From the NCBI GenBank assembly GCA_002708845.1, contig PAPI01000022.1, positions 248,001 through 312,000 on the forward strand: 64,000 nucleotides of DNA, read 5' to 3'. Positions 1-64,000 of this stretch are shown piece after piece. This DNA comes from Leeuwenhoekiella sp. Lineage in GTDB: Bacteria > Bacteroidota > Bacteroidia > Flavobacteriales > Flavobacteriaceae. The notes beneath the pieces are model-generated. The model had not been told where the DNA came from. It ran no database searches and was given only the letters and a program-made list of their open reading frames with translations. Numbering within the stretch: the first letter of the stretch is position 1; every line of letters begins with the position of its first letter. The position numbers and the translations under genes are program-made.

Positions 1-399
1 TTTAAGTTCGGAGTCAAATAAATAAAAGTCGGGCGTACAGGCGGCATCGTAGGCTTTGGCTACTTCCTGATTCTCATCAAACAGATAGGGGAAGCTGTAA
101 TTGTATTTGCGGGCGGTTTCCCTCATTTGCCATGGACCGTCTTCCGGGTAAGCTTCAATATCATTACTGCTGATGGCGACAAAACCAAAACCTAAAACCC
201 GGTAATCGTTTGCTACGCGCACAATCTCGTTATTCACGTGTTTGACAAAAGGACAATGATTGCATATAAACATGACCACTGTTCCCAATTCACCGGCGAT
301 ATCCGTCAGGGTTTCATACGAGTTGGTAAGCGGATTTTGCAGTGAAAAAAACGGAGCAATTGTTCCTAAAGGAAGCATTGTTGATTCGGTTCTTGCCAT
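1..399 (-). CDS. Thioredoxin-like (AhpC/TSA-fold) protein, 3' end cut off
   Basis: The 133 codons visible begin at an ATG at 399 and run off the left edge of the window. The protein starts MARTEST and carries the motif CNHCPFVK with Cys46 and Cys49, which is the redox site of a family of cytoplasmic thioredoxin-like/redoxin proteins common in Bacteroidota. No signal peptide is seen. These proteins are usually annotated as thioredoxin family proteins without a defined substrate; a thiol-reductase or peroxide-reducing role is inferred from the fold only. The gene is divergent from the next one, with 212 bp between them. The family call is firm and the function is open. Confidence 0.8.
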   Translation of the reverse strand, partial: MARTESTMLPLGTIAPFFSLQNPLTNSYETLTDIAGELGTVVMFICNHCPFVKHVNNEIVRVANDYRVLGFGFVAISSNDIEAYPEDGPWQMRETARKYNYSFPYLFDENQEVAKAYDAACTPDFYLFDSELK

Positions 400-479
400 A
401 GCACGAAGATTTTTAAGTAGTGCAATATAGGTAAGCAAGAGTTGAGATTTGTTACAAATACTAAAGTTGTTTTAAATCT

Positions 480-510
480 TTGGGGCAGCTGCTTTGCCTT
501 TGTAACTTTA
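480..510 (+). promoter_or_regulatory. Bacteroidota-type promoter for the 612-1255 operon
   Basis: TTG at 480-482, a 20-nt spacer and TAACTTTA at 503-510 match the TTG / TAnnTTTG promoter of Bacteroidota except for the last base. The start of transcription would lie near 517, leaving a leader of about 95 nt. The same TTG-N20-TAACTTTA arrangement recurs at 61903-61933. Confidence 0.4.
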
Positions 511-611
511 ATGAAATACACTTGAGGTCTAATTGTCAAGGTTATTCAAGTTTTTCTAAAAAGGAGTTACAACTAATCTAAACTCGGTCAATCGAGTAAA
601 ACCAAAATATT

Positions 612-917
612 ATGAAAAATACATATAGTTCGCTTTCTAAAGCGATAGAAGATTTAAAGGACAAAGGTTACGATACCGATTTTAATCTGGTAGATGAAGG
701 GATTGAATCCAAGCATCTAAAGAAAACCTGGAACGCCGGACAAATCGAAGTAGAGGATGCGATGCGTTTTGAAGGAATGACCAACCCAGGAGACAACTCT
801 GTACTTTATGTGATTAATACAGACAGCGGCGAAAAAGGCTTGTTGGTTGATGCCTATGGAGCTTACAGTGGTCAGATTTCTCAGGAAATGATTCAAAAGC
901 TGAAGATCGAACATTAA
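612..917 (+). CDS. Conserved small protein (often labelled PRPP synthetase-like)
   Basis: This 101-residue soluble protein starts MKNTYSSLSKAIEDL. Flavobacterial homologues are frequently labelled phosphoribosylpyrophosphate synthetase, but the sequence is far too short for that enzyme and shows no PRPP-binding loop, so that name should not be trusted. The middle contains an acidic stretch (QIEVEDAMRFEG) followed by a GEKGLLVDAYGAYSG segment that looks like a compact alpha/beta fold. Its TAA overlaps the ATG of the next gene by one base, so the two are probably translationally coupled. The function is unknown. Confidence 0.8.
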   Translation: MKNTYSSLSKAIEDLKDKGYDTDFNLVDEGIESKHLKKTWNAGQIEVEDAMRFEGMTNPGDNSVLYVINTDSGEKGLLVDAYGAYSGQISQEMIQKLKIEH

Positions 918-1255
918 TGGAAAACAACTTAAGTTGGGCTGAATTTGAACGCGTGGAAATGCGTGTAGGTACAATAATGACTGTAAGTGACTTCCCCGAG
1001 GCCCGAAAGCCGGCTTTTCAGTTGCAGATTGATTTTGGCGATGCGATAGGCATCCGCAAGACATCGGCGCAAATAACTAAAAAGTATGATCGCACCGAAT
1101 TGGTAGGTAAACAGGTTATTGCGGTGGTCAACTTTCCGAAAAAGCAGATTGCCAATTTTATGAGCGAATGTCTGGTTCTGGGAGCAGTTGATGGAGATGC
1201 AGTAACGTTATTGAGTCCTGATCTGCCGGTTAAAAACGGATTGCGCATTGGCTAG
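917..1255 (+). CDS. csaA: CsaA-like tRNA-binding protein (EMAP/OB fold)
   Basis: The 112 residues form a complete stand-alone EMAP-type OB fold. Recognisable elements are ERVEMRVGTI near residue 12, SAQITKKYD near 52, and VIAVVNFPKKQI near 70. This is the CsaA/YgjH class, which binds the outer corner of tRNA and has been linked to chaperone-like and secretion-support activity in Bacillus. The start ATG overlaps the preceding stop (TAATG). A strong terminator-like hairpin follows after a structured RNA-like element. Family membership is clear; the precise cellular role in Bacteroidota is not established. Confidence 0.85.
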   Translation: MENNLSWAEFERVEMRVGTIMTVSDFPEARKPAFQLQIDFGDAIGIRKTSAQITKKYDRTELVGKQVIAVVNFPKKQIANFMSECLVLGAVDGDAVTLLSPDLPVKNGLRIG

Positions 1256-1350
1256 CCCTTGCGATAGCGATAGCAGCGGCATCCTTTTTTGAGCCTAAGG
1301 CGAAAAAAAGATATAGCGGATAGCGCGGTGCTTTAGCAATCGCCCAAAAA
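1256..1350 (+). ncRNA. Candidate structured RNA, Flavo-1-like
   Basis: Directly after the csaA-like stop lies a G+C-rich element with nested pairing: ATC-C-TTTTTT (1281-1290) pairs with AAAAAA-A-GAT (1303-1312), enclosing the small hairpin GCCTAAGGC at 1293-1301. The flanks carry AGCGGCATCC on the left and AGCGGATAGCGCGG on the right. From memory this layout recurs behind many flavobacterial genes and resembles the Flavo-1 RNA motif; that match is recall, not a search. It may instead be an intergenic repeat. Only one copy was seen here. Confidence 0.35.
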
Positions 1351-1352
1351 TT

Positions 1353-1389
1353 AAAAACCCACACTTCAATCGAAATGTGGGTTTTTTAT
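1353..1389. terminator. Bidirectional rho-independent terminator
   Basis: AAAAACCCACA pairs with TGTGGGTTTTTT around a short loop. The stem is followed by T-runs on either strand, so it can end both the csaA-like transcript and the convergent DUF779 operon. Confidence 0.8.
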
Positions 1390-1404
1390 TGAGGTCTGTC
1401 TAAT

Positions 1405-1779
1405 TTATTCTTCCCCGCTACGGGTAGGGCTGAGGTCCTTAGCCTCGTCGGGGGTATACATACGGGATTTGATTACAAATCGTATCCCTAAGGGTATTTC
1501 TAACGAAAAACTTGAGCCACGACCGGACGTGATATCTACAGTGAGTTGGGTATGCTTCCAGTATTCAAACTGGTCTTTTGACATAAAAAACTCACAGCCG
1601 TGAATGGTGCCCAGATACACATCAGTCTCATTGATCATGAGGTCACCCTTAGGGAAACACATAGGCGAGGAGCCGTCGCAACAACCCCCGCTTTGGTGAA
1701 ACATGAGTTCACCGTGTTGCTCCCGTAACTGATCAATTATCTCTTTTGCGGCATCTGTAGCCTGTACCCGTTGCGTCAT
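1405..1779 (-). CDS. DUF779 protein, aldehyde dehydrogenase partner
   Basis: This 124-residue protein has the Cys-rich DUF779 signature HQSGGCCDGSSPMC (His28, Cys33, Cys34, Cys41), which looks like a metal or redox site. In many bacteria DUF779 genes sit next to an aldehyde dehydrogenase of the ExaC/AldB type, and the same is true here: it lies 10 bp downstream of the dehydrogenase on the same strand and is surely co-transcribed. The function of the family is not established; a role in dehydrogenase maturation or protection is only an inference from this linkage. The last ~15 residues are polar and variable. Confidence 0.85.
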   Translation of the reverse strand: MTQRVQATDAAKEIIDQLREQHGELMFHQSGGCCDGSSPMCFPKGDLMINETDVYLGTIHGCEFFMSKDQFEYWKHTQLTVDITSGRGSSFSLEIPLGIRFVIKSRMYTPDEAKDLSPTRSGEE

Positions 1780-1789
1780 AATTTGGTTT

Positions 1790-3313
1790 TTAGAAAAAGC
1801 CCATTGCTTTTTTATCGTAAGAAATCAACATGTTTTTGGTGTGACGGTAATGTGCCAACATCATTTTGTGATTTTCACGACCGATACCTGATTTTTTGTA
1901 TCCGCCAAACGGTGCGTGAGCAGGATAATTATGGTAATTATTTACCCAAACACGACCGGCTTTTATGGCTCTCGAAATTTGATAGGCCTGATGCGTATCA
2001 CGCGTCCATACCCCGGCACCCAGACCGTAGAGCGTGTCATTGGCGATCTCAATGGCTTCGGCTTCATCTTTAAAGGTGGTTACGCAAAGTACAGGTCCAA
2101 AAATTTCTTCCTGAAATACGCGCATTTTGTTGTTTCCTTTTAAAATAGTAGGCTGAACGTAATAACCGCCTTCAAGGCCTTCATTATAAGCAGAGCCACC
2201 GCCGCAAAGTACTTCGGCACCTTCATCTTTACCAATATTAATGTAGTTGAGAATTTTCTCATACTGGTCGTTTGAGGCCTGTGCACCCATCATCGTATCC
2301 GAGCTCAGCGGATGACCCAGTTTAATCGCTTTAGTACGTTCTACCACGCGTTCTATAAACTTATCGTAAATGCTTTCCTGTACCAATAATCGGGATGGGC
2401 AGGTGCAAACCTCACCCTGATTGAGGGCAAACATTACGGCACCTTCAAGGCATTTATCAAAGAATTCATCATCTGCATCCATCACGCTTTCAAAGAACAC
2501 ATTAGGCGATTTACCTCCTAATTCAAGCGTAACCGGAGTAATATTTTTAGAGGCGTATTGCATAATCAATTGCCCTGTGGTGGTCTCACCGGTGAATGCA
2601 ATTTTATTGATGCGGGAACTAGAGGCGAGAGGCTTACCGGCTTCGGCACCAAAGCCGTTAACGATGTTAAGCACACCGGCTGGAAGAATATCTTCTATCA
2701 ATTCCATCAAAATTAGAATACCTACCGGAGTTTGCTCTGCGGGTTTGAGCACTACACAATTACCGGCAGCAAGAGCAGGAGCCAGTTTCCAGGTTGCCAT
2801 AAGTATTGGGAAATTCCACGGAATAATTTGACCTACAACGCCAAGGGGTTCGGTTACGTTAAGGCAAACTGTGTTGCTGTCCAGTTCGCTCACCGAGCCT
2901 TCTTCGGCACGAATAACACCTGCAAAATACCTGAAATGATCTACGGCCAGGGGTAAATCGGCTGCGCGGGTCTCGCGGATGGCTTTCCCGTTATCCCAGG
3001 TTTCAGCGCGGGCAAGAGCCTCGAGGTTATTTTCCATCACATCTGCTATTTTGAGCAGGAGGTTACTTCGGTAAGCGGCTGAAGAATTATTCCACTCCGG
3101 AGCGGCTTCCCAGGCGGCGTCAATTGCTTTTTCTACGTCCTCTGCAGTAGAGCGTGGAATGCGTGTAAAATTAGCGCCGTCAACAGGAGATACATTATCA
3201 AAGTATTGTCCCTTTACCGGAGCGGTCCATTTACCACCAATAAAATTCTCATACTGGTCTTTAAATTTGGGCTTCTCGACAACGTTTGCGGAAGCGGTTT
3301 GTACATCACTCAT
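1790..3313 (-). CDS. NAD-dependent aldehyde dehydrogenase (ExaC/AldB type)
   Basis: At 507 residues this is a full-length aldehyde dehydrogenase. It shows Asn167 (PWNFP), Lys190 of the cofactor site, the general base Glu264 in LELGGKSP, and the nucleophile Cys303 in GEVCTCPSR. The double-Cys form and the length fit the acetaldehyde/short-chain aldehyde branch (ExaC, AldB), which oxidises aldehydes to acids in the cytoplasm. It is first in an operon with the DUF779 gene and divergent from an AraC-type regulator. A -7-like TAACTTTA at 3390-3397 lacks a good -33 element, as expected of an activator-dependent promoter. The natural substrate cannot be read from the sequence. Confidence 0.93.
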
Positions 3314-3389
3314 AAGATTTGTCTTTATTAAATTATACGTCTTTGTTTTGCTTTTGAAGTGGGGAAACTGCTGTAAGCTTTATGATATC

Positions 3390-3397
3390 TAAAGTTA
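3390..3397 (-). promoter_or_regulatory. Possible -7 box of the aldehyde dehydrogenase operon
   Basis: TAACTTTA on the minus strand resembles TAnnTTTG, but no TTG occurs at 19-21 nt upstream. The 271-bp gap between the divergent dehydrogenase and araC genes is where regulator binding would be expected. No clear operator repeat was picked out. Confidence 0.25.
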
Positions 3398-3584
3398 ACT
3401 AAGACCCCGGCCAAAGTGCTGACCGTTTCTATCAAATCAGTGAACTATTCTATTAATAATTAAGGATATGTAATTTTTTAGGCTCTAAAATTGTAAATTT
3501 AGTAAGCTAAAACCCGGTTATTGCGAATGCTTCAGTTGAAGTCCTAAGCATAGCATTTCTTTTAGCGGGCTGAAATATTGAATC

Positions 3585-4493
3585 ATGCAACTATCTGAAT
3601 CTTTTTATAAAAACCGAAAACTGGAGAATCTGGTAGAAAATCAGACTTCCTATACGTTGAATAATGCAGCAATGCATGTTTTTGAAACGCATCAGCAGGC
3701 AGAGCGTGTATTGCTGAGGTTTGACAAGCCGGTTTTGGCCAGTATGTTACGCGGAAAAAAAGTGATGCATCTGCGAGATCACAATAGCTTTGATTTTTTA
3801 CCAGGAGAGTCACTCATATTGCCTGCAGATGAATTGATGTGTATAGATTTTCCGGAAGCTCAGGGCGTAAATCCTACCCGTTGTCTGGCCATGGCTATCG
3901 CCGAGGATAAAATTAAACGCGTGGTGACCTTAATGAATGAAAACCTGACTAAAGATGACGGCAGCGAGTGGAGCCTGATGGATTATAATTTTCACTTCAC
4001 AAACGATGTGGGCATTTACCAGATCTTACAGCGTTTACTTTTCTTATTTACCGAAAACCATCCTTCTAAAGATTTCTTTGTAGATAATATGCTGCAGGAA
4101 CTCATCGTACGCATTTTGCAAACCAATAACCGAAAAATTTACACCGAGAAAACCTTTAAACTAAGTCCTGATAACCGCCTGTCATATATTATTGATTACA
4201 TCAGAGAACATATTCACGAACCCATTTCGGTAGAGCAATTAAGTCAAAAGGCCTGTATGAGTGAATCTAACTTTTATCGGGTTTTTAAAAATGAGTTGGG
4301 GGTCTCTCCGGTAGATTTTATCAATACCGAACGCATCAAGCTTGCGGTAAGTTTGTTGCAGGATCCCGACCGAAAAATCAAAAATGTGTATCTCGACTGT
4401 GGCTTTGAAAGCCGATCCTATTTTAACCGGGTGTTTAAGCGCATTAAGAATACTTCGCCGGGAGCCTTTCAGGCCAAAATGGCTACGCTTTAA
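3585..4493 (+). CDS. AraC-family regulator, likely of the aldehyde dehydrogenase operon
   Basis: The 302-residue protein has an N-terminal sensory half of the AraC_N type (residues ~1-190) and a C-terminal double helix-turn-helix (~200-300). The latter includes ISVEQLSQKACMSESNFYRVFK and the second-helix signature VYLDCGFESRSYFNRVFKR. It is transcribed away from the aldehyde dehydrogenase, and this divergent pairing is common for ExaC-type enzymes, so it probably senses an alcohol or aldehyde and activates that operon. This target is inferred from position. Its last four bases overlap the convergent SnoaL-like gene. Confidence 0.88.
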   Translation: MQLSESFYKNRKLENLVENQTSYTLNNAAMHVFETHQQAERVLLRFDKPVLASMLRGKKVMHLRDHNSFDFLPGESLILPADELMCIDFPEAQGVNPTRCLAMAIAEDKIKRVVTLMNENLTKDDGSEWSLMDYNFHFTNDVGIYQILQRLLFLFTENHPSKDFFVDNMLQELIVRILQTNNRKIYTEKTFKLSPDNRLSYIIDYIREHIHEPISVEQLSQKACMSESNFYRVFKNELGVSPVDFINTERIKLAVSLLQDPDRKIKNVYLDCGFESRSYFNRVFKRIKNTSPGAFQAKMATL

Positions 4494-4987
4494 ACCGGGT
4501 CTTCTTCCTCGATAATGCGCATGGCCCGCAGGTATTTAGAAAGGGCTGCGCTGCTTTGCTGCTGAATTTTAAGTTTTAAGAATTTGGTTTTACCTAAAAG
4601 CAATCCTTTAAATCCTAACGCCTGTCTCGCCCATTTACTCAGATCAAAATGGTCTGTATGTTGTAGAATCTTTCCATTTTGAAAGTAAAAGGTACCCACT
4701 ACGTGATTGACAACTTTGCGCTTTTCCGGACCAAATTTGTAAGTAGCCGTCCACTTTGCGCTGCCATTATAATCGTTTGCCTGAATGTCTGAGTAGGTCA
4801 CTTTAAGATCATCTCCCCCACGTTCTATTAGCATATACCACATCGCCCGGGCACGATCGCCTTTGATATTGCCAAAGGCAGGATCAGAAAATTCTACATT
4901 CTTATGATAACAATCTGCCATCTTACGCGGATTGTGATTTTGAAAGGCGCTGTAAAATTGTTTCAGGATTTCTTCGTTCGGATGCAT
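4490..4987 (-). CDS. SnoaL/NTF2-like protein
   Basis: This 165-residue protein starts MHPNEEILKQFYSAFQ. It has the alpha+beta pattern of the NTF2/SnoaL fold: a helix with FYSAFQNHNPRKMADCY, then FSDPAFGNIKG, and a C-terminal sheet with VVGTFYFQNGKILQHTDHFD. SnoaL-like proteins are cone-shaped pockets used either as enzymes on small hydrophobic substrates or as binding domains, and no specific reaction can be assigned. The C-terminal ~40 residues (GLLLGKTKFLKLKIQQ onward) are basic and lie outside the usual domain. It overlaps the convergent araC gene by 4 bp. Confidence 0.8.
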   Translation of the reverse strand: MHPNEEILKQFYSAFQNHNPRKMADCYHKNVEFSDPAFGNIKGDRARAMWYMLIERGGDDLKVTYSDIQANDYNGSAKWTATYKFGPEKRKVVNHVVGTFYFQNGKILQHTDHFDLSKWARQALGFKGLLLGKTKFLKLKIQQQSSAALSKYLRAMRIIEEEDPV

Positions 4988-5028
4988 AGCTTATTAACTG
5001 AAGTGGAAAGTTAGCCGTTTCCTGATTA

Positions 5029-5421
5029 TTATGCTCCAAATAAGGGTTTTAGTTTTTCCCTGCCTTCATAGAGCAGCCATAATTCAATGGCAAAGAACAC
5101 GAGCCCGATAATCAGTCCACTGGGTTCGTTTACAAGATGAACGAGCAGAATACCCACCATAATCGGGAATAGCATCAGAGCTCCCAGTGTACGTAGCGGC
5201 TTAAAAATTACAAGTACGCCGCCTATAATTTCAACAACGGCTACAAGAGGCATGAGCCAACCTATAGTTTCAAACGCACCCATAATTTCAAGCATTTCTG
5301 CGGGGATATCTTCGGGCATAGGCATATAGTTAAAGAGTTTATTGAGACCCGAATTGATGAACATCAGCCCAAATAGGATGCTGACGACAAGTATAATTTT
5401 AGTTTTCACGATAACAAACAT
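5029..5421 (-). CDS. DoxX-like integral membrane protein
   Basis: The 130 residues form four hydrophobic segments (about 8-25, 50-72, 78-98, 103-122). They carry the DoxX-type features FINSGLNKLF after the first segment and PLVAVVEIIGGVLVIF in the second. DoxX-like proteins are small inner-membrane proteins, some linked to terminal oxidases or thiosulfate:quinone oxidoreductase, but most flavobacterial copies are uncharacterised. It follows the SnoaL-like gene by 41 bp with the same orientation in reverse order, so co-transcription is possible. The fold class is clear and the role is unknown. Confidence 0.8.
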   Translation of the reverse strand: MFVIVKTKIILVVSILFGLMFINSGLNKLFNYMPMPEDIPAEMLEIMGAFETIGWLMPLVAVVEIIGGVLVIFKPLRTLGALMLFPIMVGILLVHLVNEPSGLIIGLVFFAIELWLLYEGREKLKPLFGA

Positions 5422-5583
5422 GGCTGGTTAGTTACTTGATTTACGTGCCGCTTGAGGTGGCTGAGTATAAAAGTATTGAAATTTCGGATTGAATTTTAAG
5501 TCTTCCTTAAGATTTTACAGGCGGTAATTTCGAGTGCATTTCTCTAAATTGAAGTGATTTTTTTAGAATTTCAATCGATGTAA

Positions 5584-5619
5584 ATAGGCATAAGCTATCA
5601 TTTTATAAATTGTATAGAT
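5584..5619 (+). promoter_or_regulatory. OxyR-like operator upstream of katG
   Basis: ATAG-N7-CTAT (5584-5598) matches the OxyR half-site pattern ATAGnTnnnAnCTAT except for one position. A second, weaker copy ATAA-N7-AGAT (5605-5619) follows with a 6-nt instead of 7-nt gap. It lies 71 bp before the katG start, a plausible place for a peroxide-responsive activator. Confidence 0.4.
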
Positions 5620-5680
5620 TGAGTTTATGATTTAAGCTCAATTTTAAATGGTTTCTTTATGCTGGAAAAATTTCACTTAA

Positions 5681-7936
<2,256 letters not shown>

Positions 7937-7959
7937 TAGGTTAGATTAATTATTGTTTG

Positions 7960-7987
7960 AAAGGCGGCCCGTTGTGGCCGCCTTTTC
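7960..7987 (+). terminator. Terminator of katG
   Basis: AAAGGCGGCC pairs perfectly with GGCCGCCTTT across a 6-nt loop and is followed by T-rich sequence. Confidence 0.85.
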
Positions 7988-8127
7988 CATTTTTTATTGC
8001 GCAGAACTAGTTTTCTTAAAATCCTTATGAATAATTAGATTTAAGTAAAACCTTTTACTTATTTGTAATTTTATAAGGTTAAGTTATTAACTTTCATTTA
8101 TTTTGCGTGCTTTAAACCCCAAATCAT

Positions 8128-9942
8128 ATGAATCTGAAATTACTTGTTCTTGTAGTATTGTTTAATATTGCTTGTTTCCATGCTCAGGTTGGTGTAGGTA
8201 CAACTGTTCCTAAATCCCGTTTGGAAGTCACCGCTGCAAATTCTGTTTCACCTGCTAGTACAGATGGTATTTTAATACCCAGATTAGATGTTTTTCCGGC
8301 TATCAATCCTGGAGCTGACCAGAACAGCATGCTCATTTTTTTAAATGTGGCTTCAGGCGGTAATCCTATAGGCTATTATTACTGGAGCAATCCTCAAACT
8401 AAATGGATTGGTCTTACTACCGGTCAGACGGGCTGGTCTCTTACTGGAAACACCGGAACTGCAGATGGCACCAATTTTTTAGGAACTACAGATAATGTCC
8501 CGCTTTCTTTTCGGGTAAATAATCAAAAGGCTGGCAGACTTTCCACATCCCAAACCTTCTATGGTTATCAGGCAGGTAATGCCAATACATCAGGTAATAA
8601 CAATGTCGCTTTTGGGTCACAGGCTTTATTTAATGCTACGAATTCAAACAGTACAGCGGTGGGTTATCAGGCTTTATATTCTTTAGTAACTGGAGGTCAA
8701 AATACAGCTTTAGGCTATGAGGCGCTGAGAAATGGGACGGGGAGTGATAATACAGCATTAGGGTATCACTCCCTTAGAAATGCAACAACAGCAAATTCAA
8801 ACACGGCAGTTGGTAGGGATGCGATGTATAATACTACCAGCGGGGATGAAAATGTGGCAGTGGGTAGAGATGCCTTACTTTCTAATACTAGCGGTAATGA
8901 AAACGTCGCTGTTGGAAGAGAAACCATGCGTCTAAATACGACTGGAAGCCAGAACACCGCAATCGGTAAGAATGCATTGGCTTCTAATACCACATCTATA
9001 CAAAATACAGCCGTGGGTAAAAATACTATGATTAACAATACAACAGGAGAGAAAAACACCGGTGTTGGTTCGGAAGCTTTGAATAACAATACTACTGGGA
9101 GTTACAATACGGCAATAGGATTTGCTTCGATGTATGACAGTCAGGGAGGAAATCGTAATACTGCCTTAGGATATGAGGCTTTACGAGATACCAAATCCGA
9201 AGGTAATGTTGCAGTCGGGTTTAATGCAATGCGAGGAAACAAAACAGGTAATTATAACGTTGCTATGGGTTATGAACCCCTAAATAGAAATACAAGCGGA
9301 CTTGAAAATATTGGGATTGGCCATAATACCTTGAACACGAATACAACAGGTAGTTATAATATTGCAATAGGTACCAATGCTTTAAATAACAATACTACGG
9401 GAAGCAATAATATATTTATAGGGAACGATGCTGACGCAACGGTCACAGGGTTGACTAATTCCATTGCTATAGGTTCTGGTGCTCGTGTTGGTGTAAGTAA
9501 TAAAATACGTATGGGTAACACCAACATTACCTCTTTTGAGTCACAGGTTGCCCTAACCGTTTCTTCAGATAAGCGATTTAAAGAACAAATAAAAACAATG
9601 CCTTTGGGTCTTGACTTTATAAATGCGATTAGGCCGGTAGAGTATGTGCGTAAAAATAATACCGAAGAAACTAAAGAGTGGGGAGTGATTGCTCAGGAAT
9701 TACTGCAAGTGCTTGAAAATGCGAAGTATGATAAAGCCGGTATAATTGCTGAAGATGGTTCTGAGGATCATTATCTTTCTGTAAGGTATTCTGATCTAAT
9801 TGCGCCAATTATCAAGGCTATTCAGGAATTGAGTGCAAAGGAAGCGGAACTCCAAGAGTTAAAAGCTCAGGTTAGCGAGCAGCAGGAATTGTTATCCAAT
9901 ATGCAATCGCGTATAGAGGCTTTAGAGCAAGGAAGCAAATAG
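8128..9942 (+). CDS. Secreted beta-roll repeat protein with S74 self-cleaving chaperone domain
   Basis: The 604 residues begin with a signal peptide (LLVLVVLFNIACFHAQ). A GVGTTVPKSRLEV segment typical of Bacteroidota surface proteins follows. Residues ~140-450 hold many ~15-20-residue repeats of the form NTAxGxxALxxNTTGxx, like YadA/Hia-type left-handed beta-roll heads. Near residue 479, SSDKRFKEQI starts a peptidase S74 (endosialidase chaperone) domain, which in phage tail fibres and related proteins trimerises the stalk and then cuts itself off before the Ser. A C-terminal coiled coil (AKEAELQELKAQVSEQ) completes it. Role inferred: trimeric surface fibre. No phage genes are nearby. Confidence 0.85.
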   Translation: MNLKLLVLVVLFNIACFHAQVGVGTTVPKSRLEVTAANSVSPASTDGILIPRLDVFPAINPGADQNSMLIFLNVASGGNPIGYYYWSNPQTKWIGLTTGQTGWSLTGNTGTADGTNFLGTTDNVPLSFRVNNQKAGRLSTSQTFYGYQAGNANTSGNNNVAFGSQALFNATNSNSTAVGYQALYSLVTGGQNTALGYEALRNGTGSDNTALGYHSLRNATTANSNTAVGRDAMYNTTSGDENVAVGRDALLSNTSGNENVAVGRETMRLNTTGSQNTAIGKNALASNTTSIQNTAVGKNTMINNTTGEKNTGVGSEALNNNTTGSYNTAIGFASMYDSQGGNRNTALGYEALRDTKSEGNVAVGFNAMRGNKTGNYNVAMGYEPLNRNTSGLENIGIGHNTLNTNTTGSYNIAIGTNALNNNTTGSNNIFIGNDADATVTGLTNSIAIGSGARVGVSNKIRMGNTNITSFESQVALTVSSDKRFKEQIKTMPLGLDFINAIRPVEYVRKNNTEETKEWGVIAQELLQVLENAKYDKAGIIAEDGSEDHYLSVRYSDLIAPIIKAIQELSAKEAELQELKAQVSEQQELLSNMQSRIEALEQGSK

Positions 9943-10002
9943 GTTTTAACGTACGATTAACGTTTATGCATAATCGTGATTTGTATCTTAAAATAAAAAG
10001 AT

Positions 10003-10152
10003 ATGAGTGATTTAAAACGAAAGAATCTGGTAGAACGTAATTTGGCTGATATGCACAGGGGTGAAGGAACTCATTTTACCGAGTCTCAACGTGCCTTAAA
10101 GAAAGCTAAGGAAGAAGAAAAAGAGAATATCAACGAGGAATTGAAAGAGTAA
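10003..10152 (+). CDS. Small charged protein, 49 residues
   Basis: ATG at 10003 opens a 49-codon frame starting MSDLKRKNLVERNLADMHRG and ending in an acidic, helical KKAKEEEKENINEELKE. Its own terminator-like hairpin lies 21 bp after the stop, and the preceding 60 bp are A+T-rich as in other start regions here, so I consider it a real gene. Such Lys/Glu-rich small proteins are common in Flavobacteriia. No function is known to me. Confidence 0.6.
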   Translation: MSDLKRKNLVERNLADMHRGEGTHFTESQRALKKAKEEEKENINEELKE

Positions 10153-10172
10153 AAGTTTTAATACTACAAGAG

Positions 10173-10199
10173 AAAGAATCCAATCGGGTTCTTTTTTTT
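10173..10199 (+). terminator. Terminator of the 49-residue gene
   Basis: AAAGAATCC pairs with GGGTTCTTT over a 4-nt loop and is followed by a run of eight T. Confidence 0.75.
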
Positions 10200-10206
10200 G
10201 ATATTT

Positions 10207-10272
10207 CTAAAGCAGAATTATCATTACGGAAATCAAAGTTAGTCCTATAATAAACTCACTTGCACGGACCAT
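10207..10272 (-). CDS. Possible 21-residue membrane peptide after rlmF
   Basis: One base after the rlmF stop codon an ATG at 10272 opens a 21-codon frame that starts MVRASEFIIGLTLISVMI and is almost wholly one hydrophobic segment. The tight spacing would allow translational coupling. It may be a true mini-protein, the remnant of a longer gene, or chance; conservation in relatives would decide. Confidence 0.25.
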   Translation of the reverse strand: MVRASEFIIGLTLISVMIILL

Positions 10273-10273
10273 T

Positions 10274-11203
10274 TTATCTAAAAGTCCAAGCAACAATACG
10301 ACTCGTTTTATTTCCGGTTCCCATCGGGATGGTTTTTACCGTTTTAGCGCCAGCTTTTTTGAGGTGTTTGTAAATGTCTTTTAAATAGTCTTTTTTAGAA
10401 ATCAGGGTAGTAAACCAAATACAATTACTAGCAAAATCCTTACTCTCTCGAATCATCGTTTTGATAAATTTAGGTTCCCCGCCGGCAGTGATGAGTTCGT
10501 TCTGAACTCCTGCAAAATTCAGATCAGGTTTCCCTGAGTTACTTCCCGAAAGATTTTTGACTTTTCTGCGGGTGCCTTGATTGGCAATATCCCGTGAGGC
10601 ATGAAATGGCGGGTTACACATCGTAAAACTGTATTGTTCTTCAGGATTGATTACGCCTTTAAAAATACTGCCGGAATCGCTTTGAAGTCGTAAATCTATT
10701 TTCTGCTGAAGGATTTCATTTGCGTTAATTATTTTTTCTGCGGATTCTAAAGATGTTGCATCAATATCGGAGGCTGTGAATGCCCAACCGTATTCTACTA
10801 CACCCAGAATGGGGTAAATCAAACTGGCTCCGGTGCCAATATCCAAACCTTTAATTTTGTCCCCTTTCAGAATTTTTCCGTTTGTGTTTGCAGCTAATAA
10901 ATCGGCTATATAATGCAGGTAGTCTGCTCTTCCTGGAATAGGCGGTACCAGATTGGCTTCCGGAAATTCCCAGTGTTCTATTCCGTAGTAAAAATTTAAA
11001 ATAGCTGTATTCAACAATTTAACCGACCGCGGATTCGCAAAATCAACCGATTGGTTTCCGTATTTATTGAGTTTTATATGGTTTTTGAGTTCGGGGTTGA
11101 CATCAATCAGTGCGTTTAAATCATAGGGCTCCCGATTGCGGTTGCGCGGGTGTAGTTTTGATTTGATCTGCTCTCTGGAATTTGTCTTTTTAGAAGAAGC
11201 CAT
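10274..11203 (-). CDS. rlmF: 23S rRNA (adenine-1618-N6)-methyltransferase RlmF
   Basis: The 309-residue enzyme carries the S-adenosylmethionine loop GLDIGTGASLIYPILG near residue 115 and the N6-adenine methyltransferase motif MCNPPFHAS near residue 195, which are diagnostic of RlmF. It methylates A1618 of 23S rRNA in the cytoplasm during ribosome assembly. A basic N-terminal tail (KKTNSREQIKSKLHPRN) fits RNA binding. It appears to be a single gene, 47 bp downstream of a same-strand dehydrogenase gene, with which it may share a transcript. Confidence 0.93.
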   Translation of the reverse strand: MASSKKTNSREQIKSKLHPRNRNREPYDLNALIDVNPELKNHIKLNKYGNQSVDFANPRSVKLLNTAILNFYYGIEHWEFPEANLVPPIPGRADYLHYIADLLAANTNGKILKGDKIKGLDIGTGASLIYPILGVVEYGWAFTASDIDATSLESAEKIINANEILQQKIDLRLQSDSGSIFKGVINPEEQYSFTMCNPPFHASRDIANQGTRRKVKNLSGSNSGKPDLNFAGVQNELITAGGEPKFIKTMIRESKDFASNCIWFTTLISKKDYLKDIYKHLKKAGAKTVKTIPMGTGNKTSRIVAWTFR

Positions 11204-11250
11204 TAACTGTTTCTCGTTTGATTTTTAGGCATCCTGGTAGTATACTGATA

Positions 11251-12243
11251 TTAAACCTCAACTTCATTCTCCAAAGCATTTCCTTCTTCAAAATCAGTGA
11301 GGTTTTTCAAGGTCACGTTAGCAATTTGCTCTAGAGCTTCTTTGGTGAAAAAGCCCTGGTGTCCGGTAATCAAAACATTGGGAAACGAGAGCAGGCGTAA
11401 AAAATCGTCATCCTGATTGACTGTTTCCGAATGGTCTTTAAAAAATAAGCCCGATTCCTGTTCATAGACATCAATTCCCAAATAACCCAGTTTTTCATTC
11501 TTTAATGCCGTAACCACTGCAGTAGTGTCGATCAAAGCGCCACGCCCGGTATTGATGAGCATTGCACCGGTTTTCATCTTTTCAAAAGCTTTGGTATCCA
11601 GAAGATGATGCGTTTGTTCATTTAGGGGACAATGCAAGGAGATGATATCTGCTTCAGAAAGCAATGCATCAAGCGCTTTATATTCAACCCCACGTTCTTT
11701 TAATTGGTCTGAAGGTTTAATGTCGTAAGCGATGACTTTACAGCCAAAACCCAGCATGATTTTAGCAAAGGCAATCCCGATAATTCCGGTACCGATTACG
11801 CCAACCGTTTTACCGGAAAGGTTGAAACCCGTAAGTCGCTCTAAAGAAAAATTATTTTCTCGAACCCGATTATAAGCCTTATGGGTTTTTCGGTTTAAGG
11901 TAAGAATCAATGCAACAGCGTGCTCTGCAACCGCTTCCGGGGAGTAGGCGGGCACTCGTACAATTTTGATGTTTTTTGATTCCGCAGCTTCGAGGTCAAC
12001 ATTATTAAAACCTGCGCAGCGCAAAGCGATTAATTTCACCTCATTTTCAGACAGTATCTGTATTGTTTCCTGATCAAGCTCATCATTGACAAAAACACAT
12101 ACCGCATCAAAACCCTGAGCCAATGATGCTGTATGCTTGTTCAAAGCGGTTTCAAAAAAATTGAGCTCGTGCGTGTTATTCGTATTGCACTGCTCAAAAA
12201 AATCCTGATCGTATTTTTTGGTACTGAAGAAGGCTACGCGCAT
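11251..12243 (-). CDS. D-2-hydroxyacid dehydrogenase (D-lactate dehydrogenase-like)
   Basis: This 330-residue NAD-dependent enzyme has the Rossmann motif GTGIIG at 151-156. Catalytic Arg234 lies in NTGRGALID, a Glu at ~263 in DVYEQE, and His295 in GHQGFF. These are the catalytic set of fermentative D-lactate dehydrogenases (LdhA type), and LRCAGFNNVDL near residue 75 also fits that branch. The expected reaction is reduction of pyruvate or a related 2-oxoacid in the cytoplasm. Because the family is broad, D-lactate specificity is likely but not proven. Confidence 0.88.
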   Translation of the reverse strand: MRVAFFSTKKYDQDFFEQCNTNNTHELNFFETALNKHTASLAQGFDAVCVFVNDELDQETIQILSENEVKLIALRCAGFNNVDLEAAESKNIKIVRVPAYSPEAVAEHAVALILTLNRKTHKAYNRVRENNFSLERLTGFNLSGKTVGVIGTGIIGIAFAKIMLGFGCKVIAYDIKPSDQLKERGVEYKALDALLSEADIISLHCPLNEQTHHLLDTKAFEKMKTGAMLINTGRGALIDTTAVVTALKNEKLGYLGIDVYEQESGLFFKDHSETVNQDDDFLRLLSFPNVLITGHQGFFTKEALEQIANVTLKNLTDFEEGNALENEVEV

Positions 12244-12350
12244 AGTGATTTGGCTTTAAGCTTAAAATTATTTCATTTTAACTTAACCAAGAGATTAATG
12301 AGGTCTAAATGTTGAAACGGCTTTTTAGTTTGAATAACATTAAGCTTTAA

Positions 12351-14891
12351 TTAATATCCTGCCAGGCTTCGCTTTAAATAGGGAGCTGTTTTACTTTTAG
12401 TATTTGCAGCTACAGTTTCCGGGGTTCCTGCACTTACGATTTGCCCACCTTCATTTCCTGCGTCGGGACCTATATCAATTACCCAGTCGCTTGCAGCGAT
12501 TACCTGCATATCGTGTTCTACCACAATCACAGTATTGCCCGCTTCCACAAGATTAGCCAGTTGTAATTGCAGCTTTTCAACATCAGAAGGATGCAGGCCG
12601 GTTGTGGGTTCGTCCAGAATATACAGCGTTTTACCCCTATTACCGCGTTGCAATTCTTTGGCGAGTTTAATACGCTGTGCTTCTCCTCCCGAAAGTTCGG
12701 TGGCGGGTTGCCCCAAACGTAAATAGCCCAGTCCTACTTCTTTAAGTAATTTGAGGGGTTTGCTTACACGAGAATCTGTTTCAAAAAACTTGACTGCCTG
12801 AGCTACTGTCATCTCAAGAACCTGAGCTATATTTTTAGAATTGTAGGTGACTTCTAAGGTTTCCTCATTATAGCGCATTCCATTACAAACGGGACACGGC
12901 GCATAAACGCTGGGCAGAAACAACAACTCGACCATCACCGCACCTTCACCTTCACAATTGGGACAACGGCCTTTTCCCACGTTAAATGAAAATCTTCCGG
13001 CCTTATACTTACGGGATTTTGCCAGTTCTGTTGCTGCAAATAATTTTCGCACCGTATCAAACAAGCCGGTATATGTGGCTAAATTAGATCGGGGCGTTCT
13101 ACCAATGGGTTTTTGATTGACCACCACCATACGCTTGAGGTCTTGGGCACCTTTTAAAATAGTTCCCGTAGTAGCTTCCGTGTTTTCTGACTGAAGTAAA
13201 TCTTCGGTTTCTTCCGCTTCTTCTTCAAGCGGGTTGCTTTTTAAATGAGCTTTCATGAGATCCACCAGCGCCTGACTCACCAAACTGCTTTTTCCGGATC
13301 CTGAAATGCCCGTTACACTAGTTAAAACTCCGAGAGGAAAACTAACATTAAGATCGTTCAGGTTGTTTCGGGTAATCCCGGAAAGCTCCAGCCAGGCTTT
13401 CGCCTCCCGGCGTACGGGTTTTTTAAGGCTGCGATCCTGAAACAAATGATCTTTGGTTTTTGAAGCGGTGCAGTCTTTTAAACCTTCCGGTGGACCGCTG
13501 TATAAGATTTGGCCACCACCTTCCCCAGCATCCGGACCCACATCGACCAGCCAGTCGGCCTGGCGTATTACTTCGAGTTCGTGTTCTACAATAAAGAGGG
13601 AATTTCCACCTTTCTTAAGCAAAGCCAAAGTACGCAGCAAAGCCTCGGTATCTGCCGGATGCAAACCTGCCGAGGGTTCGTCTAAAACATAAACCACCCC
13701 AAACAGGTTGCTGCGTACCTGAGTTGCGAGGCGTAAACGCTGATGTTCACCCGGCGAAAGACTCGGGGTATTACGCTCCAACGAAAGATAGCCCAATCCT
13801 AAATCAAGCAATACTTCGAGACGTCCCACAAAATCTTCGGCGATGCGCTGGGTGACCATTCTTTTTTCCTGCGAGACCGAATTTTTCTCAAATGCCGATG
13901 CAGTACCCGTGCTGTAAGGCACAAAAACTTCATACAATTTTTTTAGTGGAAGCTTTGAAATATCGGCGATGTCATAACCGGCAAAGGTGACCGAAAGGGA
14001 TTCCGGTTTTAAGCGTTTACCCTTACACGTGGGACAAGTACTGCCAGTCATATACTGCGCCACCCGTTTTTTCATGGCCGCACTGGGCGAATTGGCGTAG
14101 GTATGCAAAACATAACTTTTAGCGCTGGTATAGGTGCCTTTGTAGCTGGGTTGTTCGTTGCGTTTGACCGCTTCCTGAACCTCTTGCGGACTTCGGTCCC
14201 GATAAACCGGTACGGTTGGAGTTTCCTCAGTAAAAAGGATCCAGTTGCGCTGGCTTTGAGGCAGTTCACTCCATGGGATGTCTACATCGTAGCCTAAAGT
14301 CACCAGAATATCCCTAAGATTTTTTCCCTGCCAGGCTCTGGGCCAGGCGGCAATTGTCCGTTCGCGTATGCTTAAAGAAGGGTCGGGCACCAGGCTTTCT
14401 TCGGTTACGCTGTAGGTTTTGCCGAGTCCGTGACATTCGGGGCAGGCGCCTTCAGGGGTATTGGCTGAAAAAGAATCGGCATAGAGCAGGGGTTGACTGG
14501 CAGGATAATTTCCGGCTCTGGAGTAGAGCATGCGCATCAGGTTTGACAAGGTGGTTACCGAGCCTACTGTAGAACGCGCAGAACCTGAGCTTCGTTGTTG
14601 TTGTAAAGCCACGGCCGGTGGGAGCCCTGATATTTCATCAACTTCCGGAATAGGCATTTGGTTAAAAAGCCTACGGGCGTATGGCGATACCGATTCCAGA
14701 TAGCGGCGTTGGGCTTCGGCATATAAGGTGCCAAAAGCTAATGAGGATTTTCCAGAGCCGGATATCCCAGTAAAAACCACTAAAGCATCTCGCGGAATTT
14801 CAACAGACACATTTTTTAGATTATTCTGGCGTGCACCTTTTACCGACACAAAGCCGTTAAATTCCATTTCTTTTTCGTTCCTGTTTTGCAT
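12351..14891 (-). CDS. UvrA2-type excinuclease-like ABC ATPase
   Basis: Starting at ATG 14891 this is an 846-residue UvrA-family protein with two ABC ATPase halves. Walker [10 protein letters not shown] occurs near the N terminus and again near residue 535; signatures LSPGEHQRL and LSGGEAQRI and Walker B motifs are present. Zn-binding CxxC pairs are CPECHG, CPTCKG and CPNCEG...CPVCNG. The length is ~100 residues under canonical UvrA (~940), because the UvrB-binding insertion is reduced, as in UvrA2/DrrC proteins linked to resistance to DNA-binding drugs. A TTG at 14915 is an in-frame alternative start. It is not adjacent to other uvr genes. Confidence 0.88.
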
Positions 14892-15067
14892 AGGGCCGAA
14901 TATAATAAGAACCAAACAGGCAGCCTGCGTGATTTAAAAGTTTGTGAGGAGCTTGTGCAGGCTTTAGGGTTTTTGTTAAAAAGCTGTTAGTATATCAAAT
15001 GTCTTTTGAACAGCTATATGAGTATTTGTAAATACGTATGTCATTAATTAATTTCAAATATGGAGTT

Positions 15068-15260
15068 TGATTATTCTTCTTTAGCCATCTTTTTCTTCAG
15101 CATAACAAGAAGTCCCGGTTAAAAATTTTCGAAGCCTTGAAGAAAATTTAGGGGGCTGCTTGTGGTTTTGCCTGAAAAGGCAAAAATGCCTAAGAAAAAG
15201 TGTCCTTTCTTTTGGTTCGTTTTCTTTGGACAAGCAAAGAAAATGAACAGAACATGATAT
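15068..15260 (-). repeat. Dispersed repeat A, copy 1 (inverted relative to copy 2)
   Basis: Read on the minus strand it contains CTTGTCCAAAGAAAACGAAC, a CCAAAAGAAAGGAC stretch, CTTAGGCATTTTTGCC with a pairing TTTTCAGGCAAAA, and CTTCAAGGCTTCGAAAATTT. It is a reverse-complement match to the copy at 17607-17797. The remaining sequence from 14892 to 15067 holds no gene that I can support. No coding frame or flanking target duplication is evident. Confidence 0.8.
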
Positions 15261-15356
15261 AAAAGTCTGTAATGATTTTCTTTTGTTTTGAAAGTCAGAA
15301 TACTATCTTCTTATTCTTCGAAAAATTTCGATCTTAGAGGTATCAAAATCCCGACT

Positions 15357-16097
15357 ATGCCTGCAACTACTATTAACGAGGTTATCAAAGAACTGGATGC
15401 CATTATTCTGCACGAAAAGCAGCAGGGAAGCTGTAGGGCTTTCTTTCCCATTTTATACAACAAAGTGACTAAACGCATTAAAGCTGGTATAGAAACTCAG
15501 GAGTTTGATGACAATGCCCGAATGGAAAAGCTTGACGTGCTGTTTGCAAACCGGTATATCAAGGCTTATAATCAGTTTAAAGACGGGCAGCAGCCTACTG
15601 CGAGTTGGGCAAACGCATTTAAAATTGATGAGGCCATGGTTATGCAGCATCTGTTGTTGGGCATCAACGCGCATATCAATCTTGATTTGGGTATAGCCGC
15701 AGCCTTAACCACTGGCGATGATCATTTGGCCGATTTGGAGGCTGACTTCAATAAAATTAATGAAGTTCTGGCCAGTATGGTAGCTGATGTAAAAGATCGC
15801 ATTGGTAAGGTGTCGCCCTTGTTTAAATTACTCGAACTGGTAGGCAAGGGAAAAGAAGATAAACTGGTTTCTTTCAGTATAAACGTAGCCCGCGACGGCG
15901 CATGGCTTTTTGCCAATGAGTATGCAGCTGCCGTAAAAAAGCAGGAAGCCATTGCCAACAGGGATGTGATAATCGCAGCACTGGCTGATAAAATTGTAAA
16001 TCCAAAAAGCAAACTCCTTCAGGTTGTGGCCAAAGTAGTGCGCTTTTTTGAAGTTAAGGATGTGCGGAAGGTAGCTGCGGTATTGGAAGCTTCTTAA
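15357..16097 (+). CDS. DUF5995 family protein
   Basis: From the ATG at 15357 (MPATTINEV) the product is 246 residues. A start at 15288 would add 23 residues that look like intergenic sequence, so I prefer 15357. The DUF5995 signature AMVMQHLLLGINAHINLDLG is present near residue 98, with conserved acidic and aromatic residues around it (GDDHLADLEADF, RDGAWLFANEYA). It is all-helical without a signal peptide. The family has no known function. The gene stands alone on its strand, and its stop overlaps the convergent SRPBCC gene by 4 bp. Confidence 0.82.
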   Translation: MPATTINEVIKELDAIILHEKQQGSCRAFFPILYNKVTKRIKAGIETQEFDDNARMEKLDVLFANRYIKAYNQFKDGQQPTASWANAFKIDEAMVMQHLLLGINAHINLDLGIAAALTTGDDHLADLEADFNKINEVLASMVADVKDRIGKVSPLFKLLELVGKGKEDKLVSFSINVARDGAWLFANEYAAAVKKQEAIANRDVIIAALADKIVNPKSKLLQVVAKVVRFFEVKDVRKVAAVLEAS

Positions 16098-16507
16098 TTG
16101 CTTTCGGTATACTGCTTGAAATTATTGAGAATCGCCTGCCAGCCTTGTTGCTGCAGGTCTATGGGGTTTTGATCTTCAGGTTCAAAGGTGACTGTGATTT
16201 GAGTCAAATCATCGCTTTCCTGTAATACCACTGCGCATTCGCGACCGCCAAATTCATAAGTAAAACCGGTTCCCATATTAATTTTTGTGTATTCGGCTTC
16301 AAAGTCAAAGCCAAAACTGCCGTCTCTCGCTTCCATTCGCGCGAAATAGGTGCCGCCTACCTTGAGGTCGTTTTTAGCCTCAGGGCAATGCCAGCTCGGG
16401 TCAGCAAAATTCCAGTTTTTAATGTGTTTTGGGCTTGTATAGTAGTCCCAAACTTTTGATTTGTCAGCGGCGATTTGCGCACTTACTGTAATTGCGTTAG
16501 CGTTCAT
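16094..16507 (-). CDS. SRPBCC (AHSA1/START-like) protein
   Basis: The 137 residues match the helix-grip fold of the AHSA1 family: a first strand VSAQIAADKSKVWDYYTSP, then WHCPEAKNDLKVGGTYFARMEARDG, and the terminal helix WQAILNNFKQYTES. Such proteins bind small hydrophobic ligands, and only the eukaryotic member Aha1 has a chaperone role, so no ligand can be assigned. The start overlaps the end of the DUF1801 gene by 11 bp, so the two form one transcription unit, a pairing often seen in Bacteroidota. Confidence 0.85.
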   Translation of the reverse strand: MNANAITVSAQIAADKSKVWDYYTSPKHIKNWNFADPSWHCPEAKNDLKVGGTYFARMEARDGSFGFDFEAEYTKINMGTGFTYEFGGRECAVVLQESDDLTQITVTFEPEDQNPIDLQQQGWQAILNNFKQYTESN

Positions 16508-16868
16508 AGTACAGTTTAGTGATTTGTTCTTTTTTAAAACGAACCATTTTATGGATTAGTTTTTCAGGTAGGGGTTTACTATGTGGAAACTGAACCGAGC
16601 CCTTACCCTTTTTGTAAGAAGCCAATTCTTCTTCGAATTTTTCATGAGTTACAGGCTGCGCGTAAAAACCAATGTGATTGGCAAATCCGCCAAAATAGAC
16701 CAGTGGTTTTTTATTGAGTTTATAAGCCGGCATATGGTACGAAATGCTTTCTGTTGCCTCAGGTGCGCACTCCAGTATAATTTTGCGTAAAACGCGCATT
16801 TTTTCCTGAACGCTTTCGGGGAATTCGGCGATGTAATCGTCTACGTTTGTTGCTTCAGTTTTGTTCAT
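16497..16868 (-). CDS. DUF1801 (YdhG-like) protein
   Basis: This 123-residue protein has the DUF1801 core: VDDYIAEFPESVQEKMRVLR, then ECAPEATESISYHMPAY, GGFANHIGFYAQP, and a basic C terminus. The fold is related to the Bacillus frataxin-like protein YdhG (Fra), an iron-delivery factor, but most DUF1801 proteins are untested and that role should not be assumed. It is first in a two-gene overlapping unit with the SRPBCC gene. A Lys/Gly-rich loop (ASYKKGKGSVQFPHSKPLP) is typical of the family. Confidence 0.83.
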   Translation of the reverse strand: MNKTEATNVDDYIAEFPESVQEKMRVLRKIILECAPEATESISYHMPAYKLNKKPLVYFGGFANHIGFYAQPVTHEKFEEELASYKKGKGSVQFPHSKPLPEKLIHKMVRFKKEQITKLYYER

Positions 16869-16904
16869 AACATGCGGGTTATAAGTACCTAAAGCTACTA
16901 AAAA

Positions 16905-17540
16905 TTAAAGCTTAAATTCCAGGTCATCCTGGCCAGTATCAAAAATATGTGGGTAATGCTCTTTTATATTTTTGATCATAAAGGCCACCGGTACGTCTTC
17001 AAAATACCCGTAATCCTCCAGATATTCCATAAAACGGGAACCTTCAGCATTATATGCCTGAAGGTACGAATCTGTTTTACCGTCAAATTCGAGAGGGGCT
17101 ACATTTAGTTTTTCGCAAAGCGAAGCATTAAAAGCCGGAGACATCTTGAGCCACTTCCCATCTAAATAGGCTTCGACCGACCCGTGTGGCGTGAGTTCGT
17201 TTGAACCAAATTTCTCCACCAGCCGCTCTACTGCGATATGGTTAACCACTTTGCCCAGTCGTAGTCTGGCAGGAATTCCCAGTGCCCGAAGGCCCGCGAT
17301 CAGGATGATGGATTTTTCCACGCAGTTGCCGGTGGGTTTTTCAGCTAGCGCACTGGCGCGGTAATTTTCAGGATTAAGGCTGATGTGATATGGGTTGTAT
17401 AAATACGCATCACGTACTTTGGTATACAGACCGACGGTTTTATCAGTTTCGCTCAAAGCATCGTTTTGAAATTCATCAATGAGCTGTTGCATGTTTTCGG
17501 ATGTATAATCGAAGTAGAAAGTAGGGTGCAGGTAATCCAT
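16905..17540 (-). CDS. Transglutaminase-like domain protein
   Basis: The 211-residue protein contains a transglutaminase/protease-like core. The presumed nucleophile Cys lies in PTGNCVEKSIILIAGLRALG near residue 93, with RLGKVVNHIAVE following and a His in TPHGSVEAYLDGKWLKMSP. Those Cys and His positions fit the catalytic dyad, while the third residue, usually Asp, seems replaced in SPAFN. No signal peptide is seen, so it is probably cytoplasmic. Bacterial members act as cysteine proteases or amidases, and the substrate is unknown. It closes the four-gene block bracketed by inverted repeat copies. Confidence 0.78.
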   Translation of the reverse strand: MDYLHPTFYFDYTSENMQQLIDEFQNDALSETDKTVGLYTKVRDAYLYNPYHISLNPENYRASALAEKPTGNCVEKSIILIAGLRALGIPARLRLGKVVNHIAVERLVEKFGSNELTPHGSVEAYLDGKWLKMSPAFNASLCEKLNVAPLEFDGKTDSYLQAYNAEGSRFMEYLEDYGYFEDVPVAFMIKNIKEHYPHIFDTGQDDLEFKL

Positions 17541-17606
17541 TATAATTCAATTTTATATTCAGAATTAATGAAATTAATTCTTTTAAGAATGGGAGTTAGA
17601 TTTCTT

Positions 17607-17797
17607 ATGAGGCTATTCTTTACTTTTCTTTGCCTGTCCAAAGAAAAGTAACAAAAGAAAGGACACTTTTTCTTAGGTATTTTTGCCTTTTCAGGCAAAA
17701 CCGCAACAAGTCTCCTAAATTTTCTCCAAGGCTTCGAAAATTTTTAACGGGAACTTGTTGCTATACTGAAGAAAAAGAGAACTAAAGAATAGTATTT
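17607..17797 (+). repeat. Dispersed repeat A, copy 2
   Basis: This copy is in the plus orientation with CCTGTCCAAAGAAAAG, GGACACTTTTTCTTAGG, GCCTTTTCAGGC and CTCCAAGGCTTCGAAAATTT. It forms an inverted pair with copy 1 and occupies most of the 306-bp gap before the esterase gene. No gene is seen in that gap. Confidence 0.8.
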
Positions 17798-17846
17798 CCA
17801 GTTCATTAGATTATTAGGTTGAAGTGAGAAGAGCAGGGGATGAGAA

Positions 17847-18761
17847 CTACTTATTTAACCCATACACCGCATCAGCAAACTGTTTTCCAAAATCAATATA
17901 ACCGGCGCTGTCGTAATGCCAGGGATCTGAATACTTGTAATAGCGGGTGCTGCGTATGATGACAGCATTGCTGTCTTCGCGGGCAAACTTTTCTTGGGCA
18001 TATTGCACGAGTTCGCCATAATCCCACACCTTCCCGTCGGGGGCATTCCACGAGTCGGAAATCTTACCCACTACCACCGGCAGATCATCGGTCCGTAGGC
18101 TGGCGCGGATGAGGTTCATCAATTGTGACAGGTTATGATAGTATTCCTCTGCAATGGCTTCGGTCTTGTCGCCATCGCTTTCGCCCTGCATCCATAAAAT
18201 ACCCATTGGGACAAGGTAGTCTTCACGGCCGTCACCATCCAGGTCTTTGGTGTTGAGCGCGTTGTTAAGCGTTGCCAAAAAGTGATCGTACTGGTTGATG
18301 CCGGTCTTGCCGTTGTAATGTGGGTCCCAGGCGCCAAATTGTGCTGCGGCCAGACTGTCTATAGAAGAGCCACCTTTAGCATATTTGATCAGGGCAATCT
18401 TCTGACCGGGATAGTATTCCTGCAGTTTTTTGGCAAACGAAAGTTCAATACCGAAGCGGTTAGAATGGGTGTTGGTTTTTCCGTCTGACTTAAAACCGGT
18501 ACCGTGCCCGGGTTGTAGCGGTTCCCAAACGCCCTGACCGCCTACAGGCTGCTCATCATCAGTAGGATTGCCCTCAAAAATAAATACATTTTCAAAAGTC
18601 GTGTCGAGCGAATCGGGGAGGTCTTTGGTGTAGCCATAGCCTTCCATATTAGATTGCCCACCCAGAAAATAGAGGTGGATGGTGTCTTTTGCGGTTTGCT
18701 GAGCCTGACCTGCATAAGGCGTGGCAGCCAGTATCAGAATTCCCAAAAATCTTGAAATCAT
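17847..18761 (-). CDS. Secreted carbohydrate esterase (SASA/CE6-like)
   Basis: This is a 304-residue SGNH-type esterase with a signal peptide (FLGILILAATPYAGQAQQ). Block I is GGQSNMEGYG with the nucleophile Ser, the middle motif is GILWMQGESDGD, and the catalytic His is in DPWHYDSAGY near the C terminus. That set marks the sialate O-acetylesterase/acetylxylan esterase (DUF303, CE6-like) group, which removes acetyl groups from glycans outside the cytoplasm. A calcium-type DLDGDGRED loop is present. It has its own promoter and no polysaccharide-utilisation genes beside it, so the glycan target is unknown. Confidence 0.88.
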   Translation of the reverse strand: MISRFLGILILAATPYAGQAQQTAKDTIHLYFLGGQSNMEGYGYTKDLPDSLDTTFENVFIFEGNPTDDEQPVGGQGVWEPLQPGHGTGFKSDGKTNTHSNRFGIELSFAKKLQEYYPGQKIALIKYAKGGSSIDSLAAAQFGAWDPHYNGKTGINQYDHFLATLNNALNTKDLDGDGREDYLVPMGILWMQGESDGDKTEAIAEEYYHNLSQLMNLIRASLRTDDLPVVVGKISDSWNAPDGKVWDYGELVQYAQEKFAREDSNAVIIRSTRYYKYSDPWHYDSAGYIDFGKQFADAVYGLNK

Positions 18762-18801
18762 TACTTTGCGTTTATGCGATTACGTGAAATGGTTTTAACG
18801 T

Positions 18802-18833
18802 GAAAGTTACGGATAATAGGTTTAGTTAAGCAA
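18802..18833 (-). promoter_or_regulatory. Promoter of the esterase gene
   Basis: On the minus strand TTG (18831-18833), a 21-nt spacer and TAACTTTC (18802-18809) match the Bacteroidota TTG/TAnnTTTG pattern apart from the last base. The expected transcription start is about 34 nt before the ATG. Confidence 0.4.
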
Positions 18834-18846
18834 TTGCAGCTGGTTT

Positions 18847-18910
18847 TTAGAACTCGTGAATCTCCTATCGTCGATTTGCTTCTCCAAAGAAAACGAACCA
18901 AGAGAAAAGA
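18847..18910 (+). repeat. Dispersed repeat A, partial copy 3
   Basis: Only the left part of the repeat is present: AACTCGTGAATCTCCTATCG, TCGATTTGCTTC and TCCAAAGAAAACGAACCA. The remainder up to 19055 holds no recognisable gene. Confidence 0.7.
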
Positions 18911-19055
18911 TTGTGGGTAACAGTGTTTCTAGATCATTTGATGAGAATTTATCACGCTACTCAAAAAAGTAAATGAGGACGGCAGTAGCGGGCTCCAAGT
19001 ATTTATCGTGAAATTTAAATGAGAGAGGGCAGAAAGTTATTAGACTGTTTAATCT

Positions 19056-19844
19056 TCACGTATCTGACTTTTTAAACAACTTTGTAAAACCTTTAGGGAG
19101 TTCGTCCTGTATGGTCAATTCTGCTTCCGTAAACGGATGTTTAAAAGATAAAGAATAGGCGTGCAGGTACATTCCTTTTCCTTTAAGCAGCAATTCTGGC
19201 GGACAGTAATCCCTATCGCCCAAAATGGGATGCTTGATGCTGGCCAGGTGTTTTCGCAATTGATGTCTGCGCCCGGTTAGCGGTTTAAGCTCAAGGAGAT
19301 TGAGTTGGCCAAAACGTGCGGATGCTAACGTATCACAAACCCGATAGGTTGTGATTGCCGGTTTCTCGTCTACAGGAGTGTTGATTGTTCCGCTGGGAGA
19401 CATTTGGCCTATAGTTACTGCGTAATATATTTTGGTTACTTGTTTGGTTTCAAAAAGTTTGTTGAGCAAGCGAATGCTATTCCGGGTTTTTCCCACGAGT
19501 AGCGCACCGGTCGTTGCAAAATCTAAGCGGTGTACCGGTTGCGGGATGCACGCGTCTTCCAGGGGGCTGGGTTCTAAATTTTGCGGTAAGGCCTTAGCAA
19601 TGGTTTTAAAGCTGTTGCCGCTTACCAGAATTCCGGCGGGTTTATGAACTACCGCCAAATACGCATCTTCGTAAAGGGTTTTTAATGGAAAAACCAGCCT
19701 GGTGTTTTTTCTATTTTCCTTCGGAAGTCTGAGTTCTATACATTCGCCGCCCGATATCCATGTTGCTGTGGTCGCGGGAGTTTCATTAACCCTGATCTGT
19801 TTGTTTTTGAGTGCTTTTTTTAAAGCCGATTTGGTGGCTACCAC
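19056..19844 (-). CDS. RluA-family pseudouridine synthase with S4 domain
   Basis: The enzyme isomerises uridine to pseudouridine in rRNA or tRNA. It has the active-site motif HRLDFATTGALLVGKT with the catalytic Asp, plus KPAGILVSGN and LKPLTGRRHQLRKHL. The first usable ordinary start is GTG at 19844, giving 262 residues, but the frame stays open to about 19957, and the upstream codons read RIRLQEYGVGIFNVV, which is the beginning of an S4 RNA-binding domain continuing into KQIRVNE. So the real N terminus probably lies ~25-38 codons earlier and would need a rare start such as ATT or ATC. RNA target unknown. Confidence 0.85.
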   Translation of the reverse strand: MVATKSALKKALKNKQIRVNETPATTATWISGGECIELRLPKENRKNTRLVFPLKTLYEDAYLAVVHKPAGILVSGNSFKTIAKALPQNLEPSPLEDACIPQPVHRLDFATTGALLVGKTRNSIRLLNKLFETKQVTKIYYAVTIGQMSPSGTINTPVDEKPAITTYRVCDTLASARFGQLNLLELKPLTGRRHQLRKHLASIKHPILGDRDYCPPELLLKGKGMYLHAYSLSFKHPFTEAELTIQDELPKGFTKLFKKSDT

Positions 19845-19953
19845 ATTAAAAATACCTACCCCATATTCTTGGAGGCGTATTCGCTTTTCCTGAGGAGGTA
19901 CGATATGGGTTTCGGTATGAATACTCGTTTCGATTTTTGCTACTGATTTATTT

Positions 19954-20334
19954 TCAATGAAACGGGTTTTTAAACACTTTCTTCATCGTCGTATAATCTT
20001 CCTTTTTTCCGCCGACCACTTTGAGGTATAATGTATCCTTGGTTGCATTTAAGTTATATTCATAACTCATTGTATCTTTGAGTATCGTGTCTCCAAAGCG
20101 TACATTCTTTAAGTATATTTTTTCATCATCTAGGTTCCATTCAGAGTTGGTATGGAATTCACCAGTATAACCATCTAAAATCAAAGAATCCTGGTAAAAA
20201 GTCAGGACATTTATGGGATGATGAGTCTCAAAAGATTCCCAAATTCCGATTAGCTTCTCTTTTTTTAAATCTTTTGTACAGGCTAAGACTGATGTCAACA
20301 AAGGTAGAAAAAGTAAGATTTGTAGTAGCCTCAT
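19954..20334 (-). CDS. Predicted lipoprotein, lipocalin-like size
   Basis: The 126 residues have a lipoprotein signal with lipobox TSVLAC (Cys at ~19). A small beta-rich domain follows: LIGIWESFETHHPINVLTFY, SEWNLDDEKIYLK, DTLYLKVVGGKK. The pattern of a weight-bearing W near the start and repeated short strands resembles lipocalin-like DUF families of Bacteroidota lipoproteins, but I cannot name the family. It should be anchored in the outer membrane or periplasm. It lies just upstream of the pseudouridine synthase frame on the same strand, with which it may be co-transcribed. Confidence 0.7.
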   Translation of the reverse strand: MRLLQILLFLPLLTSVLACTKDLKKEKLIGIWESFETHHPINVLTFYQDSLILDGYTGEFHTNSEWNLDDEKIYLKNVRFGDTILKDTMSYEYNLNATKDTLYLKVVGGKKEDYTTMKKVFKNPFH

Positions 20335-20605
20335 AAGATTATAGCTTTAGCCGGTGTTGGTGCCCGTATTTTGATTTCTAAGCTCCTTTTTCATTTCTTA
20401 GTGTTCGTTCCTAATTCAGACTTTTTGGGTAATGTTCCCGGAAGATAACGAGTTGGGTTATATCTCTTATAAATAATACGAATTTAACGAAACATATACG
20501 GTCGGTCTTTTACAGCATTCTTCAAAAAGCATAAACGGATAATGGGAGCAGTTCTTTCTACAGATTTTCCTTAACAGGTGTTGCAAGCAGAATGTGAGCT
20601 AGCAT

Positions 20606-21361
20606 CTAAAAGCTCCGGTTTTCGATTAATCGCAATAGCGTATTAATTTCTGCCAGTAGAGGTTTGTAATGGGTATCCTGGGTAATTTCTGTGGTTAAAA
20701 TAAACAGGAGAAGACTGTTTTTAAATTCTGCTGTACGTATCAGTTGCGCGTTGAGGGCAAGGGGAGTTGTGGGGGGCAGTCTGAGTTGCTGAGAGATTCC
20801 TGTTTGATCTGCAATAGATTTGATATCGCCTTTCTGGCGAATTATATCCAGAATTTTCTGACGGTCAGACTGCAGGGTTCGCTCCTGTCTGCGTACACTT
20901 TGGAGCCTGGATTCCCAGCCTGTTAAATGTTTTCGCAGGGAATCATTGGAGATGTCTTTTAAGGCTCCCGAGTTGAGTAGTTCATTTAAGAGGGAATTGT
21001 TTGGGTTGTATTCCATTTCATTGGAAAGCGATTGATATACCAATTTGGCGATTTCTGCTTCATCCGGAATGCTGTCCTGTGCTATCAGGTAAAGACTTCT
21101 GGCCTTTTCATAATTGGCTGTGTTGATTTCCAGAAGGGCTTGCAGTTTAGCTTTACTCTGCTTAAATTCATTTTTAAGTCCTAATAAATAGAATTCTTCC
21201 TTTTGCGATTGTATGCGACCTTCATTCCAGTTATTGATGGCGAGTGCGATTAAAATACCAATAACGATTAACAGAATTTCACCCAGCGCATAGACCAGGT
21301 ATTTCGTGATTTTGTTTTCTGACAGTAGTTTTTTTCTGGTTTTTTTAAAAAGACGTAGCAT
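20606..21361 (-). CDS. DUF6090 family membrane protein
   Basis: The 251-residue protein opens with the DUF6090 hallmark: a basic FKKTRKKLLSENKITKYLVYA segment, then one transmembrane helix EILLIVIGILIALAINNWNE (about 26-46). The rest is a long helical, presumably periplasmic, region. DUF6090 proteins are abundant in Flavobacteriia and their function is unknown. The gene starts 4 bp after the cyclase-domain gene stop, so the two are almost certainly one operon. This linkage to a cyclase is the only functional clue. Confidence 0.85.
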   Translation of the reverse strand: MLRLFKKTRKKLLSENKITKYLVYALGEILLIVIGILIALAINNWNEGRIQSQKEEFYLLGLKNEFKQSKAKLQALLEINTANYEKARSLYLIAQDSIPDEAEIAKLVYQSLSNEMEYNPNNSLLNELLNSGALKDISNDSLRKHLTGWESRLQSVRRQERTLQSDRQKILDIIRQKGDIKSIADQTGISQQLRLPPTTPLALNAQLIRTAEFKNSLLLFILTTEITQDTHYKPLLAEINTLLRLIENRSF

Positions 21362-21365
21362 ATCC

Positions 21366-22445
21366 TTATGATTTAATAGTATATAAGGCCATTTCCCTGC
21401 TTTGGCCTCTTAGGGTGACTTTACCCAAAGATACCGGCTCATAGGCTGGCGGGAGGGTTTGTATCAGGGTTTCTGAAACTATCAGGTTTACATCGTAGGT
21501 GTTGCAAAGTGCTTGTATGCGGGCCGTAGCGTTGATGACATCCCCGGTGTAGAGAATCTCTTTTTTGATGACTCCTATTTCCCCTGCGGTTACCCTTCCG
21601 GCATGAAAGCCTGCTTTAAAGTGGGGCCTGGTTTTAAAATGTTCTTCATACCAGGAAGCTTTGGTACCGAGTTTAGCCTGCATTTCATAAAAGCAATGTA
21701 TCCACCGGGAACTGTTGACGGTATTCAATTTCCAGGATACCACCAACTCGTCTCCTACATATTGATATACTTCTCCTTCGTTATTAATAACGGCTTCCGA
21801 TAAGTCTTTATAGTATTGCTTTAGAAACCGGAAATAGGCTAAATGTCCTAATTGTTCAGCTATGGTAGTAGAGGATTTCATGTCCAGAAACATAAAAATT
21901 CGTCTTTCTTCAACCGGCCTATGGTATTTACCTGTGAAAAATTTATAGATTACCGCACGCCCTACGTGATCGCTTATTTCGTCATAAAATAAACAGAGAA
22001 ATAGGGTGACCACCATCTGAAACATGGTGCTTATGTAGGTGCTGCTCTGTAAAAAACTGAAAAACCGATCCCAGACTTGCGGGTGCCATGCGCTCGTGTG
22101 CATTTCAATACCGGCTGCGATGGGAAACGCAATGGTGATAATTACCTGCAGGAATATCCCATAGAGAAGCATTTTATACAAAAGTCTTTTTAAAAAGCTG
22201 TAGTTGTAGAATAAACGCCGAAAAAGAAGCAGCTCTAACAGGCCTACCAAAAAGCCTACTATCAATACCGCCAAAGATGCAAAAATAAAGACCCGGTAAT
22301 CTACCTGTATAGCGGTATTTGAGGTTTGCTCCACGTTATTAAGGGCGGACGTTTCTATAAAAAGAAAGACCCAACCCGTTAGTAACCAGATGATACCAAA
22401 TGGTAAAATTCGCGTGATAGTTCTCTTGATCCTGGGAGAGAGCAT
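21366..22445 (-). CDS. Membrane-bound class III adenylate/guanylate cyclase
   Basis: The 359-residue protein has four predicted transmembrane helices in residues ~12-160 and a cytoplasmic class III cyclase domain from ~180. That domain shows the first metal-binding Asp in FMFLDMKSSTTIAEQLG, the second in YQYVGDELVVSW, and the GDVINATARIQ signature of the substrate/transition-state region. It would make cAMP or cGMP from ATP or GTP. No downstream cyclic-nucleotide receptor is next to it. It is first in an operon with a DUF6090 gene, which may form part of a signalling unit. Confidence 0.85.
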   Translation of the reverse strand: MLSPRIKRTITRILPFGIIWLLTGWVFLFIETSALNNVEQTSNTAIQVDYRVFIFASLAVLIVGFLVGLLELLLFRRLFYNYSFLKRLLYKMLLYGIFLQVIITIAFPIAAGIEMHTSAWHPQVWDRFFSFLQSSTYISTMFQMVVTLFLCLFYDEISDHVGRAVIYKFFTGKYHRPVEERRIFMFLDMKSSTTIAEQLGHLAYFRFLKQYYKDLSEAVINNEGEVYQYVGDELVVSWKLNTVNSSRWIHCFYEMQAKLGTKASWYEEHFKTRPHFKAGFHAGRVTAGEIGVIKKEILYTGDVINATARIQALCNTYDVNLIVSETLIQTLPPAYEPVSLGKVTLRGQSREMALYTIKS

Positions 22446-22603
22446 GGCTTATTAGGTTGGTAGAGGAAAGATACTATATTTTCAAAAAATGGTTTTTAGC
22501 ACGAAAATATTAAAATCGAGATACCCTCTTTTGAGCCATGATTATTGATTCTTGTGTTTGAAGAAAAGGATGTGAATACGAATAGGAGGAATTGTATTCT
22601 CTT

Positions 22604-22706
22604 GAGCTCGCTGTTATTTATTGTGGAGCTCGTAATCTTAAGACTTCTCGATAAATCGACGTCAGGAGATTCACGAGCTCAATAACCAACTATCAACAGC
22701 GAGCTA
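22604..22706. repeat. Large imperfect palindrome built from repeat A modules
   Basis: AGCTCGCTGTT at the left end pairs exactly with AACAGCGAGCT at the right end. Inside, a GGAGCTCGT-AATCT arm faces GAGATTCACGAGCTC, so the ~100 bp can form one long hairpin. The inner arm is the same GAGCTCGTGAATCTCC module found in repeat A copies at 18.8, 28.8 and 38.2 kb. The 366-bp gap between the cyclase and the lipoprotein gene holds nothing else recognisable. Confidence 0.7.
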
Positions 22707-22812
22707 CAGCTGAAGCGCCGCTATTGCTTTGCTTCAGCCACTCGAAGTGACACATACACCCCCTTTTTTGCCAAACCTTCGGCAGAAATAGCTTAGAGAT
22801 GTTTTACACCAA

Positions 22813-23223
22813 TTACTCCAGGTTTAGTGTATAGACGTAGGTCGCTGAATCTTCACCGCCTTTGGTGAGTATGAGCTGCTTGTTTTTATAGGTATAGGTG
22901 TACTCCCCACTCAGGATAAGACCCCAGTCAAAATTGGCGGTCCAGAAATTTTCGTCTTTAAAGGTAAAAATATTGTCCGCTATGCTGTAACTGCCACTGC
23001 CTCCTGCAGGGTAGTAATCCTCATTTCCGGTAGCGGAGTAGGTGTTGCCGGTATTAAAAGTTACGGTTACCGGTCCGTCGTGGATAGTGCCATCGGGGTA
23101 GGTGACTTCAAAGGTGCCGCTGTATTCCCCGGCTGGTACGCTGTCGTCCAGATCCTGATCTGAACAGGAGTTTAAATTGGAGGTTAGCAGAATCAGAAAG
23201 CAGCATTTTAAAATCGCGTTCAT
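22813..23223 (-). CDS. Predicted lipoprotein, uncharacterised
   Basis: This 136-residue protein has a lipoprotein signal (CCFLILLTSNLNSCSDQD, lipobox Cys ~20). A small beta-sandwich-like domain rich in Gly, Tyr and Thr follows (GEYSGTFEVTYPDGTIHDG, NTGNTYSATGNED, GEYTYTYKNKQLILTK). The composition resembles the short immunoglobulin- or lipocalin-like lipoproteins often encoded singly in Bacteroidota. I recognise no named family. It is monocistronic: upstream is another same-strand cluster after 83 bp, downstream is repeat DNA. Confidence 0.65.
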   Translation of the reverse strand: MNAILKCCFLILLTSNLNSCSDQDLDDSVPAGEYSGTFEVTYPDGTIHDGPVTVTFNTGNTYSATGNEDYYPAGGSGSYSIADNIFTFKDENFWTANFDWGLILSGEYTYTYKNKQLILTKGGEDSATYVYTLNLE

Positions 23224-23306
23224 AAGCCAGTTTTAATAGCAGATGCTCCCGAAGAATTTAGGTTGCGTCTTGAGTTAACAAATAAACCTCAAGGGATATG
23301 AATTCA

Positions 23307-23768
23307 TTAAATCCCGTATGCTTCTTTAGCAGTCCTGATAATCGCTCCCATTTTACTATGGTCAAAAATGGCGCTAAAGTAATCGGTTCCTATTTTAGAA
23401 TAGCCATAACGGGTTTCTGTAGTAAAAATGATGAGTTTGCCATCAATGCGGGCGTAATAATGCACTGGTGTTACAAAACGTATTCTGCCAACACGCGTTA
23501 CCTGGCTCCAGTTCACATCTTTTTGTTCGCCATTTTCTTCATAAACTATACGGCTGTGGTTGACTTTAACGCTTTTCAGGTTATTAAAAAATAGAATATT
23601 GAGAACAATCAGCGTGAGGCCGATACTACACCCTATACTTAGTTTGGTCCAGTCTGTGACCTGCTCGGGATTATAAAACATAAGGATGGAGAAACACATT
23701 GCCAACGTGCCAAACGTGATTAAACCATATTTGAGAGCCAGGGTTTGTGTTTTATTGCTTTCAATCAT
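23307..23768 (-). CDS. Two-TM membrane protein with PH-like cytoplasmic part
   Basis: Two hydrophobic segments occupy about residues 13-30 and 42-60. A soluble ~90-residue part follows with alternating strands (VKVNHSRIVYEENGEQKDV, WSQVTRVGRIRFV, KLIIFTTETRYGYSKI). This arrangement resembles small bacterial PH-domain-type membrane proteins, though the match is by eye. Its start overlaps the end of the next upstream gene by 8 bp, so it belongs to a three-gene unit (25001 to 23307). The function is unknown. Confidence 0.65.
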   Translation of the reverse strand: MIESNKTQTLALKYGLITFGTLAMCFSILMFYNPEQVTDWTKLSIGCSIGLTLIVLNILFFNNLKSVKVNHSRIVYEENGEQKDVNWSQVTRVGRIRFVTPVHYYARIDGKLIIFTTETRYGYSKIGTDYFSAIFDHSKMGAIIRTAKEAYGI

Positions 23769-24471
23769 GAGTGACGGGTTTGCTTTCTCCGGTGTTTAAG
23801 TCGTACACGGCATACCTTAGATTTTTAATACTGTCCTGGTTAGCAAGCGTGAGCAGCAATTGATCGCTCTTATGCAGCCAGGCAAAATTTTTGAAATCTC
23901 CCGTGGTAATTTGTTTTAAATTTTGCCCGTCAGGATCTGAAAGATATGCGTCAAGCTGGTCTTTACCATTAATCTCTCCGTCTCCATTGGTGTCTGAAGT
24001 TGCTATTACGTAGGCTATGTGATTTACTTTCTCGATGCCAGAGAGTTCTTCGTCTTCATTGGCAATAGACATATAAACAATTAGTCCGTTCTGAGGTAGC
24101 AAGGATTTTAATTGATTTTGTTGCTCATCTAAAAAGATCAAGTTAACGGTTTTACCCCGTACTCCATTAGATCGGATTTTAAAATCAATCGGGATTTCCT
24201 CTTCATAGAATTGGTCTTCCTGTGTTTCCATTTCGACAGTCAGGTAGTAAAAAGGAGTAGTGGGGATGTTAAATGGGCCGCTGTTTCTAAACCTAGCTTC
24301 CTGAAGCTTATTTTGCGCTTCTTCCTGTTGCTTAATCTTCCAACCTATTGCGTCGTCTTCCATTTTATTTTCTTTGCGTTCCAAATAGATTATGCCGAAT
24401 ACATAAATTAGAAAAGCAGGAAGCAGAATACCATTAATTATTAAAAGAAAACGTAAAAATTTTGAATTCAT
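23761..24471 (-). CDS. Membrane-anchored protein with EF-hand-like loop
   Basis: The 236 residues have one N-terminal transmembrane helix (LLIINGILLPAFLIYVFGII), a charged linker and an extracytoplasmic beta-rich domain. An acidic loop DTNGDGEINGKDQ matches the canonical Ca2+-binding EF-hand/dockerin loop, and LSDPDGQNLKQITTGDFKNF resembles a single TolB/WD-like blade. It overlaps both neighbours (4 and 8 bp) in a tight three-gene unit, implying joint function. No named family is recognised. Confidence 0.65.
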   Translation of the reverse strand: MNSKFLRFLLIINGILLPAFLIYVFGIIYLERKENKMEDDAIGWKIKQQEEAQNKLQEARFRNSGPFNIPTTPFYYLTVEMETQEDQFYEEEIPIDFKIRSNGVRGKTVNLIFLDEQQNQLKSLLPQNGLIVYMSIANEDEELSGIEKVNHIAYVIATSDTNGDGEINGKDQLDAYLSDPDGQNLKQITTGDFKNFAWLHKSDQLLLTLANQDSIKNLRYAVYDLNTGESKPVTHD

Positions 24472-25001
24472 AAATGTGTCTTAGGAAGATTTTTAGTCTG
24501 TAAATCTACATAAACTTCTTGCTTGCCGTGGTAGGAAGCGCCAAACTGTATGTTGATGTCATACGCTATGCGATACAATGCTAACACCGCATCGATACGG
24601 TCTTTTTTAAGTTTTGCTGCTTTACGGTTTTCCAGGTGCTTGTTTAGGGTGCCAATAGCCAGGCCTAAAGGTGCCAGCCCCACGGCCATTATAATTAAAG
24701 GTACGGTTGAGATCACTCCCTTATCGTAAATGTACTTGCCAAAGAGAAACGCACCGGCAATTACAGCGATACCAATGAGCAGGAATACGACAAAATACGT
24801 GTACGTAATTGCCCGGTCTTTTTGCAGTTTAGCATAGTTGATATTCACGTCTTTCAGTTGGTCTTCAAACTTTGTTCCCAAACTTATTTTGGTACAGGTA
24901 CGGTTAAATGCCGGTTTACGCTCCGTCAAGCTGCAGACTGAGCCCTGGCTTAGACTCTTTTCCTGATGATCGCACAATTGACAATGGTGGGTGGGGTTCA
25001 T
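24468..25001 (-). CDS. Two-TM protein with N-terminal Cys/His cluster
   Basis: The first 36 residues carry HHCQLCDHQ, SVCSLTERKP and NRTCTK: four Cys plus His residues that could bind zinc. Then come an amphipathic segment and two transmembrane helices (TYFVVFLLIGIAVIAGAFLFG and VPLIIMAVGLAPLGLAIGTL) and a helical, basic C-terminal tail. It is first in the overlapping three-gene unit and therefore sets its promoter; a TATCTTTA box occurs on the minus strand at 25046-25053. The function is unknown. Confidence 0.65.
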   Translation of the reverse strand: MNPTHHCQLCDHQEKSLSQGSVCSLTERKPAFNRTCTKISLGTKFEDQLKDVNINYAKLQKDRAITYTYFVVFLLIGIAVIAGAFLFGKYIYDKGVISTVPLIIMAVGLAPLGLAIGTLNKHLENRKAAKLKKDRIDAVLALYRIAYDINIQFGASYHGKQEVYVDLQTKNLPKTHL

Positions 25002-25081
25002 GGATTTGTTTTTCTGCTTATCCTATTAAGTATTTATTTGTGTAGTAAAGATATGTTTTTCGATGCGCTCCTATTCGTACG

Positions 25082-25116
25082 TGCCACCAGTCACAGACTG
25101 GCGGTAGCGGGGGCGT
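25082..25116. repeat. Hairpin repeat B, copy 1
   Basis: TGCCACCAGTC and GACTGGCGGTA face each other across two or three bases. A near-identical copy sits at 31904-31938, and a degenerate piece (GGCAGTAGCGGG) at ~18980. The element supplies the last residues and the stop codon of the truncated frame at 25091-25219. Confidence 0.7.
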
Positions 25117-25219
25117 GAGGGATTAATTGATTTTTTATTTCGATTAGCTCCGGGTTTGTATGTTGTCCTGTCATTTTTAGAAATAAAAATAAGGGAATAA
25201 TAAAGAGTACTGTTTTCAT
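25091..25219 (-). pseudogene. N-terminal fragment of a secreted protein, truncated by repeat B
   Basis: An ATG at 25219 opens a 42-codon frame with a convincing signal peptide (MKTVLFIIPLFLFLKMTGQH) followed by TNPELIEIKNQLIPH. The last codons (APATASL-stop) are read from hairpin repeat B, so the original gene seems to have been cut at this repeat. It lies 75 bp before the three-gene membrane cluster's end of the gap. The rest of the 25002-25443 gap shows no gene. Confidence 0.45.
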
Positions 25220-25443
25220 TACTATAGTTCATGTTATGGGTTATAGCGGGTAATGAAAAAACTGTTGCGTGCTAATGCGTGTAAGATAGAAAAAGAAAAC
25301 AAGGTTAGTAATGTCCATAAAACGTTCCGTGAGCTTTGATCGAGCACTTATTTCTAAACGGTTTATGCTCTGGCATTTTTTGTTTTACTGCTGTAAGTCT
25401 TTGCTGACTTGAAAATATGTTGAGAAAATAAAGAAAAAGGAAT

Positions 25444-26355
25444 TTAATTAAAAGATTGTCTAAATTCCATAGGCGATTGATTGGTTTTAAGCTTAAATAA
25501 TTTACTGAACGATTGTGAATGTTCAAAGCCCAATTCATAGGCGATTTCGCCTACCGTTAATTCTGTTGTAGCTAATCTTTCTTTGGCTTTTTCAATTAAC
25601 AAATCGTGAATGTGCTGTTGGGTGCTTTGTCCGGTTAGGGTTTTAAGCAATCGGCTTAGATAACTTACAGATACATTCAATTCCTCAGAAATATACTGAA
25701 CAGTTGGCAAGCCTTTTTGAGTTAGGGTAACATCCCTGAAGTAATCTAACATTAATTTTTCAAACCTCTCAAGAATTTGATGATTGACTTTTTTGTGTTT
25801 CAGGAATTGACGATGATAGAAACGGTCGGCATAATTGAATAGTGTTTCTAAATGGGCTATGATGATGTCCTGGCTAAAAGTGTCAATGTTTGCGTGATAC
25901 TCCTGCTGAATGTTTTCAATAATTCCAACAATCGTTTTTTCTTCGTTCTCTGAAAGCATTAATGCTTCATTTGCCGCATACTCAAAATACTCGTACTGCT
26001 TTATTTTATTTGCCAAAGCACTATTCCAAAGAAAATCGGGATGAACAAGTAACACCCACCCCGATTGTTTTAAAGATTCATTCTTCTCTTTGGAAATACT
26101 AAAAATCTGATGGGGTGACATAAATGACATAATGCCCTCATCATAATAATAGTGGCCTTGCCCATAACTAACCTTGCCTGTATTCAAAACTCTTTTAAGA
26201 GCTATCACATAAAAATCCAACGCCAAATTCATGGGTTCATCAGCGTGCCAGTGTTGAACGTTTTCAATATCAATAACACTAATTAAAGGATGTTCAGGCT
26301 TGGGTAAACCCCTGTATTGATGAAATTCGGGTATGGTTTTAATGTGTTTGGTCAT
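25444..26355 (-). CDS. AraC-family transcriptional regulator
   Basis: The 303-residue protein has an N-terminal cupin-like sensing region (~20-170) and a C-terminal AraC helix-turn-helix (~200-300). The latter contains VQYISEELNVSVSYLSRLLK and the second-helix signature IAYELGFEHSQSFSKLFKL. Its ATG lies 1 bp after the stop of the upstream oxidoreductase gene, so the two are co-transcribed and the regulator likely controls its own operon. The inducing signal is unknown. This pairing of an AraC protein with a zinc-free alcohol-dehydrogenase-like enzyme is common in Bacteroidota. Confidence 0.85.
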   Translation of the reverse strand: MTKHIKTIPEFHQYRGLPKPEHPLISVIDIENVQHWHADEPMNLALDFYVIALKRVLNTGKVSYGQGHYYYDEGIMSFMSPHQIFSISKEKNESLKQSGWVLLVHPDFLWNSALANKIKQYEYFEYAANEALMLSENEEKTIVGIIENIQQEYHANIDTFSQDIIIAHLETLFNYADRFYHRQFLKHKKVNHQILERFEKLMLDYFRDVTLTQKGLPTVQYISEELNVSVSYLSRLLKTLTGQSTQQHIHDLLIEKAKERLATTELTVGEIAYELGFEHSQSFSKLFKLKTNQSPMEFRQSFN

Positions 26356-26356
26356 T

Positions 26357-27325
26357 TCAACTTTGTTTTCTCACTTCTACTATAAATTTTCCACGGACGT
26401 GTCCTTTTTCACTTTCCTCGTGTGCTTCGGCAACTTGTTCTAAAGCATACACGTTGCCCAGCGTCACTTTTGCTCTACCTTCATTAAACCACTGCGTAAA
26501 TTGATTGAGCCATGCCAGGTGATTGGTTTGTGCGGCAAGAAATTCTCCTTGGACATGCTTTTCCTCCATTGCTTTTTCAACTGCATTGTTAAAAGGGAAG
26601 TCCACATTGGCACTAATAAAAATTCCGCCTTTTTTCAATACACGTATACTCTTTAAACGCTCCTTATTATCCCTAACTGATGAAGCTTCAAATACAACAT
26701 CAATATCTTGCAATAATTGTTCAAAGTGCTGTGTCTTATAGTCAATCACTTCATCCGCACCAAGTTGTTTTACAAATTCGAGATTATTCGTAGAAGCGCT
26801 TCCAATAACATAAGCACCTTTTGCCTTAGCAAATTGCACCGCAAAATTTCCGACACTTCCTGATGCACCTTGAATAAAGATACGTTGTCCTGCTTTCAGT
26901 TTTCCAAGGTCAAAAATTGAATTAGCCGCTACAAGCCCCGTTAAAGGAACTGCGGCTGCCTCATTATAAGAGAGACTTTGGGGTTTCAAAGCAAACTGGC
27001 TTGCTTTTGCTGCCACATACTCTGCATAGCTACCGTTACCTGGAAAATTAGGAACGCCATATACTTCATCGCCTTTTTTAAAGTTTGTAACCTTGCTCCC
27101 GATTTCTTCTACAATACCTGAAGCGTCCCAACCTAAAATTAAGGGCAGCTTTAAATAAGGTCGCAATACAGCGTTACCGCCTTCACGAACTACCCGGTCC
27201 ACAGGGTTTATACCGCCTGCATAAACCTTTACTAAAATTTCGTCTGCTGCCGGAACAGGATTTTCTACCTCTTCAACTTTCAATACGTCTGTTCCGCCAA
27301 ATTCGTTAATTACAACTGCTTTCAT
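26357..27325 (-). CDS. NADP-dependent zinc-free medium-chain oxidoreductase
   Basis: At 322 residues this fits the quinone oxidoreductase/zinc-free MDR group. It has the GroES-like domain (AGGINPVDRVVREGG, LGWDASGIVEEIG) and the Rossmann motif GQRIFIQGASGSVGNFAVQFAKAKGA with VIGSAST, which favours NADPH. Zinc-ligand Cys residues are absent. Such enzymes reduce quinones or activated alkenes in the cytoplasm and protect against reactive electrophiles. It is first in a two-gene operon with an AraC regulator. The substrate is not readable from the sequence. Confidence 0.88.
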   Translation of the reverse strand: MKAVVINEFGGTDVLKVEEVENPVPAADEILVKVYAGGINPVDRVVREGGNAVLRPYLKLPLILGWDASGIVEEIGSKVTNFKKGDEVYGVPNFPGNGSYAEYVAAKASQFALKPQSLSYNEAAAVPLTGLVAANSIFDLGKLKAGQRIFIQGASGSVGNFAVQFAKAKGAYVIGSASTNNLEFVKQLGADEVIDYKTQHFEQLLQDIDVVFEASSVRDNKERLKSIRVLKKGGIFISANVDFPFNNAVEKAMEEKHVQGEFLAAQTNHLAWLNQFTQWFNEGRAKVTLGNVYALEQVAEAHEESEKGHVRGKFIVEVRKQS

Positions 27326-27529
27326 GTTTGTGTATTTTGTTGGTACAAAGTTGAGCAGAAGTAAGAAATCTGATGTAGCCGAAATTGACTTTGTTGTAGG
27401 CTAAAATGAAGTGTGTTTGTAAACAGTCAACCTGGTTTTGATGAGATGGGGCGTGCTTTGGTATAGACGTTTGGCTATGGTGTTTGTCCCGTGGGGCACG
27501 CACTATACCTGTTGTTGTGGTGTCGTTTT

Positions 27530-28145
27530 TTATTTTAACTTCTTTCCTTTTTTATCAATTATGAACCAGTCATCACTTTCGAATCTTTTATGTTCGTCTA
27601 AATCCAAATATTCTTTTGCATTATAGGTGACTTCAGCTTTTCCATTTTCAAACCATTTTGCATAATCATATTCACAAGGAATAACTATTTGTCCAAATTT
27701 ATTGGCATATCCCATTTTTCCATTTCGAAGAACTCTCATTAAGTCTTCATTGAAAGGTTCTGGTCCATTGTCAAACATTACAATGTCAAACAAAACATTT
27801 TGATTTCTGTCGATTGCTATTCGTCGCCCAAGTGCTGTCATTGGGGTGTTCAATAACATTTGCATAGAATTCTAACGTGTTAGTTCCGTAGTAAGCATAT
27901 TTTCCAAATGGAATTATCGTGTCATTATTTTCAGTTACAAATGCAACCTTCACTCCGTATTGTAGATATTCTTCGTTTGTTACTGCTTTCAGCTTTTCAG
28001 TTGAAATGGTGTCAGATATTTGCCTGTCAAAATATGGATAGTCAGTTGTTTCTTTATCGATATATTTTCTACAAGAAAAGATAGATATCACTCCAAAAAT
28101 CAATATTGTTATTTGTCTAATTTTCATTTCGTTCAAATGCAACAC
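27530..28145 (-). pseudogene. Frameshifted WG-repeat lipoprotein
   Basis: Two overlapping frames make one protein. The first (28145 down to ~27786; a better start is the Met reading MKIRQITILIFGVISIFSC) has a lipoprotein signal and then DTIIPFGKYAYYGTNTLEFY. The second (to 27530) continues with GRRIAIDRNQNVLFDIVMFD, NGKMGYANKFGQIVIPCEYD and KWFENGKAEV, which are WG repeats. Removing one base near 27835-27845 (around ACTTGGGCGACG) would join them. Either the gene is broken or this is a sequencing error. WG-repeat proteins in Bacteroidota are surface or periplasmic and of unknown function. The gene is flanked by cassette-like boundary sequences. Confidence 0.75.
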
Positions 28146-28216
28146 AACGTAAATATAACGCGACTAATCTTATTATATCTTTTTTAATTCGGTTTTAGAG
28201 CTACTAAGTAAGTGTA

Positions 28217-28292
28217 TTGTTCGGGGTTTGTTCGGGAAAACCTATGTTTTTCCGAACGATTCCCGAAGCATCCTCGAACAAAGCCCGAACAA
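28217..28292. repeat. Nested inverted repeat
   Basis: TTGTTCGGGGTTTGTTCGGG (28217-28236) pairs with the arm at 28273-28292 at 18 of 20 positions. A smaller hairpin TTCGGGAAAAC/TTTTTCCGAA (28231-28255) competes with it inside, so two alternative folds are possible. No gene is nearby on either side within 70 bp. Confidence 0.65.
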
Positions 28293-28315
28293 AGTAGCTG
28301 TTTTTTAGCTTGTAG

Positions 28316-28382
28316 TATGCGAGCGTATGCGAAACCGTGCAATAGTATGCAATGGTATGCAATGGCCTGCAATGGAATGCAG
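28316..28382. repeat. Exact 10-bp-phased tandem repeat (TGCAATGGTA)
   Basis: TGC occurs at 28318, 28328, 28338, 28348, 28358, 28368 and 28378, that is seven times with an exact 10-bp period. The last four units share TGCAATRG. It directly follows the nested inverted repeat. Units this short and this regular are consistent with a protein-binding iteron-like array or a slippage product. No open frame across it looks coding. Confidence 0.75.
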
Positions 28383-28474
28383 CTTTTTGGAAAAATCCCC
28401 GGTTTTTATTACGACTACGGAATTGGGAGCTATTTGAGTCTTGACCAAGGTGTTTTATGATTTAGTTCTTATGG

Positions 28475-28565
28475 TTTATTGGATTTTGGAGCTCGTTAAC
28501 CTCCTAACGTCGGTTTGCCTGTCCAAAGGAAAGTTATTAAAGAAAAGAAGGCTAAAGAATACTAT
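28475..28565 (+). repeat. Dispersed repeat A, diverged copy 4
   Basis: It contains GGAGCTCGTTAACCTCCTAA, CGTCGGTTTGCC and TGTCCAAAGGAAAG, diverged forms of the repeat A left half. It forms part of the 782-bp gene-free stretch from 28146 to 28927. Confidence 0.6.
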
Positions 28566-28599
28566 TCTTAGTTCTAATATAAAATACGGCCTACAAGAG

Positions 28600-28760
28600 G
28601 GTATTGTAAAATTTGAAGTGAGCGTAACGTTGCAGGCGGTTCTGTTTGAGGCCGCCAGAGCGGCCGAGTTAAGCGCATGCAGTGCAGCGAACGATAAATT
28701 TAAATACCGTCTTGTGAGCCTTGATCTTTTGTTTCTTTTGTATCAAGACAAAAGAAAGGG
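28600..28760 (+). repeat. Second intergenic repeat type with TATCAAGACAAAAG end
   Basis: The stretch holds AACGTTGCAGGCGGTTCTGT, paired GGCCGCC/AGAGCGGCC segments, TTAAATACCGTCTTGTGAGC and a terminal hairpin CTTTTGTATCAAGACAAAAG at 28735-28753. From memory, similar sequence with this TATCAAGACAAAAG end recurs between genes in many Bacteroidota. The plus-strand frame over it is not gene-like. Confidence 0.5.
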
Positions 28761-28796
28761 AATATGGATAGAAGTGATAGATCCTATTTGATGTTC

Positions 28797-28920
28797 CTTA
28801 CTTTTCTTTAGCTCACAGTCTCTTATTGGTTTTAGAGTTCGTGAATCTCCTAAAGTCGATTTAGCTCGTTGTATTTTATTGTTTTTGGAGCTCGTAAATC
28901 TGCTACGTTGATTTGGTGCA
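28797..28920 (+). repeat. Dispersed repeat A, two tandem left-half modules
   Basis: The module GAGTTCGTGAATCTCCTAAA...TCGATTT is followed after ~30 bp by a second, GGAGCTCGTAAATCTGCTAC...TTGATTT. Only the left half of repeat A is present, showing that the modules can recombine or duplicate independently. Confidence 0.65.
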
Positions 28921-28927
28921 TTAGCAC

Positions 28928-29674
28928 CTATTTATTCTTGACATAAATATGCCTGATGTTGTTGTCCCCGGTTTCTTTTTCGGAAATCTCAAAGGTGTTG
29001 AGGTGTTTAATCAACGGAAAGAGTTTGGGGAACCCATAATTCCTGGGGTCGAAGTCTGTTTTTTTCTTGATGATGTAGTTGCCCAAAGTACCCAGAAACG
29101 CCCAGCCGTTTTCATCTGAAATCTCATCGATGCTTTCCCGTATAAGGGTGGTGAGTTCTTTATCAATTTTATTGACGCTTGAGCTCTCCGATTTGGTTTT
29201 TTGCTTGCTTTTGGTACTGCTGCTTTGAGGAGCGGGTGTTTCCTTTTTTAGAATTTCAATATAGATAAACTTATCGCAGGCGGTAATAAAGGGCTTAGGG
29301 GTTTTCTTTTCACCAAAACCCATAACAAACATGCCGGCTTCCCGCAGGCGTGTGGCCAAGCGGGTAAAGTCGCTGTCACTGGACACGATGCAAAAGCCGC
29401 TTACTTTTTTGGCATACAGCAGGTCCATCGCATCAATGATCAGGGCGCTGTCGCTTGAGTTCTTTCCTTGGGTATAACTGTACTGTTGTATGGGCGTGAT
29501 GGCGTTTTCGAGCAATACGTTTTTCCAGCCCGAAAGACTCGGCTTGGTCCAGTCGGCATAAATTCGTTTGATCGTGGGGTTGCCGTATTTGGCAATCTCA
29601 ACCAGCATCTCCCTTATGTTAGCGTAAGGCACATTATCTGCGTCTATTAAGACCGCAAGTTTATCATCTTTCAT
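28928..29674 (-). CDS. NYN-domain nuclease-like protein with OST-HTH/LOTUS domain
   Basis: The 248-residue protein begins with a NYN (LabA/DUF88) PIN-like domain. Acidic residues lie in AVLIDADNVPY (Asp10, Asp12), SSDSALIIDAMDLLY, and the signature CIVSSDSDFTRLATRLRE, which together form the metal site of a putative RNase. A Ser/Lys-rich linker (~150-170) leads to an OST-HTH/LOTUS domain (~175-248, EISDENGWAFLGTLGNYI) that binds RNA in other proteins. It is cytoplasmic. The target RNA is unknown. A TATCTTTA box lies on the minus strand at 29711-29718. Confidence 0.85.
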   Translation of the reverse strand: MKDDKLAVLIDADNVPYANIREMLVEIAKYGNPTIKRIYADWTKPSLSGWKNVLLENAITPIQQYSYTQGKNSSDSALIIDAMDLLYAKKVSGFCIVSSDSDFTRLATRLREAGMFVMGFGEKKTPKPFITACDKFIYIEILKKETPAPQSSSTKSKQKTKSESSSVNKIDKELTTLIRESIDEISDENGWAFLGTLGNYIIKKKTDFDPRNYGFPKLFPLIKHLNTFEISEKETGDNNIRHIYVKNK

Positions 29675-29748
29675 ACCGATTCTGGTTTTGGTGGGTAGAG
29701 GTGTCCCGATTAAAGATACGGGTAATCTTCCCGGAATTTAAAATCTAA

Positions 29749-30966
29749 TTAGTCCGCTGGCTGACTTTTTTTCTGCGCTTTGATGGGCATACTGAATGTA
29801 AACTCGGTCTGTTCCGCTGTTGATTCAACTTGCATAGTTCCGTTATGGGCTCTGGCGATTTCAGAACAGATATAGAGTCCCAGGCCTAATCCCGATTTGT
29901 TGTTGGTGGCATTGGTCGTAAAAAAGGGTTTAAACAACTCTGCTTTTTTAGCAGGCGGAATTTGAGGCCCAAAGTTAGAAACTGTTAAGTTAAACCAGCC
30001 GTCTTCTGTAATGGCAGCCATGCGTATGGGTTTGTCCGGGTCGCCGTGTTTGACGGCATTGCTTAACAGGTTAGACAACAGCTGACCCACCCGGTTGATG
30101 TCGCATTCAAAATCTTCTTTTAACTGAATTTGGGTCGTGATCTCGTGCTCCTGTTCAACGGTTGCAATTTCTTTACAAACCTGCAGAATTAATTTTTTAA
30201 GCGCCTGCTTATTGTTTGAAAGTTCAAGCCTGATGCCGTCACCCAGATGCCCTTTGGCAAAATCAAGCAGGTTGTCAATAAGTCCCTGCATACGGTAGGA
30301 CGTTGCTTTTATGGTACTGGCCTGGCGGTTGGCAAGTTCAGGAAGATCCATTTTAAGCAGGATGTCTGCACACATACGGGTAGTACCAACAGGATTTCTT
30401 AAGTCATGGCCCAAAACAGCGATAAAGGTTTCGCGTAACTCACCAATCGTTTTCTCTTTTTGCAGGTTCTGGTTAGATTGGTTTAATTCTTCAAGGGCAT
30501 CAATATGAAAAGAAATAAGCTGGGTGTAGAGTTCAAATAAATCGCGCACCTCCTTGGTATCGAGTTTGGCGGGTTTGGGGTCTATGGCGCAAAGGGTACC
30601 AAAGAATTCACCGTTTTTCCGAAAGATGGGAAAGGAAATATAACTCTGAAACCCGTATTGTGCCGGGGTAGGATGTTCACAAAATGTCGCATTTTTAGTT
30701 ACTTCTTCAATAATAACGGGAAGGGAATTTTGCCTGATTTCATTACAAATGGTGGTTTCGAGGACCAACTCATCACCGGTTTGAAGCCCGAATTCAATTT
30801 CGTCTTTAGACATACAGGTAATCCACCTTTCGTCGGTAACACGAGCGACTGCGGCAAAACGCATTCCGGTGGTTTGGCAAATGATATTTAAGATAGACGG
30901 TACGGCACTGATCTGCGTAATGGTGTGAATATCTTCCTGAAGGGATTGTGGTAATACGGTAGGCAT
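29749..30966 (-). CDS. Soluble GAF-domain sensor histidine kinase
   Basis: The 405 residues contain a GAF domain (~20-160, including RVTDERWITCMSKDEIEFGL and SYISFPIFRKNGEFFGTLCAI). A HisKA domain has the phospho-acceptor His in AVLGHDLRNPVG (~190), and a HATPase domain shows the N box QLLSNLLSNAVKHGD and G box GLGLGLYICSEIARAHNG. No transmembrane helix is present, so it senses a cytoplasmic signal. No response regulator is adjacent, so it is an orphan kinase whose partner cannot be assigned. The GAF ligand is unknown. Confidence 0.9.
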   Translation of the reverse strand: MPTVLPQSLQEDIHTITQISAVPSILNIICQTTGMRFAAVARVTDERWITCMSKDEIEFGLQTGDELVLETTICNEIRQNSLPVIIEEVTKNATFCEHPTPAQYGFQSYISFPIFRKNGEFFGTLCAIDPKPAKLDTKEVRDLFELYTQLISFHIDALEELNQSNQNLQKEKTIGELRETFIAVLGHDLRNPVGTTRMCADILLKMDLPELANRQASTIKATSYRMQGLIDNLLDFAKGHLGDGIRLELSNNKQALKKLILQVCKEIATVEQEHEITTQIQLKEDFECDINRVGQLLSNLLSNAVKHGDPDKPIRMAAITEDGWFNLTVSNFGPQIPPAKKAELFKPFFTTNATNNKSGLGLGLYICSEIARAHNGTMQVESTAEQTEFTFSMPIKAQKKSQPAD

Positions 30967-31313
30967 AAGCGGTTTCCAGGTCTTTTCTAATACGTATGCA
31001 TTGCAGATGTGAAAGATCTGGAGGCCTAAAACTTTTCTTAAAGCATCAGGGAATTTGCTCCAGATCGCGAACCGCGCGAACTCGTATTGTCAGATTATTG
31101 TTAAGCGTGTTACAGGTTGAAAGCAAGGATCATTGTTTCTTTTGGGAATACGTAAGACCGTTTTTCGGCTTTCGGGCTTAGGCTATATAGGGATAGCAGA
31201 TGTTTGCGTATTGCCTTCTAATTTTCAGACTCTCAAGTGGTAAAGTTACATAAAAAAACCAAGGGCGGAATAATCCCGTAAAAACAGGCTTTTTTTAAAG
31301 GAGATATGTTCAA
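30967..31313. other. Gene-free stretch with one spaced inverted repeat
   Basis: No gene is seen. GATCTGGAG at 31015-31023 is repeated inverted as CTCCAGATC at 31058-31066, followed by a palindromic TCGCGAACCGCGCGA stretch. It separates the core-like kinase gene from the A+T-rich island. Confidence 0.4.
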
Positions 31314-31847
31314 CTACTTTTGTTTAAACAGGACTTTTAGTTTGTCCCAAAAGCTTTTTTTCTTGTTTTCATACTTCTTTGTCGACGTTGGTCCAGTCGA
31401 ACTTGGTATTCTTTTTTTCTTTTGTTTCTCAAGTTCGCCTAGGAATTGGGGAGTGTCAGCAACAAGCATTTCTCTTGAGTATTTCATTTCGTCATCCAAA
31501 TAATAGATAAGTGCTTGTGCTTTGTCAATAAGTGCAATCGAAATGAGGCCAATACAGGCCCCTGCTGCGAAGTCTGCTCCCCAAACAAAAGATATTGCTA
31601 AGTCCTGATTCGTTAAGTCAGGCTTTATCCAATCACAGTCATTTGTTATTTCTGTTGGAGGGTCAAAATAAGTCTCGAAGAATGTTTCGTGTCCGTTTAT
31701 TGAACAAGATAGACCTTCAAGCTTTGTGATAGTTTCAGAGTCGTCCAGGATTCTAAAGTCATAACCAAGTCCTTGAATCAGCTCTTCAATTTCTGTTTTT
31801 GTTGGTATATCTGCCTTTCTAAGAAAAGCTGTTTGAGTCATTGACAT
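31314..31847 (-). CDS. Uncharacterised protein in the A+T-rich island
   Basis: This 177-residue soluble protein starts MSMTQTAFLRKADIPTKTEI. A conserved-looking core follows (ETYFDPPTEITNDCDWIKP, AISFVWGADFAAGACIGLIS, LIYYLDDEMKYSREMLVADT), and the tail is Lys-rich and low-complexity (KKKRIPSSTGPTSTKKYENK). The core pattern looks like one of the widespread small cassette-borne proteins, some of which act as immunity proteins, but I cannot name the family. It is the last of three same-strand A+T-rich genes and is preceded by hairpin repeat B. Confidence 0.65.
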   Translation of the reverse strand: MSMTQTAFLRKADIPTKTEIEELIQGLGYDFRILDDSETITKLEGLSCSINGHETFFETYFDPPTEITNDCDWIKPDLTNQDLAISFVWGADFAAGACIGLISIALIDKAQALIYYLDDEMKYSREMLVADTPQFLGELEKQKKKRIPSSTGPTSTKKYENKKKSFWDKLKVLFKQK

Positions 31848-31903
31848 TTCGTTCTTATCTTAAATATTGGCTAATACTTTTGCTTTACCTAGTGTCACCG
31901 GGC

Positions 31904-31938
31904 TGCCACCAGTCAGAGACTGGCGGTAGCGGGGGGTG
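31904..31938. repeat. Hairpin repeat B, copy 2
   Basis: TGCCACCAGTCAGAGACTGG and the following CGGTAGCGGGG match the copy at 25082-25116 at nearly every position. It lies between two genes of the A+T-rich island and is itself G+C-rich. Confidence 0.7.
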
Positions 31939-31972
31939 AACCGTTGTTGCCTTTAGTTGCGCTTGTTCTATT

Positions 31973-32671
31973 TTAATTTTTATTAAACTTAGTTTCTGGA
32001 AAAATTTTATCCTCAATTGAAATCATAAGTTCTAAAAGATATAAATATGTATTGTTTATATAATCTGCTAGTGGAATTGTTACAAACTCTAATGGATGAT
32101 TTTCTTTATTTTTGAATGTTTTCATTCCAGCCAATTCTTTATCAACTCTTCCTAAATGTTTTACTTTATTATTAAACTTTTGAAGTTCTAATACCTCATT
32201 ATACCTTTTAAATTCATCAATTTTTATATCAAAGTTTTTAAAATACTTTTTGCGTCTTTTCCAATCTGAAAATCCATCGCTTTCGTGATTGTTTTTTTCT
32301 TTTTCAATCAGATTTATTAATTTATTCTCAGCTTGTTCTAATAAAGCCCAAGTATATACAGAAGTAACTTGCTTAGAGAAACTTTGCATACTATTTAGTT
32401 TGTCACCTTGTTCATCTATCGCTTGATTTATTCTTAATAACCTATAATCCTCATCGTTCTGAACATCGGTTGGATAAGGATTTTTTTCAATTTCCTCTTG
32501 TAAGTATTCGTGTTTTTCTCTCATTGGAACTATTGAGAGGTTATATAAACTACAAAGATCTTCTAAAGCAAAGTTTATTTTAGTTAATACGCCTTTATCG
32601 AAGGGAAATTGAGTTTGTTGTAATTCTAGTTCTCTATTAAATTGGGGAGGTGTTAAAGATTCAAAAGACAT
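31973..32671 (-). CDS. All-helical protein, possibly HEPN-like, next to the Zn-hook ATPase
   Basis: The 232 residues are predicted almost wholly helical and highly charged, without a signal peptide. The segment VYTWALLEQAENKLINLIEK, followed after ~60 residues by LQKFNNKVKHLGRVDKELAG, resembles the helix layout of HEPN proteins. Their RNase motif is R(N/H/D)xxxH; here the motif-like NNKVKH has Asn in place of Arg, so it would be degenerate. This is an inference from shape and position. The gene lies 172 bp downstream of the RloC-like ATPase on the same strand. Confidence 0.6.
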   Translation of the reverse strand: MSFESLTPPQFNRELELQQTQFPFDKGVLTKINFALEDLCSLYNLSIVPMREKHEYLQEEIEKNPYPTDVQNDEDYRLLRINQAIDEQGDKLNSMQSFSKQVTSVYTWALLEQAENKLINLIEKEKNNHESDGFSDWKRRKKYFKNFDIKIDEFKRYNEVLELQKFNNKVKHLGRVDKELAGMKTFKNKENHPLEFVTIPLADYINNTYLYLLELMISIEDKIFPETKFNKN

Positions 32672-32843
32672 TTATTATATAGTTTGTTCTATTTCGCAAT
32701 TAAAAGTAACGTTTAGCATATGAAAAGAAGGCGATTTCGAAGGACAAAACTTTCGGTTAATCACAAACTTTGATTTGAACCAGAAGCCTTGATTTTACTA
32801 CTATTTTGCTTATTTTTTATATATATTGTCATGCTTTGTTATT
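32672..32843. repeat. Cassette-boundary-like sequence
   Basis: The gap contains GTAACGTTTAGCATATG (32706-32722) and CGGTTAATCACAAACTTTG (32754-32772). From memory these two phrases recur together as borders of single-gene inserts in many Flavobacteriia. Related fragments occur at 35489-35520 (GCATAACGTACATACAACAC), 28139-28162 (CAACACAACGTAAATATAAC) and 27500-27525. No gene is in it. Confidence 0.4.
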
Positions 32844-35462
32844 TTATCTTCGTCTTCTTATTGTTTTAATGTAATCTTCCAATACAGTCAAGTCAGCAAG
32901 AAATTCAGCAGAGTCTGGCATTTCTTCTATTAAAGTTCCTGCTGTATCGTGACCCGTGAAATAAGTAGAACACTTGCTCATATTCGCATCAACAATATTA
33001 TAATCATCATCAGTTAAGTCAACAATTTTTGATAAGCGTTGAGTTTGTATTGCTCTACCAAATCTTTGAATTGCTCCGTTTAAAAACACCTCTTCAATAA
33101 AACGCTCCCAAGTTTCTCGAAGTTTACCATACAACATTTTTGCCCTCTCTTTGTAAACCTCTTCGGTTTCAGTTCGTTCGATTTTCTCTAATTTTTGATA
33201 AGCGTCTTTTAATAAGCCAATACGTTTGCCGACTGGCAAAGCATCCCAAGGTGGATTGCTTGCAATCAGTCCTGTTTCTTTTCTCTTTCTTGTTAAGCTC
33301 TTTATATCTAAATCACAATTTAAACTTTTAGAATGTTCCTGAATCATAAGTAGAAAAGTAATGTCGTGAGTAAAAACAATAACCTGTCGCTCTAGAGCTT
33401 CTTCTGCAATCCTTTTTGATATTTTACTTCTCCATTTATGGTCAAGAGATGAAACTGGGTCATCAAAAATTATAGCACTTTTATGCTCTGAAATGGATAA
33501 TTCAGATAGGAATGTTGCTAAGGAAATACACCTATGTTCTCCTTCACTTAAAACGTCTTTTAGTGCAATTCCATTTGAGTTCTGTTCATCAAGTCGTAAG
33601 TAGTGATATTGTTTCCCTCTTTGTCCTTTTGTTTCGGTTTCTATCTTGATGTTTTTAAATCCTAGTTTGGTAAGTTCTGCTTTGAAATTCTGTTTAAGGT
33701 TTTGACTTATGTAATTTGTTGCTAAATCATTACTAAGGGTAGTAATGGTGCGAGTATTACATTTACTAATGCACTGATTTAGAAGTTTTATCTTTTTTTG
33801 TCGATAAATTTCACGAGCTAACTTGGGTTTATAATCAAAAATCTTTTTTTCTCCCTTTAATTGATTTACTTCCTTGTTTAGCGGTCTTAAATCTTCTTCA
33901 ATTGATTGGACTGCTAACTTTTTATTTGCTTCTTTTAAGTCTTTAATGAGGTTTTGTATTTGAGTTTTAGGTGTATTCTCAATTTCAATTGAATTAATAG
34001 ATTCAACAGATTTTTTAGAATTAAAAAGCCCAACTAAATAGTCCTTCTGTTTAGAAAGTGACTCTAAATATTTCGTTTGATTTTCCGAGTATTCATCAAT
34101 CAGTTCATCTAACTCAATTGTTGTAGGCTTTTGTTCTTCAAAAGAAAAATCCTGACTATTTAAATTTTCATATTCTAAATCAAATTTATCAGAAGCTTCA
34201 TCAAAAGATTTTTGAATATCATTTTTCACAAAATCTTCAAAAGCATTAAATCTGCTTTTTGCATCTTCCCCTAAATCTTGAAAACAAAGAGGGCAATTGC
34301 TCTCTCCATTTATTTTTGGAAAATCTTCTGTCTCGGTACTTTCGTTATAGAACTTGCGAGCACTTTCCCAAAGTAATTTCCAAGAACTATTACCAACGCC
34401 CTCAATAGGTAATTCAGAGAATGCCTTTTCAGAAGATTCTTTAAGTGCTTTACTTGTCGTTGCAAGATTATTTATTATTTGTTTTAGGTCCTCTAATTTT
34501 GTCCCTGTTAAGTTGTTCTCGAGTGTTTGTAATTTGTTTTGTAAAATCTCAAATCGCTTTATCTTATCGATGTTTTCTTTTAAGATTTTCTTAGGGTCGG
34601 TTGCTTTTAATTTATCTATTTGTTTGGTTAGCTCTTCAATTCTAGAATTTTTGGTTTCATTCCAAATTGCTTCTGCTCTTAATTCGTTAAGTGTAGTTTC
34701 CGAATTTAAATTGTTGAGAAATGTTTTAGCAGTCGAACAATCTGAAACTTCTATAAGAGTATGGTCAAATTTCTCTAATGCAGGTTCTGAAAATTCCGCA
34801 TTTAGTTCATTGTCAACTTTTTTTATACAATCTGCTAATTTTTCTACAATAGATAGCCCTTGAGGTATAAAGGCTATTTCATCTTCTCCTTCAATGTAAT
34901 GATTTGCACTAAACGTATCGAAAACATCAATACTTTTTAAAACAGAGTCGCTTACTACTTCATTTATAAGATTTACTGTGTTGAAATTTACTCCATCAAT
35001 TGTATATTCAATATCCGCTTTTTTATCATTTCCAAAACAAGTTGGGTCATATAGATTGTCATTTATTTTCGGCTTACTTCCTCTAGTATTACAAGCGTGT
35101 TTTAAAATACTAACATAGCTTGATTTTCCTGAACCATTATCTCCATAAACAAGGGTAAGTCCGTTTGAGGCAAATTCTAATTCACTGGTATGTGAGAGTG
35201 CGTTTATGTTGTTTACATTGGAAATTTTTGAAAGTATTATATCCTCAGTACTTGTTGAGTTATTTGCGAACTCTCTTAAATTATCAAAATCCACTTCGTT
35301 AAAATCAAAGTCTGATAAGCCATAATCTACCTTACAGATTTCCTTTAGTTCCGAAATATCATTATCCGTTAGTTCATTGTTTCTGATTAAACGGTCAACG
35401 GCGATTTGCCAAAAAATAGGTTTGTTTTCCACCCAATCAATTATATCATTTAGTATCGGCAT
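32844..35462 (-). CDS. RloC/PrrC-like Zn-hook ABC ATPase, candidate defence protein
   Basis: The 872-residue protein has Walker A GDNGSGKS at 107-114, then long coiled coils flanking a Rad50-type zinc hook CPLC (Cys390, Cys393). The ABC signature LSEGEHRCISLATF lies near 630, Walker B AIIFDDPVSSLDH near 660 and an H-loop VIVFTHDITFLL. This is the AAA_13 architecture of RloC, whose C-terminal anticodon nuclease cuts tRNA when phage is sensed. The ~150-residue C-terminal region here has Arg782-x3-Glu786 and His838, reminiscent of the R-x3-E...H nuclease triad, but spacing differs and activity is unproven. Base composition is low (33% G+C at 34501-34560). Confidence 0.75.
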   Translation of the reverse strand: MPILNDIIDWVENKPIFWQIAVDRLIRNNELTDNDISELKEICKVDYGLSDFDFNEVDFDNLREFANNSTSTEDIILSKISNVNNINALSHTSELEFASNGLTLVYGDNGSGKSSYVSILKHACNTRGSKPKINDNLYDPTCFGNDKKADIEYTIDGVNFNTVNLINEVVSDSVLKSIDVFDTFSANHYIEGEDEIAFIPQGLSIVEKLADCIKKVDNELNAEFSEPALEKFDHTLIEVSDCSTAKTFLNNLNSETTLNELRAEAIWNETKNSRIEELTKQIDKLKATDPKKILKENIDKIKRFEILQNKLQTLENNLTGTKLEDLKQIINNLATTSKALKESSEKAFSELPIEGVGNSSWKLLWESARKFYNESTETEDFPKINGESNCPLCFQDLGEDAKSRFNAFEDFVKNDIQKSFDEASDKFDLEYENLNSQDFSFEEQKPTTIELDELIDEYSENQTKYLESLSKQKDYLVGLFNSKKSVESINSIEIENTPKTQIQNLIKDLKEANKKLAVQSIEEDLRPLNKEVNQLKGEKKIFDYKPKLAREIYRQKKIKLLNQCISKCNTRTITTLSNDLATNYISQNLKQNFKAELTKLGFKNIKIETETKGQRGKQYHYLRLDEQNSNGIALKDVLSEGEHRCISLATFLSELSISEHKSAIIFDDPVSSLDHKWRSKISKRIAEEALERQVIVFTHDITFLLMIQEHSKSLNCDLDIKSLTRKRKETGLIASNPPWDALPVGKRIGLLKDAYQKLEKIERTETEEVYKERAKMLYGKLRETWERFIEEVFLNGAIQRFGRAIQTQRLSKIVDLTDDDYNIVDANMSKCSTYFTGHDTAGTLIEEMPDSAEFLADLTVLEDYIKTIRRRR

Positions 35463-35640
35463 TATTTAGATTTAACGGTTGTTTTTTAATAAAGCATAAC
35501 GTACATACAACACAACCAGTTGTGTTATATCTATTATATTTAAATGTTTACAAGCGTTTGCAGACACTTTATAAACCTTTGATCAACTAAATATAGTTCT
35601 TTCCGTTTAGAGCGTTTTACGGTATTCCTCAAAACCATAA

Positions 35641-35676
35641 AAAAAAGCGACAACTCGTAGAGAATCGTCGCTTTTA
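35641..35676 (-). terminator. Terminator of the gpmI/thioredoxin-like operon
   Basis: AAAAGCGAC pairs with GTCGCTTTT. On the minus strand the stem ends in a T-run, 26 bp past the stop of the thioredoxin-like gene. Confidence 0.75.
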
Positions 35677-35701
35677 GATCTTTGGTTGTACGGCACGGGC
35701 C

Positions 35702-36319
35702 TTAATCTGCGTAGGCGTGTTGGTAAGGTTCGCCTTTTAGAATCTTAAGCATATCAGCTTCCAGACTTTCAATAGGGTATTCAACAATACGCCCCAGTTC
35801 TTTTCCGTCTTTGCTCAAAATAAGTGTGGGTACGCGTTTGATGTTTTTGCCTTCTTCCAATCCCTGTGGCGTGGTCTTGCTGCGGTCTACAGTGACGAGT
35901 TCTACATCGTCAGCTTTGTCAACCGCATCAAAAATCTTGTAGATACGCGGGGTCTCCCGTTTGCTGTCACCACACCAGGTTCCCATAAACAGGGTGATGT
36001 CTACATCTTTAAGCAAAGGTTTAAGCTTTTTCACAAGATCTTCGTCAACCCGGTACGAGGCATAAAAGGGATTAAACCATTCGCCAAAAGCACCGCTTTG
36101 CAACTGACTGCGCTCGGCAGGTCCCGTAAGCATATCCGGTTGAGTGGCAGGGGCGGTAGTCTCTACAGTTCCTGTTTTTTGCGAGGTAGGTACCTGCGCA
36201 GCTTCAGGCGGTCCCGGTGTTTGGGGTACTTCAGAGCGGCTCGCCACAGTGTTTTGTGATTTGCACGCGCTTATTAGTACGACTGTCAAAACAAGGCTGA
36301 GGTATTTTAAATTTTTCAT
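35702..36319 (-). CDS. Thioredoxin-like lipoprotein
   Basis: The 205-residue protein has a lipoprotein signal (VVLISACKSQ, Cys ~19). A Pro/Thr/Gln-rich linker follows (~25-65), then a thioredoxin fold. The active-site region is FMGTWCGDSKRETPRI, with a single Cys of the usual CxxC pair (Cys-Gly-Asp-Ser), so it cannot form the usual intramolecular disulfide. The cis-Pro loop IKRVPTLILSKDGKEL is intact. It would be anchored in the periplasm or outer membrane. It starts 11 bp after gpmI and is co-transcribed with it, an arrangement with no obvious metabolic logic. Confidence 0.82.
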   Translation of the reverse strand: MKNLKYLSLVLTVVLISACKSQNTVASRSEVPQTPGPPEAAQVPTSQKTGTVETTAPATQPDMLTGPAERSQLQSGAFGEWFNPFYASYRVDEDLVKKLKPLLKDVDITLFMGTWCGDSKRETPRIYKIFDAVDKADDVELVTVDRSKTTPQGLEEGKNIKRVPTLILSKDGKELGRIVEYPIESLEADMLKILKGEPYQHAYAD

Positions 36320-36330
36320 CAGTTTTTTAT

Positions 36331-37848
36331 TTAGCTGACCAGGCTTTCCTGATCCATTTCCTGTGGTTTAGCCACGCCCATCATATCTAAAATGGTAGGA
36401 GCAATATCGCCCAGGATTCCATTTTTAACGTGTTTGATGTCGTTATCTACTACAATTACCGGTACGGGATTAGTCGTGTGGGCGGTGTTTGGCGAACCGT
36501 CTTCGTTTTTCATAGTCTCGCAGTTCCCGTGATCGGCAATTACAATGGCGCTATAGCCGTGTTCCTGCCCGGTGGTGATCACATCTTTGGCACAGGCGTC
36601 AACCGTTTCGCAGGCTTTTATGGCTGCGTCCAGATCGCCGGTATGGCCTACCATATCCGGATTAGCAAAGTTGAGGCAAACAAAATCCGTTTCTTCTTTT
36701 TTGAGTTCGGCCACGATTTTATCGCGGACTTCATAGGCGCTCATTTCCGGTTTCAGATCGTAAGTCGCCACGTCTGGAGACTTGGCAATCAGTCGGGTTT
36801 CGCCTTCGAAGGGAAGTTCTCTTCCGCCCGAAAAGAAAAAGGTTACGTGCGGATATTTTTCGGTTTCGGCAATGCGAATCTGCTTTTTACCGGCCTTGGA
36901 AATGACCTCCCCAATGGTATTGGTCAGATTGTCTTTATCAAAAATGATGTGGATGTTTTTAAACGTCTGGTCGTAGTTGGTCATCGTGACGTAATACAAG
37001 TCCAGCTTATGCGTGTTTTGCTCGTGGAAATCTTCCTGAGATAACATACGCGTCAACTCACGCCCGCGATCGGTACGGTAGTTGAAGAATAACACGACAT
37101 CACCGTCTTTTATCGTAGCAACCGGTTGGTCATTTTCAGTAACTACAATAGGTTCTAAAAATTCGTCAGTTACACCGTCTTTATACGAAGCTTTGATCAC
37201 GCTTACCGGATCTGTGGTTTTAGTACCTATCCCATTTACAGTAGCGTCATAGGCTTTTTTTACACGTTCCCAGCGGGTATCGCGATCCATCGCAAAATAG
37301 CGCCCGGTAATACTGGCCAGTTTGGCTCCGTTTTCTTTAGCATAATGGTCCAGGTCTTCAATAAAACCGGCTCCACTTTGCGGGTCTACATCACGGCCGT
37401 CTGTAAAGGCGTGTACATATACTTCGTTTACACCAACTTCATTGGCGGCTTTGATCAAACCTTTGGCGTGGTTGATGTGTGCGTGCACGCCACCGTCTGA
37501 GACCAAACCTAAAAGGTGAATGGGTTTGTTGTTTTCTTTGGCGTACTTAAATGCCGCTTTCAGTTCGGGCTGATCACGCAGTTTATTTTCACGCAGTGCC
37601 TTGTTGATCTTGGCAAAATCCTGATAAACAATGCGCCCGGCACCCAGGTTCATATGGCCCACTTCGCTATTGCCCATTTGCCCGTCTGGCAAGCCCACAT
37701 TTTCCCCATGAGTGAGGAGTTGGGCGTGTGGATATTTAGTATATAATGAATCGATAAACGGAGTTTCGGCCTGATCTACGGCAGAAACTTCCTTATTTGG
37801 TGCAAATCCCCAACCGTCGAGGATCATTAAAATGACTTTTTTATTCAT
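36331..37848 (-). CDS. gpmI: 2,3-bisphosphoglycerate-independent phosphoglycerate mutase
   Basis: From the ATG at 37848 (MNKKVILMILDGWG) the enzyme is 505 residues, the usual GpmI length. The frame is open further upstream, but that extra N terminus is not family-like. The two-Mn alkaline-phosphatase-type site is evident: Asp11 in LDGWG, phosphoserine Ser61 in GQMGNSEVGH, SDGGVHAH, TDGRD, NFANPDMVGHTGD and ADHGNCE. It interconverts 3- and 2-phosphoglycerate in glycolysis and gluconeogenesis. A TATCTTTG box lies just upstream, and a thioredoxin-like lipoprotein gene follows in the same operon. Confidence 0.96.
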   Translation of the reverse strand: MNKKVILMILDGWGFAPNKEVSAVDQAETPFIDSLYTKYPHAQLLTHGENVGLPDGQMGNSEVGHMNLGAGRIVYQDFAKINKALRENKLRDQPELKAAFKYAKENNKPIHLLGLVSDGGVHAHINHAKGLIKAANEVGVNEVYVHAFTDGRDVDPQSGAGFIEDLDHYAKENGAKLASITGRYFAMDRDTRWERVKKAYDATVNGIGTKTTDPVSVIKASYKDGVTDEFLEPIVVTENDQPVATIKDGDVVLFFNYRTDRGRELTRMLSQEDFHEQNTHKLDLYYVTMTNYDQTFKNIHIIFDKDNLTNTIGEVISKAGKKQIRIAETEKYPHVTFFFSGGRELPFEGETRLIAKSPDVATYDLKPEMSAYEVRDKIVAELKKEETDFVCLNFANPDMVGHTGDLDAAIKACETVDACAKDVITTGQEHGYSAIVIADHGNCETMKNEDGSPNTAHTTNPVPVIVVDNDIKHVKNGILGDIAPTILDMMGVAKPQEMDQESLVS

Positions 37849-37867
37849 GGTTATTTGAGTTGTTCTA

Positions 37868-37875
37868 CAAAGATA
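37868..37875 (-). promoter_or_regulatory. -7 box of gpmI
   Basis: On the minus strand TATCTTTG is a perfect TAnnTTTG and would start transcription about 13 nt before the preferred gpmI ATG. This supports the shorter start. A -33 TTG is not at the ideal distance. Confidence 0.5.
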
Positions 37876-37948
37876 CGGACTTAAGCAACTAATGGCTAAA
37901 ACTTTGAAAGGCAATCACGATAGCGTTTGAGGAGGGTATTATAATTGC

Positions 37949-37973
37949 TATTATTATTATTATTATTATTATT
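37949..37973. repeat. Trinucleotide microsatellite (TAT)8
   Basis: Eight uninterrupted TAT units occur upstream of gpmI, about 75 bp beyond its -7 box. This is the only pure trinucleotide run noticed in the window. Confidence 0.85.
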
Positions 37974-38010
37974 TCAATCTGGCGGGACATCCCTCCAAAC
38001 TTCTCTTCAA

Positions 38011-38077
38011 AGGGGGACTTTTTATCTAAATAAGTAATAAGCTCCCTTCTCCGGCGGGAGAAGGGCGGGGGGATGAG
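38011..38077. repeat. Repeat C, copy 1
   Basis: This 67-bp element contains TTTATCTAAATAAGTAATAA and a hairpin CCTTCTCCGG/CGGGAGAAGG followed by GCGGGGGGATGAG. It is 59/67 identical to 38491-38557, exactly 480 bp away. Confidence 0.75.
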
Positions 38078-38137
38078 TACTACTTTTTTATTGGATAGTT
38101 TAACTTGAAATAAATTTATAGATTCTATAATATGCTT

Positions 38138-38365
38138 TGTTCATTTTCTTTAGCTCGCTGTCGCTTATTGGTTTTGGAGCTCGTGAATCTCCTGTAGTCG
38201 ATTTGCTTCTCCAAAGAAAACGAACCAAAAGAAAAGAGCCTTTTTCTTAGGTATTTTTGCCCTAAGGGGCAAAACCGCAATAAGTCCCCTAAATTTTCTC
38301 CAAGGCTTCGAAAATTTTTTAGCGGGTACTTCTTGCTCTACTTAAGAAAAAGCTTGCTAAAGATG
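38138..38365 (+). repeat. Dispersed repeat A, longest copy (5)
   Basis: This is the most complete copy. The left module is TTGGAGCTCGTGAATCTCCT plus GTAGTCGATTTGC, followed by CTCCAAAGAAAACGAACCAA and the right module CTTAGGTATTTTTGCC with a GCCCTAAGGGGC hairpin and CTCCAAGGCTTCGAAAATTT. It is flanked by the two direct copies of repeat C. The gap 37849-38579 contains no gene. Confidence 0.8.
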
Positions 38366-38490
38366 AAAATGCCTGTTCTACAAAGTTCTTTCAGAATGAA
38401 TTGACGATTAGAATTTGCTCCACCTAGAACTAAAAAGTTATTTATTTAAGTCAAAATCAAGCTCCCACTCAGACCTTAAAGAAGGAGCAA

Positions 38491-38557
38491 AGGGAGGTTT
38501 TTTATCTAAATCAGTAATAAGCACCCTTCTCCGGACGGAGAAGGGTGGGGGGATGAG
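38491..38557. repeat. Repeat C, copy 2
   Basis: Direct repeat of 38011-38077. The hairpin CCTTCTCCGG/CGGAGAAGG is conserved by compensated changes in its loop. It ends 23 bp before the stop codon of the M48 peptidase gene. Confidence 0.75.
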
Positions 38558-38579
38558 GCGACAATAGCAATAAAAATAA

Positions 38580-39344
38580 TCAACCTCTATACTTTGCAAT
38601 CGCTTCTTTGATTTTGGCAACCCGGTTTTCGGGGTCGGGGTGCGAACTTTGAAATTCGGGTACGCGCTGCCCGCCGCTGGCTTCTTTTAAGATTTGCATC
38701 ACTTCAATTAAGGCTTCAGGATCGTAGCCGGCTTCCAGCATAAATTTTACGCCCAGATCATCGCTTTCAAGTTCGTCACCACGCCCGTTTTTAAGCAACA
38801 GCGTTTGCCCTAACTGACTGGCGAGCATACCGGCATCGGCGCCTACCTGCGCTCCGGTGGCTACGGTATTCGCGAGTTCACTTTGGGCAATACGCTCGGC
38901 AGAATGCCGGCCTACTACATGACCAATCTCGTGACCCAGCACCCCGGCGACTTGATCTTCGGTAGAAAGGCGCTCGAGCAGGGCGTAAGTGATAAAGATT
39001 TGTCCGCCGGGCAATGCGAACGCATTTACCGTTTTGGGATCGCGCAGCAAATGAAATTCATACTGATACGGTGTTTCGCGGGCAATCGTATTATCCACCA
39101 GTTTTTTACCCACGCGATCTACCATGTTTTGCAACTGCTGGTCGGGGTGCAGACCTCCGTGTTGCTCGGCCATAATAGGTGCATTTTGCAGGCCGATGGC
39201 GATTTCCTCCTCAGTTGACAGACTTACAGACTGTGTGCGGCCGGTATAGGGATTTTCTTCCTGACTGCCGTAATATTTGATGAGTCCAAAAATGACGATA
39301 CCTACTCCTAAAAGTATTTTAAGTGCTCTTCCTCCTAGTTTCAT
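38580..39344 (-). CDS. Membrane-anchored M48 zinc metallopeptidase
   Basis: The 254 residues have an N-terminal membrane anchor (ALKILLGVGIVIFGLIKYYG) and an M48 catalytic domain. HEIGH at His138-Glu139-His142 is followed by the third zinc ligand Glu in ELESDDLGVKFMLEAGY, and SHPDPENRVAKIKEA closes the domain. It resembles periplasmic BepA/LoiP-type proteases that act on outer-membrane proteins. It lies 40 bp downstream of the M15 peptidase gene and is probably in the same operon with it and the GNAT genes. Confidence 0.9.
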   Translation of the reverse strand: MKLGGRALKILLGVGIVIFGLIKYYGSQEENPYTGRTQSVSLSTEEEIAIGLQNAPIMAEQHGGLHPDQQLQNMVDRVGKKLVDNTIARETPYQYEFHLLRDPKTVNAFALPGGQIFITYALLERLSTEDQVAGVLGHEIGHVVGRHSAERIAQSELANTVATGAQVGADAGMLASQLGQTLLLKNGRGDELESDDLGVKFMLEAGYDPEALIEVMQILKEASGGQRVPEFQSSHPDPENRVAKIKEAIAKYRG

Positions 39345-39384
39345 AGCGTAATGGGTTATTGATTAGTGGTGATTACTGGTTGTT

Positions 39385-40119
39385 TTAAGCTAAAAGTTTT
39401 GGGTTGATGTCCAGAATATTTTCAGTGCGGTATTTTTCAATAAATGCCGGAGTAAAAGCCTCGCTGCTCATCAGGTTTTTCTGCTGAAGGATTTCAGCGA
39501 TATTCAATTTTTTATAGTCTTTGAGGTAATTGATAGAAAGCGGGGCATAGCTGAAATGCCAGGGCTCATACTTGAAGCCTTTTCGCCCATAATCATTGGT
39601 GTACACTTCATAAAAACCGAAGCTTTCTGCGTGCTCATCCAACCAGGCTTTTAAGGCACAAAAGGGCCCGGTACCGTGAAATTTGTCGGGGTCAAGCACA
39701 TTGCTGGTCACCCCCGTTCCCGCCTGAATGATATCCAGATCAGTGGCCCAGTGATGACGCGAGGTACCCGGGATGGTGCTGTACTCAATAATTTTTTCAA
39801 TAGCCGTTAAAGGTGCCATTCCGCGTGCGGTGTAATTTTTGTACTTGCGTTCCCAGATGCGGTTTTGATGGGCATAATCGCGGTAACTCGAAACGACCTG
39901 TATGCCAATTCCCGTTTTTTGTGCGGCAGCTGTCATTTTATCAAATGCCTGTGATACTTCAGGACGCAGGCGATAGCCGCTTTTTTCAATTAAAGAGGGA
40001 TTTCCTCTTCCCATAAGTTCAGCTTCAGGAAGAATACTGCCTGCTTTTAGAAGTTGTGGGAAAGCCGTAAAGGCAGCTGTCGTTAATAGGGTGTTTTGAA
40101 TAAACCGGCGTCGTTTCAT
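39385..40119 (-). CDS. D-Ala-D-Ala carboxypeptidase, VanY-type M15B
   Basis: The 244-residue secreted peptidase begins with a twin-arginine-like signal (RRRFIQNTLLTTAAFTAFP). It carries the VanY motifs SSYRDYAHQNRIW, the zinc-ligand pair in GTSRHHWATDLDI, and the catalytic Glu and third His in KYEPWHFSYAP. Such enzymes trim the terminal D-Ala of peptidoglycan stem peptides in the periplasm. The ATG shares one base with the stop of the upstream GNAT gene. No van regulatory genes are present, so this is cell-wall housekeeping rather than glycopeptide resistance. Confidence 0.9.
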   Translation of the reverse strand: MKRRRFIQNTLLTTAAFTAFPQLLKAGSILPEAELMGRGNPSLIEKSGYRLRPEVSQAFDKMTAAAQKTGIGIQVVSSYRDYAHQNRIWERKYKNYTARGMAPLTAIEKIIEYSTIPGTSRHHWATDLDIIQAGTGVTSNVLDPDKFHGTGPFCALKAWLDEHAESFGFYEVYTNDYGRKGFKYEPWHFSYAPLSINYLKDYKKLNIAEILQQKNLMSSEAFTPAFIEKYRTENILDINPKLLA

Positions 40120-40577
40120 CAGAGCTTTTTATAAAGTAAATAATGCGTGCCTACACCTTCAATTTCAAAAGCTTCGCCTTCAATGCTAAAACCTTTCCGC
40201 AGATAAAAATTAAGAGCTTTGATGCGGGCATTGCACCATAAGAGTTCAATGCCCTGCTTTTTCAGGCGCTTTTCGGCTTCATCAACCAGCAGAATTCCCA
40301 GTCTTTGTCTCTGGTAATCGGCCAGTATTCCCATACCTCTTAATTGATATTGTGCACCTATAAATTGGGGTTTTGAATTGTGCATCAGGCTTACAACCCC
40401 AATGAGCTTTTCTGCGTCAAATAGGCCGAGATGTAAGCTGTCTTCAGCATCGTCACCGGGCATTGCGCAACTTGCTAGAGGTCGTCCTTCACGTAAAACG
40501 GGATGACGTACTGTATAGGTTTCAGCTGCAGTAATCTCACTGATTTGTAACTTTGGGGTTGTGTTAGGCGCGGACAT
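40119..40577 (-). CDS. GNAT acetyltransferase
   Basis: I prefer the ATG at 40577 (MSAPNTTPKLQI), giving 152 residues; a start at 40601 would overlap more of the upstream gene. The GNAT acetyl-CoA loop is seen as LRGMGILADYQRQRLGILLVD with the conserved Q-R-x-x-G/L spacing, followed by LLWCNARIKALNFYLRKGF near the C terminus. The fold is certain enough, while the acceptor is unknown. It sits between another GNAT gene (14 bp overlap) and the VanY-type peptidase gene (1-bp overlap), so all are one transcript. Confidence 0.82.
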   Translation of the reverse strand: MSAPNTTPKLQISEITAAETYTVRHPVLREGRPLASCAMPGDDAEDSLHLGLFDAEKLIGVVSLMHNSKPQFIGAQYQLRGMGILADYQRQRLGILLVDEAEKRLKKQGIELLWCNARIKALNFYLRKGFSIEGEAFEIEGVGTHYLLYKKL

Positions 40578-40851
40578 CAGCGTATTCAGGATTTTCTTCA
40601 AACTTCACTTCTGCAAAGGGGCAGAGCGGCTCAATTTTAATATTTTTTTCCCGTGCCCAGTTTATTACGTAATCAAGTAATTCACTGGCATAACCCTGAT
40701 GTTCATAGCCCATTTTAGTTTCGGTATGATCGATGACAATCAGGTTGTCGTTTTTGATATTATAGGTGATTTCAGAAATTTTCTCCCCGTTGCCCGCAAT
40801 ATAAAAAAGACCTCTGCTTCGGTTTTCCCTGTGGTGTATCGCTTTATCCAT
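40564..40851 (-). CDS. Minimal GNAT-like protein (COG2388 type)
   Basis: This is a short, 95-residue member of the YidJ/COG2388 GNAT group, about half the size of normal GNATs. KMGYEHQGYASELLDYVINW gives the CoA loop and IEPLCPFAEVKFEENPEYADV the C-terminal strand with the family Cys. Human and bacterial members of this group bind acetyl-CoA but their acceptors are unclear. It is the first gene of the operon continuing into the second GNAT, the VanY peptidase and the M48 peptidase. Confidence 0.82.
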   Translation of the reverse strand: MDKAIHHRENRSRGLFYIAGNGEKISEITYNIKNDNLIVIDHTETKMGYEHQGYASELLDYVINWAREKNIKIEPLCPFAEVKFEENPEYADVRA

Positions 40852-40909
40852 TATTTTTGTCGCCTTTATTGAAACAGCCGTTTGCTGTGATACTTAAAAA
40901 TAGCCAATT

Positions 40910-41338
40910 ATGCTCAAAATTAAGATTAGACAATTTGATAAAGACGAGATTAACACGTTTTTACCACTGGTGCAGGAGTTGATGGAGCACAGTGTTGAAG
41001 AAAATCTGCTGAAGGCTCGTTTTAATGAAATGTTTGAGCACCGATATGAGTGTCATGGTATTTATGTGGAAGAAAAACTAGCCGGGGTTTTTGGGCTATG
41101 GTTTGCTACCCGGCATTATTGCGGAAAAACCTGCGAAGCCGATCACGTTTTTATCAAGCCTGAATACCGAAGCAACGGACTGGGAAAACAGGTTTTTCAA
41201 TGGATTTATGACTATGCCCGCGATAGAGGTTGTGAGACCAGTGAGCTTAATGCCTATGTGCACAATTTTGCAGGACATAAATTTTACCTCAATGAGAATT
41301 ACGTCATTAAGGGCTATCACTTTTTGAAAAAACTCTAG
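40910..41338 (+). CDS. GNAT acetyltransferase
   Basis: The 142-residue protein has a GNAT core: VFIKPEYRSNGLGKQVFQWI (CoA loop R/Q-x-x-G-x-G/A form), then CETSELNAYVHNFAGHKFYL with the aromatic near the C terminus. N-terminal residues 1-50 form the usual first strands (LKIKIRQFDKDEINTFLPLV). It is divergent from the COG2388-type gene with 58 bp between starts, and its last 4 bp overlap the convergent peptidase E gene. The acceptor is unknown. Confidence 0.85.
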   Translation: MLKIKIRQFDKDEINTFLPLVQELMEHSVEENLLKARFNEMFEHRYECHGIYVEEKLAGVFGLWFATRHYCGKTCEADHVFIKPEYRSNGLGKQVFQWIYDYARDRGCETSELNAYVHNFAGHKFYLNENYVIKGYHFLKKL

Positions 41339-42039
41339 CTAATGGTGATCAAAGAACCCGAATCGAGTTCGTACGGTATTTTTCCGGCTTCAAAAATGCG
41401 GGCGCTGTGCGGTCCACGCAGGGTATAAACACGTTTATAAGCTTCAATCCAGCTGCCTTCACGCAGGCCTACCACCGGTACATTATTAAACTGATGAAAT
41501 TCTTTGATACGGGTCTCTCGCGTCTCACCCATATGAGTGCTGCCCGGATCAGGATCCAGATAATGCGCATTAATATTGAAAGGCATAGCTCCCAGCGTTT
41601 TAAAACTGGGTGGATAAACAATGGGCATGTCGTTTGTTGTCTGCATACTAATGCCGGCAATATTTGAACCGGCACTGGTGCCCAGGTAAGGCATGTTTTC
41701 GTAAAGCCTGTCTCTTAAAATTGCCATTATTTTCTGTTGGTAGAGTTGCTCTACCAGCAAAAAGGTATTACCGCCTCCTGTAAAAACAGCTTCGGCCTGA
41801 GCGATGGCCTTAATAGGGTCTCTAAACTCATGTAAACCCAAAACCTCAATGCCTAAATTTTTAAAAAAAGTACGCGCTTTACTGGTGTATAATTCGTGGG
41901 AGATACCACCGGGCCTGGCAAACGGAATAAAAGTTAAGCGTTTAACTCCCTCAAAGTGACTAATAAGTGTAGGTTTTAAGTAATCGAGATATTCGCCGCC
42001 ATGAACTGTTGAGGTGCTTGCAAGGATTAGATTCTTCAA
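41335..42039 (-). CDS. pepE: Peptidase E (alpha-aspartyl dipeptidase), family S51
   Basis: The 234 residues match the S51 family: nucleophile Ser122 in LGTSAGSNIAG, VFTGGGNTFLLVEQL, and His157 region NINAHYLDPDP. S51 peptidases cleave dipeptides with N-terminal Asp in the cytoplasm. Spacing of the Ser, His and the DMPIVYPPSF segment is that of PepE rather than cyanophycinase. The gene is monocistronic with a 4-bp overlap to a convergent GNAT gene. Confidence 0.9.
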   Translation of the reverse strand: MKNLILASTSTVHGGEYLDYLKPTLISHFEGVKRLTFIPFARPGGISHELYTSKARTFFKNLGIEVLGLHEFRDPIKAIAQAEAVFTGGGNTFLLVEQLYQQKIMAILRDRLYENMPYLGTSAGSNIAGISMQTTNDMPIVYPPSFKTLGAMPFNINAHYLDPDPGSTHMGETRETRIKEFHQFNNVPVVGLREGSWIEAYKRVYTLRGPHSARIFEAGKIPYELDSGSLITIS

Positions 42040-42190
42040 AATTCAGGAATTTGTGTCAAATGTACACAAAGCCTAAAAGGCATGTGTGCATTTAACAAAA
42101 TTTTGCTTCGGATTTTGCAGATTTTTAGGATTGCGTCTTGTTCCTTTACAAGAGCAATAAAGGAAATTTTTATTTAAAACTACTCGCGTT

Positions 42191-42598
42191 ATGCCGCTTA
42201 TTAGAATAGACCTTACCGAAGGCCGCTCAGAAGAAGAAATCAAAGCTATTATGGATACTGTGCAGGACTGCTCTGTTGAAGCTTTTAAAGTCCCGGTAAG
42301 AGACCGCTATCAAATTGTTACCGAGCATAAGCCCGGGCGAATGATTTTGCTTGATACCGGTTTGGGCTTCGAACGAAGTGAAAAAGCTATAGCGATTCAG
42401 GTATTTACCAGTCCGAGAGCGACGATCAATAAAAAGAAGTTTTATATCCTTCTTGCCGAAAATCTGGAAGCCAATTGTGGTCTTGACCCTAAAGATCTAT
42501 TGATCTCGGTAACGACGAATACTGATGTGGACTGGAGTTTTGGTTTTGGCAAAATTCAATACTTAAACGGCGAACTTCCTAAGGAGGAAAACGAGTAG
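42191..42598 (+). CDS. Tautomerase-superfamily protein
   Basis: The 135-residue protein starts MPLIRIDLTEGRS, so after Met removal Pro is N-terminal, the catalytic residue of the tautomerase superfamily. Conserved RSEKAIAIQVFTSPRATINK and KKKFYILLAENLEANCGLDP agree with the MSAD/4-OT-like (tautomerase_2) branch. The natural substrate is not known. It is a single-gene unit; an A+T-rich gap follows before a surface protein gene. Confidence 0.82.
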   Translation: MPLIRIDLTEGRSEEEIKAIMDTVQDCSVEAFKVPVRDRYQIVTEHKPGRMILLDTGLGFERSEKAIAIQVFTSPRATINKKKFYILLAENLEANCGLDPKDLLISVTTNTDVDWSFGFGKIQYLNGELPKEENE

Positions 42599-42762
42599 CC
42601 TGATATCTGTCATTTTTTTGACAAGTTTACAAATCGCACCGCTATGCTGAATTTTTAAAGTAACTTTAAAGAAGCTTTGCTAGGCAGGTTATAGCCTCAT
42701 TTTACAGGTGTAGACCCCTTTAATTGGCCTTTTTGCAAATAAAGCCCGCTAAAAAAAGAACT

Positions 42763-43530
42763 ATGAAAAAAGTTACGCTCCTTATTCTATTCATTTTGGT
42801 CACCGTTACGGCGAGCAGTCAACAGCTTGCCCGGGTAATGGTCGGAGGTCAGATTATCGTTCCGGTAGGTGATGATCCCGGGGGCATCGTAGTGTATAAT
42901 AACTCTGCGCAACGAGGTACTGTGACATCAGAAGCAGGCACCTTTGATATTGCGGTAGCCCGTAATGATGAGTTAGTGATTCAGTCTTTGCAATTTGCAC
43001 CCATTACCATAATCGTTGATGCCGGGATTGTGAGTTCAAGACGCATCAGTATTACGCTTCGGGAAACCGTAAATGTGCTTGATGAAATCATCGTACGACC
43101 CTATGATCTTACCGGCGATATTGTGGCTGATGTAAATCGGGTACGCACTATTGATCCTGTACCTTTTACCGGAGGACAAATTAAGGCCGAAGATAATGCG
43201 CCAGACCGGTACACCACTCCCGAAAATATAGCGATAGACGACATGCGCTGGCGTTATGGCCTGAATTTCATCAATATATTTAAAGCGATTTTTGATAAGA
43301 AAGATGAGCCAATTGAACGCAGTGCAGAGCAGGAACTGGCTGCAATGTATTCCAATGAATTCTTTCAGCAGAATTTAGATATCAAGCGCGAAAACATCAA
43401 TGACTTTATGGATTATGTTTCTGAAAACGGACTCACGAAACCCATGCTGGAGCAGGGTAACGAGCTGGCATTAATTCAATTTTTACTGCAAAAGCGGGAT
43501 GCCTTTAAAGCTTCGATTTCAGAAAATTAA
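42763..43530 (+). CDS. Secreted CarboxypepD_reg-like protein
   Basis: From the ATG at 42763 the product is 255 residues; the frame extends upstream only to a TTG. The signal peptide (LLILFILVTVTASSQQ) is followed by a beta-sandwich segment resembling CarboxypepD_reg-like domains: GIVVYNNSAQRGTVTSEAGT, FDIAVARNDELVIQSLQFAP, RRISITLRETVNVLDEIIVR. The C-terminal ~130 residues are helical and family-specific. Such domains are common in TonB-dependent receptor plugs. A second protein with the same layout is encoded immediately downstream, and both end in helical halves that share RYTTPENIAIDD- and DDFVHY/NDFMDY-like features. Confidence 0.78.
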   Translation: MKKVTLLILFILVTVTASSQQLARVMVGGQIIVPVGDDPGGIVVYNNSAQRGTVTSEAGTFDIAVARNDELVIQSLQFAPITIIVDAGIVSSRRISITLRETVNVLDEIIVRPYDLTGDIVADVNRVRTIDPVPFTGGQIKAEDNAPDRYTTPENIAIDDMRWRYGLNFINIFKAIFDKKDEPIERSAEQELAAMYSNEFFQQNLDIKRENINDFMDYVSENGLTKPMLEQGNELALIQFLLQKRDAFKASISEN

Positions 43531-43551
43531 ATCGCCGCAATGACTTTATCT

Positions 43552-43578
43552 AAAAGCTGCTTAATAGGCAGCTTTTTT
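43552..43578 (+). terminator. Terminator after the first CarboxypepD_reg-like gene
   Basis: AAAAGCTGC pairs with GGCAGCTTTT around TTAATA, followed by a T-run. Confidence 0.75.
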
Positions 43579-43620
43579 CATTTTAAAAAGGGCGTTATAC
43601 TAAAAGCGCTGTAACATGTT

Positions 43621-43628
43621 TACTTTTG
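43621..43628 (+). promoter_or_regulatory. -7 box of the second CarboxypepD_reg-like gene
   Basis: TACTTTTG is a perfect TAnnTTTG. The start of transcription would fall near 43635, giving a 30-nt leader before the GTG start. A -33 TTG is not evident. Confidence 0.5.
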
Positions 43629-43664
43629 AGGCGTATTTAAATGAAACTTTAATACTCTCAATAC

Positions 43665-44495
43665 GTGTCAAAAACCGGTATTTTATTTTTCGTGTTTTCG
43701 CTTTGCCTGAGCTGCGTTTTGGGCGGTTTGTATGCTCAGGAGACCGTAATGCTTGAGGGTAAGGTGGTAAATGACTCTATTGAGCACGAGTACCTTCATA
43801 TACTAAATCTCAGTTTACAGAAGGGGACCGTAACGCGTGAGAACGGCAGTTTTACGATTCCTGTGCGAAGTGGTGATACCTTGTATATTTCAGCCGTTCA
43901 GTTCAAACATCAGGAGGTTGTGGTCTCTGCGGAAATCTTTAATCGAAACTATCTGGAAATAGAGCTCGAGCCGGAAGTAACAGAACTGGAAGATGTGCAG
44001 ATTAGTAATATTGAACTTAACGGAAGATTGGGTGATGATATGAACCGGATCAAGCTTGAAAAACCTTTTGACCCCGGTGAGGCGGGCTTGCCTGTTTACA
44101 GAGGGCCTATTTTGACTCAGGAAGAGCGGCGTCTCTACACGGCAACCCATAGTGGAGCAGGTATCATCCCCGTTGATGCGGTCATTAATGCCATTACCGG
44201 GCGTACTAAAATGCTTAAAGAACAGGTACGTATTTCCAATATGGAAAGACGGGTTCAAAAAGCCCGAAATCTGGTGTCTGACACGACCTATATCAAGCAA
44301 TTGCAAATTCCGGCGCGGTATATAGACGACTTTGTACATTACGTATATTTTGACAAGCCGGAAGCTTTGGCCGTAGCGGCAAGCAAAAATCCGCTTTCAA
44401 TACTTGAAATGCTAATAAAACAGGCACCCGCTTATCTTCAGCATAAAGAGGAAGAAGGTGTTGAAGTCAGCTTCAAAGAAAAGGAAGGTCAGTAA
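43665..44495 (+). CDS. Secreted CarboxypepD_reg-like protein, paralogue of the previous gene
   Basis: The 276-residue product starts at GTG (43665). Its signal peptide is GILFFVFSLCLSCVLGGLYAQ. The following domain LEGKVVNDSIEHEYLHILNL, LQKGTVTRENGSFTIPVRSG, DTLYISAVQFKHQEVVVS, LEIELEPEVTELEDVQISNI matches CarboxypepD_reg-like sandwiches. The C-terminal half is helical with QARNLVSDTTYIKQLQI-type helices. It has its own promoter but shares the layout of the preceding gene, suggesting tandem duplication. It may act in outer-membrane protein or lipoprotein assembly, but no function is known. Confidence 0.78.
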   Translation: MSKTGILFFVFSLCLSCVLGGLYAQETVMLEGKVVNDSIEHEYLHILNLSLQKGTVTRENGSFTIPVRSGDTLYISAVQFKHQEVVVSAEIFNRNYLEIELEPEVTELEDVQISNIELNGRLGDDMNRIKLEKPFDPGEAGLPVYRGPILTQEERRLYTATHSGAGIIPVDAVINAITGRTKMLKEQVRISNMERRVQKARNLVSDTTYIKQLQIPARYIDDFVHYVYFDKPEALAVAASKNPLSILEMLIKQAPAYLQHKEEEGVEVSFKEKEGQ

Positions 44496-44555
44496 ACCTG
44501 AATTTTTTTGGAATGACTCTTGATTAAAATGCCTAAAAACAGATAACTTGCTTTG

Positions 44556-45062
44556 ATGAATTTTAGAAAGATCCTTTTACTCCTTGCTGTAATCCTTCCA
44601 CTTTTTGCATTTACGGCTCACAAGTATTATTTCAGCGTCACTCAGGCAGATTATGACGCCAAATCACAATCTTTAAAAATTGTTACGCGCGTGTTTTATG
44701 ACGATCTGCAAAAGGTGTTTCAGGAGCGTTATGATAAATCAATACGGGTTGATGCTTCCTACGATCAGCAAAAACTAGACGGATATATAAAACGCTATTT
44801 TGATCAAAAATTTATTGTAACAGTAAATGGCAAGCAGCGTCCTATAAACTATCTGGGGCATAAAGACGAGATTGATTACGTGGTCTGCTTTATTGAAGTA
44901 GAACATATTGAAAATCTCAAGTCAGTAAGCATTGAAAATACCTTGTTGATGGATTTATTTCCCGAACAAAAAAATGTGGTGCACCTCAATACAGGAAGTA
45001 CCAAGAAAAGTTTCCTATTAACCCGTGAAAATGATAAAGCCGTGTTAAAAGTTTCTAAATAA
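44556..45062 (+). CDS. DUF6702 family secreted protein
   Basis: The 168-residue product starts at ATG 44556; a TTG one codon earlier is unlikely. It has a short signal (ILLLLAVILPLFAFTAHKYY) and the DUF6702 pattern: HKYYFSVTQADYDAKSQSLK, ITRVFYDDLQKVFQERYDK, GYIKRYFDQKF and a final VHLNTGSTKKSFLLT strand. In Bacteroidota DUF6702 genes very often precede an M1-family peptidase gene, as here, so a shared role is probable. It is periplasmic and the function is unknown. Confidence 0.85.
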   Translation: MNFRKILLLLAVILPLFAFTAHKYYFSVTQADYDAKSQSLKIVTRVFYDDLQKVFQERYDKSIRVDASYDQQKLDGYIKRYFDQKFIVTVNGKQRPINYLGHKDEIDYVVCFIEVEHIENLKSVSIENTLLMDLFPEQKNVVHLNTGSTKKSFLLTRENDKAVLKVSK

Positions 45063-45127
45063 TTTATTAACATAGGCCTAATCTTTATTTTTATCAGATT
45101 CACAAGCACAAACAAGATTTATACTTT

Positions 45128-47431
45128 ATGAAAAAACTTAAGTACAGCTTTTTAGCTGTTTTAGTTCTGGTAGGAGCCGGCGCTTTTGCTCAGGAACAGG
45201 AACAGCAGGAAGAAAAACAAATGGGGCATACTAACGAAAATAAGTTTAGACAACTTTATAACGAGTTTGCCACCCCTAACCAGTATCGTACAGCTTCTGG
45301 TGCTCCCGGTCCTGCCTATTATCAAAATGAGGCCGACTATGAGATGAAAATTGAGCTGAATGATGACAATCAGACGATTTCAGGTTATGAAACGATCACC
45401 TATAAAAACAATTCACCAGATCGTCTGGAGTATTTATGGGTTCAGCTTGACCAGAACATTCGTAAAAAGGATTCTCCGGCTTTAGAAAAAGACGGTAGTG
45501 GTATGGCTCCGGTAATGCAACCGGGTTCAGTTGTTTCTTCTTATATGAAAGAGCCTTTTGATGGAGGCTTCAACATTACCGAGGTTTCAAAAGATGGTAA
45601 GCCGCTTAAATACACGATTAATTTTACGATGATGCGTGTTGAAATGCCTCAACCCCTTGAGCCTGGAGACGAATTTGAATTCAGCATCGGGTGGAATTTC
45701 AATGTTGTTGAGCACACGGTAGACCGTGCCCGTTCTGGATACGAGAGTTTCCCTGACGGAAATAAAAACTACATCATCGCACAGTTTTTCCCAAGAATGT
45801 GTGTGTACAATGATGTGGAAGGCTGGCAGAATTACCAGTTTTGGGGTAACGGTGAGTTCGCATTACCATTTGGTGATTACGAGGTTGAAATTACCGTGCC
45901 TGCAGATCACTTGTTAGATGGTACCGGAGAACTGGTAAACCGTAAAGACGTGTACAGCAAAGAAGAGATGAACCGCTGGGAGCAGGCTATGAAAAGTTAT
46001 GACAAGCCGGTACTCATTCGTACTCAGGCAGAAGCCGAGCAAATTGAAAAAGGGCGCAGCACCAAGAAGAAAACCTGGAAACTGCACGCTGATAACGTAA
46101 GGGATTTTGCCTTTACTTCATCTCGTAAATATATTATGGATGCACAAGCTGTTAAATTCCCAAAAGGGGATGTGATGGCGATCTCTATTTATCCTAAAGA
46201 AGGAAATCCGCTTTGGGAAGAGTATTCTACCAAGGCTGTAGTACAAACTTTAAAGTCGTACTCGCGTATGACCTTTGATTACCCATATCCTAAGGCAATC
46301 TCAGTTCACGGTAAGAATCAGGGTATGGAGTACCCAATGATTTGCTGGAACTATGGTCGTCCTAACGAAGATGGAACTTACAGCGACCGAACCAAATACG
46401 GTATGATCTCAGTAATTATACATGAGGTAGGTCACAACTTCTTCCCGATGATTGTAAATAGTGACGAGCGCCAGTGGGGATGGATGGATGAAGGGATCAA
46501 TACCTTTGTACAGTATGTAGCTGAGCAGGATTTTGGTGAAAACTACCCTGAAGCGATTGCGCCAAACGCCAAATACCCATCTCGTAGAGGAGCTCCTACA
46601 CAAATTACAGGTTATATGGGAGGCGATCAGAACTTCATAGCGCCGATTATGTCTAATCCTGAGAATGTATATCAGTTGGGCAACAACGCATACGGAAAGC
46701 CAGCGACGGCTTTGAACATTCTTCGTGAAACTGTAATGGGCCGCGATCTTTTTGATTATTCGTTTAAAACCTATGCACAGCGTTGGATGTTTAAGCACCC
46801 TACACCGGAAGATTTCTTCCGCACGATGGAAGATGCTTCTGCAGTAGATTTAGACTGGTATTGGAGAGGCTGGTTCTACAGCACCGAGTATGTTGATATG
46901 GGTGTTGAGGATGTGAAATCCTATTATTTAACCAGTGAACCTACTACTGCCGGTAAAGAGCTTTTAAAACGTTACGGTTATGATGATCCATCTGCGATTG
47001 ATGCCGTTTATGTAGTTGAAGAAGATGGTGAGGACTATGATGCTGCGATGAAAGGTAAAGCGATGCTTGATAATGCTCCTAATGTGAAGGAATTTATGAT
47101 GGACAATTTCACGCCTGAAGAGCGCGCTAAACTGAAAACTCCAAAGCATTTCTACGCGGTTAAGTTTAATAAGCCGGGAGGAATCCCAATGCCACTAATT
47201 GTAGAATACAGTTATGCTGATGGCACAAAAGAAAAAGTAACCTATCCTGTACAGGTCTGGCGTAAAAATGACGCCGAAGTAACTAAGGTGCTTGCTACAG
47301 ACAAAGAATTAGTAGGTGTTGTAGTTGATCCTGATCAGGAGACTGCAGACGTAGACGTGAGCAATAATAACTGGCCACGCGAAGCTCAGGAAAGCGAATT
47401 TGATAGTTTTAAAGAAGGTCAGGAAGACTAA
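45128..47431 (+). CDS. Secreted M1-family zinc metallopeptidase
   Basis: This 767-residue protein has a signal peptide (KKLKYSFLAVLVLVGAGAFA) and an M1 peptidase body. Zinc ligands are His432-Glu433-x2-His436 in HEVGHNFF and Glu455 in WMDEG, with the aminopeptidase loop GMEYP replacing GAMEN. Typical members remove N-terminal residues from peptides; extracytoplasmic Bacteroidota members are less defined. The final ~150 residues are a C-terminal beta domain ending in an acidic tail. It follows a DUF6702 gene, and a strong terminator ends the unit. Confidence 0.9.
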   Translation: MKKLKYSFLAVLVLVGAGAFAQEQEQQEEKQMGHTNENKFRQLYNEFATPNQYRTASGAPGPAYYQNEADYEMKIELNDDNQTISGYETITYKNNSPDRLEYLWVQLDQNIRKKDSPALEKDGSGMAPVMQPGSVVSSYMKEPFDGGFNITEVSKDGKPLKYTINFTMMRVEMPQPLEPGDEFEFSIGWNFNVVEHTVDRARSGYESFPDGNKNYIIAQFFPRMCVYNDVEGWQNYQFWGNGEFALPFGDYEVEITVPADHLLDGTGELVNRKDVYSKEEMNRWEQAMKSYDKPVLIRTQAEAEQIEKGRSTKKKTWKLHADNVRDFAFTSSRKYIMDAQAVKFPKGDVMAISIYPKEGNPLWEEYSTKAVVQTLKSYSRMTFDYPYPKAISVHGKNQGMEYPMICWNYGRPNEDGTYSDRTKYGMISVIIHEVGHNFFPMIVNSDERQWGWMDEGINTFVQYVAEQDFGENYPEAIAPNAKYPSRRGAPTQITGYMGGDQNFIAPIMSNPENVYQLGNNAYGKPATALNILRETVMGRDLFDYSFKTYAQRWMFKHPTPEDFFRTMEDASAVDLDWYWRGWFYSTEYVDMGVEDVKSYYLTSEPTTAGKELLKRYGYDDPSAIDAVYVVEEDGEDYDAAMKGKAMLDNAPNVKEFMMDNFTPEERAKLKTPKHFYAVKFNKPGGIPMPLIVEYSYADGTKEKVTYPVQVWRKNDAEVTKVLATDKELVGVVVDPDQETADVDVSNNNWPREAQESEFDSFKEGQED

Positions 47432-47467
47432 TTACATCCTTTTTTAAGAATTAACTTTTTGAATTAA

Positions 47468-47497
47468 GAAAAGCCGATGATCACTCATCGGCTTTTC
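47468..47497 (+). terminator. Terminator of the M1 peptidase gene
   Basis: AAAAGCCGATGA pairs perfectly with TCATCGGCTTTT over a 4-nt loop, followed by T-rich DNA. The tatA -7 box starts 12 nt after it. Confidence 0.85.
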
Positions 47498-47508
47498 ATT
47501 TTTCCCGT

Positions 47509-47516
47509 TATATTTG
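47509..47516 (+). promoter_or_regulatory. -7 box abutting the tatA start codon
   Basis: TATATTTG is a perfect TAnnTTTG and ends 4 nt before the ATG. The transcript would start at or within a few bases of the A of ATG, that is leaderless. Confidence 0.5.
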
Positions 47517-47520
47517 CACT

Positions 47521-47802
47521 ATGATGATGTTACCTTTATTTATTAGCGGTGGAGAAATTGCCTTTATCATTTTTATAGTGATTATGGTATTTGGTGCAGA
47601 CAAGGTTCCTGATATTGCCCGGGGATTAGGCAAAGGGATGCGTACCTTACGTAATGCAACCGATGACATCAAAAATGAAATCACCAAGAGCGCAGAAAAG
47701 CAGGGTCTGGATCCTGATATCACAAAAGATATGAAAAAGGAGATCGAAGATGCCAAGCGTAATATTGAAGATATTACCGGGCCTATTAAGCGTAAATTCT
47801 AA
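47521..47802 (+). CDS. tatA: Twin-arginine translocase subunit TatA
   Basis: The 93-residue protein has the TatA layout: one transmembrane helix (~9-26, GGEIAFIIFIVIMVFGADK), a hinge, and an amphipathic helix PDIARGLGKGMRTLRNATDD with a charged C-terminal tail. TatA forms the Tat pore for folded proteins at the inner membrane. The canonical Phe-Gly hinge (VFGADKVPDIARGLGKG) is intact. It is monocistronic here; tatC is not nearby. The gene starts directly behind a -7 box without room for a leader. Confidence 0.9.
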   Translation: MMMLPLFISGGEIAFIIFIVIMVFGADKVPDIARGLGKGMRTLRNATDDIKNEITKSAEKQGLDPDITKDMKKEIEDAKRNIEDITGPIKRKF

Positions 47803-48024
47803 GCTGAATCGCCTCAAAACAATCCCAAATTGCAAACCCTACATTATTTGGGTTAAAGATTACAGATTATCCATTTTTTAATGTAATTTAATGCGGAAAT
47901 TCAATCTGATGGATTTCAGCTTAAAAACAGATAGCAGTAGTTATTTTGGGTATTACGTTTGAAAGGCATAACCTGATATAGCTAGACTGTTATCTTTTTT
48001 TAATCCGTAAGTGTTAATTATAAT

Positions 48025-48060
48025 TCCCGTCTGCGTGCAAGCACAGGCGGGATTTTTTAT
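48025..48060. terminator. Bidirectional terminator between tatA and the O-methyltransferase
   Basis: CCCGTCTGCGTG pairs with CACAGGCGGG with one bulge, followed by ATTTTTTATT. It can serve the tatA transcript and, less well, the convergent kynurenine-gene cluster. The rest of the 300-bp gap (47803-48102) holds nothing recognisable. Confidence 0.6.
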
Positions 48061-48102
48061 TGGCTCCGCCAAAGGGTATAATACGGCGGGCTAGTTTAAT
48101 CT

Positions 48103-48747
48103 TCAGGATTTCTTTCGGCTCAGGGTGAGTCCGTCGCGAATGGTTAGCAATACAGTCTCCAGCGATGTTTCTTCTGCAATTCGTTTGTTGTAATCTAGCA
48201 AGGCCTTAGTAGAAGTGTCTTTAGGCTTGAGTGGCTCAACTACCTTCCCGCTCCACAATACGTTGTCTGAAAGTAAAAGTGCACCGGGATTGAGACGATT
48301 TATGATGAGCTCAAAATAAGCAGGATAATTGGGTTTGTCTGCATCTATAAAAACGAGGTCAAAATTACCTTCAATCTGGGGGATGATATCAAGAGCCGAA
48401 CCCAGATATTGGTTGATTTGATTTCCATAACCGGAAGCATCAAAATACTTGCGCTGAAAGTCTACCAGCTCTTCGTTTACATCAATGGTATGTAAAACGC
48501 CATCCTGCTGCAATCCTTCCGCCAGGCATAAAGCGGAATAGCCAGTATAGGTTCCTATCTCCAAAATACTCTTGGGAGCTTTTAGTTTTGAGATCAGGCT
48601 TAAAATACGGCCCTGATAATGCCCGCTTAGCATACGAGGCTGCACCATTTTTTGATAGGTCTCGCGGGTAAGTCGGGCCAGAAGTTCGGGCTCGGGCGAA
48701 GAATGCGCTACCGCATAATCGTCAAGATCTTCAGAAATAAAATGCAT
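48103..48747 (-). CDS. SAM-dependent O-methyltransferase (COMT-like)
   Basis: The 214-residue enzyme is a class I methyltransferase of the small catechol-O-methyltransferase type. Motif I is ILEIGTYTGYSALCL. The cation-binding acidic residues are in LVFIDADKPNYPAYFEL and LLLSDNVLWSGKV. It methylates a hydroxyl, perhaps of an aromatic compound. It starts 2 bp from the kmo stop on the same strand and is thus co-transcribed with the kynurenine-pathway genes, which hints at an aromatic substrate, though none is proven. Confidence 0.88.
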   Translation of the reverse strand: MHFISEDLDDYAVAHSSPEPELLARLTRETYQKMVQPRMLSGHYQGRILSLISKLKAPKSILEIGTYTGYSALCLAEGLQQDGVLHTIDVNEELVDFQRKYFDASGYGNQINQYLGSALDIIPQIEGNFDLVFIDADKPNYPAYFELIINRLNPGALLLSDNVLWSGKVVEPLKPKDTSTKALLDYNKRIAEETSLETVLLTIRDGLTLSRKKS

Positions 48748-48749
48748 AG

Positions 48750-50156
48750 TTAATCTTCTTCAAGTCCTTCAACTACTTCGTCATCGTGAAGCATCTTCCG
48801 GGTTTCCTGTTTAACCAGATCAAGCTTGTCGTGCAAAGACATAGTTTCTGTAAACTTACCATCGTGAATGAGGTTTAAAATAGCTTTGTCCTGAACGCGA
48901 CCGCGCCGCATCGCTTCTGAATAGCGCAAATCTTCCCGAAAGGTAATGAGGCTGTATTTTGAAAAATACTCTTTAGGAAACTGCTCTTCAAAAGCGATTT
49001 CCAGCTTGCGCTTCTCCTGAAAAATAGGTCGTGCCGTATGTGCTTTCATCTCGTGAAAGTTATCTATAGCCAGATCGGCAATGGCGTCTGTGTCTTCTTT
49101 TCGCTCCTCCTGGTAAGCTTTAAAAATGGCTTTCCAGTCGCCTTCATACTTGTCTATATACCGGTCGAGCACGAAGATGTCTTCAAAAGCCGAGTTCATT
49201 CCCTGCCCGTAGAAAGGCACAATCCCGTGAGCAGCATCGCCCAATAGCAGGACTTTGCCGTAGGCGTGCCAGGGCGAACATTTAATGGTTCCCAGTGGCG
49301 AAGTAGGGTTGGCTTCAAACTCTTCCAGCAAATTAGGCATCAGAGCCAGGGCATCAGGAAATTCTCGCTGAAAATAATCGATTACGGCCTCATTGGTATT
49401 CAGGCTTTCAAAACTGTCTTTTCCTTCTTCCCAGGACAAAAACAGTGTAACTGTAAAACTGCCATCCAGATTGGGAAGTGCAATCATCATATCTTTGCCG
49501 CGAGGCCAGATGTGTAAAGCATTTTGTTCAACTAAATAACCTCCGTCTGAAGCTGGTGGAAAGGACAACTCTTTATAACCGTGTGTTAAAAAATCCTGAC
49601 CGTAGCTAAAAAGAAATTTGCGATGCTCAAGCATACTCTTACGAAGGGCAGAGCCTACACCGTCTGCACCCATGACCACATCAGCCTGATACGTTTTAGT
49701 TTCTTTAGTATGATGATCTTCAAAAGTAGCCTCGGCAGTCTCCAGGGTCACACCCGTACACTTTTGATTGAAGAGCATGGTAATATCTTTCATCTTTTCA
49801 CACTCATCCAACAGCATTACATTGAGATCTTCACGCGATATAGAATTGATATATTCATAACCGCGACCGCTGTAGGGACTCATGAAAAGTGACCCATCGG
49901 TACTGTGTATCATACGTCCCCGCATAGGAATACACAGGGGTTGTACTTTATCTTCCAGACCAGCCAAGCGAAGCCCTTTCATTCCCCGGTCTGAAAATGC
50001 CAGATTGATTGAGCGGCCCGAGTCGATTACTTCTTTACGTAGATCCGGACGTTTTTCCATCAGAGTTACTTTGTAGCCGCGTTGTGCCATACGTAGCGCA
50101 AGTAGCGAACCGCAAAGTCCTGCGCCTATGATGAGTATGTGTTCTTGGTTTTTCAA
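48750..50156 (-). CDS. kmo: Kynurenine 3-monooxygenase
   Basis: The 468-residue flavoprotein hydroxylates kynurenine to 3-hydroxykynurenine with NADPH and O2. It has the FAD dinucleotide fold ILIIGAGLCGSLLALRMAQ at the N terminus, the SGRSINLAFSDRGMKGLRL segment typical of KMO, and the second FAD motif LLLGDAAHGIVPFYGQGMN. A C-terminal ~100-residue helical region is present. It is downstream of kynU by 35 bp and ahead of the O-methyltransferase gene, forming a tryptophan-degradation operon. No tryptophan dioxygenase gene is in the window. Confidence 0.95.
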   Translation of the reverse strand: MKNQEHILIIGAGLCGSLLALRMAQRGYKVTLMEKRPDLRKEVIDSGRSINLAFSDRGMKGLRLAGLEDKVQPLCIPMRGRMIHSTDGSLFMSPYSGRGYEYINSISREDLNVMLLDECEKMKDITMLFNQKCTGVTLETAEATFEDHHTKETKTYQADVVMGADGVGSALRKSMLEHRKFLFSYGQDFLTHGYKELSFPPASDGGYLVEQNALHIWPRGKDMMIALPNLDGSFTVTLFLSWEEGKDSFESLNTNEAVIDYFQREFPDALALMPNLLEEFEANPTSPLGTIKCSPWHAYGKVLLLGDAAHGIVPFYGQGMNSAFEDIFVLDRYIDKYEGDWKAIFKAYQEERKEDTDAIADLAIDNFHEMKAHTARPIFQEKRKLEIAFEEQFPKEYFSKYSLITFREDLRYSEAMRRGRVQDKAILNLIHDGKFTETMSLHDKLDLVKQETRKMLHDDEVVEGLEED

Positions 50157-50190
50157 AAAGTGGTTGTTAGTTGGTATTTAGTATATAGGC

Positions 50191-51480
50191 TTAGATTTTC
50201 GCCAGCAATTGTTTCAGTCTTTGGGCCATCTCATACACATCTTCAAAGCTGTTGTATAAAGGTGCGGGAGCAACCCTAATTACGTCTGGTTCCCGCCAGT
50301 CGCAAATGATGCCGGCCTGCATAAAACCATCGTGCATACTTCGGTCTGCATTTTTTACCTGAATGGAGAGCTGGCAACCGCGTTCCTCCGGATTTGTTGG
50401 AGTTAAAATCCAAATACGCTCATCGTTGATCTCGTTGATGAGATATTCCAGATAACCGGTTAGTTTACGGGATTTGGCCCGTATGTTTTGAAAGCCTGCT
50501 TCCGCGAAAATTTCAAGGGAAGCGCGTATAGGAGCCATAGAAAGAATGGGAGGATTGCTTAACTGCCATCCTTCAGCTCCAGGAATGGGATCAAAATCGA
50601 CCCTCATATTAAATCGACTTTCCATCTTATGTCCCCACCAACCGGTAAAACGGGGTAAGCTGGCATCGTTGGCATGACGCTCGTGTACAAAACAACCGCC
50701 TAATGCACCGGGGCCGCTGTTTAGGTATTTATAAGTACACCACACCGCGAAGTCAGGACCGTTATCGTGCAGGTCTGCATCAATATTCCCTACGCCGTGG
50801 GCAAGGTCAAAACCTACTTTACAGCCGTACTTATGACCCAGTTCTGTAATTTCTTTGATGGGGTATTTTTGACCTGTGTAGTAATTGGAATTACCTATCA
50901 TCACCAGGGCAATCTCTTCCCCGTGCTCTTGCATAAGAGCCTCTAAATCTTCAAAACGACATAGGTCTTCTCCCGGTCTGGGTTTCCAAAGGATTAAAGA
51001 CTCATTGGGGTTATAACCGCGCTCGTGTATTTGTGATTTAACGGCGTAACTATCTGAAGGAAACGCATCGCTTTCGATTAAAATTTTATGCCTTTTAGGT
51101 GTGGGGCGGTAAAACGAAACCATCATCAGGTGCAGATTGGTCGAGAGGGTATTCATAATTACGACCTCGCTAGGCTTAGCACCTACAATTTCGGCCATAG
51201 GCTCCGCCAGGATTTCATGATATTCCGTCCACGGCACTTTAGCCTTGAAATGACCTTCTACTGCAATTTCTGCCCAGTTGTCGAGTTCTTCAGCAACATA
51301 ATCACGAGCCTTTTTGGGCTGAAGGCCCAGCGAGTTTCCGCAGAGATAGATCAGGTTTTTACCGTTTTCATCTTTTGGAAGGTTAAATTTTTCCCGAAAA
51401 TGAGCCAAAGGATCCTGAGCATCAGCTTGTTTGGCAAAACTTAGCGTGTTTTGGTACTGCAATTTTTCTTCTTTTAACAT
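50191..51480 (-). CDS. kynU: Kynureninase
   Basis: The 429-residue PLP enzyme cleaves kynurenine or 3-hydroxykynurenine to alanine plus anthranilate or 3-hydroxyanthranilate. The Schiff-base Lys is Lys251 in CTYKYLNSGPGALGG, with the PLP-binding Asp in GFDLAHGVGN and aromatic residues around it. The operon order kynU-kmo-methyltransferase means the product in vivo may be 3-hydroxyanthranilate. A weak -7-like box (TATTTTTA on the minus strand, 51486-51493) lies close to the start. Confidence 0.96.
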   Translation of the reverse strand: MLKEEKLQYQNTLSFAKQADAQDPLAHFREKFNLPKDENGKNLIYLCGNSLGLQPKKARDYVAEELDNWAEIAVEGHFKAKVPWTEYHEILAEPMAEIVGAKPSEVVIMNTLSTNLHLMMVSFYRPTPKRHKILIESDAFPSDSYAVKSQIHERGYNPNESLILWKPRPGEDLCRFEDLEALMQEHGEEIALVMIGNSNYYTGQKYPIKEITELGHKYGCKVGFDLAHGVGNIDADLHDNGPDFAVWCTYKYLNSGPGALGGCFVHERHANDASLPRFTGWWGHKMESRFNMRVDFDPIPGAEGWQLSNPPILSMAPIRASLEIFAEAGFQNIRAKSRKLTGYLEYLINEINDERIWILTPTNPEERGCQLSIQVKNADRSMHDGFMQAGIICDWREPDVIRVAPAPLYNSFEDVYEMAQRLKQLLAKI

Positions 51481-51650
51481 AGACTGTAAAAATAGGAATT
51501 AAATAGTTTTAAGCAGTCCTGAGAATTTTGGTAATTTGAATCCTTCATTGAGGGACTAATTTTTAAAGACTTGTCTCACAACAGGAGCTTTTTCTTCAGG
51601 CCCCACAACATTGGCTTGCAGGGAGGTTATTGTTTTTTAAACCACAGCTT

Positions 51651-52802
51651 ATGCAAGCGATGCGTGTTATTTTTAGTAGTTGGCGGTACTTCTCACCGGC
51701 CTTTTTATTTGCAACGCTAAATATCATTTTTGGGACCTGGGCGATTTACATTCCAAAAATCATTCAGAAACTGGGCATTTCTGAAGGCGAACTGGGTTTT
51801 GCCGTGTTTTTCATGGCCTTGGGTACGCTGTGCACCATCCCTTTTGTTCCGAAAATCATCAATGCTATAAAATTGGGTAAAGCCACTTTAATCGCTGTCC
51901 TGGGATTTTGTGTGGTTTTTATGGGGCCGTTTCTAGCAGATACCTATGTTCAGCTTTGTGTGGCTTTATTTGGAGTAGGTATTTTTTCAGGCTTGCTTGA
52001 TGTGACCATAAATACGCTGGTTACCGAAATTGAAAAAAGAGATGGTGTTCACTTTATGTCGGTTTCTCACGGTTTTTTTAGCCTGGGCGGAATGCTGGGC
52101 GCTGGGATAGGTTCTTTAGTTTTAGATTTTGTGCAAATGCCGGTATATCATGCCGGTGTTGTGGTCCTGGTTATGCTTCTTATTAATGCTTTGCTTTCCC
52201 GTCATTACGTGCATATTGATGCGGTTAAAGAAGAACGGGAGGGGAGTTTTAAGTTGAGAAATTTAAGGCCGCTGATTGGTCTGGCCGTTATTGGCTTTTT
52301 GGTAATGGCTTCTGAAGGAGCTATTGTAGACTGGAGCGCCTTGTATCTCGAAAAGGTCACCTTTGCCAGTCTGGCTTTAGCAGGTTTAGGGTATACAATT
52401 TTTAACGGTATGATGGCTTTGGGACGTTTTTTTGGAGACAGCATCAGTGCACGTTTCGGTTCGCGTATCATTTTGATAGCAGGATGTTTAACGGCGACTC
52501 TCGGATTTGGACTAACACTTACTGCAATTACCTTCTGGGCATTGCTGGGGTTTGGCTTTGTAGGTATTGGTTTGTCACTGGTAGTGCCTGAATTGTTTCG
52601 ATATAGCGGAAAGTTGAAAGGTATTCAGGCGGCTGAGGGAATTAGTTTTATTGCAGGTACCGGATTTGTAGGCTTGCTTATTGGACCGGTTTTTTTAGGA
52701 TTTCTGGCGGAAACCTTTAATCTAAAAGGCAGTTTTATCGCTTTAATGAGCTTTACCGCTGCCGCAGGAATTTTGGCGATGACGCTGAAGCGTACGAAAT
52801 AG
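51651..52802 (+). CDS. MFS transporter, YbjJ/FucP-like
   Basis: From the ATG at 51651 the protein is 383 residues with about 12 transmembrane helices. Features are IIFGTWAIYIPKIIQKLGI, a VFFMALGTLCTIP second helix, and MSVSHGFFSLGGMLGAG in helix 4-5, resembling YbjJ/FucP-type major facilitator transporters. A TTG at 51630 is in frame but less likely. It is divergent from kynU, but no shared regulation is shown. The substrate is unknown; a sugar or small organic compound is typical of the group. Confidence 0.85.
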   Translation: MQAMRVIFSSWRYFSPAFLFATLNIIFGTWAIYIPKIIQKLGISEGELGFAVFFMALGTLCTIPFVPKIINAIKLGKATLIAVLGFCVVFMGPFLADTYVQLCVALFGVGIFSGLLDVTINTLVTEIEKRDGVHFMSVSHGFFSLGGMLGAGIGSLVLDFVQMPVYHAGVVVLVMLLINALLSRHYVHIDAVKEEREGSFKLRNLRPLIGLAVIGFLVMASEGAIVDWSALYLEKVTFASLALAGLGYTIFNGMMALGRFFGDSISARFGSRIILIAGCLTATLGFGLTLTAITFWALLGFGFVGIGLSLVVPELFRYSGKLKGIQAAEGISFIAGTGFVGLLIGPVFLGFLAETFNLKGSFIALMSFTAAAGILAMTLKRTK

Positions 52803-52908
52803 AAGTCAAATTTTTAAAGATTATGGGTGTCTCCTCTTCAAAGTGGAGAGGTTTAATGGCTACGTGCTATAAAAGTCGGGGATAGGCCTGACCCGAAGGG
52901 ACACGCCA

Positions 52909-52945
52909 AAAAAAAAGCCATCTGATTTCTCAAATGGCTTTTAAA
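52909..52945. terminator. Terminator between the MFS and lipoprotein genes
   Basis: AAAAGCCAT pairs with ATGGCTTTT across a 13-nt loop; A-run upstream and T-run downstream allow function in both directions. Confidence 0.7.
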
Positions 52946-52962
52946 AGTTTACGATTAAGAAA

Positions 52963-53676
52963 TTATTCTTCGGTCTTAACCGCTATGTCGGTAAAATAAA
53001 GTCGAAATTTCTCATCTTCGGTCTTATGGTCTGAAGCTATTTTGAGTCCGTTATAATCCTGATAGTCATCCCAGCTGGTTACCATAGAAAACTCTGAAAC
53101 ATTACCTCTTCTAAATATCCATTCGCGTACCATATAATCGTCGTCATAGAAGAAATCATAGGCATCCCCCGGTGTGTAGCCACCCTCACCAGCGTAAGTA
53201 AGTGTGATTTTGTGCATCTGTGTTTTGCTAAGCGGCGAAGTAGCAGTATCCTGAACGGTTAAAGTGGTATTTTCCTTATCCCAAACCAAATGCATTGGCG
53301 CAAGCAACCAATAGGAATCGTTGATAAACGCCTTGTCTGCATTCATACTCGTACTGTCAACAGTTGCACGGTTAAAGTTTGTTGTATCCTGAGCGGTCAT
53401 CATAGTGATGTTCTGAGTTTGGGGCTTCCAGATCCAAGATTTTTCAAAGTGTTCATCACCGCGATCTACATTAAAAGTAAATTGAAGTTCCTCAACATCA
53501 TCCCAGTTTGATAGGCCGTTAGCCTCAGCAATTTTATAAGCGACTTCCTGCTCCGCAGTACGTGGTTCTTCAACCACTTCTACAGTTTCAACAGTTTCTT
53601 CAGTTTCCGTTTTTTGTTCATTTTTACAAGCGGTTAGGGCTGCTAGAGCGACAAGGCTAAGTAATGATTTTTTCAT
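52963..53676 (-). CDS. Predicted lipoprotein, uncharacterised
   Basis: From the ATG at 53676 the product is 237 residues. It has a lipoprotein signal (LVALAALTACKNEQKTE), an acidic Thr/Val/Glu-rich linker, and a folded domain (~70-237) rich in Trp and Tyr (WDDVEELQFTFNVDR, WIWKPQTQNIT, YWLLAPMHLVWDKE, YDFFYDDDYMVREWIFRRG). The latter shape resembles the LolA/LppX-type half-barrel that binds hydrophobic ligands, by eye only. It is monocistronic. The longer start at 53700 lacks a signal-like N terminus. Confidence 0.75.
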   Translation of the reverse strand: MKKSLLSLVALAALTACKNEQKTETEETVETVEVVEEPRTAEQEVAYKIAEANGLSNWDDVEELQFTFNVDRGDEHFEKSWIWKPQTQNITMMTAQDTTNFNRATVDSTSMNADKAFINDSYWLLAPMHLVWDKENTTLTVQDTATSPLSKTQMHKITLTYAGEGGYTPGDAYDFFYDDDYMVREWIFRRGNVSEFSMVTSWDDYQDYNGLKIASDHKTEDEKFRLYFTDIAVKTEE

Positions 53677-53865
53677 AGTGTCATAGATTAAGAATTCCAA
53701 AAATACGAAGCTTAGGCTTTGTATTTTATAAGTGCGGTTTATATTTTGGGATATTATTATAAATGGAGGCTATAATGAGTGTAAGTTTTACACCTGTAGC
53801 CGACTAGTATAAGCAAATCATCCCGGTTCTGATTTCTGATATCAGGGCCACTAATTTTAATTTCA

Positions 53866-54588
53866 ATGTCTATGAAAGCAGTTCTTCATAAAGCAGATAC
53901 CCGTGGTGATGCCAATCACGGCTGGCTGCACAGTAAGCATACCTTTAGTTTTGCTAATTATTACGATCCGCAGCGGATGAATTTTGGGGTCCTGCGTGTG
54001 CTTAACGACGACAAGGTGAGTGGAGGTATGGGTTTTGGAACTCATCCGCATCAAAATATGGAGATTATTTCCATTCCGCTATCCGGAGATCTGGAGCATA
54101 AAGATAGTATGGGAAATACCACGGTAATCAAAGAAGGTGACATTCAGGTGATGAGTGCCGGTACCGGGGTTCAACATTCCGAATACAATAAAAATAAGGA
54201 CGAGGAGGTTCGTTTTTTGCAGATTTGGGTAATTCCAAACAAGCAAAACGTAGAGCCGCGATACGATCAGATTACGCTAGATAAAGCAGACCGAAAAAAT
54301 AAATTGCAGCAGATATTATCGCCCAATAAAGAAGATGAAGGCGTATGGATTTATCAGGATGCCTGGTTTCATTTGACCGATCTTGAGGCGGGAAAAAGCC
54401 TAACCTATGACTTTAAAAAAGCTTCAAACGGACTCTATATTTTTGTTTTGGAAGGAAGCATCACAGCCGGCGATCAGAGCTTGAGCCGTCGTGACGGACT
54501 TGCGATTTACGAGAGTAATCCGGTTGAACTTAAAGCCTCTGAGAATGCTTCGGTTTTATTGATGGAAGTGCCTTTGCAGCTGAGTTAA
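53866..54588 (+). CDS. Pirin-family protein (YhhW-like)
   Basis: The 240-residue bicupin has the YhhW/pirin N-terminal cupin with metal-binding His in GFGTHPHQNMEIISIPLSG and MSAGTGVQHSEYNKNKDE, plus a Tyr-rich second cupin. YhhW acts as a quercetin 2,3-dioxygenase in vitro; other pirins are redox or transcription-associated, so the function here is unsettled. It is a single gene; a second pirin of another subtype occurs at 56382-57254. Confidence 0.88.
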   Translation: MSMKAVLHKADTRGDANHGWLHSKHTFSFANYYDPQRMNFGVLRVLNDDKVSGGMGFGTHPHQNMEIISIPLSGDLEHKDSMGNTTVIKEGDIQVMSAGTGVQHSEYNKNKDEEVRFLQIWVIPNKQNVEPRYDQITLDKADRKNKLQQILSPNKEDEGVWIYQDAWFHLTDLEAGKSLTYDFKKASNGLYIFVLEGSITAGDQSLSRRDGLAIYESNPVELKASENASVLLMEVPLQLS

Positions 54589-54693
54589 GATTCAATAGTG
54601 TGAAATTTTGACAGCTTTTGAGACGGCTGAACTGGTGTTTTTGAAATGGTATTTTTTTTGTTTGGCTATTGTCAAAACTATTAATTAAACCTT

Positions 54694-54915
54694 ATGATTA
54701 TGGAAACACCCATTGAGTTAGAGTTAGTAGGCAAAAAGGAAGATATGTATGCCCTGAAATATCCGGGTCTACAGATTCCCATTCACGTGAATTTTGAACT
54801 GCTCGAAAAATTCAGGAACAGTCCCGATTATATTGTTCGGGAGTCCGGAAATGTTGATCATCATCCGGAAGAAACCTGGATTGAACTTAAGCAGTCGCAA
54901 GGCTTTCGGGCCTGA
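54694..54915 (+). CDS. Small conserved protein, 73 residues
   Basis: This protein starts MIMETPIELELVGKKEDMYA. It contains LKYPGLQIPIHVNFELLEKF and HHPEETWIELKQSQGF, with a mixed alpha/beta pattern and no signal peptide. A clear terminator 12 bp after the stop and its own gap support a real gene. I know of no named family. Confidence 0.65.
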   Translation: MIMETPIELELVGKKEDMYALKYPGLQIPIHVNFELLEKFRNSPDYIVRESGNVDHHPEETWIELKQSQGFRA

Positions 54916-54926
54916 AATGAATACTA

Positions 54927-54955
54927 AAGAGATGCAATTGGCATCTCTTTTTTTA
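54927..54955 (+). terminator. Terminator of the 73-residue gene
   Basis: AAAGAGATGC pairs perfectly with GCATCTCTTT over a 5-nt loop, followed by T-rich DNA. Confidence 0.85.
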
Positions 54956-55139
54956 TTGGTCAAGCTGAAGTGGAATAACACCAATATCATCTTAATATTT
55001 TAGATTTTTCAGGTGTGCTGTATTGGGATGTGTCTTGATGTTTGTTTATGCCTTTTACGACATCGTTGCCTTAAGAAATGAAACCTCTGTTTTACAATTT
55101 TAATAACATTCTAAGCCTTTAGATTGCTTCTTCAAGCCG

Positions 55140-55147
55140 TAATTTTG
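55140..55147 (+). promoter_or_regulatory. -7 box of the Bcr/CflA-type exporter gene
   Basis: TAATTTTG is a perfect TAnnTTTG placed 16 nt before the ATG, so the leader would be about 10 nt. The -33 element is weak. Confidence 0.45.
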
Positions 55148-55163
55148 CATTTGCAAACAGGTT

Positions 55164-56378
55164 ATGACAAAACGCTTTACCACATCCTCAAGAAATATCA
55201 TTGTACTTATCCTGGGTACCCTGATCGCTATTGGTCCCTTTTCTATAGATATGTACCTGCCTGGCTTTGCCAATGTCGCCGAAGATTTTGGGGTAGATAT
55301 CAGCCAGGTTGGACTTACCCTTACCAGTTATTTGATAGGGATTGCTTTGGGTCAATTGGCTTATGGCCCTTTGATGGACCGTTTTGGAAGACGCCGTCCC
55401 CTGATAGGTGGTTTGCTTTTATTTACAGCAACCTCACTTATTTGTGCGTTCAGTTTTAACCTCAATATGCTCATTATCGCCCGCTTTTTTATGGCGTTAG
55501 GCGGTTGTGCAGGTATGGTGGCTTCAAAAGCAATTGTACGGGATCTTTTTGAGAAAAAACAGGTGGCCGATGTCCTGTCTACCCTAATGCTTATTATGGG
55601 GGTTGCGCCCATTATTGCACCAACAGTGGGCGGACTCGTAATAGCCGCTTTTGACTGGGAAGCGGTGTTTTTTATCCTGGCTACTTTTGCTGTTATTATG
55701 TTGCTGCTTATCACTTATATTTTGCCTGAAAGTGCCAAGCCCAACCGATCGACCAGTCTGAAGCCGAAAAAGATTGTACGCGAATATATTTCGATCTTAA
55801 AAAATCGGGAATTTTTCATTTTTGCAATGACCCGGGGATTTACAATGGGTTGCCTGCTGGCTTATGTAAGTAGTGCGCCTTTTGTATTTATTGAATATTT
55901 CGGACTTACCGAGCAGCATTTTGGCTGGGTGTTTGGAAGTAACGCTCTGGGACTTATTTTAGGAAGTCAGGTAAACCGCCTGGCCTTAAAGCGCTATTCG
56001 CTTTTGCAAATCACCACTGCCACCTGTATTGCACTTACCGTGTTAACCGGTTTAGGTCTCGCTATAAGTTTTATGGCTATTCAATTCTGGATCGTATATC
56101 CGTTTTTGTTTACCATGTTGTTTTTAGTAGGTTTTCAAAACCCCAATGTTACGGCCTTATCTCTTGATCCGTTCAACAAGCAGGCTGGTAGTGCTTCTGC
56201 GCTCGTAGGAAGCATCGGGATGATTTTTGGGTCGGTGGCCAGTATTTTGGTCTCTCAACTGGTGACTGAAAGCATCACTCCTTTATTTTTTATTTTGTTT
56301 GGAAGCGCCCTGTGCAGCCTGGCTTTAATTATCTATTACCGAAATAAGACCAAAGCCCTGCAGTTACAAACGACCTGA
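55164..56378 (+). CDS. Bcr/CflA-family multidrug exporter (MFS)
   Basis: The 404-residue protein has 12 predicted transmembrane helices and the MFS motif A GPLMDRFGRRRPLIGG after helix 2. The motif GPFSIDMYLPGF before helix 2 and SKAIVRDLFEKKQVADVLS in helix 4-5 are characteristic of Bcr/CflA drug:H+ antiporters. It probably extrudes small toxic compounds from the cytoplasm. The substrate is unknown. It is monocistronic and convergent with a pirin gene, whose stop is 3 bp away. Confidence 0.9.
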   Translation: MTKRFTTSSRNIIVLILGTLIAIGPFSIDMYLPGFANVAEDFGVDISQVGLTLTSYLIGIALGQLAYGPLMDRFGRRRPLIGGLLLFTATSLICAFSFNLNMLIIARFFMALGGCAGMVASKAIVRDLFEKKQVADVLSTLMLIMGVAPIIAPTVGGLVIAAFDWEAVFFILATFAVIMLLLITYILPESAKPNRSTSLKPKKIVREYISILKNREFFIFAMTRGFTMGCLLAYVSSAPFVFIEYFGLTEQHFGWVFGSNALGLILGSQVNRLALKRYSLLQITTATCIALTVLTGLGLAISFMAIQFWIVYPFLFTMLFLVGFQNPNVTALSLDPFNKQAGSASALVGSIGMIFGSVASILVSQLVTESITPLFFILFGSALCSLALIIYYRNKTKALQLQTT

Positions 56379-56381
56379 TAT

Positions 56382-57254
56382 TTATCCGGGTAGCGGCACG
56401 TAGGTTTGGTCTCCTGAAACTTCCTGAAATTTTCGGTCTTTCCACTGTTGTTTAGCTTCTTCGATGCGCTCTTTTGAAGTGGCAACAAAATTCCAGTAAA
56501 TGTGGCGTTCTTCTTCAAAAGGTTTTCCGCCAAAAAGAAATACATGTGCCCCTTTGAGCAGTTTGATTTTACAAACTTCATCCGTTTTACTTACCAGCAT
56601 ATGCCCAGCAGTGAAAATTTCACCGCAGGCTTCAACCTCACCTGAAACCAGAGTAACTGCAATTTCACCTTCCAGTTTGCCGGTAATGTCGAGTTTGTGA
56701 TCTTCTTCGACTTTTATTTCGATCATAAACAAATCAGAATGCACCGGTACCGGACTCGTCTTACCATAACCTTTACCCGCAATGAGTTTGTATTCTGCGG
56801 CGTTTTCGTGCCAGCGGGGTAAAGCTTCGGCATCAATATGGTGAAATGCAGGTTCGGTATGTTCGAGTTTTTTAGGTAAGGCCACCCAGATCTGATAACC
56901 GTGCATGGTAAATACCTTGCCATCGCGCATATCTTTTGGAGTACGCTCGGTATGCACGACGCCTTTGCCGGCGACCATCCAATTAACAGACCCCGGCCTG
57001 ATGCGCTGATAAGTCCCAATGCTGTCTTCGTGCATCAGTTCGCCTTCAATGAGGTAGGTGAGGGTAGATAGCCCAATGTGTGGATGTTGGTCCACATCCA
57101 TATAGGCTTCGGGTCCCAGTTGGTTTGGTCCCATGTGATCTATAAAAATAAAGGGGCCTACCATTCTTTTCTTGCGAAAGGGGAGTAAGCGACCTACTAA
57201 AAAGTCGCCAATATCCCGCGCGCGTTCTTCGATAATTAATCCTGTATTAGACAA
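56382..57254 (-). CDS. Pirin-family bicupin protein
   Basis: The 290-residue protein starts at TTG (57254); no ATG is available in frame before the domain begins. Pirin motifs are present: DQHPHIGLSTLTYLIEGELM with metal-binding His, and NWMVAGKGVVHTERTPKDMR with His and Glu. The C-terminal cupin is complete, and the length fits the ~290-residue pirin type. Iron or copper binding and redox sensing are known for pirins; the function here is open. It converges with the exporter gene at 3 bp. Confidence 0.88.
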   Translation of the reverse strand: MSNTGLIIEERARDIGDFLVGRLLPFRKKRMVGPFIFIDHMGPNQLGPEAYMDVDQHPHIGLSTLTYLIEGELMHEDSIGTYQRIRPGSVNWMVAGKGVVHTERTPKDMRDGKVFTMHGYQIWVALPKKLEHTEPAFHHIDAEALPRWHENAAEYKLIAGKGYGKTSPVPVHSDLFMIEIKVEEDHKLDITGKLEGEIAVTLVSGEVEACGEIFTAGHMLVSKTDEVCKIKLLKGAHVFLFGGKPFEEERHIYWNFVATSKERIEEAKQQWKDRKFQEVSGDQTYVPLPG

Positions 57255-57448
57255 TTTTTTAATTTATTAGCGTTATAAACTGAAATAGTATTATTTTGAA
57301 AGTTAAGAAATAAGCCGAAGTCTATGCTTTTTTAAAGTTTATTTCTACGTCCCCTTATCTGCGATCATACAAGTGCTTCAACCTAAATGGTTTTGAGGTG
57401 ATAGCTCTATTTGGGTTACGCTCAAAATAAGATTTTAGTTTTAATCAA

Positions 57449-57473
57449 GACCCTGGGAGCAGTAGCTCAGGGT
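57449..57473 (+). other. Short hairpin upstream of the DUF6089 gene
   Basis: ACCCTG-GAGC pairs with GCTC-AGGGT around AGTA with a one-base bulge. It lies 24 nt before the ATG and could be a 5'-leader structure. It is also the only recognisable element in the 242-bp gap. Confidence 0.35.
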
Positions 57474-57496
57474 TATCTATTTTAAATCGGCATTTT

Positions 57497-58228
57497 ATGA
57501 TTTTTCGAACTCTTATTGTCCTAAGCAGTTTTTTTATTCTAGGTCTTCATACAGTTTCAGCACAAACCAGCTACGATCTTGGTTTATATCTTGGGGGAGT
57601 CAATTATTATGGTGAAATTGGAAAAAAAGCATTTATAGCACCTAACCGCGCATTTTTTGGGGTAATAGGGAAGATGAATTTTACCGAAAGCCTTAGTGCC
57701 CGCGCCAGTGTAACTTATCTCACGCTCGCCGACAATGATCGGGATGTAAATGGAGGGTATCGTGCCGGTCGGGGGCAGGATCTTTATTATTCCTTTGAGC
57801 ATACCAATATTGAAGCTTCGGTGGGGCTTGAATTTGTGCCTTTTTCGTTTTTAAAAAACTCCTATAACCCCATTGATTTTTACATTTATGGCGGTGTGGG
57901 AGCGATTTACGGTGATGAAGCTTATTATCCCTTGTCTTCTGGTTTTGAAGACGTGCAGTCTGTAGTATACGGCAACCGAACCCGGCTTACAATACCTATG
58001 GGAGCCGGAATCAAAACCTTTGTAGCCCGCAATTTTATGCTCGGTATTGAGCTCGCACCCCGGTACAGTCTTTCTGATAATCTCGACGGCTCGTATCCTG
58101 ATGATGAACGTGTAGAAGCCAATCGCCTTTTTAATTTTGAAAATAACGACTGGTACACGTTTATAGGCCTTACGCTTACCTATCGTTTTGGTAAAGGCAG
58201 TGATGCATATTGTGATTGTACCCTTTAA
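57497..58228 (+). CDS. DUF6089 family outer-membrane beta-barrel protein
   Basis: The 243-residue protein has a signal peptide (LIVLSSFFILGLHTVSAQ) and alternating-hydrophobic strands typical of an outer-membrane barrel: YDLGLYLGGVNYYGEIG, LSARASVTYLTLADND, YFSFEHTNIEASVGLEFVP, YIYGGVGAIYGDEAYY, ending LTLTYRFGKGS. DUF6089 members are small Bacteroidota barrels of unknown function. It is followed closely by an ABC exporter gene, 53 bp downstream and same strand. Confidence 0.82.
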   Translation: MIFRTLIVLSSFFILGLHTVSAQTSYDLGLYLGGVNYYGEIGKKAFIAPNRAFFGVIGKMNFTESLSARASVTYLTLADNDRDVNGGYRAGRGQDLYYSFEHTNIEASVGLEFVPFSFLKNSYNPIDFYIYGGVGAIYGDEAYYPLSSGFEDVQSVVYGNRTRLTIPMGAGIKTFVARNFMLGIELAPRYSLSDNLDGSYPDDERVEANRLFNFENNDWYTFIGLTLTYRFGKGSDAYCDCTL

Positions 58229-58245
58229 ACTTTAAGCAACGGGTT

Positions 58246-58277
58246 TTGAGTTTCTGTTTGTGGTAAGAGTATCTTTG
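58246..58277 (+). promoter_or_regulatory. Promoter of the ABC exporter gene, abutting its start
   Basis: TTG (58246-58248), a 21-nt spacer and a perfect TATCTTTG (58270-58277) form a Bacteroidota promoter. The box ends 4 nt before the ATG, the same geometry as at tatA, implying a leaderless transcript. Confidence 0.5.
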
Positions 58278-58281
58278 CAGT

Positions 58282-60114
58282 ATGGCAAAAAGCTTAAGTA
58301 GCATTCAGGATCAAAAGAAAACCAGTGTCAGAAGTTCATTCCAGGCGCTGCGGTTTATTCCTCGTTTTTTTAGGGAAATCTGGAGCGTTAGTCCATCTTT
58401 GTTTTTGACTAATCTCTTTTGCAGATTAATCAATGCATTTTCTCCGGTGGTGATTCTATGGGTAGGTAAACTTATAATTGACGAGATTATTACTCAGGTA
58501 GACGCTGCAAATCCCGATTATACTTTATTATGGAATTATGTGCTGCTCGAGTTTGGCATCGTAATCCTGTCTGATATTTTAAACCGACTTACCGGGATTA
58601 CCGACGGACTGCTGGGAGACCGATATAATATTGTTTCTTCTGAAAAAATGATACGGAAGACCAGTAAGATTGATATTGGTCAGCTTGAAGATTCAGAGTT
58701 TTACGATAAGCTTGAACGCGCCCGCCAGCAGACTCAGGGTAGGGTTGGTCTTATGAGTACCGCTTTGGCACAGGCACAGAGTATTATTTCTATAGGAACG
58801 CTAATCGCAGGGTTGATCTACTTTCAGCCTATTCTAATCGTTTTGCTGGCACTGAGTATTATCCCCTTGTTTATCAATGAAATTCGCTTCAGCGGGCAGC
58901 AATATTCGATTTCTAGAAGCTGGACGGCTGAGCGTCGTGAGCTAGACTATCTGCGTTACATCGGGGCTAACGATAAAACCGCTAAAGAAATCAAGCTTTT
59001 TGGCCTTACCGATTTTATCGCAAAACGCTTTAGAAACCTGAGTGAGCAATACTTTGAGATCAATAAAAAGTTAACCATCAAGCGCAGCGCATATAGTGCG
59101 GGCTTTAATGTTTTGGGTGTGGTATGTTATTACGGGGCCTATCTGGTTATTATACGCAGTGTTTTGGTGGGCGAAATTACCATTGGTGAACTCACATTTC
59201 TTTCAGCTTCATTCAATCGCCTGCGCACCGGCCTGCAAACCTTCTTTACAAACTTTACCCGTATTACCGAAAGTGCCTTGTATCTTAAGGATTACTTCGA
59301 TTTTATCGATTTAAAAATAGCCGATGAAGACCGGGAATTTTTGGCCTTACCCAAAGAAATTCATACCGGTTTTGAAATCAGGGATTTGCATTTTGCCTAT
59401 CCCGGTAGCGATCACGAGGTTTTAAAAGGCGTGAGTTTTAAACTGAATGCAGGCGAAAAAATGGCATTTGTGGGGCAAAATGGAGCCGGTAAAACCACAC
59501 TGATAAAGTTAATGCTGCGCTTTTATGAGCCTACGCAAGGCGAAATTTTGCTGGATGGAATAAACATCAACAACTACAATAAAGCAGCTTATCAGCAGTT
59601 TTTTGGGGTGATCTTTCAGGATTTCTTCAGGTATGAATTTACGCTTCGCGAAAACATTGCAGTAGGTGATATTCTGGCCGTGGAGGATGATTCACGAATT
59701 GTCAATGCGGCGCAACTGAGTCTGGCGAACGAAGTTATTGAAACCTTACATAACGGTTATGATACGCAACTGGGCAAACGTTTTAAACAGGGGCAAGAGC
59801 TTTCTGGCGGGCAGTGGCAAAAAGTGGCTCTCGCCCGCGCCTATATGAAAGATGCTAAAGTAATGGTTTTAGATGAGCCAACTTCAGCCCTCGATGCGAA
59901 GGCTGAGTACGAAGTCTTTGAACGTTTTATTGATCTGACCAAAGGCAAAACCAGTATTATCATTTCGCACCGTTTTAGTACCGTACGTATGGCAGATCGT
60001 ATTTTGGTATTACAACACGGTAAAATTCTTGAACTGGGTACACACGAAGAATTGATGCAGGACCCGATGCTTTATGCTGAACTTTTTGACCTTCAGGCGC
60101 AGGGATACAAGTAG
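58282..60114 (+). CDS. ABC exporter, fused permease/ATPase
   Basis: The 610-residue half-transporter has a transmembrane domain in ~30-330 and an ABC ATPase in ~370-600. Walker A is MAFVGQNGAGKTTLIKLML, the signature is ELSGGQWQKVALARAY, Walker B VMVLDEPTSALD and the H-loop IIISHRFSTV. It works as a homodimer or heterodimer in the inner membrane exporting lipids, peptides or drugs; the cargo is unknown. It lies 53 bp downstream of the DUF6089 gene, but its own promoter overlaps the start. Confidence 0.93.
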   Translation: MAKSLSSIQDQKKTSVRSSFQALRFIPRFFREIWSVSPSLFLTNLFCRLINAFSPVVILWVGKLIIDEIITQVDAANPDYTLLWNYVLLEFGIVILSDILNRLTGITDGLLGDRYNIVSSEKMIRKTSKIDIGQLEDSEFYDKLERARQQTQGRVGLMSTALAQAQSIISIGTLIAGLIYFQPILIVLLALSIIPLFINEIRFSGQQYSISRSWTAERRELDYLRYIGANDKTAKEIKLFGLTDFIAKRFRNLSEQYFEINKKLTIKRSAYSAGFNVLGVVCYYGAYLVIIRSVLVGEITIGELTFLSASFNRLRTGLQTFFTNFTRITESALYLKDYFDFIDLKIADEDREFLALPKEIHTGFEIRDLHFAYPGSDHEVLKGVSFKLNAGEKMAFVGQNGAGKTTLIKLMLRFYEPTQGEILLDGININNYNKAAYQQFFGVIFQDFFRYEFTLRENIAVGDILAVEDDSRIVNAAQLSLANEVIETLHNGYDTQLGKRFKQGQELSGGQWQKVALARAYMKDAKVMVLDEPTSALDAKAEYEVFERFIDLTKGKTSIIISHRFSTVRMADRILVLQHGKILELGTHEELMQDPMLYAELFDLQAQGYK

Positions 60115-60134
60115 AAGAAATTATGCGTTGAATG

Positions 60135-60893
60135 TTAAAGCGCATTTGCGCTAAGACCGCCGTCTACTTGCAAATTTTGACCGGTGATAAACGAAGCTTT
60201 ATTCATTGCCAAAAACGCGATGGTGTTTGCCATTTCTTCAGGCTCTGCAAAGCGTTTCATAGGGGTGCGTTCCACAATTTTATCGTAACGTTCTTTTTGA
60301 TCCATCACTTCTTTCACCAGAGGAGTGGTTGTGTACCAGGGCGAAACCGCATTTACACGAATGTTATGCTGAGCCCATTCGCTGGCCAGACTTCGTGTTT
60401 CCTGAATTAATCCCGCTTTTGACATCGCATAAGGGGTGCCGCTTTTTACATCCTGAGACCCGGCTACAGACGCAACATTTATAACAGAAGCTTTAGTACT
60501 GCGTTTAAGCAAAGCGAAAAATTTGCGGGTCAATTCAAAAGGTGCGATAAGATTTACCTCAAGGATTTTGCGGTATTCTTCCGGCTCATAGAGATGAGCT
60601 TCTTTTCTGATGTTTGTCCCTGCATTATTTACGAGGATATCGAGGGTGCCACTGCGTTGAAAGACAAAATCGGTAAGTTTATCCTGATCGTCTTCATTAG
60701 TGACATCGCCAGCCATTCCTGAAGCTATGTACCCGGCTTCACTCAATTCCTGCTCCAGAGCAGCAACTTCTGCACCGTCTCTGGCGGTAAATATGACTTT
60801 AGCTCCCAATTTTGCAAATTCATATACCGTTGCACGGCCTATCCCTTTGGTTCCGCCGGTAATCAGGGCGGTTTTTCCTTCTAAATTCCACAT
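60135..60893 (-). CDS. Short-chain dehydrogenase/reductase (tropinone reductase-like)
   Basis: The 252-residue enzyme is a classical SDR. The cofactor motif is GGTKGIGRATVYEFAKLGA, with NNAGT, the catalytic Ser in INVASVAGSQDVK and YAMSK (Tyr and Lys). The C-terminal FITGQNLQVDGGLSANAL closes the NAD(P) site. It resembles 3-oxoacyl-ACP-reductase- and tropinone-reductase-like SDRs; the substrate is unassigned. It is monocistronic, convergent with the ABC exporter gene at 20 bp. Confidence 0.9.
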   Translation of the reverse strand: MWNLEGKTALITGGTKGIGRATVYEFAKLGAKVIFTARDGAEVAALEQELSEAGYIASGMAGDVTNEDDQDKLTDFVFQRSGTLDILVNNAGTNIRKEAHLYEPEEYRKILEVNLIAPFELTRKFFALLKRSTKASVINVASVAGSQDVKSGTPYAMSKAGLIQETRSLASEWAQHNIRVNAVSPWYTTTPLVKEVMDQKERYDKIVERTPMKRFAEPEEMANTIAFLAMNKASFITGQNLQVDGGLSANAL

Positions 60894-60978
60894 AAATCAA
60901 AAAATGCTTTTGCGGCAAAACTACAAAGTCTCTCGTGCTTAGCGGGATAAAAATTCTAGAAATCTTGTGTTGTTCAAA

Positions 60979-61007
60979 TTAAAAAACCCACCAGAAAGGC
61001 GGGTTGA
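60979..61007 (-). terminator. Terminator of the aldo/keto reductase gene
   Basis: On the minus strand AACCCGCC pairs with GGTGGGTT and is followed by TTTTTAATTTG. Confidence 0.75.
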
Positions 61008-61031
61008 GATATTGTTGTGTTAACTATAATG

Positions 61032-61886
61032 TTAGAAATCAAAGTTGTCGGGATCAGGCCCTATGCGTCTACCTTTGTCTAAATTAGTAATGGTTTGCAT
61101 ATCTTCTTCACTAAGTTCAAAATCAAAGACATTTGCATTACTCTTAATATGATCTTTCGAAGTGGATTTAGGTATGGTAATTACCCCATTCTGTAAATCC
61201 CATCGTAATACTACCTGTGCAGGTGTTTTACCATATTTTTCGCCTATTTCTTTGAGGGTTTCATTTTCGAAGGCTTTACCCTGCATTAGTGGAGACCAGG
61301 CCTCATACTGAATGTCATTTTCTGCACAGAATTTCTGTAAATCTTCCTGCACTAACCAGGGATGAAATTCAAGCTGGTCTACCATTGGCTTTACTTCACA
61401 ATCTTTCATTAAATCCATAAGATGATGTTCGAGGAAATTACTTACTCCAATGGCCTTGATTTTTCCCTCCTTATACAGCTTTTCCATCGCTCTCCAGGTA
61501 TTCTTATATTTTCCTTCTACAGGCCAGTGAATGAGATACAAATCCAAATAGTCTGTATCTAAACGCTGCAAGGTTTTGTCGAAAGCTTTTAAGGTGCTTT
61601 CATATCCCTGATCATTATTCCATAATTTACTGGTGATAAAGAGTTCTTCACGTGCAACGCCACTGTCTTTGATACCTTTACCTACTCCTTCTTCATTATC
61701 GTATGCTTTTGCTGTATCAATATGGCGATAGCCGGCTTCAATAGCCCATTTTACTGCATTGATCACTTCTTCTCCATCTTCAGCTTTCCAAACACCCAGA
61801 CCTAAGTAGGGCATCTTATAGCCGTTACGAAGTTCCCAGGTTCCTTGTAAATTGGTTATTGATTTTATTGTGGTTTCCGTATTCAT
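61032..61886 (-). CDS. Aldo/keto reductase
   Basis: The 284-residue TIM-barrel enzyme has the AKR signature GYRHIDTAKAYDNEEGVGKG (Asp and Tyr of the catalytic tetrad), the Lys in ELFITSKLWN, the His in YLIHWPVEG, and the NADPH-binding IPKSTSKDHIKSNANVFDF near the C terminus. It reduces small aldehydes or ketones in the cytoplasm. Sequence best fits the 2,5-diketo-gluconate-reductase-like AKR5/AKR11 group. A well-placed promoter and a terminator show it is a single-gene unit. Confidence 0.93.
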   Translation of the reverse strand: MNTETTIKSITNLQGTWELRNGYKMPYLGLGVWKAEDGEEVINAVKWAIEAGYRHIDTAKAYDNEEGVGKGIKDSGVAREELFITSKLWNNDQGYESTLKAFDKTLQRLDTDYLDLYLIHWPVEGKYKNTWRAMEKLYKEGKIKAIGVSNFLEHHLMDLMKDCEVKPMVDQLEFHPWLVQEDLQKFCAENDIQYEAWSPLMQGKAFENETLKEIGEKYGKTPAQVVLRWDLQNGVITIPKSTSKDHIKSNANVFDFELSEEDMQTITNLDKGRRIGPDPDNFDF

Positions 61887-61902
61887 AGCTTTTAATTTTA
61901 AA

Positions 61903-61933
61903 TAAAGTTAGTCATCACTTATTGGGAGTCCAA
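61903..61933 (-). promoter_or_regulatory. Promoter of the aldo/keto reductase gene
   Basis: On the minus strand TTG (61931-61933), a 20-nt spacer and TAACTTTA (61903-61910) give the Bacteroidota pattern with one change in the -7 box. The leader would be about 10 nt. Confidence 0.55.
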
Positions 61934-61988
61934 CTGATTTAACCCATGTTAACGCCCGGATGTTAAGGCTTTTTAGATTTACCGCATT

Positions 61989-62016
61989 AAAAAAGCCGCT
62001 TGTAGAGCGACTTTTA
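61989..62016 (-). terminator. Terminator of the small lipoprotein/membrane protein unit
   Basis: On the minus strand AAAAGTCGCT pairs with AGCGGCTTTT around CTACA and is followed by TTAATGC. Confidence 0.75.
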
Positions 62017-62034
62017 AGGTTAGGGTTTTATTTT

Positions 62035-62172
62035 CTAATCAACTGCATCTTCCATAGCATCACCTACATCATCTGCGGCGTCTTCCACTTTGTCTTCGGT
62101 TGATTCACGGCAACTGTAAAGTGTTGTCGCTAAGGTACCCATTAGGGCGAAAATTAAAATAAAACGTTTCAT
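62035..62172 (-). CDS. Small acidic lipoprotein, 45 residues
   Basis: From the ATG at 62172 the product is MKRFILIFALMGTLATTLYS followed by the lipobox Cys and a short acidic tail RESTEDKVEDAADDVGDAME. A longer frame to 62232 lacks a plausible start context. Such Asp/Glu-rich tiny lipoproteins next to lmo0937-type membrane proteins are common in Flavobacteriia and are often stress-associated, which is a statement from memory. It starts 19 bp after the next gene's stop. Confidence 0.6.
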   Translation of the reverse strand: MKRFILIFALMGTLATTLYSCRESTEDKVEDAADDVGDAMEDAVD

Positions 62173-62191
62173 ACTTTTGGTTGTTAATTGG

Positions 62192-62350
62192 TTAAAGACG
62201 TCTACCTGTGGCCAATTTGTAAAGTATTGCAATTACTGCAAGTACTAACAAGATGTGGATTAAACTTCCTACAGATTCTCCAAAGCCAAAAAAGCCAACA
62301 AGCCATCCGATAATTAAGATTACCACAATAAGCCAAATAATATCTCTCAT
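62192..62350 (-). CDS. lmo0937-type small membrane protein, 52 residues
   Basis: From the ATG at 62350 (MRDIIWLIVVILIIGWLVGF) the protein has two hydrophobic helices separated by FGESVGS, followed by YKLATGRRL. This is the lmo0937 family of tiny membrane proteins, widespread in Bacteroidota, and its function is unknown. Frame extension to 62419 lies over promoter DNA. It is first in a two-gene unit with the acidic lipoprotein. Confidence 0.75.
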   Translation of the reverse strand: MRDIIWLIVVILIIGWLVGFFGFGESVGSLIHILLVLAVIAILYKLATGRRL

Positions 62351-62376
62351 AGTTATAAATATATTGGTTAGTAAAC

Positions 62377-62406
62377 TAAAAGTAATGTAAGAAACTGAAG
62401 CTACAA
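62377..62406 (-). promoter_or_regulatory. Promoter of the lmo0937-type gene
   Basis: On the minus strand TTG (62404-62406), a 19-nt spacer and TACTTTTA (62377-62384) match the Bacteroidota promoter with one change. It explains why the shorter start at 62350 is preferred, with a ~20-nt leader. Confidence 0.5.
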
Positions 62407-62435
62407 ATTCGCTTAACATCGAATTAACTTGAAAA

Positions 62436-63971
62436 TCAGAAGTTTTGAGGATTCTTTATGATTTCCTGGGCTCTATCGACCAGGGCTTCTAAATCTTTTT
62501 GATCTTTCTTTTCTAACATACTCATCATCACATTCATACGCTGATTGTCTTTAAAAAATTTTTGTTTTTCATACAGAAAATTCCAGTATAAACTGTTGAA
62601 AGGGCACGCATTATCACTGGTTTTTTTAGAGACGCTGTAGGTGCAATCGCCGCAGTAATTGCTCATTTTATTGATGTAGCTTCCGCTGGAAACGTAGGGT
62701 TTAGTAGCTACCAGTCCACCATCTGCAAACTGACTCATACCTCGGGTATTTGTGATTTCTACCCACTCGATTGCGTCTATATAAATCCCCAGATACCATT
62801 CATCCACTTCATCAGGATGGGTTTGGGTAAGAAGTGCATAATTACCCGTAATCATAAGTCGCTGAATATGGTGTGCATAAGCGTGATCAAGGCTTTGCTT
62901 GATGGCGTGATGCATACAGTTCATTTTGGTATCTGCGGTCCAGTAAAAATCGGGCAGTTTATTTTGGTTATCGAGTTTATTACTGCGTCGGTAACCCGGC
63001 ATTTTCATCCAGTACATCCCGCGCATATACTCGCGCCAGCCTAATATTTGACGAACAAAACCTTCAACCTGACTGATGTCAATTTCGTCTTTATGTTCGC
63101 GCCAGTGCTCGATTACTTTGTCAATTACTTCTTTGGGATGCAACATTTTGCTGTTCATTGCAAAACTCAGCCGGCTGTGGAAGAGGTATATCTCATTGGG
63201 ATCCATCGCGTCCTGATAGTCTCCAAAATGTAACAGTAAATTTTCGCAGAAATAATTAAGAACACTCAGGCAATCAGTACGGGAGGTAGGCCAGTTAAAG
63301 GAAGACGCATCAATATTACCTATTGTTTTGACGCCCGCCTCCTTAATTTGATCAAGCGTTTTTGTCACATCTTTACGGAAACCTCGTTCGTGCGGGATTT
63401 CGGGCTTCCCTTTCCACTTTTTCCGGTTGCTTTGGTCAAAGTTCCACTTTCCGCCCTCGGGATCTTTATCATTAACCATCATAATTTTATACTTCTTACG
63501 CATATCGCGGTAGAAATACTCCATCGTATAAGTCTTCTTCCCTTCGTAGAATTTCTCAAGGTCAGTACGTGAGGTCAGAAAATGTTCAGTGTCATAAGCT
63601 TCAGTTTCCAAATCCAGATCCTTGCAGAAGTCTTTCAATTGCTCATCCAGACGATATTCATCGGGTAATTGATATTCAAATTTTTCAATATCATGGGCTT
63701 TAATGAGTTTTTTAATGTTTTTAACCAGGTCCTGTTCGTTATCAGGGTGATCAATTTTAAAATAAATAACGCTCTTGCCGTGCTCTTCCAGCCATTTAGA
63801 AAAGTTGCGCATAGCCTCAAAAAAGGCTACCACCTTCTGAATATGATGTTTAACATAATCAGTTTCCTGGCGCATTTCGGCCATAAAATAGATGAGGTCT
63901 TTATCGTCCTGATCGTACCAGGAATGTTTATGATTGAGCTGGTCTCCCAGGATGAAGCGTAAGGTTTTCAA
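62436..63971 (-). CDS. Iron-sulfur photolyase (FeS-BCP, PhrB-like)
   Basis: The 511-residue protein belongs to the deoxyribodipyrimidine-photolyase-related FeS-BCP group, which repairs (6-4) photoproducts using FAD, a lumazine antenna and a [4Fe-4S] cluster. Cluster ligands are Cys352, Cys440, Cys443 and Cys456 (NCMHH, NYCGDC, NACPF); their spacing matches those of Agrobacterium PhrB (350, 438, 441, 454). The start is TTG at 63971, since an in-frame stop lies two codons before it. The N-terminal antenna domain (LRFILGDQLNH) is complete. It is monocistronic. Confidence 0.93.
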   Translation of the reverse strand: MKTLRFILGDQLNHKHSWYDQDDKDLIYFMAEMRQETDYVKHHIQKVVAFFEAMRNFSKWLEEHGKSVIYFKIDHPDNEQDLVKNIKKLIKAHDIEKFEYQLPDEYRLDEQLKDFCKDLDLETEAYDTEHFLTSRTDLEKFYEGKKTYTMEYFYRDMRKKYKIMMVNDKDPEGGKWNFDQSNRKKWKGKPEIPHERGFRKDVTKTLDQIKEAGVKTIGNIDASSFNWPTSRTDCLSVLNYFCENLLLHFGDYQDAMDPNEIYLFHSRLSFAMNSKMLHPKEVIDKVIEHWREHKDEIDISQVEGFVRQILGWREYMRGMYWMKMPGYRRSNKLDNQNKLPDFYWTADTKMNCMHHAIKQSLDHAYAHHIQRLMITGNYALLTQTHPDEVDEWYLGIYIDAIEWVEITNTRGMSQFADGGLVATKPYVSSGSYINKMSNYCGDCTYSVSKKTSDNACPFNSLYWNFLYEKQKFFKDNQRMNVMMSMLEKKDQKDLEALVDRAQEIIKNPQNF

Positions 63972-64000
63972 AATCTAAAATGTTTACAGAGTCTTGTTTC

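Follow-up and report, generated by a model that had tools for sequence, protein, structure and literature searches.

What does the large zinc-hook ATPase encoded in an A+T-rich segment of this Leeuwenhoekiella genome do, and how did its gene come to lie there? The first-pass annotation of the window (the whole stretch of 64,000 nucleotides analysed here) described a protein of RloC-like architecture and two further same-strand ORFs, in an island whose composition suggested transfer. The ORFs and motifs exist as described, which we confirmed: all three ORFs lie on the minus strand, and Walker A, CPLC, the ABC signature and Arg782/Glu786/His838 are in place and conserved beyond chance.

An RloC-type protein in an A+T-rich segment

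The features of the segment are as follows.

32844..35462, minus strand: gene of the RloC-type protein, 872 aa, PADLOC PDC-S06 (ORF list)
35238..35462, minus strand: N-terminal helical domain, residues 1-75, long clade only (profile matches)
34284..34295, minus strand: zinc hook CPLC, residues 390-393 (both Cys 94/94)
32847..33251, minus strand: C-terminal helical domain, residues 738-872, with Arg782/Glu786/His838 (triad and Arg800 94/94; modelled separately)
31973..32671, minus strand: neighbour gene 2, 232 aa, at most HEPN-like, no conserved partner (PADLOC, tblastn)
31314..31847, minus strand: neighbour gene 3, 177 aa, without a family, not a conserved partner (profile and genome searches)
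31279..35494, no strand: segment missing at the equivalent place in the relative G009 (blastn breakpoints)

The genes have a G+C content of 0.32 (ATPase), 0.27 (gene 2) and 0.38 (gene 3). In 1-kb intervals G+C is 0.29-0.33 for those starting at 31.5-34.5 kb, 0.44-0.48 for those starting at 35.5-39.5 kb, except one at 0.395, and 0.44-0.45 for those starting at 29.0-30.0 kb; at 20-28.5 kb it is only 0.35-0.43, so that the contrast of the island is weaker there. The adjoining genes encode a thioredoxin-like protein, a histidine kinase and an NYN protein, together with a gpmI-like ORF named by eye.

The ABC motifs that characterize RloC are present in the ATPase, namely Walker A (G107-S114), LSEGE (638-642), DDP-SSLD (667-674) and the His699 switch, and the CXXC hook of RloC lies in a coiled-coil insert, where helices are predicted within residues 201-599. 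Conservation was assessed in 94 sequences: the window protein and, out of 102 ORFs recovered, the 93 with at least 840 aa, the 9 shorter ones being left out. G107, K113, C390, C393, D667, D668, D674 and H699 are identical in all 94, as are R782, E786 and H838, and E640 in 93. The predicted structure of the full protein has a mean pLDDT of 87.2 and a pTM of 0.61. RloC is defined by a C-terminal R-X3-E-X36-52-H and a length of 658-897 aa in the available text of PMC2610378, and R782-X3-E786-X51-H838 and 872 aa fall within both ranges. The idea in the first-pass annotation that the long Glu-His distance marks a distinct effector can be set aside, because the same definition allows X36-52. Judged by its sequence, the 872-aa protein is within the published description of RloC, and the proposed architecture is supported by ATPase motifs, hook, triad spacing and size alike.

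PADLOC assigns the protein to the candidate PDC-S06, whose profile PDLC04891 matches over the full length with 1034.6 bits; PDC-S06 is a computational candidate, listed among systems with another DefenseFinder name in the part of PMC11811056 available. Canonical RloC-like proteins match the sister models PDLC04890 and PDLC04886, and PF13166, which fits canonical forms, does not match the 872-aa protein at E 1.

With the RloCs of Geobacillus kaustophilus and Acinetobacter baylyi the protein shares the coiled-coil-split ABC ATPase, the CXXC hook, the C-terminal R-X3-E-Xn-H and, as the available text of PMC2610378 and PMC3874168 has it, the rarity of R-M linkage. It differs in being ~75 residues longer N-terminally and in the clade-specific Arg800. 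According to the available descriptions of the studied RloCs, the hook is at C288/C291 and C314 as against residue 390 here, the Glu-His spacing of the G. kaustophilus protein is X40 as against X51, and the residue pair at the triad His is Ser-His as against Gly-His. Ser often precedes this His in RloC (PMC2610378, in part) and does so in 1/94 of the sequences compared here.

PrrC also combines an ABC ATPase with an R-X3-E...H nuclease domain, but the PrrC-profile loci that were read, 15 out of 18, are 357-416 aa long and lack CXXC, and their Glu-His gap is 31-35 in 14 of 15, the pattern having mis-hit in L240. A type Ic R-M system invariably accompanies PrrC, according to the accessible part of PMC2610378. 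The hook, the 872 aa, the Glu-His spacing and the lack of an R-M system alongside rule out that the protein is a PrrC.

A candidate integron-type cassette

The ATPase gene is absent from 12/12 same-genus relatives and found in 0/24 genomes of the same family, and its homologues are scattered across genomes rather than confined to syntenic core positions. Low G+C and the absence from the genus support the lateral transfer proposed for the locus. Among 50,697 phage records none matched the ATPase, and a single-protein viral scan was likewise empty; a profile scan picked up 55 loci on viral contigs, and in 21 the match spans >700 residues. Close relatives hold other genes at this site, and the ATPase gene seems to have come in by itself, as an exchangeable cassette. 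What is new here is an RloC-type gene that looks like an integron-type cassette between integron-like attachment sites, which are listed below; L093 is a copy elsewhere that is 95% identical to the window's RloC gene.

35498..35528, minus strand: attI-like palindrome ahead of the gene (palindrome copies in the genus)
35493..35500, minus strand: core site GTTATGCT, putative cassette start (DNA homology to L093 begins at 35502)
32828..32835, minus strand: inverse core site AGCATGAC, differing at one position from the core complement (exact AGCATAAC in L093)
32702..32835, minus strand: decayed attC-like element just past the stop codon (model R1, 22.6 bits, E 0.0004)

The palindrome has 11 copies in 6 of the 13 genomes of the genus, two of them in the window's genome, and G001, G002 and G003 each have one 17-19 bases past the stop of an integrase-like ORF. 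The bracket of core and inverse core is an exact 8-mer in L093 and has one mismatch in the window, and the DNA homology between the two ends no more than 8 bases from these sites. L093 carries a covariation-supported attC-like element after the gene (E 1.8e-12); in the 64-kb window the R1 scan gave, at E ≤10, only one match (E 0.65) besides the listed element. Rfam had no match at gathering score on five loci. The locus resembles integron cassettes in a candidate core/inverse-core bracket, a putative folded attC-like site and same-strand genes after an integrase-like ORF, but differs in that the palindrome is downstream of a co-directional recombinase and that no such recombinase turned up in the window's genome. 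Of four recombinases scored, two pass the NF040815 cut-off and none that of TIGR02249. In Cyclobacteriaceae, an RloC of 32% identity sits in such a cassette array.

Several results count against a cassette. An exact 7-mer arose somewhere in 141 of 5000 shuffles of the window's flanks; no exact core bracket was found for five other genes of L093 or for the RloC of L094-L098, nor any attC match at E 1 in L094, L095, L097 and L098. The attC-like DNA that follows the gene is not alike in the window and L093, whereas a cassette would be expected to bring its own, and in L104 and L096 the next downstream site is past a second ORF.

As to the vehicle alone, cassette recombination has a rival in ordinary island insertion, mediated by homologous recombination or by an insertion sequence. 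An IS3-type transposase relic, read by eye, at the equivalent place in G009 would fit this, as would the weakness of the window's attC-like element and the draft genome itself, in which none of 10 matches at E 1e-10 was a G001-like integrase (best piece 84.4 bits, against 125.9 for that of G001). Against it, the breakpoints coincide with the core sites, and the equivalent place in G003 and G004 holds strong attC matches (E 5e-13 and E 2e-21, the G004 sequence being part of the model). We regard such an insertion as doubtful, though it keeps appreciable weight.

Proposed action of the long-form clade

RloC in studied bacteria cuts tRNAs upon DNA damage. On sequence grounds, the 872-aa protein is placed in a long-form RloC clade with ~75 extra N-terminal residues, to which the two RloCs studied biochemically seem not to belong. 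We consider it likely that the protein is a long-form RloC anticodon nuclease which works by itself and under its own switch to disable translation, and that its gene travels as an integron-type cassette. The effector would be a known one in a little-studied variant, with a cassette as the probable vehicle. As read from the sequence, the small helical Arg/Glu/His domain is fused to an ATPase of Rad50/SMC-like type whose coiled coil bears a zinc hook. We argue that the hooked ATPase would hold the nuclease silent, that DNA ends from phage attack or genotoxic stress would alter the state of head and hook, and that the C-terminal domain could then cleave tRNA anticodons, so that translation stops. 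Boundaries and comparison suggest that the gene moves as one cassette, by recombination of palindromic attI-like with attC-like sites, and was probably captured downstream of a gpmI-thioredoxin-like gene pair.

The triad of G. kaustophilus RloC is essential by mutagenesis. Modelled separately, residues 738-872 gave a pLDDT of 92.5 and a pTM of 0.87. A Pfam search with this domain gave no match at E 1, hence none to a non-nuclease family, and a sequence-profile search of solved structures found nothing relevant. Compared by itself with canonical RloC in hhalign, the domain shows hardly any recognisable similarity (E 0.017, probability 2.7%); with PrrC the E value is 1.9e-7, in an alignment that takes in the D-loop region. 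A HEPN fold is not proven, since the best Z in the fold comparison (8.1) goes to unrelated helical bundles.

This divergence, the clade-specific Arg800 invariant in 94/94, the split of the long clade from canonical forms (SH-aLRT 99 in a quick tree) and the hooks of both studied RloCs, which are nearer the N-terminus than residues 371-401 of full-length long-clade rows, would also suit a HEPN-type RNase joined to an ABC-ATPase, triggered by DNA ends or another phage cue and cutting mRNA, rRNA or another part of tRNA. The triad spacing within the published RloC range and the similar hook and ATPase make this unlikely.

The two same-strand genes that follow are present as first annotated, but they form no conserved system with the ATPase. 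Common strand, a common inserted segment and a weak PADLOC RTasHEPN match of gene 2 (E 0.011) might suggest a role for gene 2 or gene 3 with the ATPase, as its toxin, antitoxin or regulator. They are not its partners, because tblastn finds neither in 135 loci that carry the ATPase, among them copies with 95, 84 and 76% identity; 44 earlier loci gave nothing beyond the window's own, and a three-gene operon was rejected on these results. The gaps of 172 bp (ATPase to gene 2) and 125 bp (gene 2 to gene 3) and the remnant of an attC-like element that separates gene 2 from the ATPase likewise make a three-gene system very improbable. Elsewhere, gene 2 was matched weakly twice among 295 other genomes and once on a plasmid, and not in phages; gene 3 has no match in 59 other genomes, no plasmid match and no family. 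Both are best read as neighbours independent of the ATPase.

Least probable of all is a DNA repair protein like SbcC, which the Rad50/SMC-like head and zinc hook would allow, but which the additional C-terminal domain with its invariant triad and the patchy distribution, with one copy linked to hsd, speak against.

Vibrio and mobile integrons carry defence genes. It is quite possible, as a tentative proposal, that in Flavobacteriaceae and other Bacteroidota an integron-like capture system, with an Xer/IntI-like co-directional recombinase and a palindromic site, stocks and exchanges stand-alone anti-phage genes, including long-form RloC. The papers listed on integrons with phage defence or in Bacteroidota name no such case. 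Such genes would then move singly through integron-like sites and, if this is confirmed, cassette sites would be a place to seek defence genes in Bacteroidota. The candidate PDC-S06 would take its place among RloC-type anticodon nucleases, in a widespread clade for which we found no functional test in the literature. Against a role in defence, RloC in one Pseudomonas set correlates with phage susceptibility, not resistance (PMC12447246, in the part available).

The N-terminal domain is a candidate sensor or regulator. It was matched in 9 of 247 genomes, the window's own included; other matches within fetched loci are RloC fragments, and L003, L013, L016 and L017 (full-length, C-terminal domain or trace) gave no N-terminal match. 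The window copy has no match in Pfam and none in the PDB at E 1. PtuA matched weakly in 5 of 29 members (best E 0.0021), at positions 167-215 of a model 239 positions long, and these matches were judged to be chance. DUF6493 matches 2 of the 29 members, with a best E of 0.00016.

Family assignment of the 872-residue protein

Three minus-strand open reading frames lie within 31314-35462 of the window:

32844-35462, minus strand, hooked ABC ATPase with a C-terminal Arg/Glu/His triad (RloC type), 872 aa, G+C 0.32
31973-32671, minus strand, gene 2, 232 aa, G+C 0.27
31314-31847, minus strand, gene 3, 177 aa, G+C 0.38

The 872-residue protein matches only generic ABC-type ATPase families in Pfam and nothing at or above cut-off in NCBIfam, while the PADLOC model PDC-S06 spans its full length with 1034.6 bits. 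We examined 103 homologous loci (80 genomic and 23 of the 55 viral ones), of which 102 gave an ORF, 93 of them of at least 840 aa. In these 93 sequences and the window protein (n=94), residues R782, E786, H838, C390, C393, K113, D674, H699 and R800 are invariant. The Glu-to-His separation is 48-52 residues across the 94 sequences; of 18 canonical RloC-like proteins selected by a sequence pattern (a nineteenth, L274, was a mis-hit), 17 have a corresponding count of 36-41 and one has 47, and the count is 31-35 for 14 of 15 PrrC-profile proteins (18 loci, three of which gave no ORF by pattern). The first-pass annotation had taken the long spacing as a possible sign of a distinct effector. Since PMC2610378 defines RloC by Arg-X3-Glu-X36-52-His and a length of 658-897 aa, the spacing falls inside the family range and loses that meaning. 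The same paper reports from mutation work that the triad is required and that hook mutants are hyperactive. We regard the RloC-type identity, taken alone, as very likely, and its nuclease function and trigger would carry over from the studied relatives. RloC is already known and listed in papers; its function is called unknown with a correlation to phage susceptibility (PMC12447246), and it is marked as not tested (PMC12322248).

The window protein belongs to a group with ∼75 additional N-terminal residues, here called the long clade, in which 91 of 94 sequences have Trp10 and 87 have Trp17; the window protein itself has Phe17. Within the fetched loci, the N-terminal domain is confined to the long clade or its fragments, and it occurs in 9 of 247 genomes of the phylum (own included), always at a long-form gene or a short fragment. 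A quick 66-row tree, built without bootstrap and with warnings on long branches and composition, places long and canonical forms in separate groups, with SH-aLRT values of 99 (long), 68 (canonical) and 100 (PrrC). The hook lies at 371-401 in full-length long-clade rows, and at C288/C291 and C314 in the two studied RloCs. From these positions and the X40 between Glu and His of G. kaustophilus RloC, we infer that both studied RloCs are outside the long clade, on which we found no study among the open-licence papers surveyed.

Distribution and neighbouring genes

The RloC protein was found in 4 of 60 genomes searched (own and 59 relatives): in none of 12 same-genus, none of 24 same-family and 3 of 23 same-order relatives. 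Profile matches occur in 14 of 395 genomes of the phylum, own included. The named-genome scan confirmed 560 loci; among the 80 best of them, identities to the window protein are 95% (Flavobacteriaceae), 84%, 76% (Kaistella), 65%, 59% and 52%, followed by 27-34% in Pseudomonadota, Planctomycetota, Bacillota and others. Of 268 matching plasmid records, 164 contain 80% or more of the query at a single place; phage records gave no match.

Conservation of the three genes as a neighbourhood, raised in the first-pass annotation, was not borne out. By tblastn at E 1e-4, neither gene 2 nor gene 3 was found in 135 ATPase loci (80 genomic, including the 95, 84 and 76% identical ATPases, and 55 viral, ∼32 of which match a short ATPase stretch only; some of the 135 stop at contig ends), and we reject a three-gene system. 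Gene 2 has two weak matches among 295 other genomes and one plasmid match; for gene 3, neither 59 genomes nor plasmids gave a match. A weak match of gene 2 to PADLOC RTasHEPN (E 0.011) suggests that it may be HEPN-like, possibly a separate HEPN-like protein. By eye, an NNxxKH motif is common to gene 2 and distant proteins of loci L058 and L092.

Genes adjoining RloC homologues vary. A scan of 92 of 97 same-strand neighbours, with no control set, gave four matches to type I specificity subunits (PADLOC) and, among the 25 commonest Pfam families, 4 ResIII, 3 HSDR_N, 3 N6_Mtase and 1 RhuM. A copy in Moellerella sits between hsdS and hsdR, and one in Shewanella precedes dsr1. In Kaistella (L095), a RhuM-like gene at 7624-8649 begins one base past the RloC stop and is followed by a helicase-like gene, both named by eye.

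The insertion site and its palindrome

Upstream of RloC, a gpmI-like gene (named by eye) and a thioredoxin-like gene stand together in all 11 same-genus loci with the latter, which has no match in the twelfth relative. The genes that follow differ among the window and four same-genus genomes (G002, G003, G004, G009); more distant relatives partly have genes in common at this site. The left border is common to these five up to a palindrome at 35498-35528. In G009, ∼1.6 kb with an apparent transposase relic replaces window 31279-35494, and the histidine kinase and NYN genes come next. These NYN-LOTUS and GAF-histidine kinase genes (window 28928-30966) share 92% DNA identity with G009, although for the thioredoxin-like gene protein identity is 71-76%, hinting at recombination.

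The palindrome has 11 copies across 6 of 13 genomes, in which a reversed control pattern has zero. A copy lies 17-19 bases past the stop of a recombinase ORF in G001 (375 aa), G002 (248 aa) and G003 (270 aa), the last two being shorter than the first; G008 has a different palindrome at the same spot. Four related recombinases (G001, G008, G010, G011) were scored: two reach the NF040815 cut-off (site-specific tyrosine recombinase/integron integrase), none reaches the TIGR02249 cut-off, and the XerC and XerD models give scores only slightly lower. At same-genus loci L302, L303, L304 and L306, an integrase-like recombinase lies just before a palindrome and is co-directional with the mostly same-strand low-G+C genes that come next; it has 375 aa, or fewer at L303 and L304.

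Probable cassette boundaries and attC-like elements

Integron cassettes open on a GTT core and close on the complement of that core. An exact 7-mer bracket of this kind was found in 9 of 14 array genes tested (G001, G002, G008, G010), and an 8-mer bracket with one mismatch in two more. At L093, the locus of the 95%-identical copy, RloC is bracketed exactly by GTTATGCT...AGCATAAC; the window bracket has one mismatch. The shuffle control covers the exact form: among 5000 shuffles of the flanks of the window gene, 141 gave an exact 7-mer. No exact bracket was found at the window's thioredoxin-like, gpmI-like, histidine kinase and NYN genes, genes 2 and 3, five other L093 genes, or the RloC genes of L094-L098. 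At the DNA level the window and L093 align only over 35502-32820, a stretch ending 2 bases before the core and 8 after the inverse core. These boundaries suggest cassette movement.

A covariance model of the attC-like element was built from 14 of 16 elements. It has 12 pairs, with 91.6% of cells paired and 9 pairs changed on both sides. Covariation is 0.539, against 0.140 for shuffles, none of which (n=500) reached the real value, and sliding gave no more than 0.115; the structure was itself derived from this alignment. Run over 37 sources, it found an element after RloC in L093 (E 1.8e-12), a locus not used in the model, and others at the thioredoxin-like site in G003 and in G004, the latter part of the model. 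In the window, a weak element directly follows RloC (E 0.0035 over 37 sources, 0.0004 for the window alone). L096 has one just before RloC, and L094, L095, L097 and L098 have no match at E 1. A single match, at E 0.84, came from the nine loci intended as controls (L090, L091 and seven plasmid loci).

Our favoured reading is a stand-alone RloC-type nuclease whose gene would have arrived as a single cassette at an integron-like site, the integrase being lost or unassembled in this genome. We consider this joint reading probable and put it no higher because the core sites bracket the window gene imperfectly and the signature is missing from several relatives. Our chief reservation about the cassette vehicle concerns the attC-like DNA that follows RloC, which is not the same in the window and L093. 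Among the open-licence papers surveyed, we found no study of defence genes in Bacteroidota cassettes.

The window's own genome appears to carry a second cassette array (L309, G000:C27:1-9000, minus strand), where a palindrome at 5668-5698 is followed by seven attC-like matches (E 1e-22 to 2e-4). In 74 further homologue loci, nine matches at E ≤1 were found, all in L104 (Cyclobacteriaceae), where nine attC-like sites at 926-12557 form an array with a 32% identical RloC inside. In both L104 and L096, a second ORF stands between RloC and the next site downstream.
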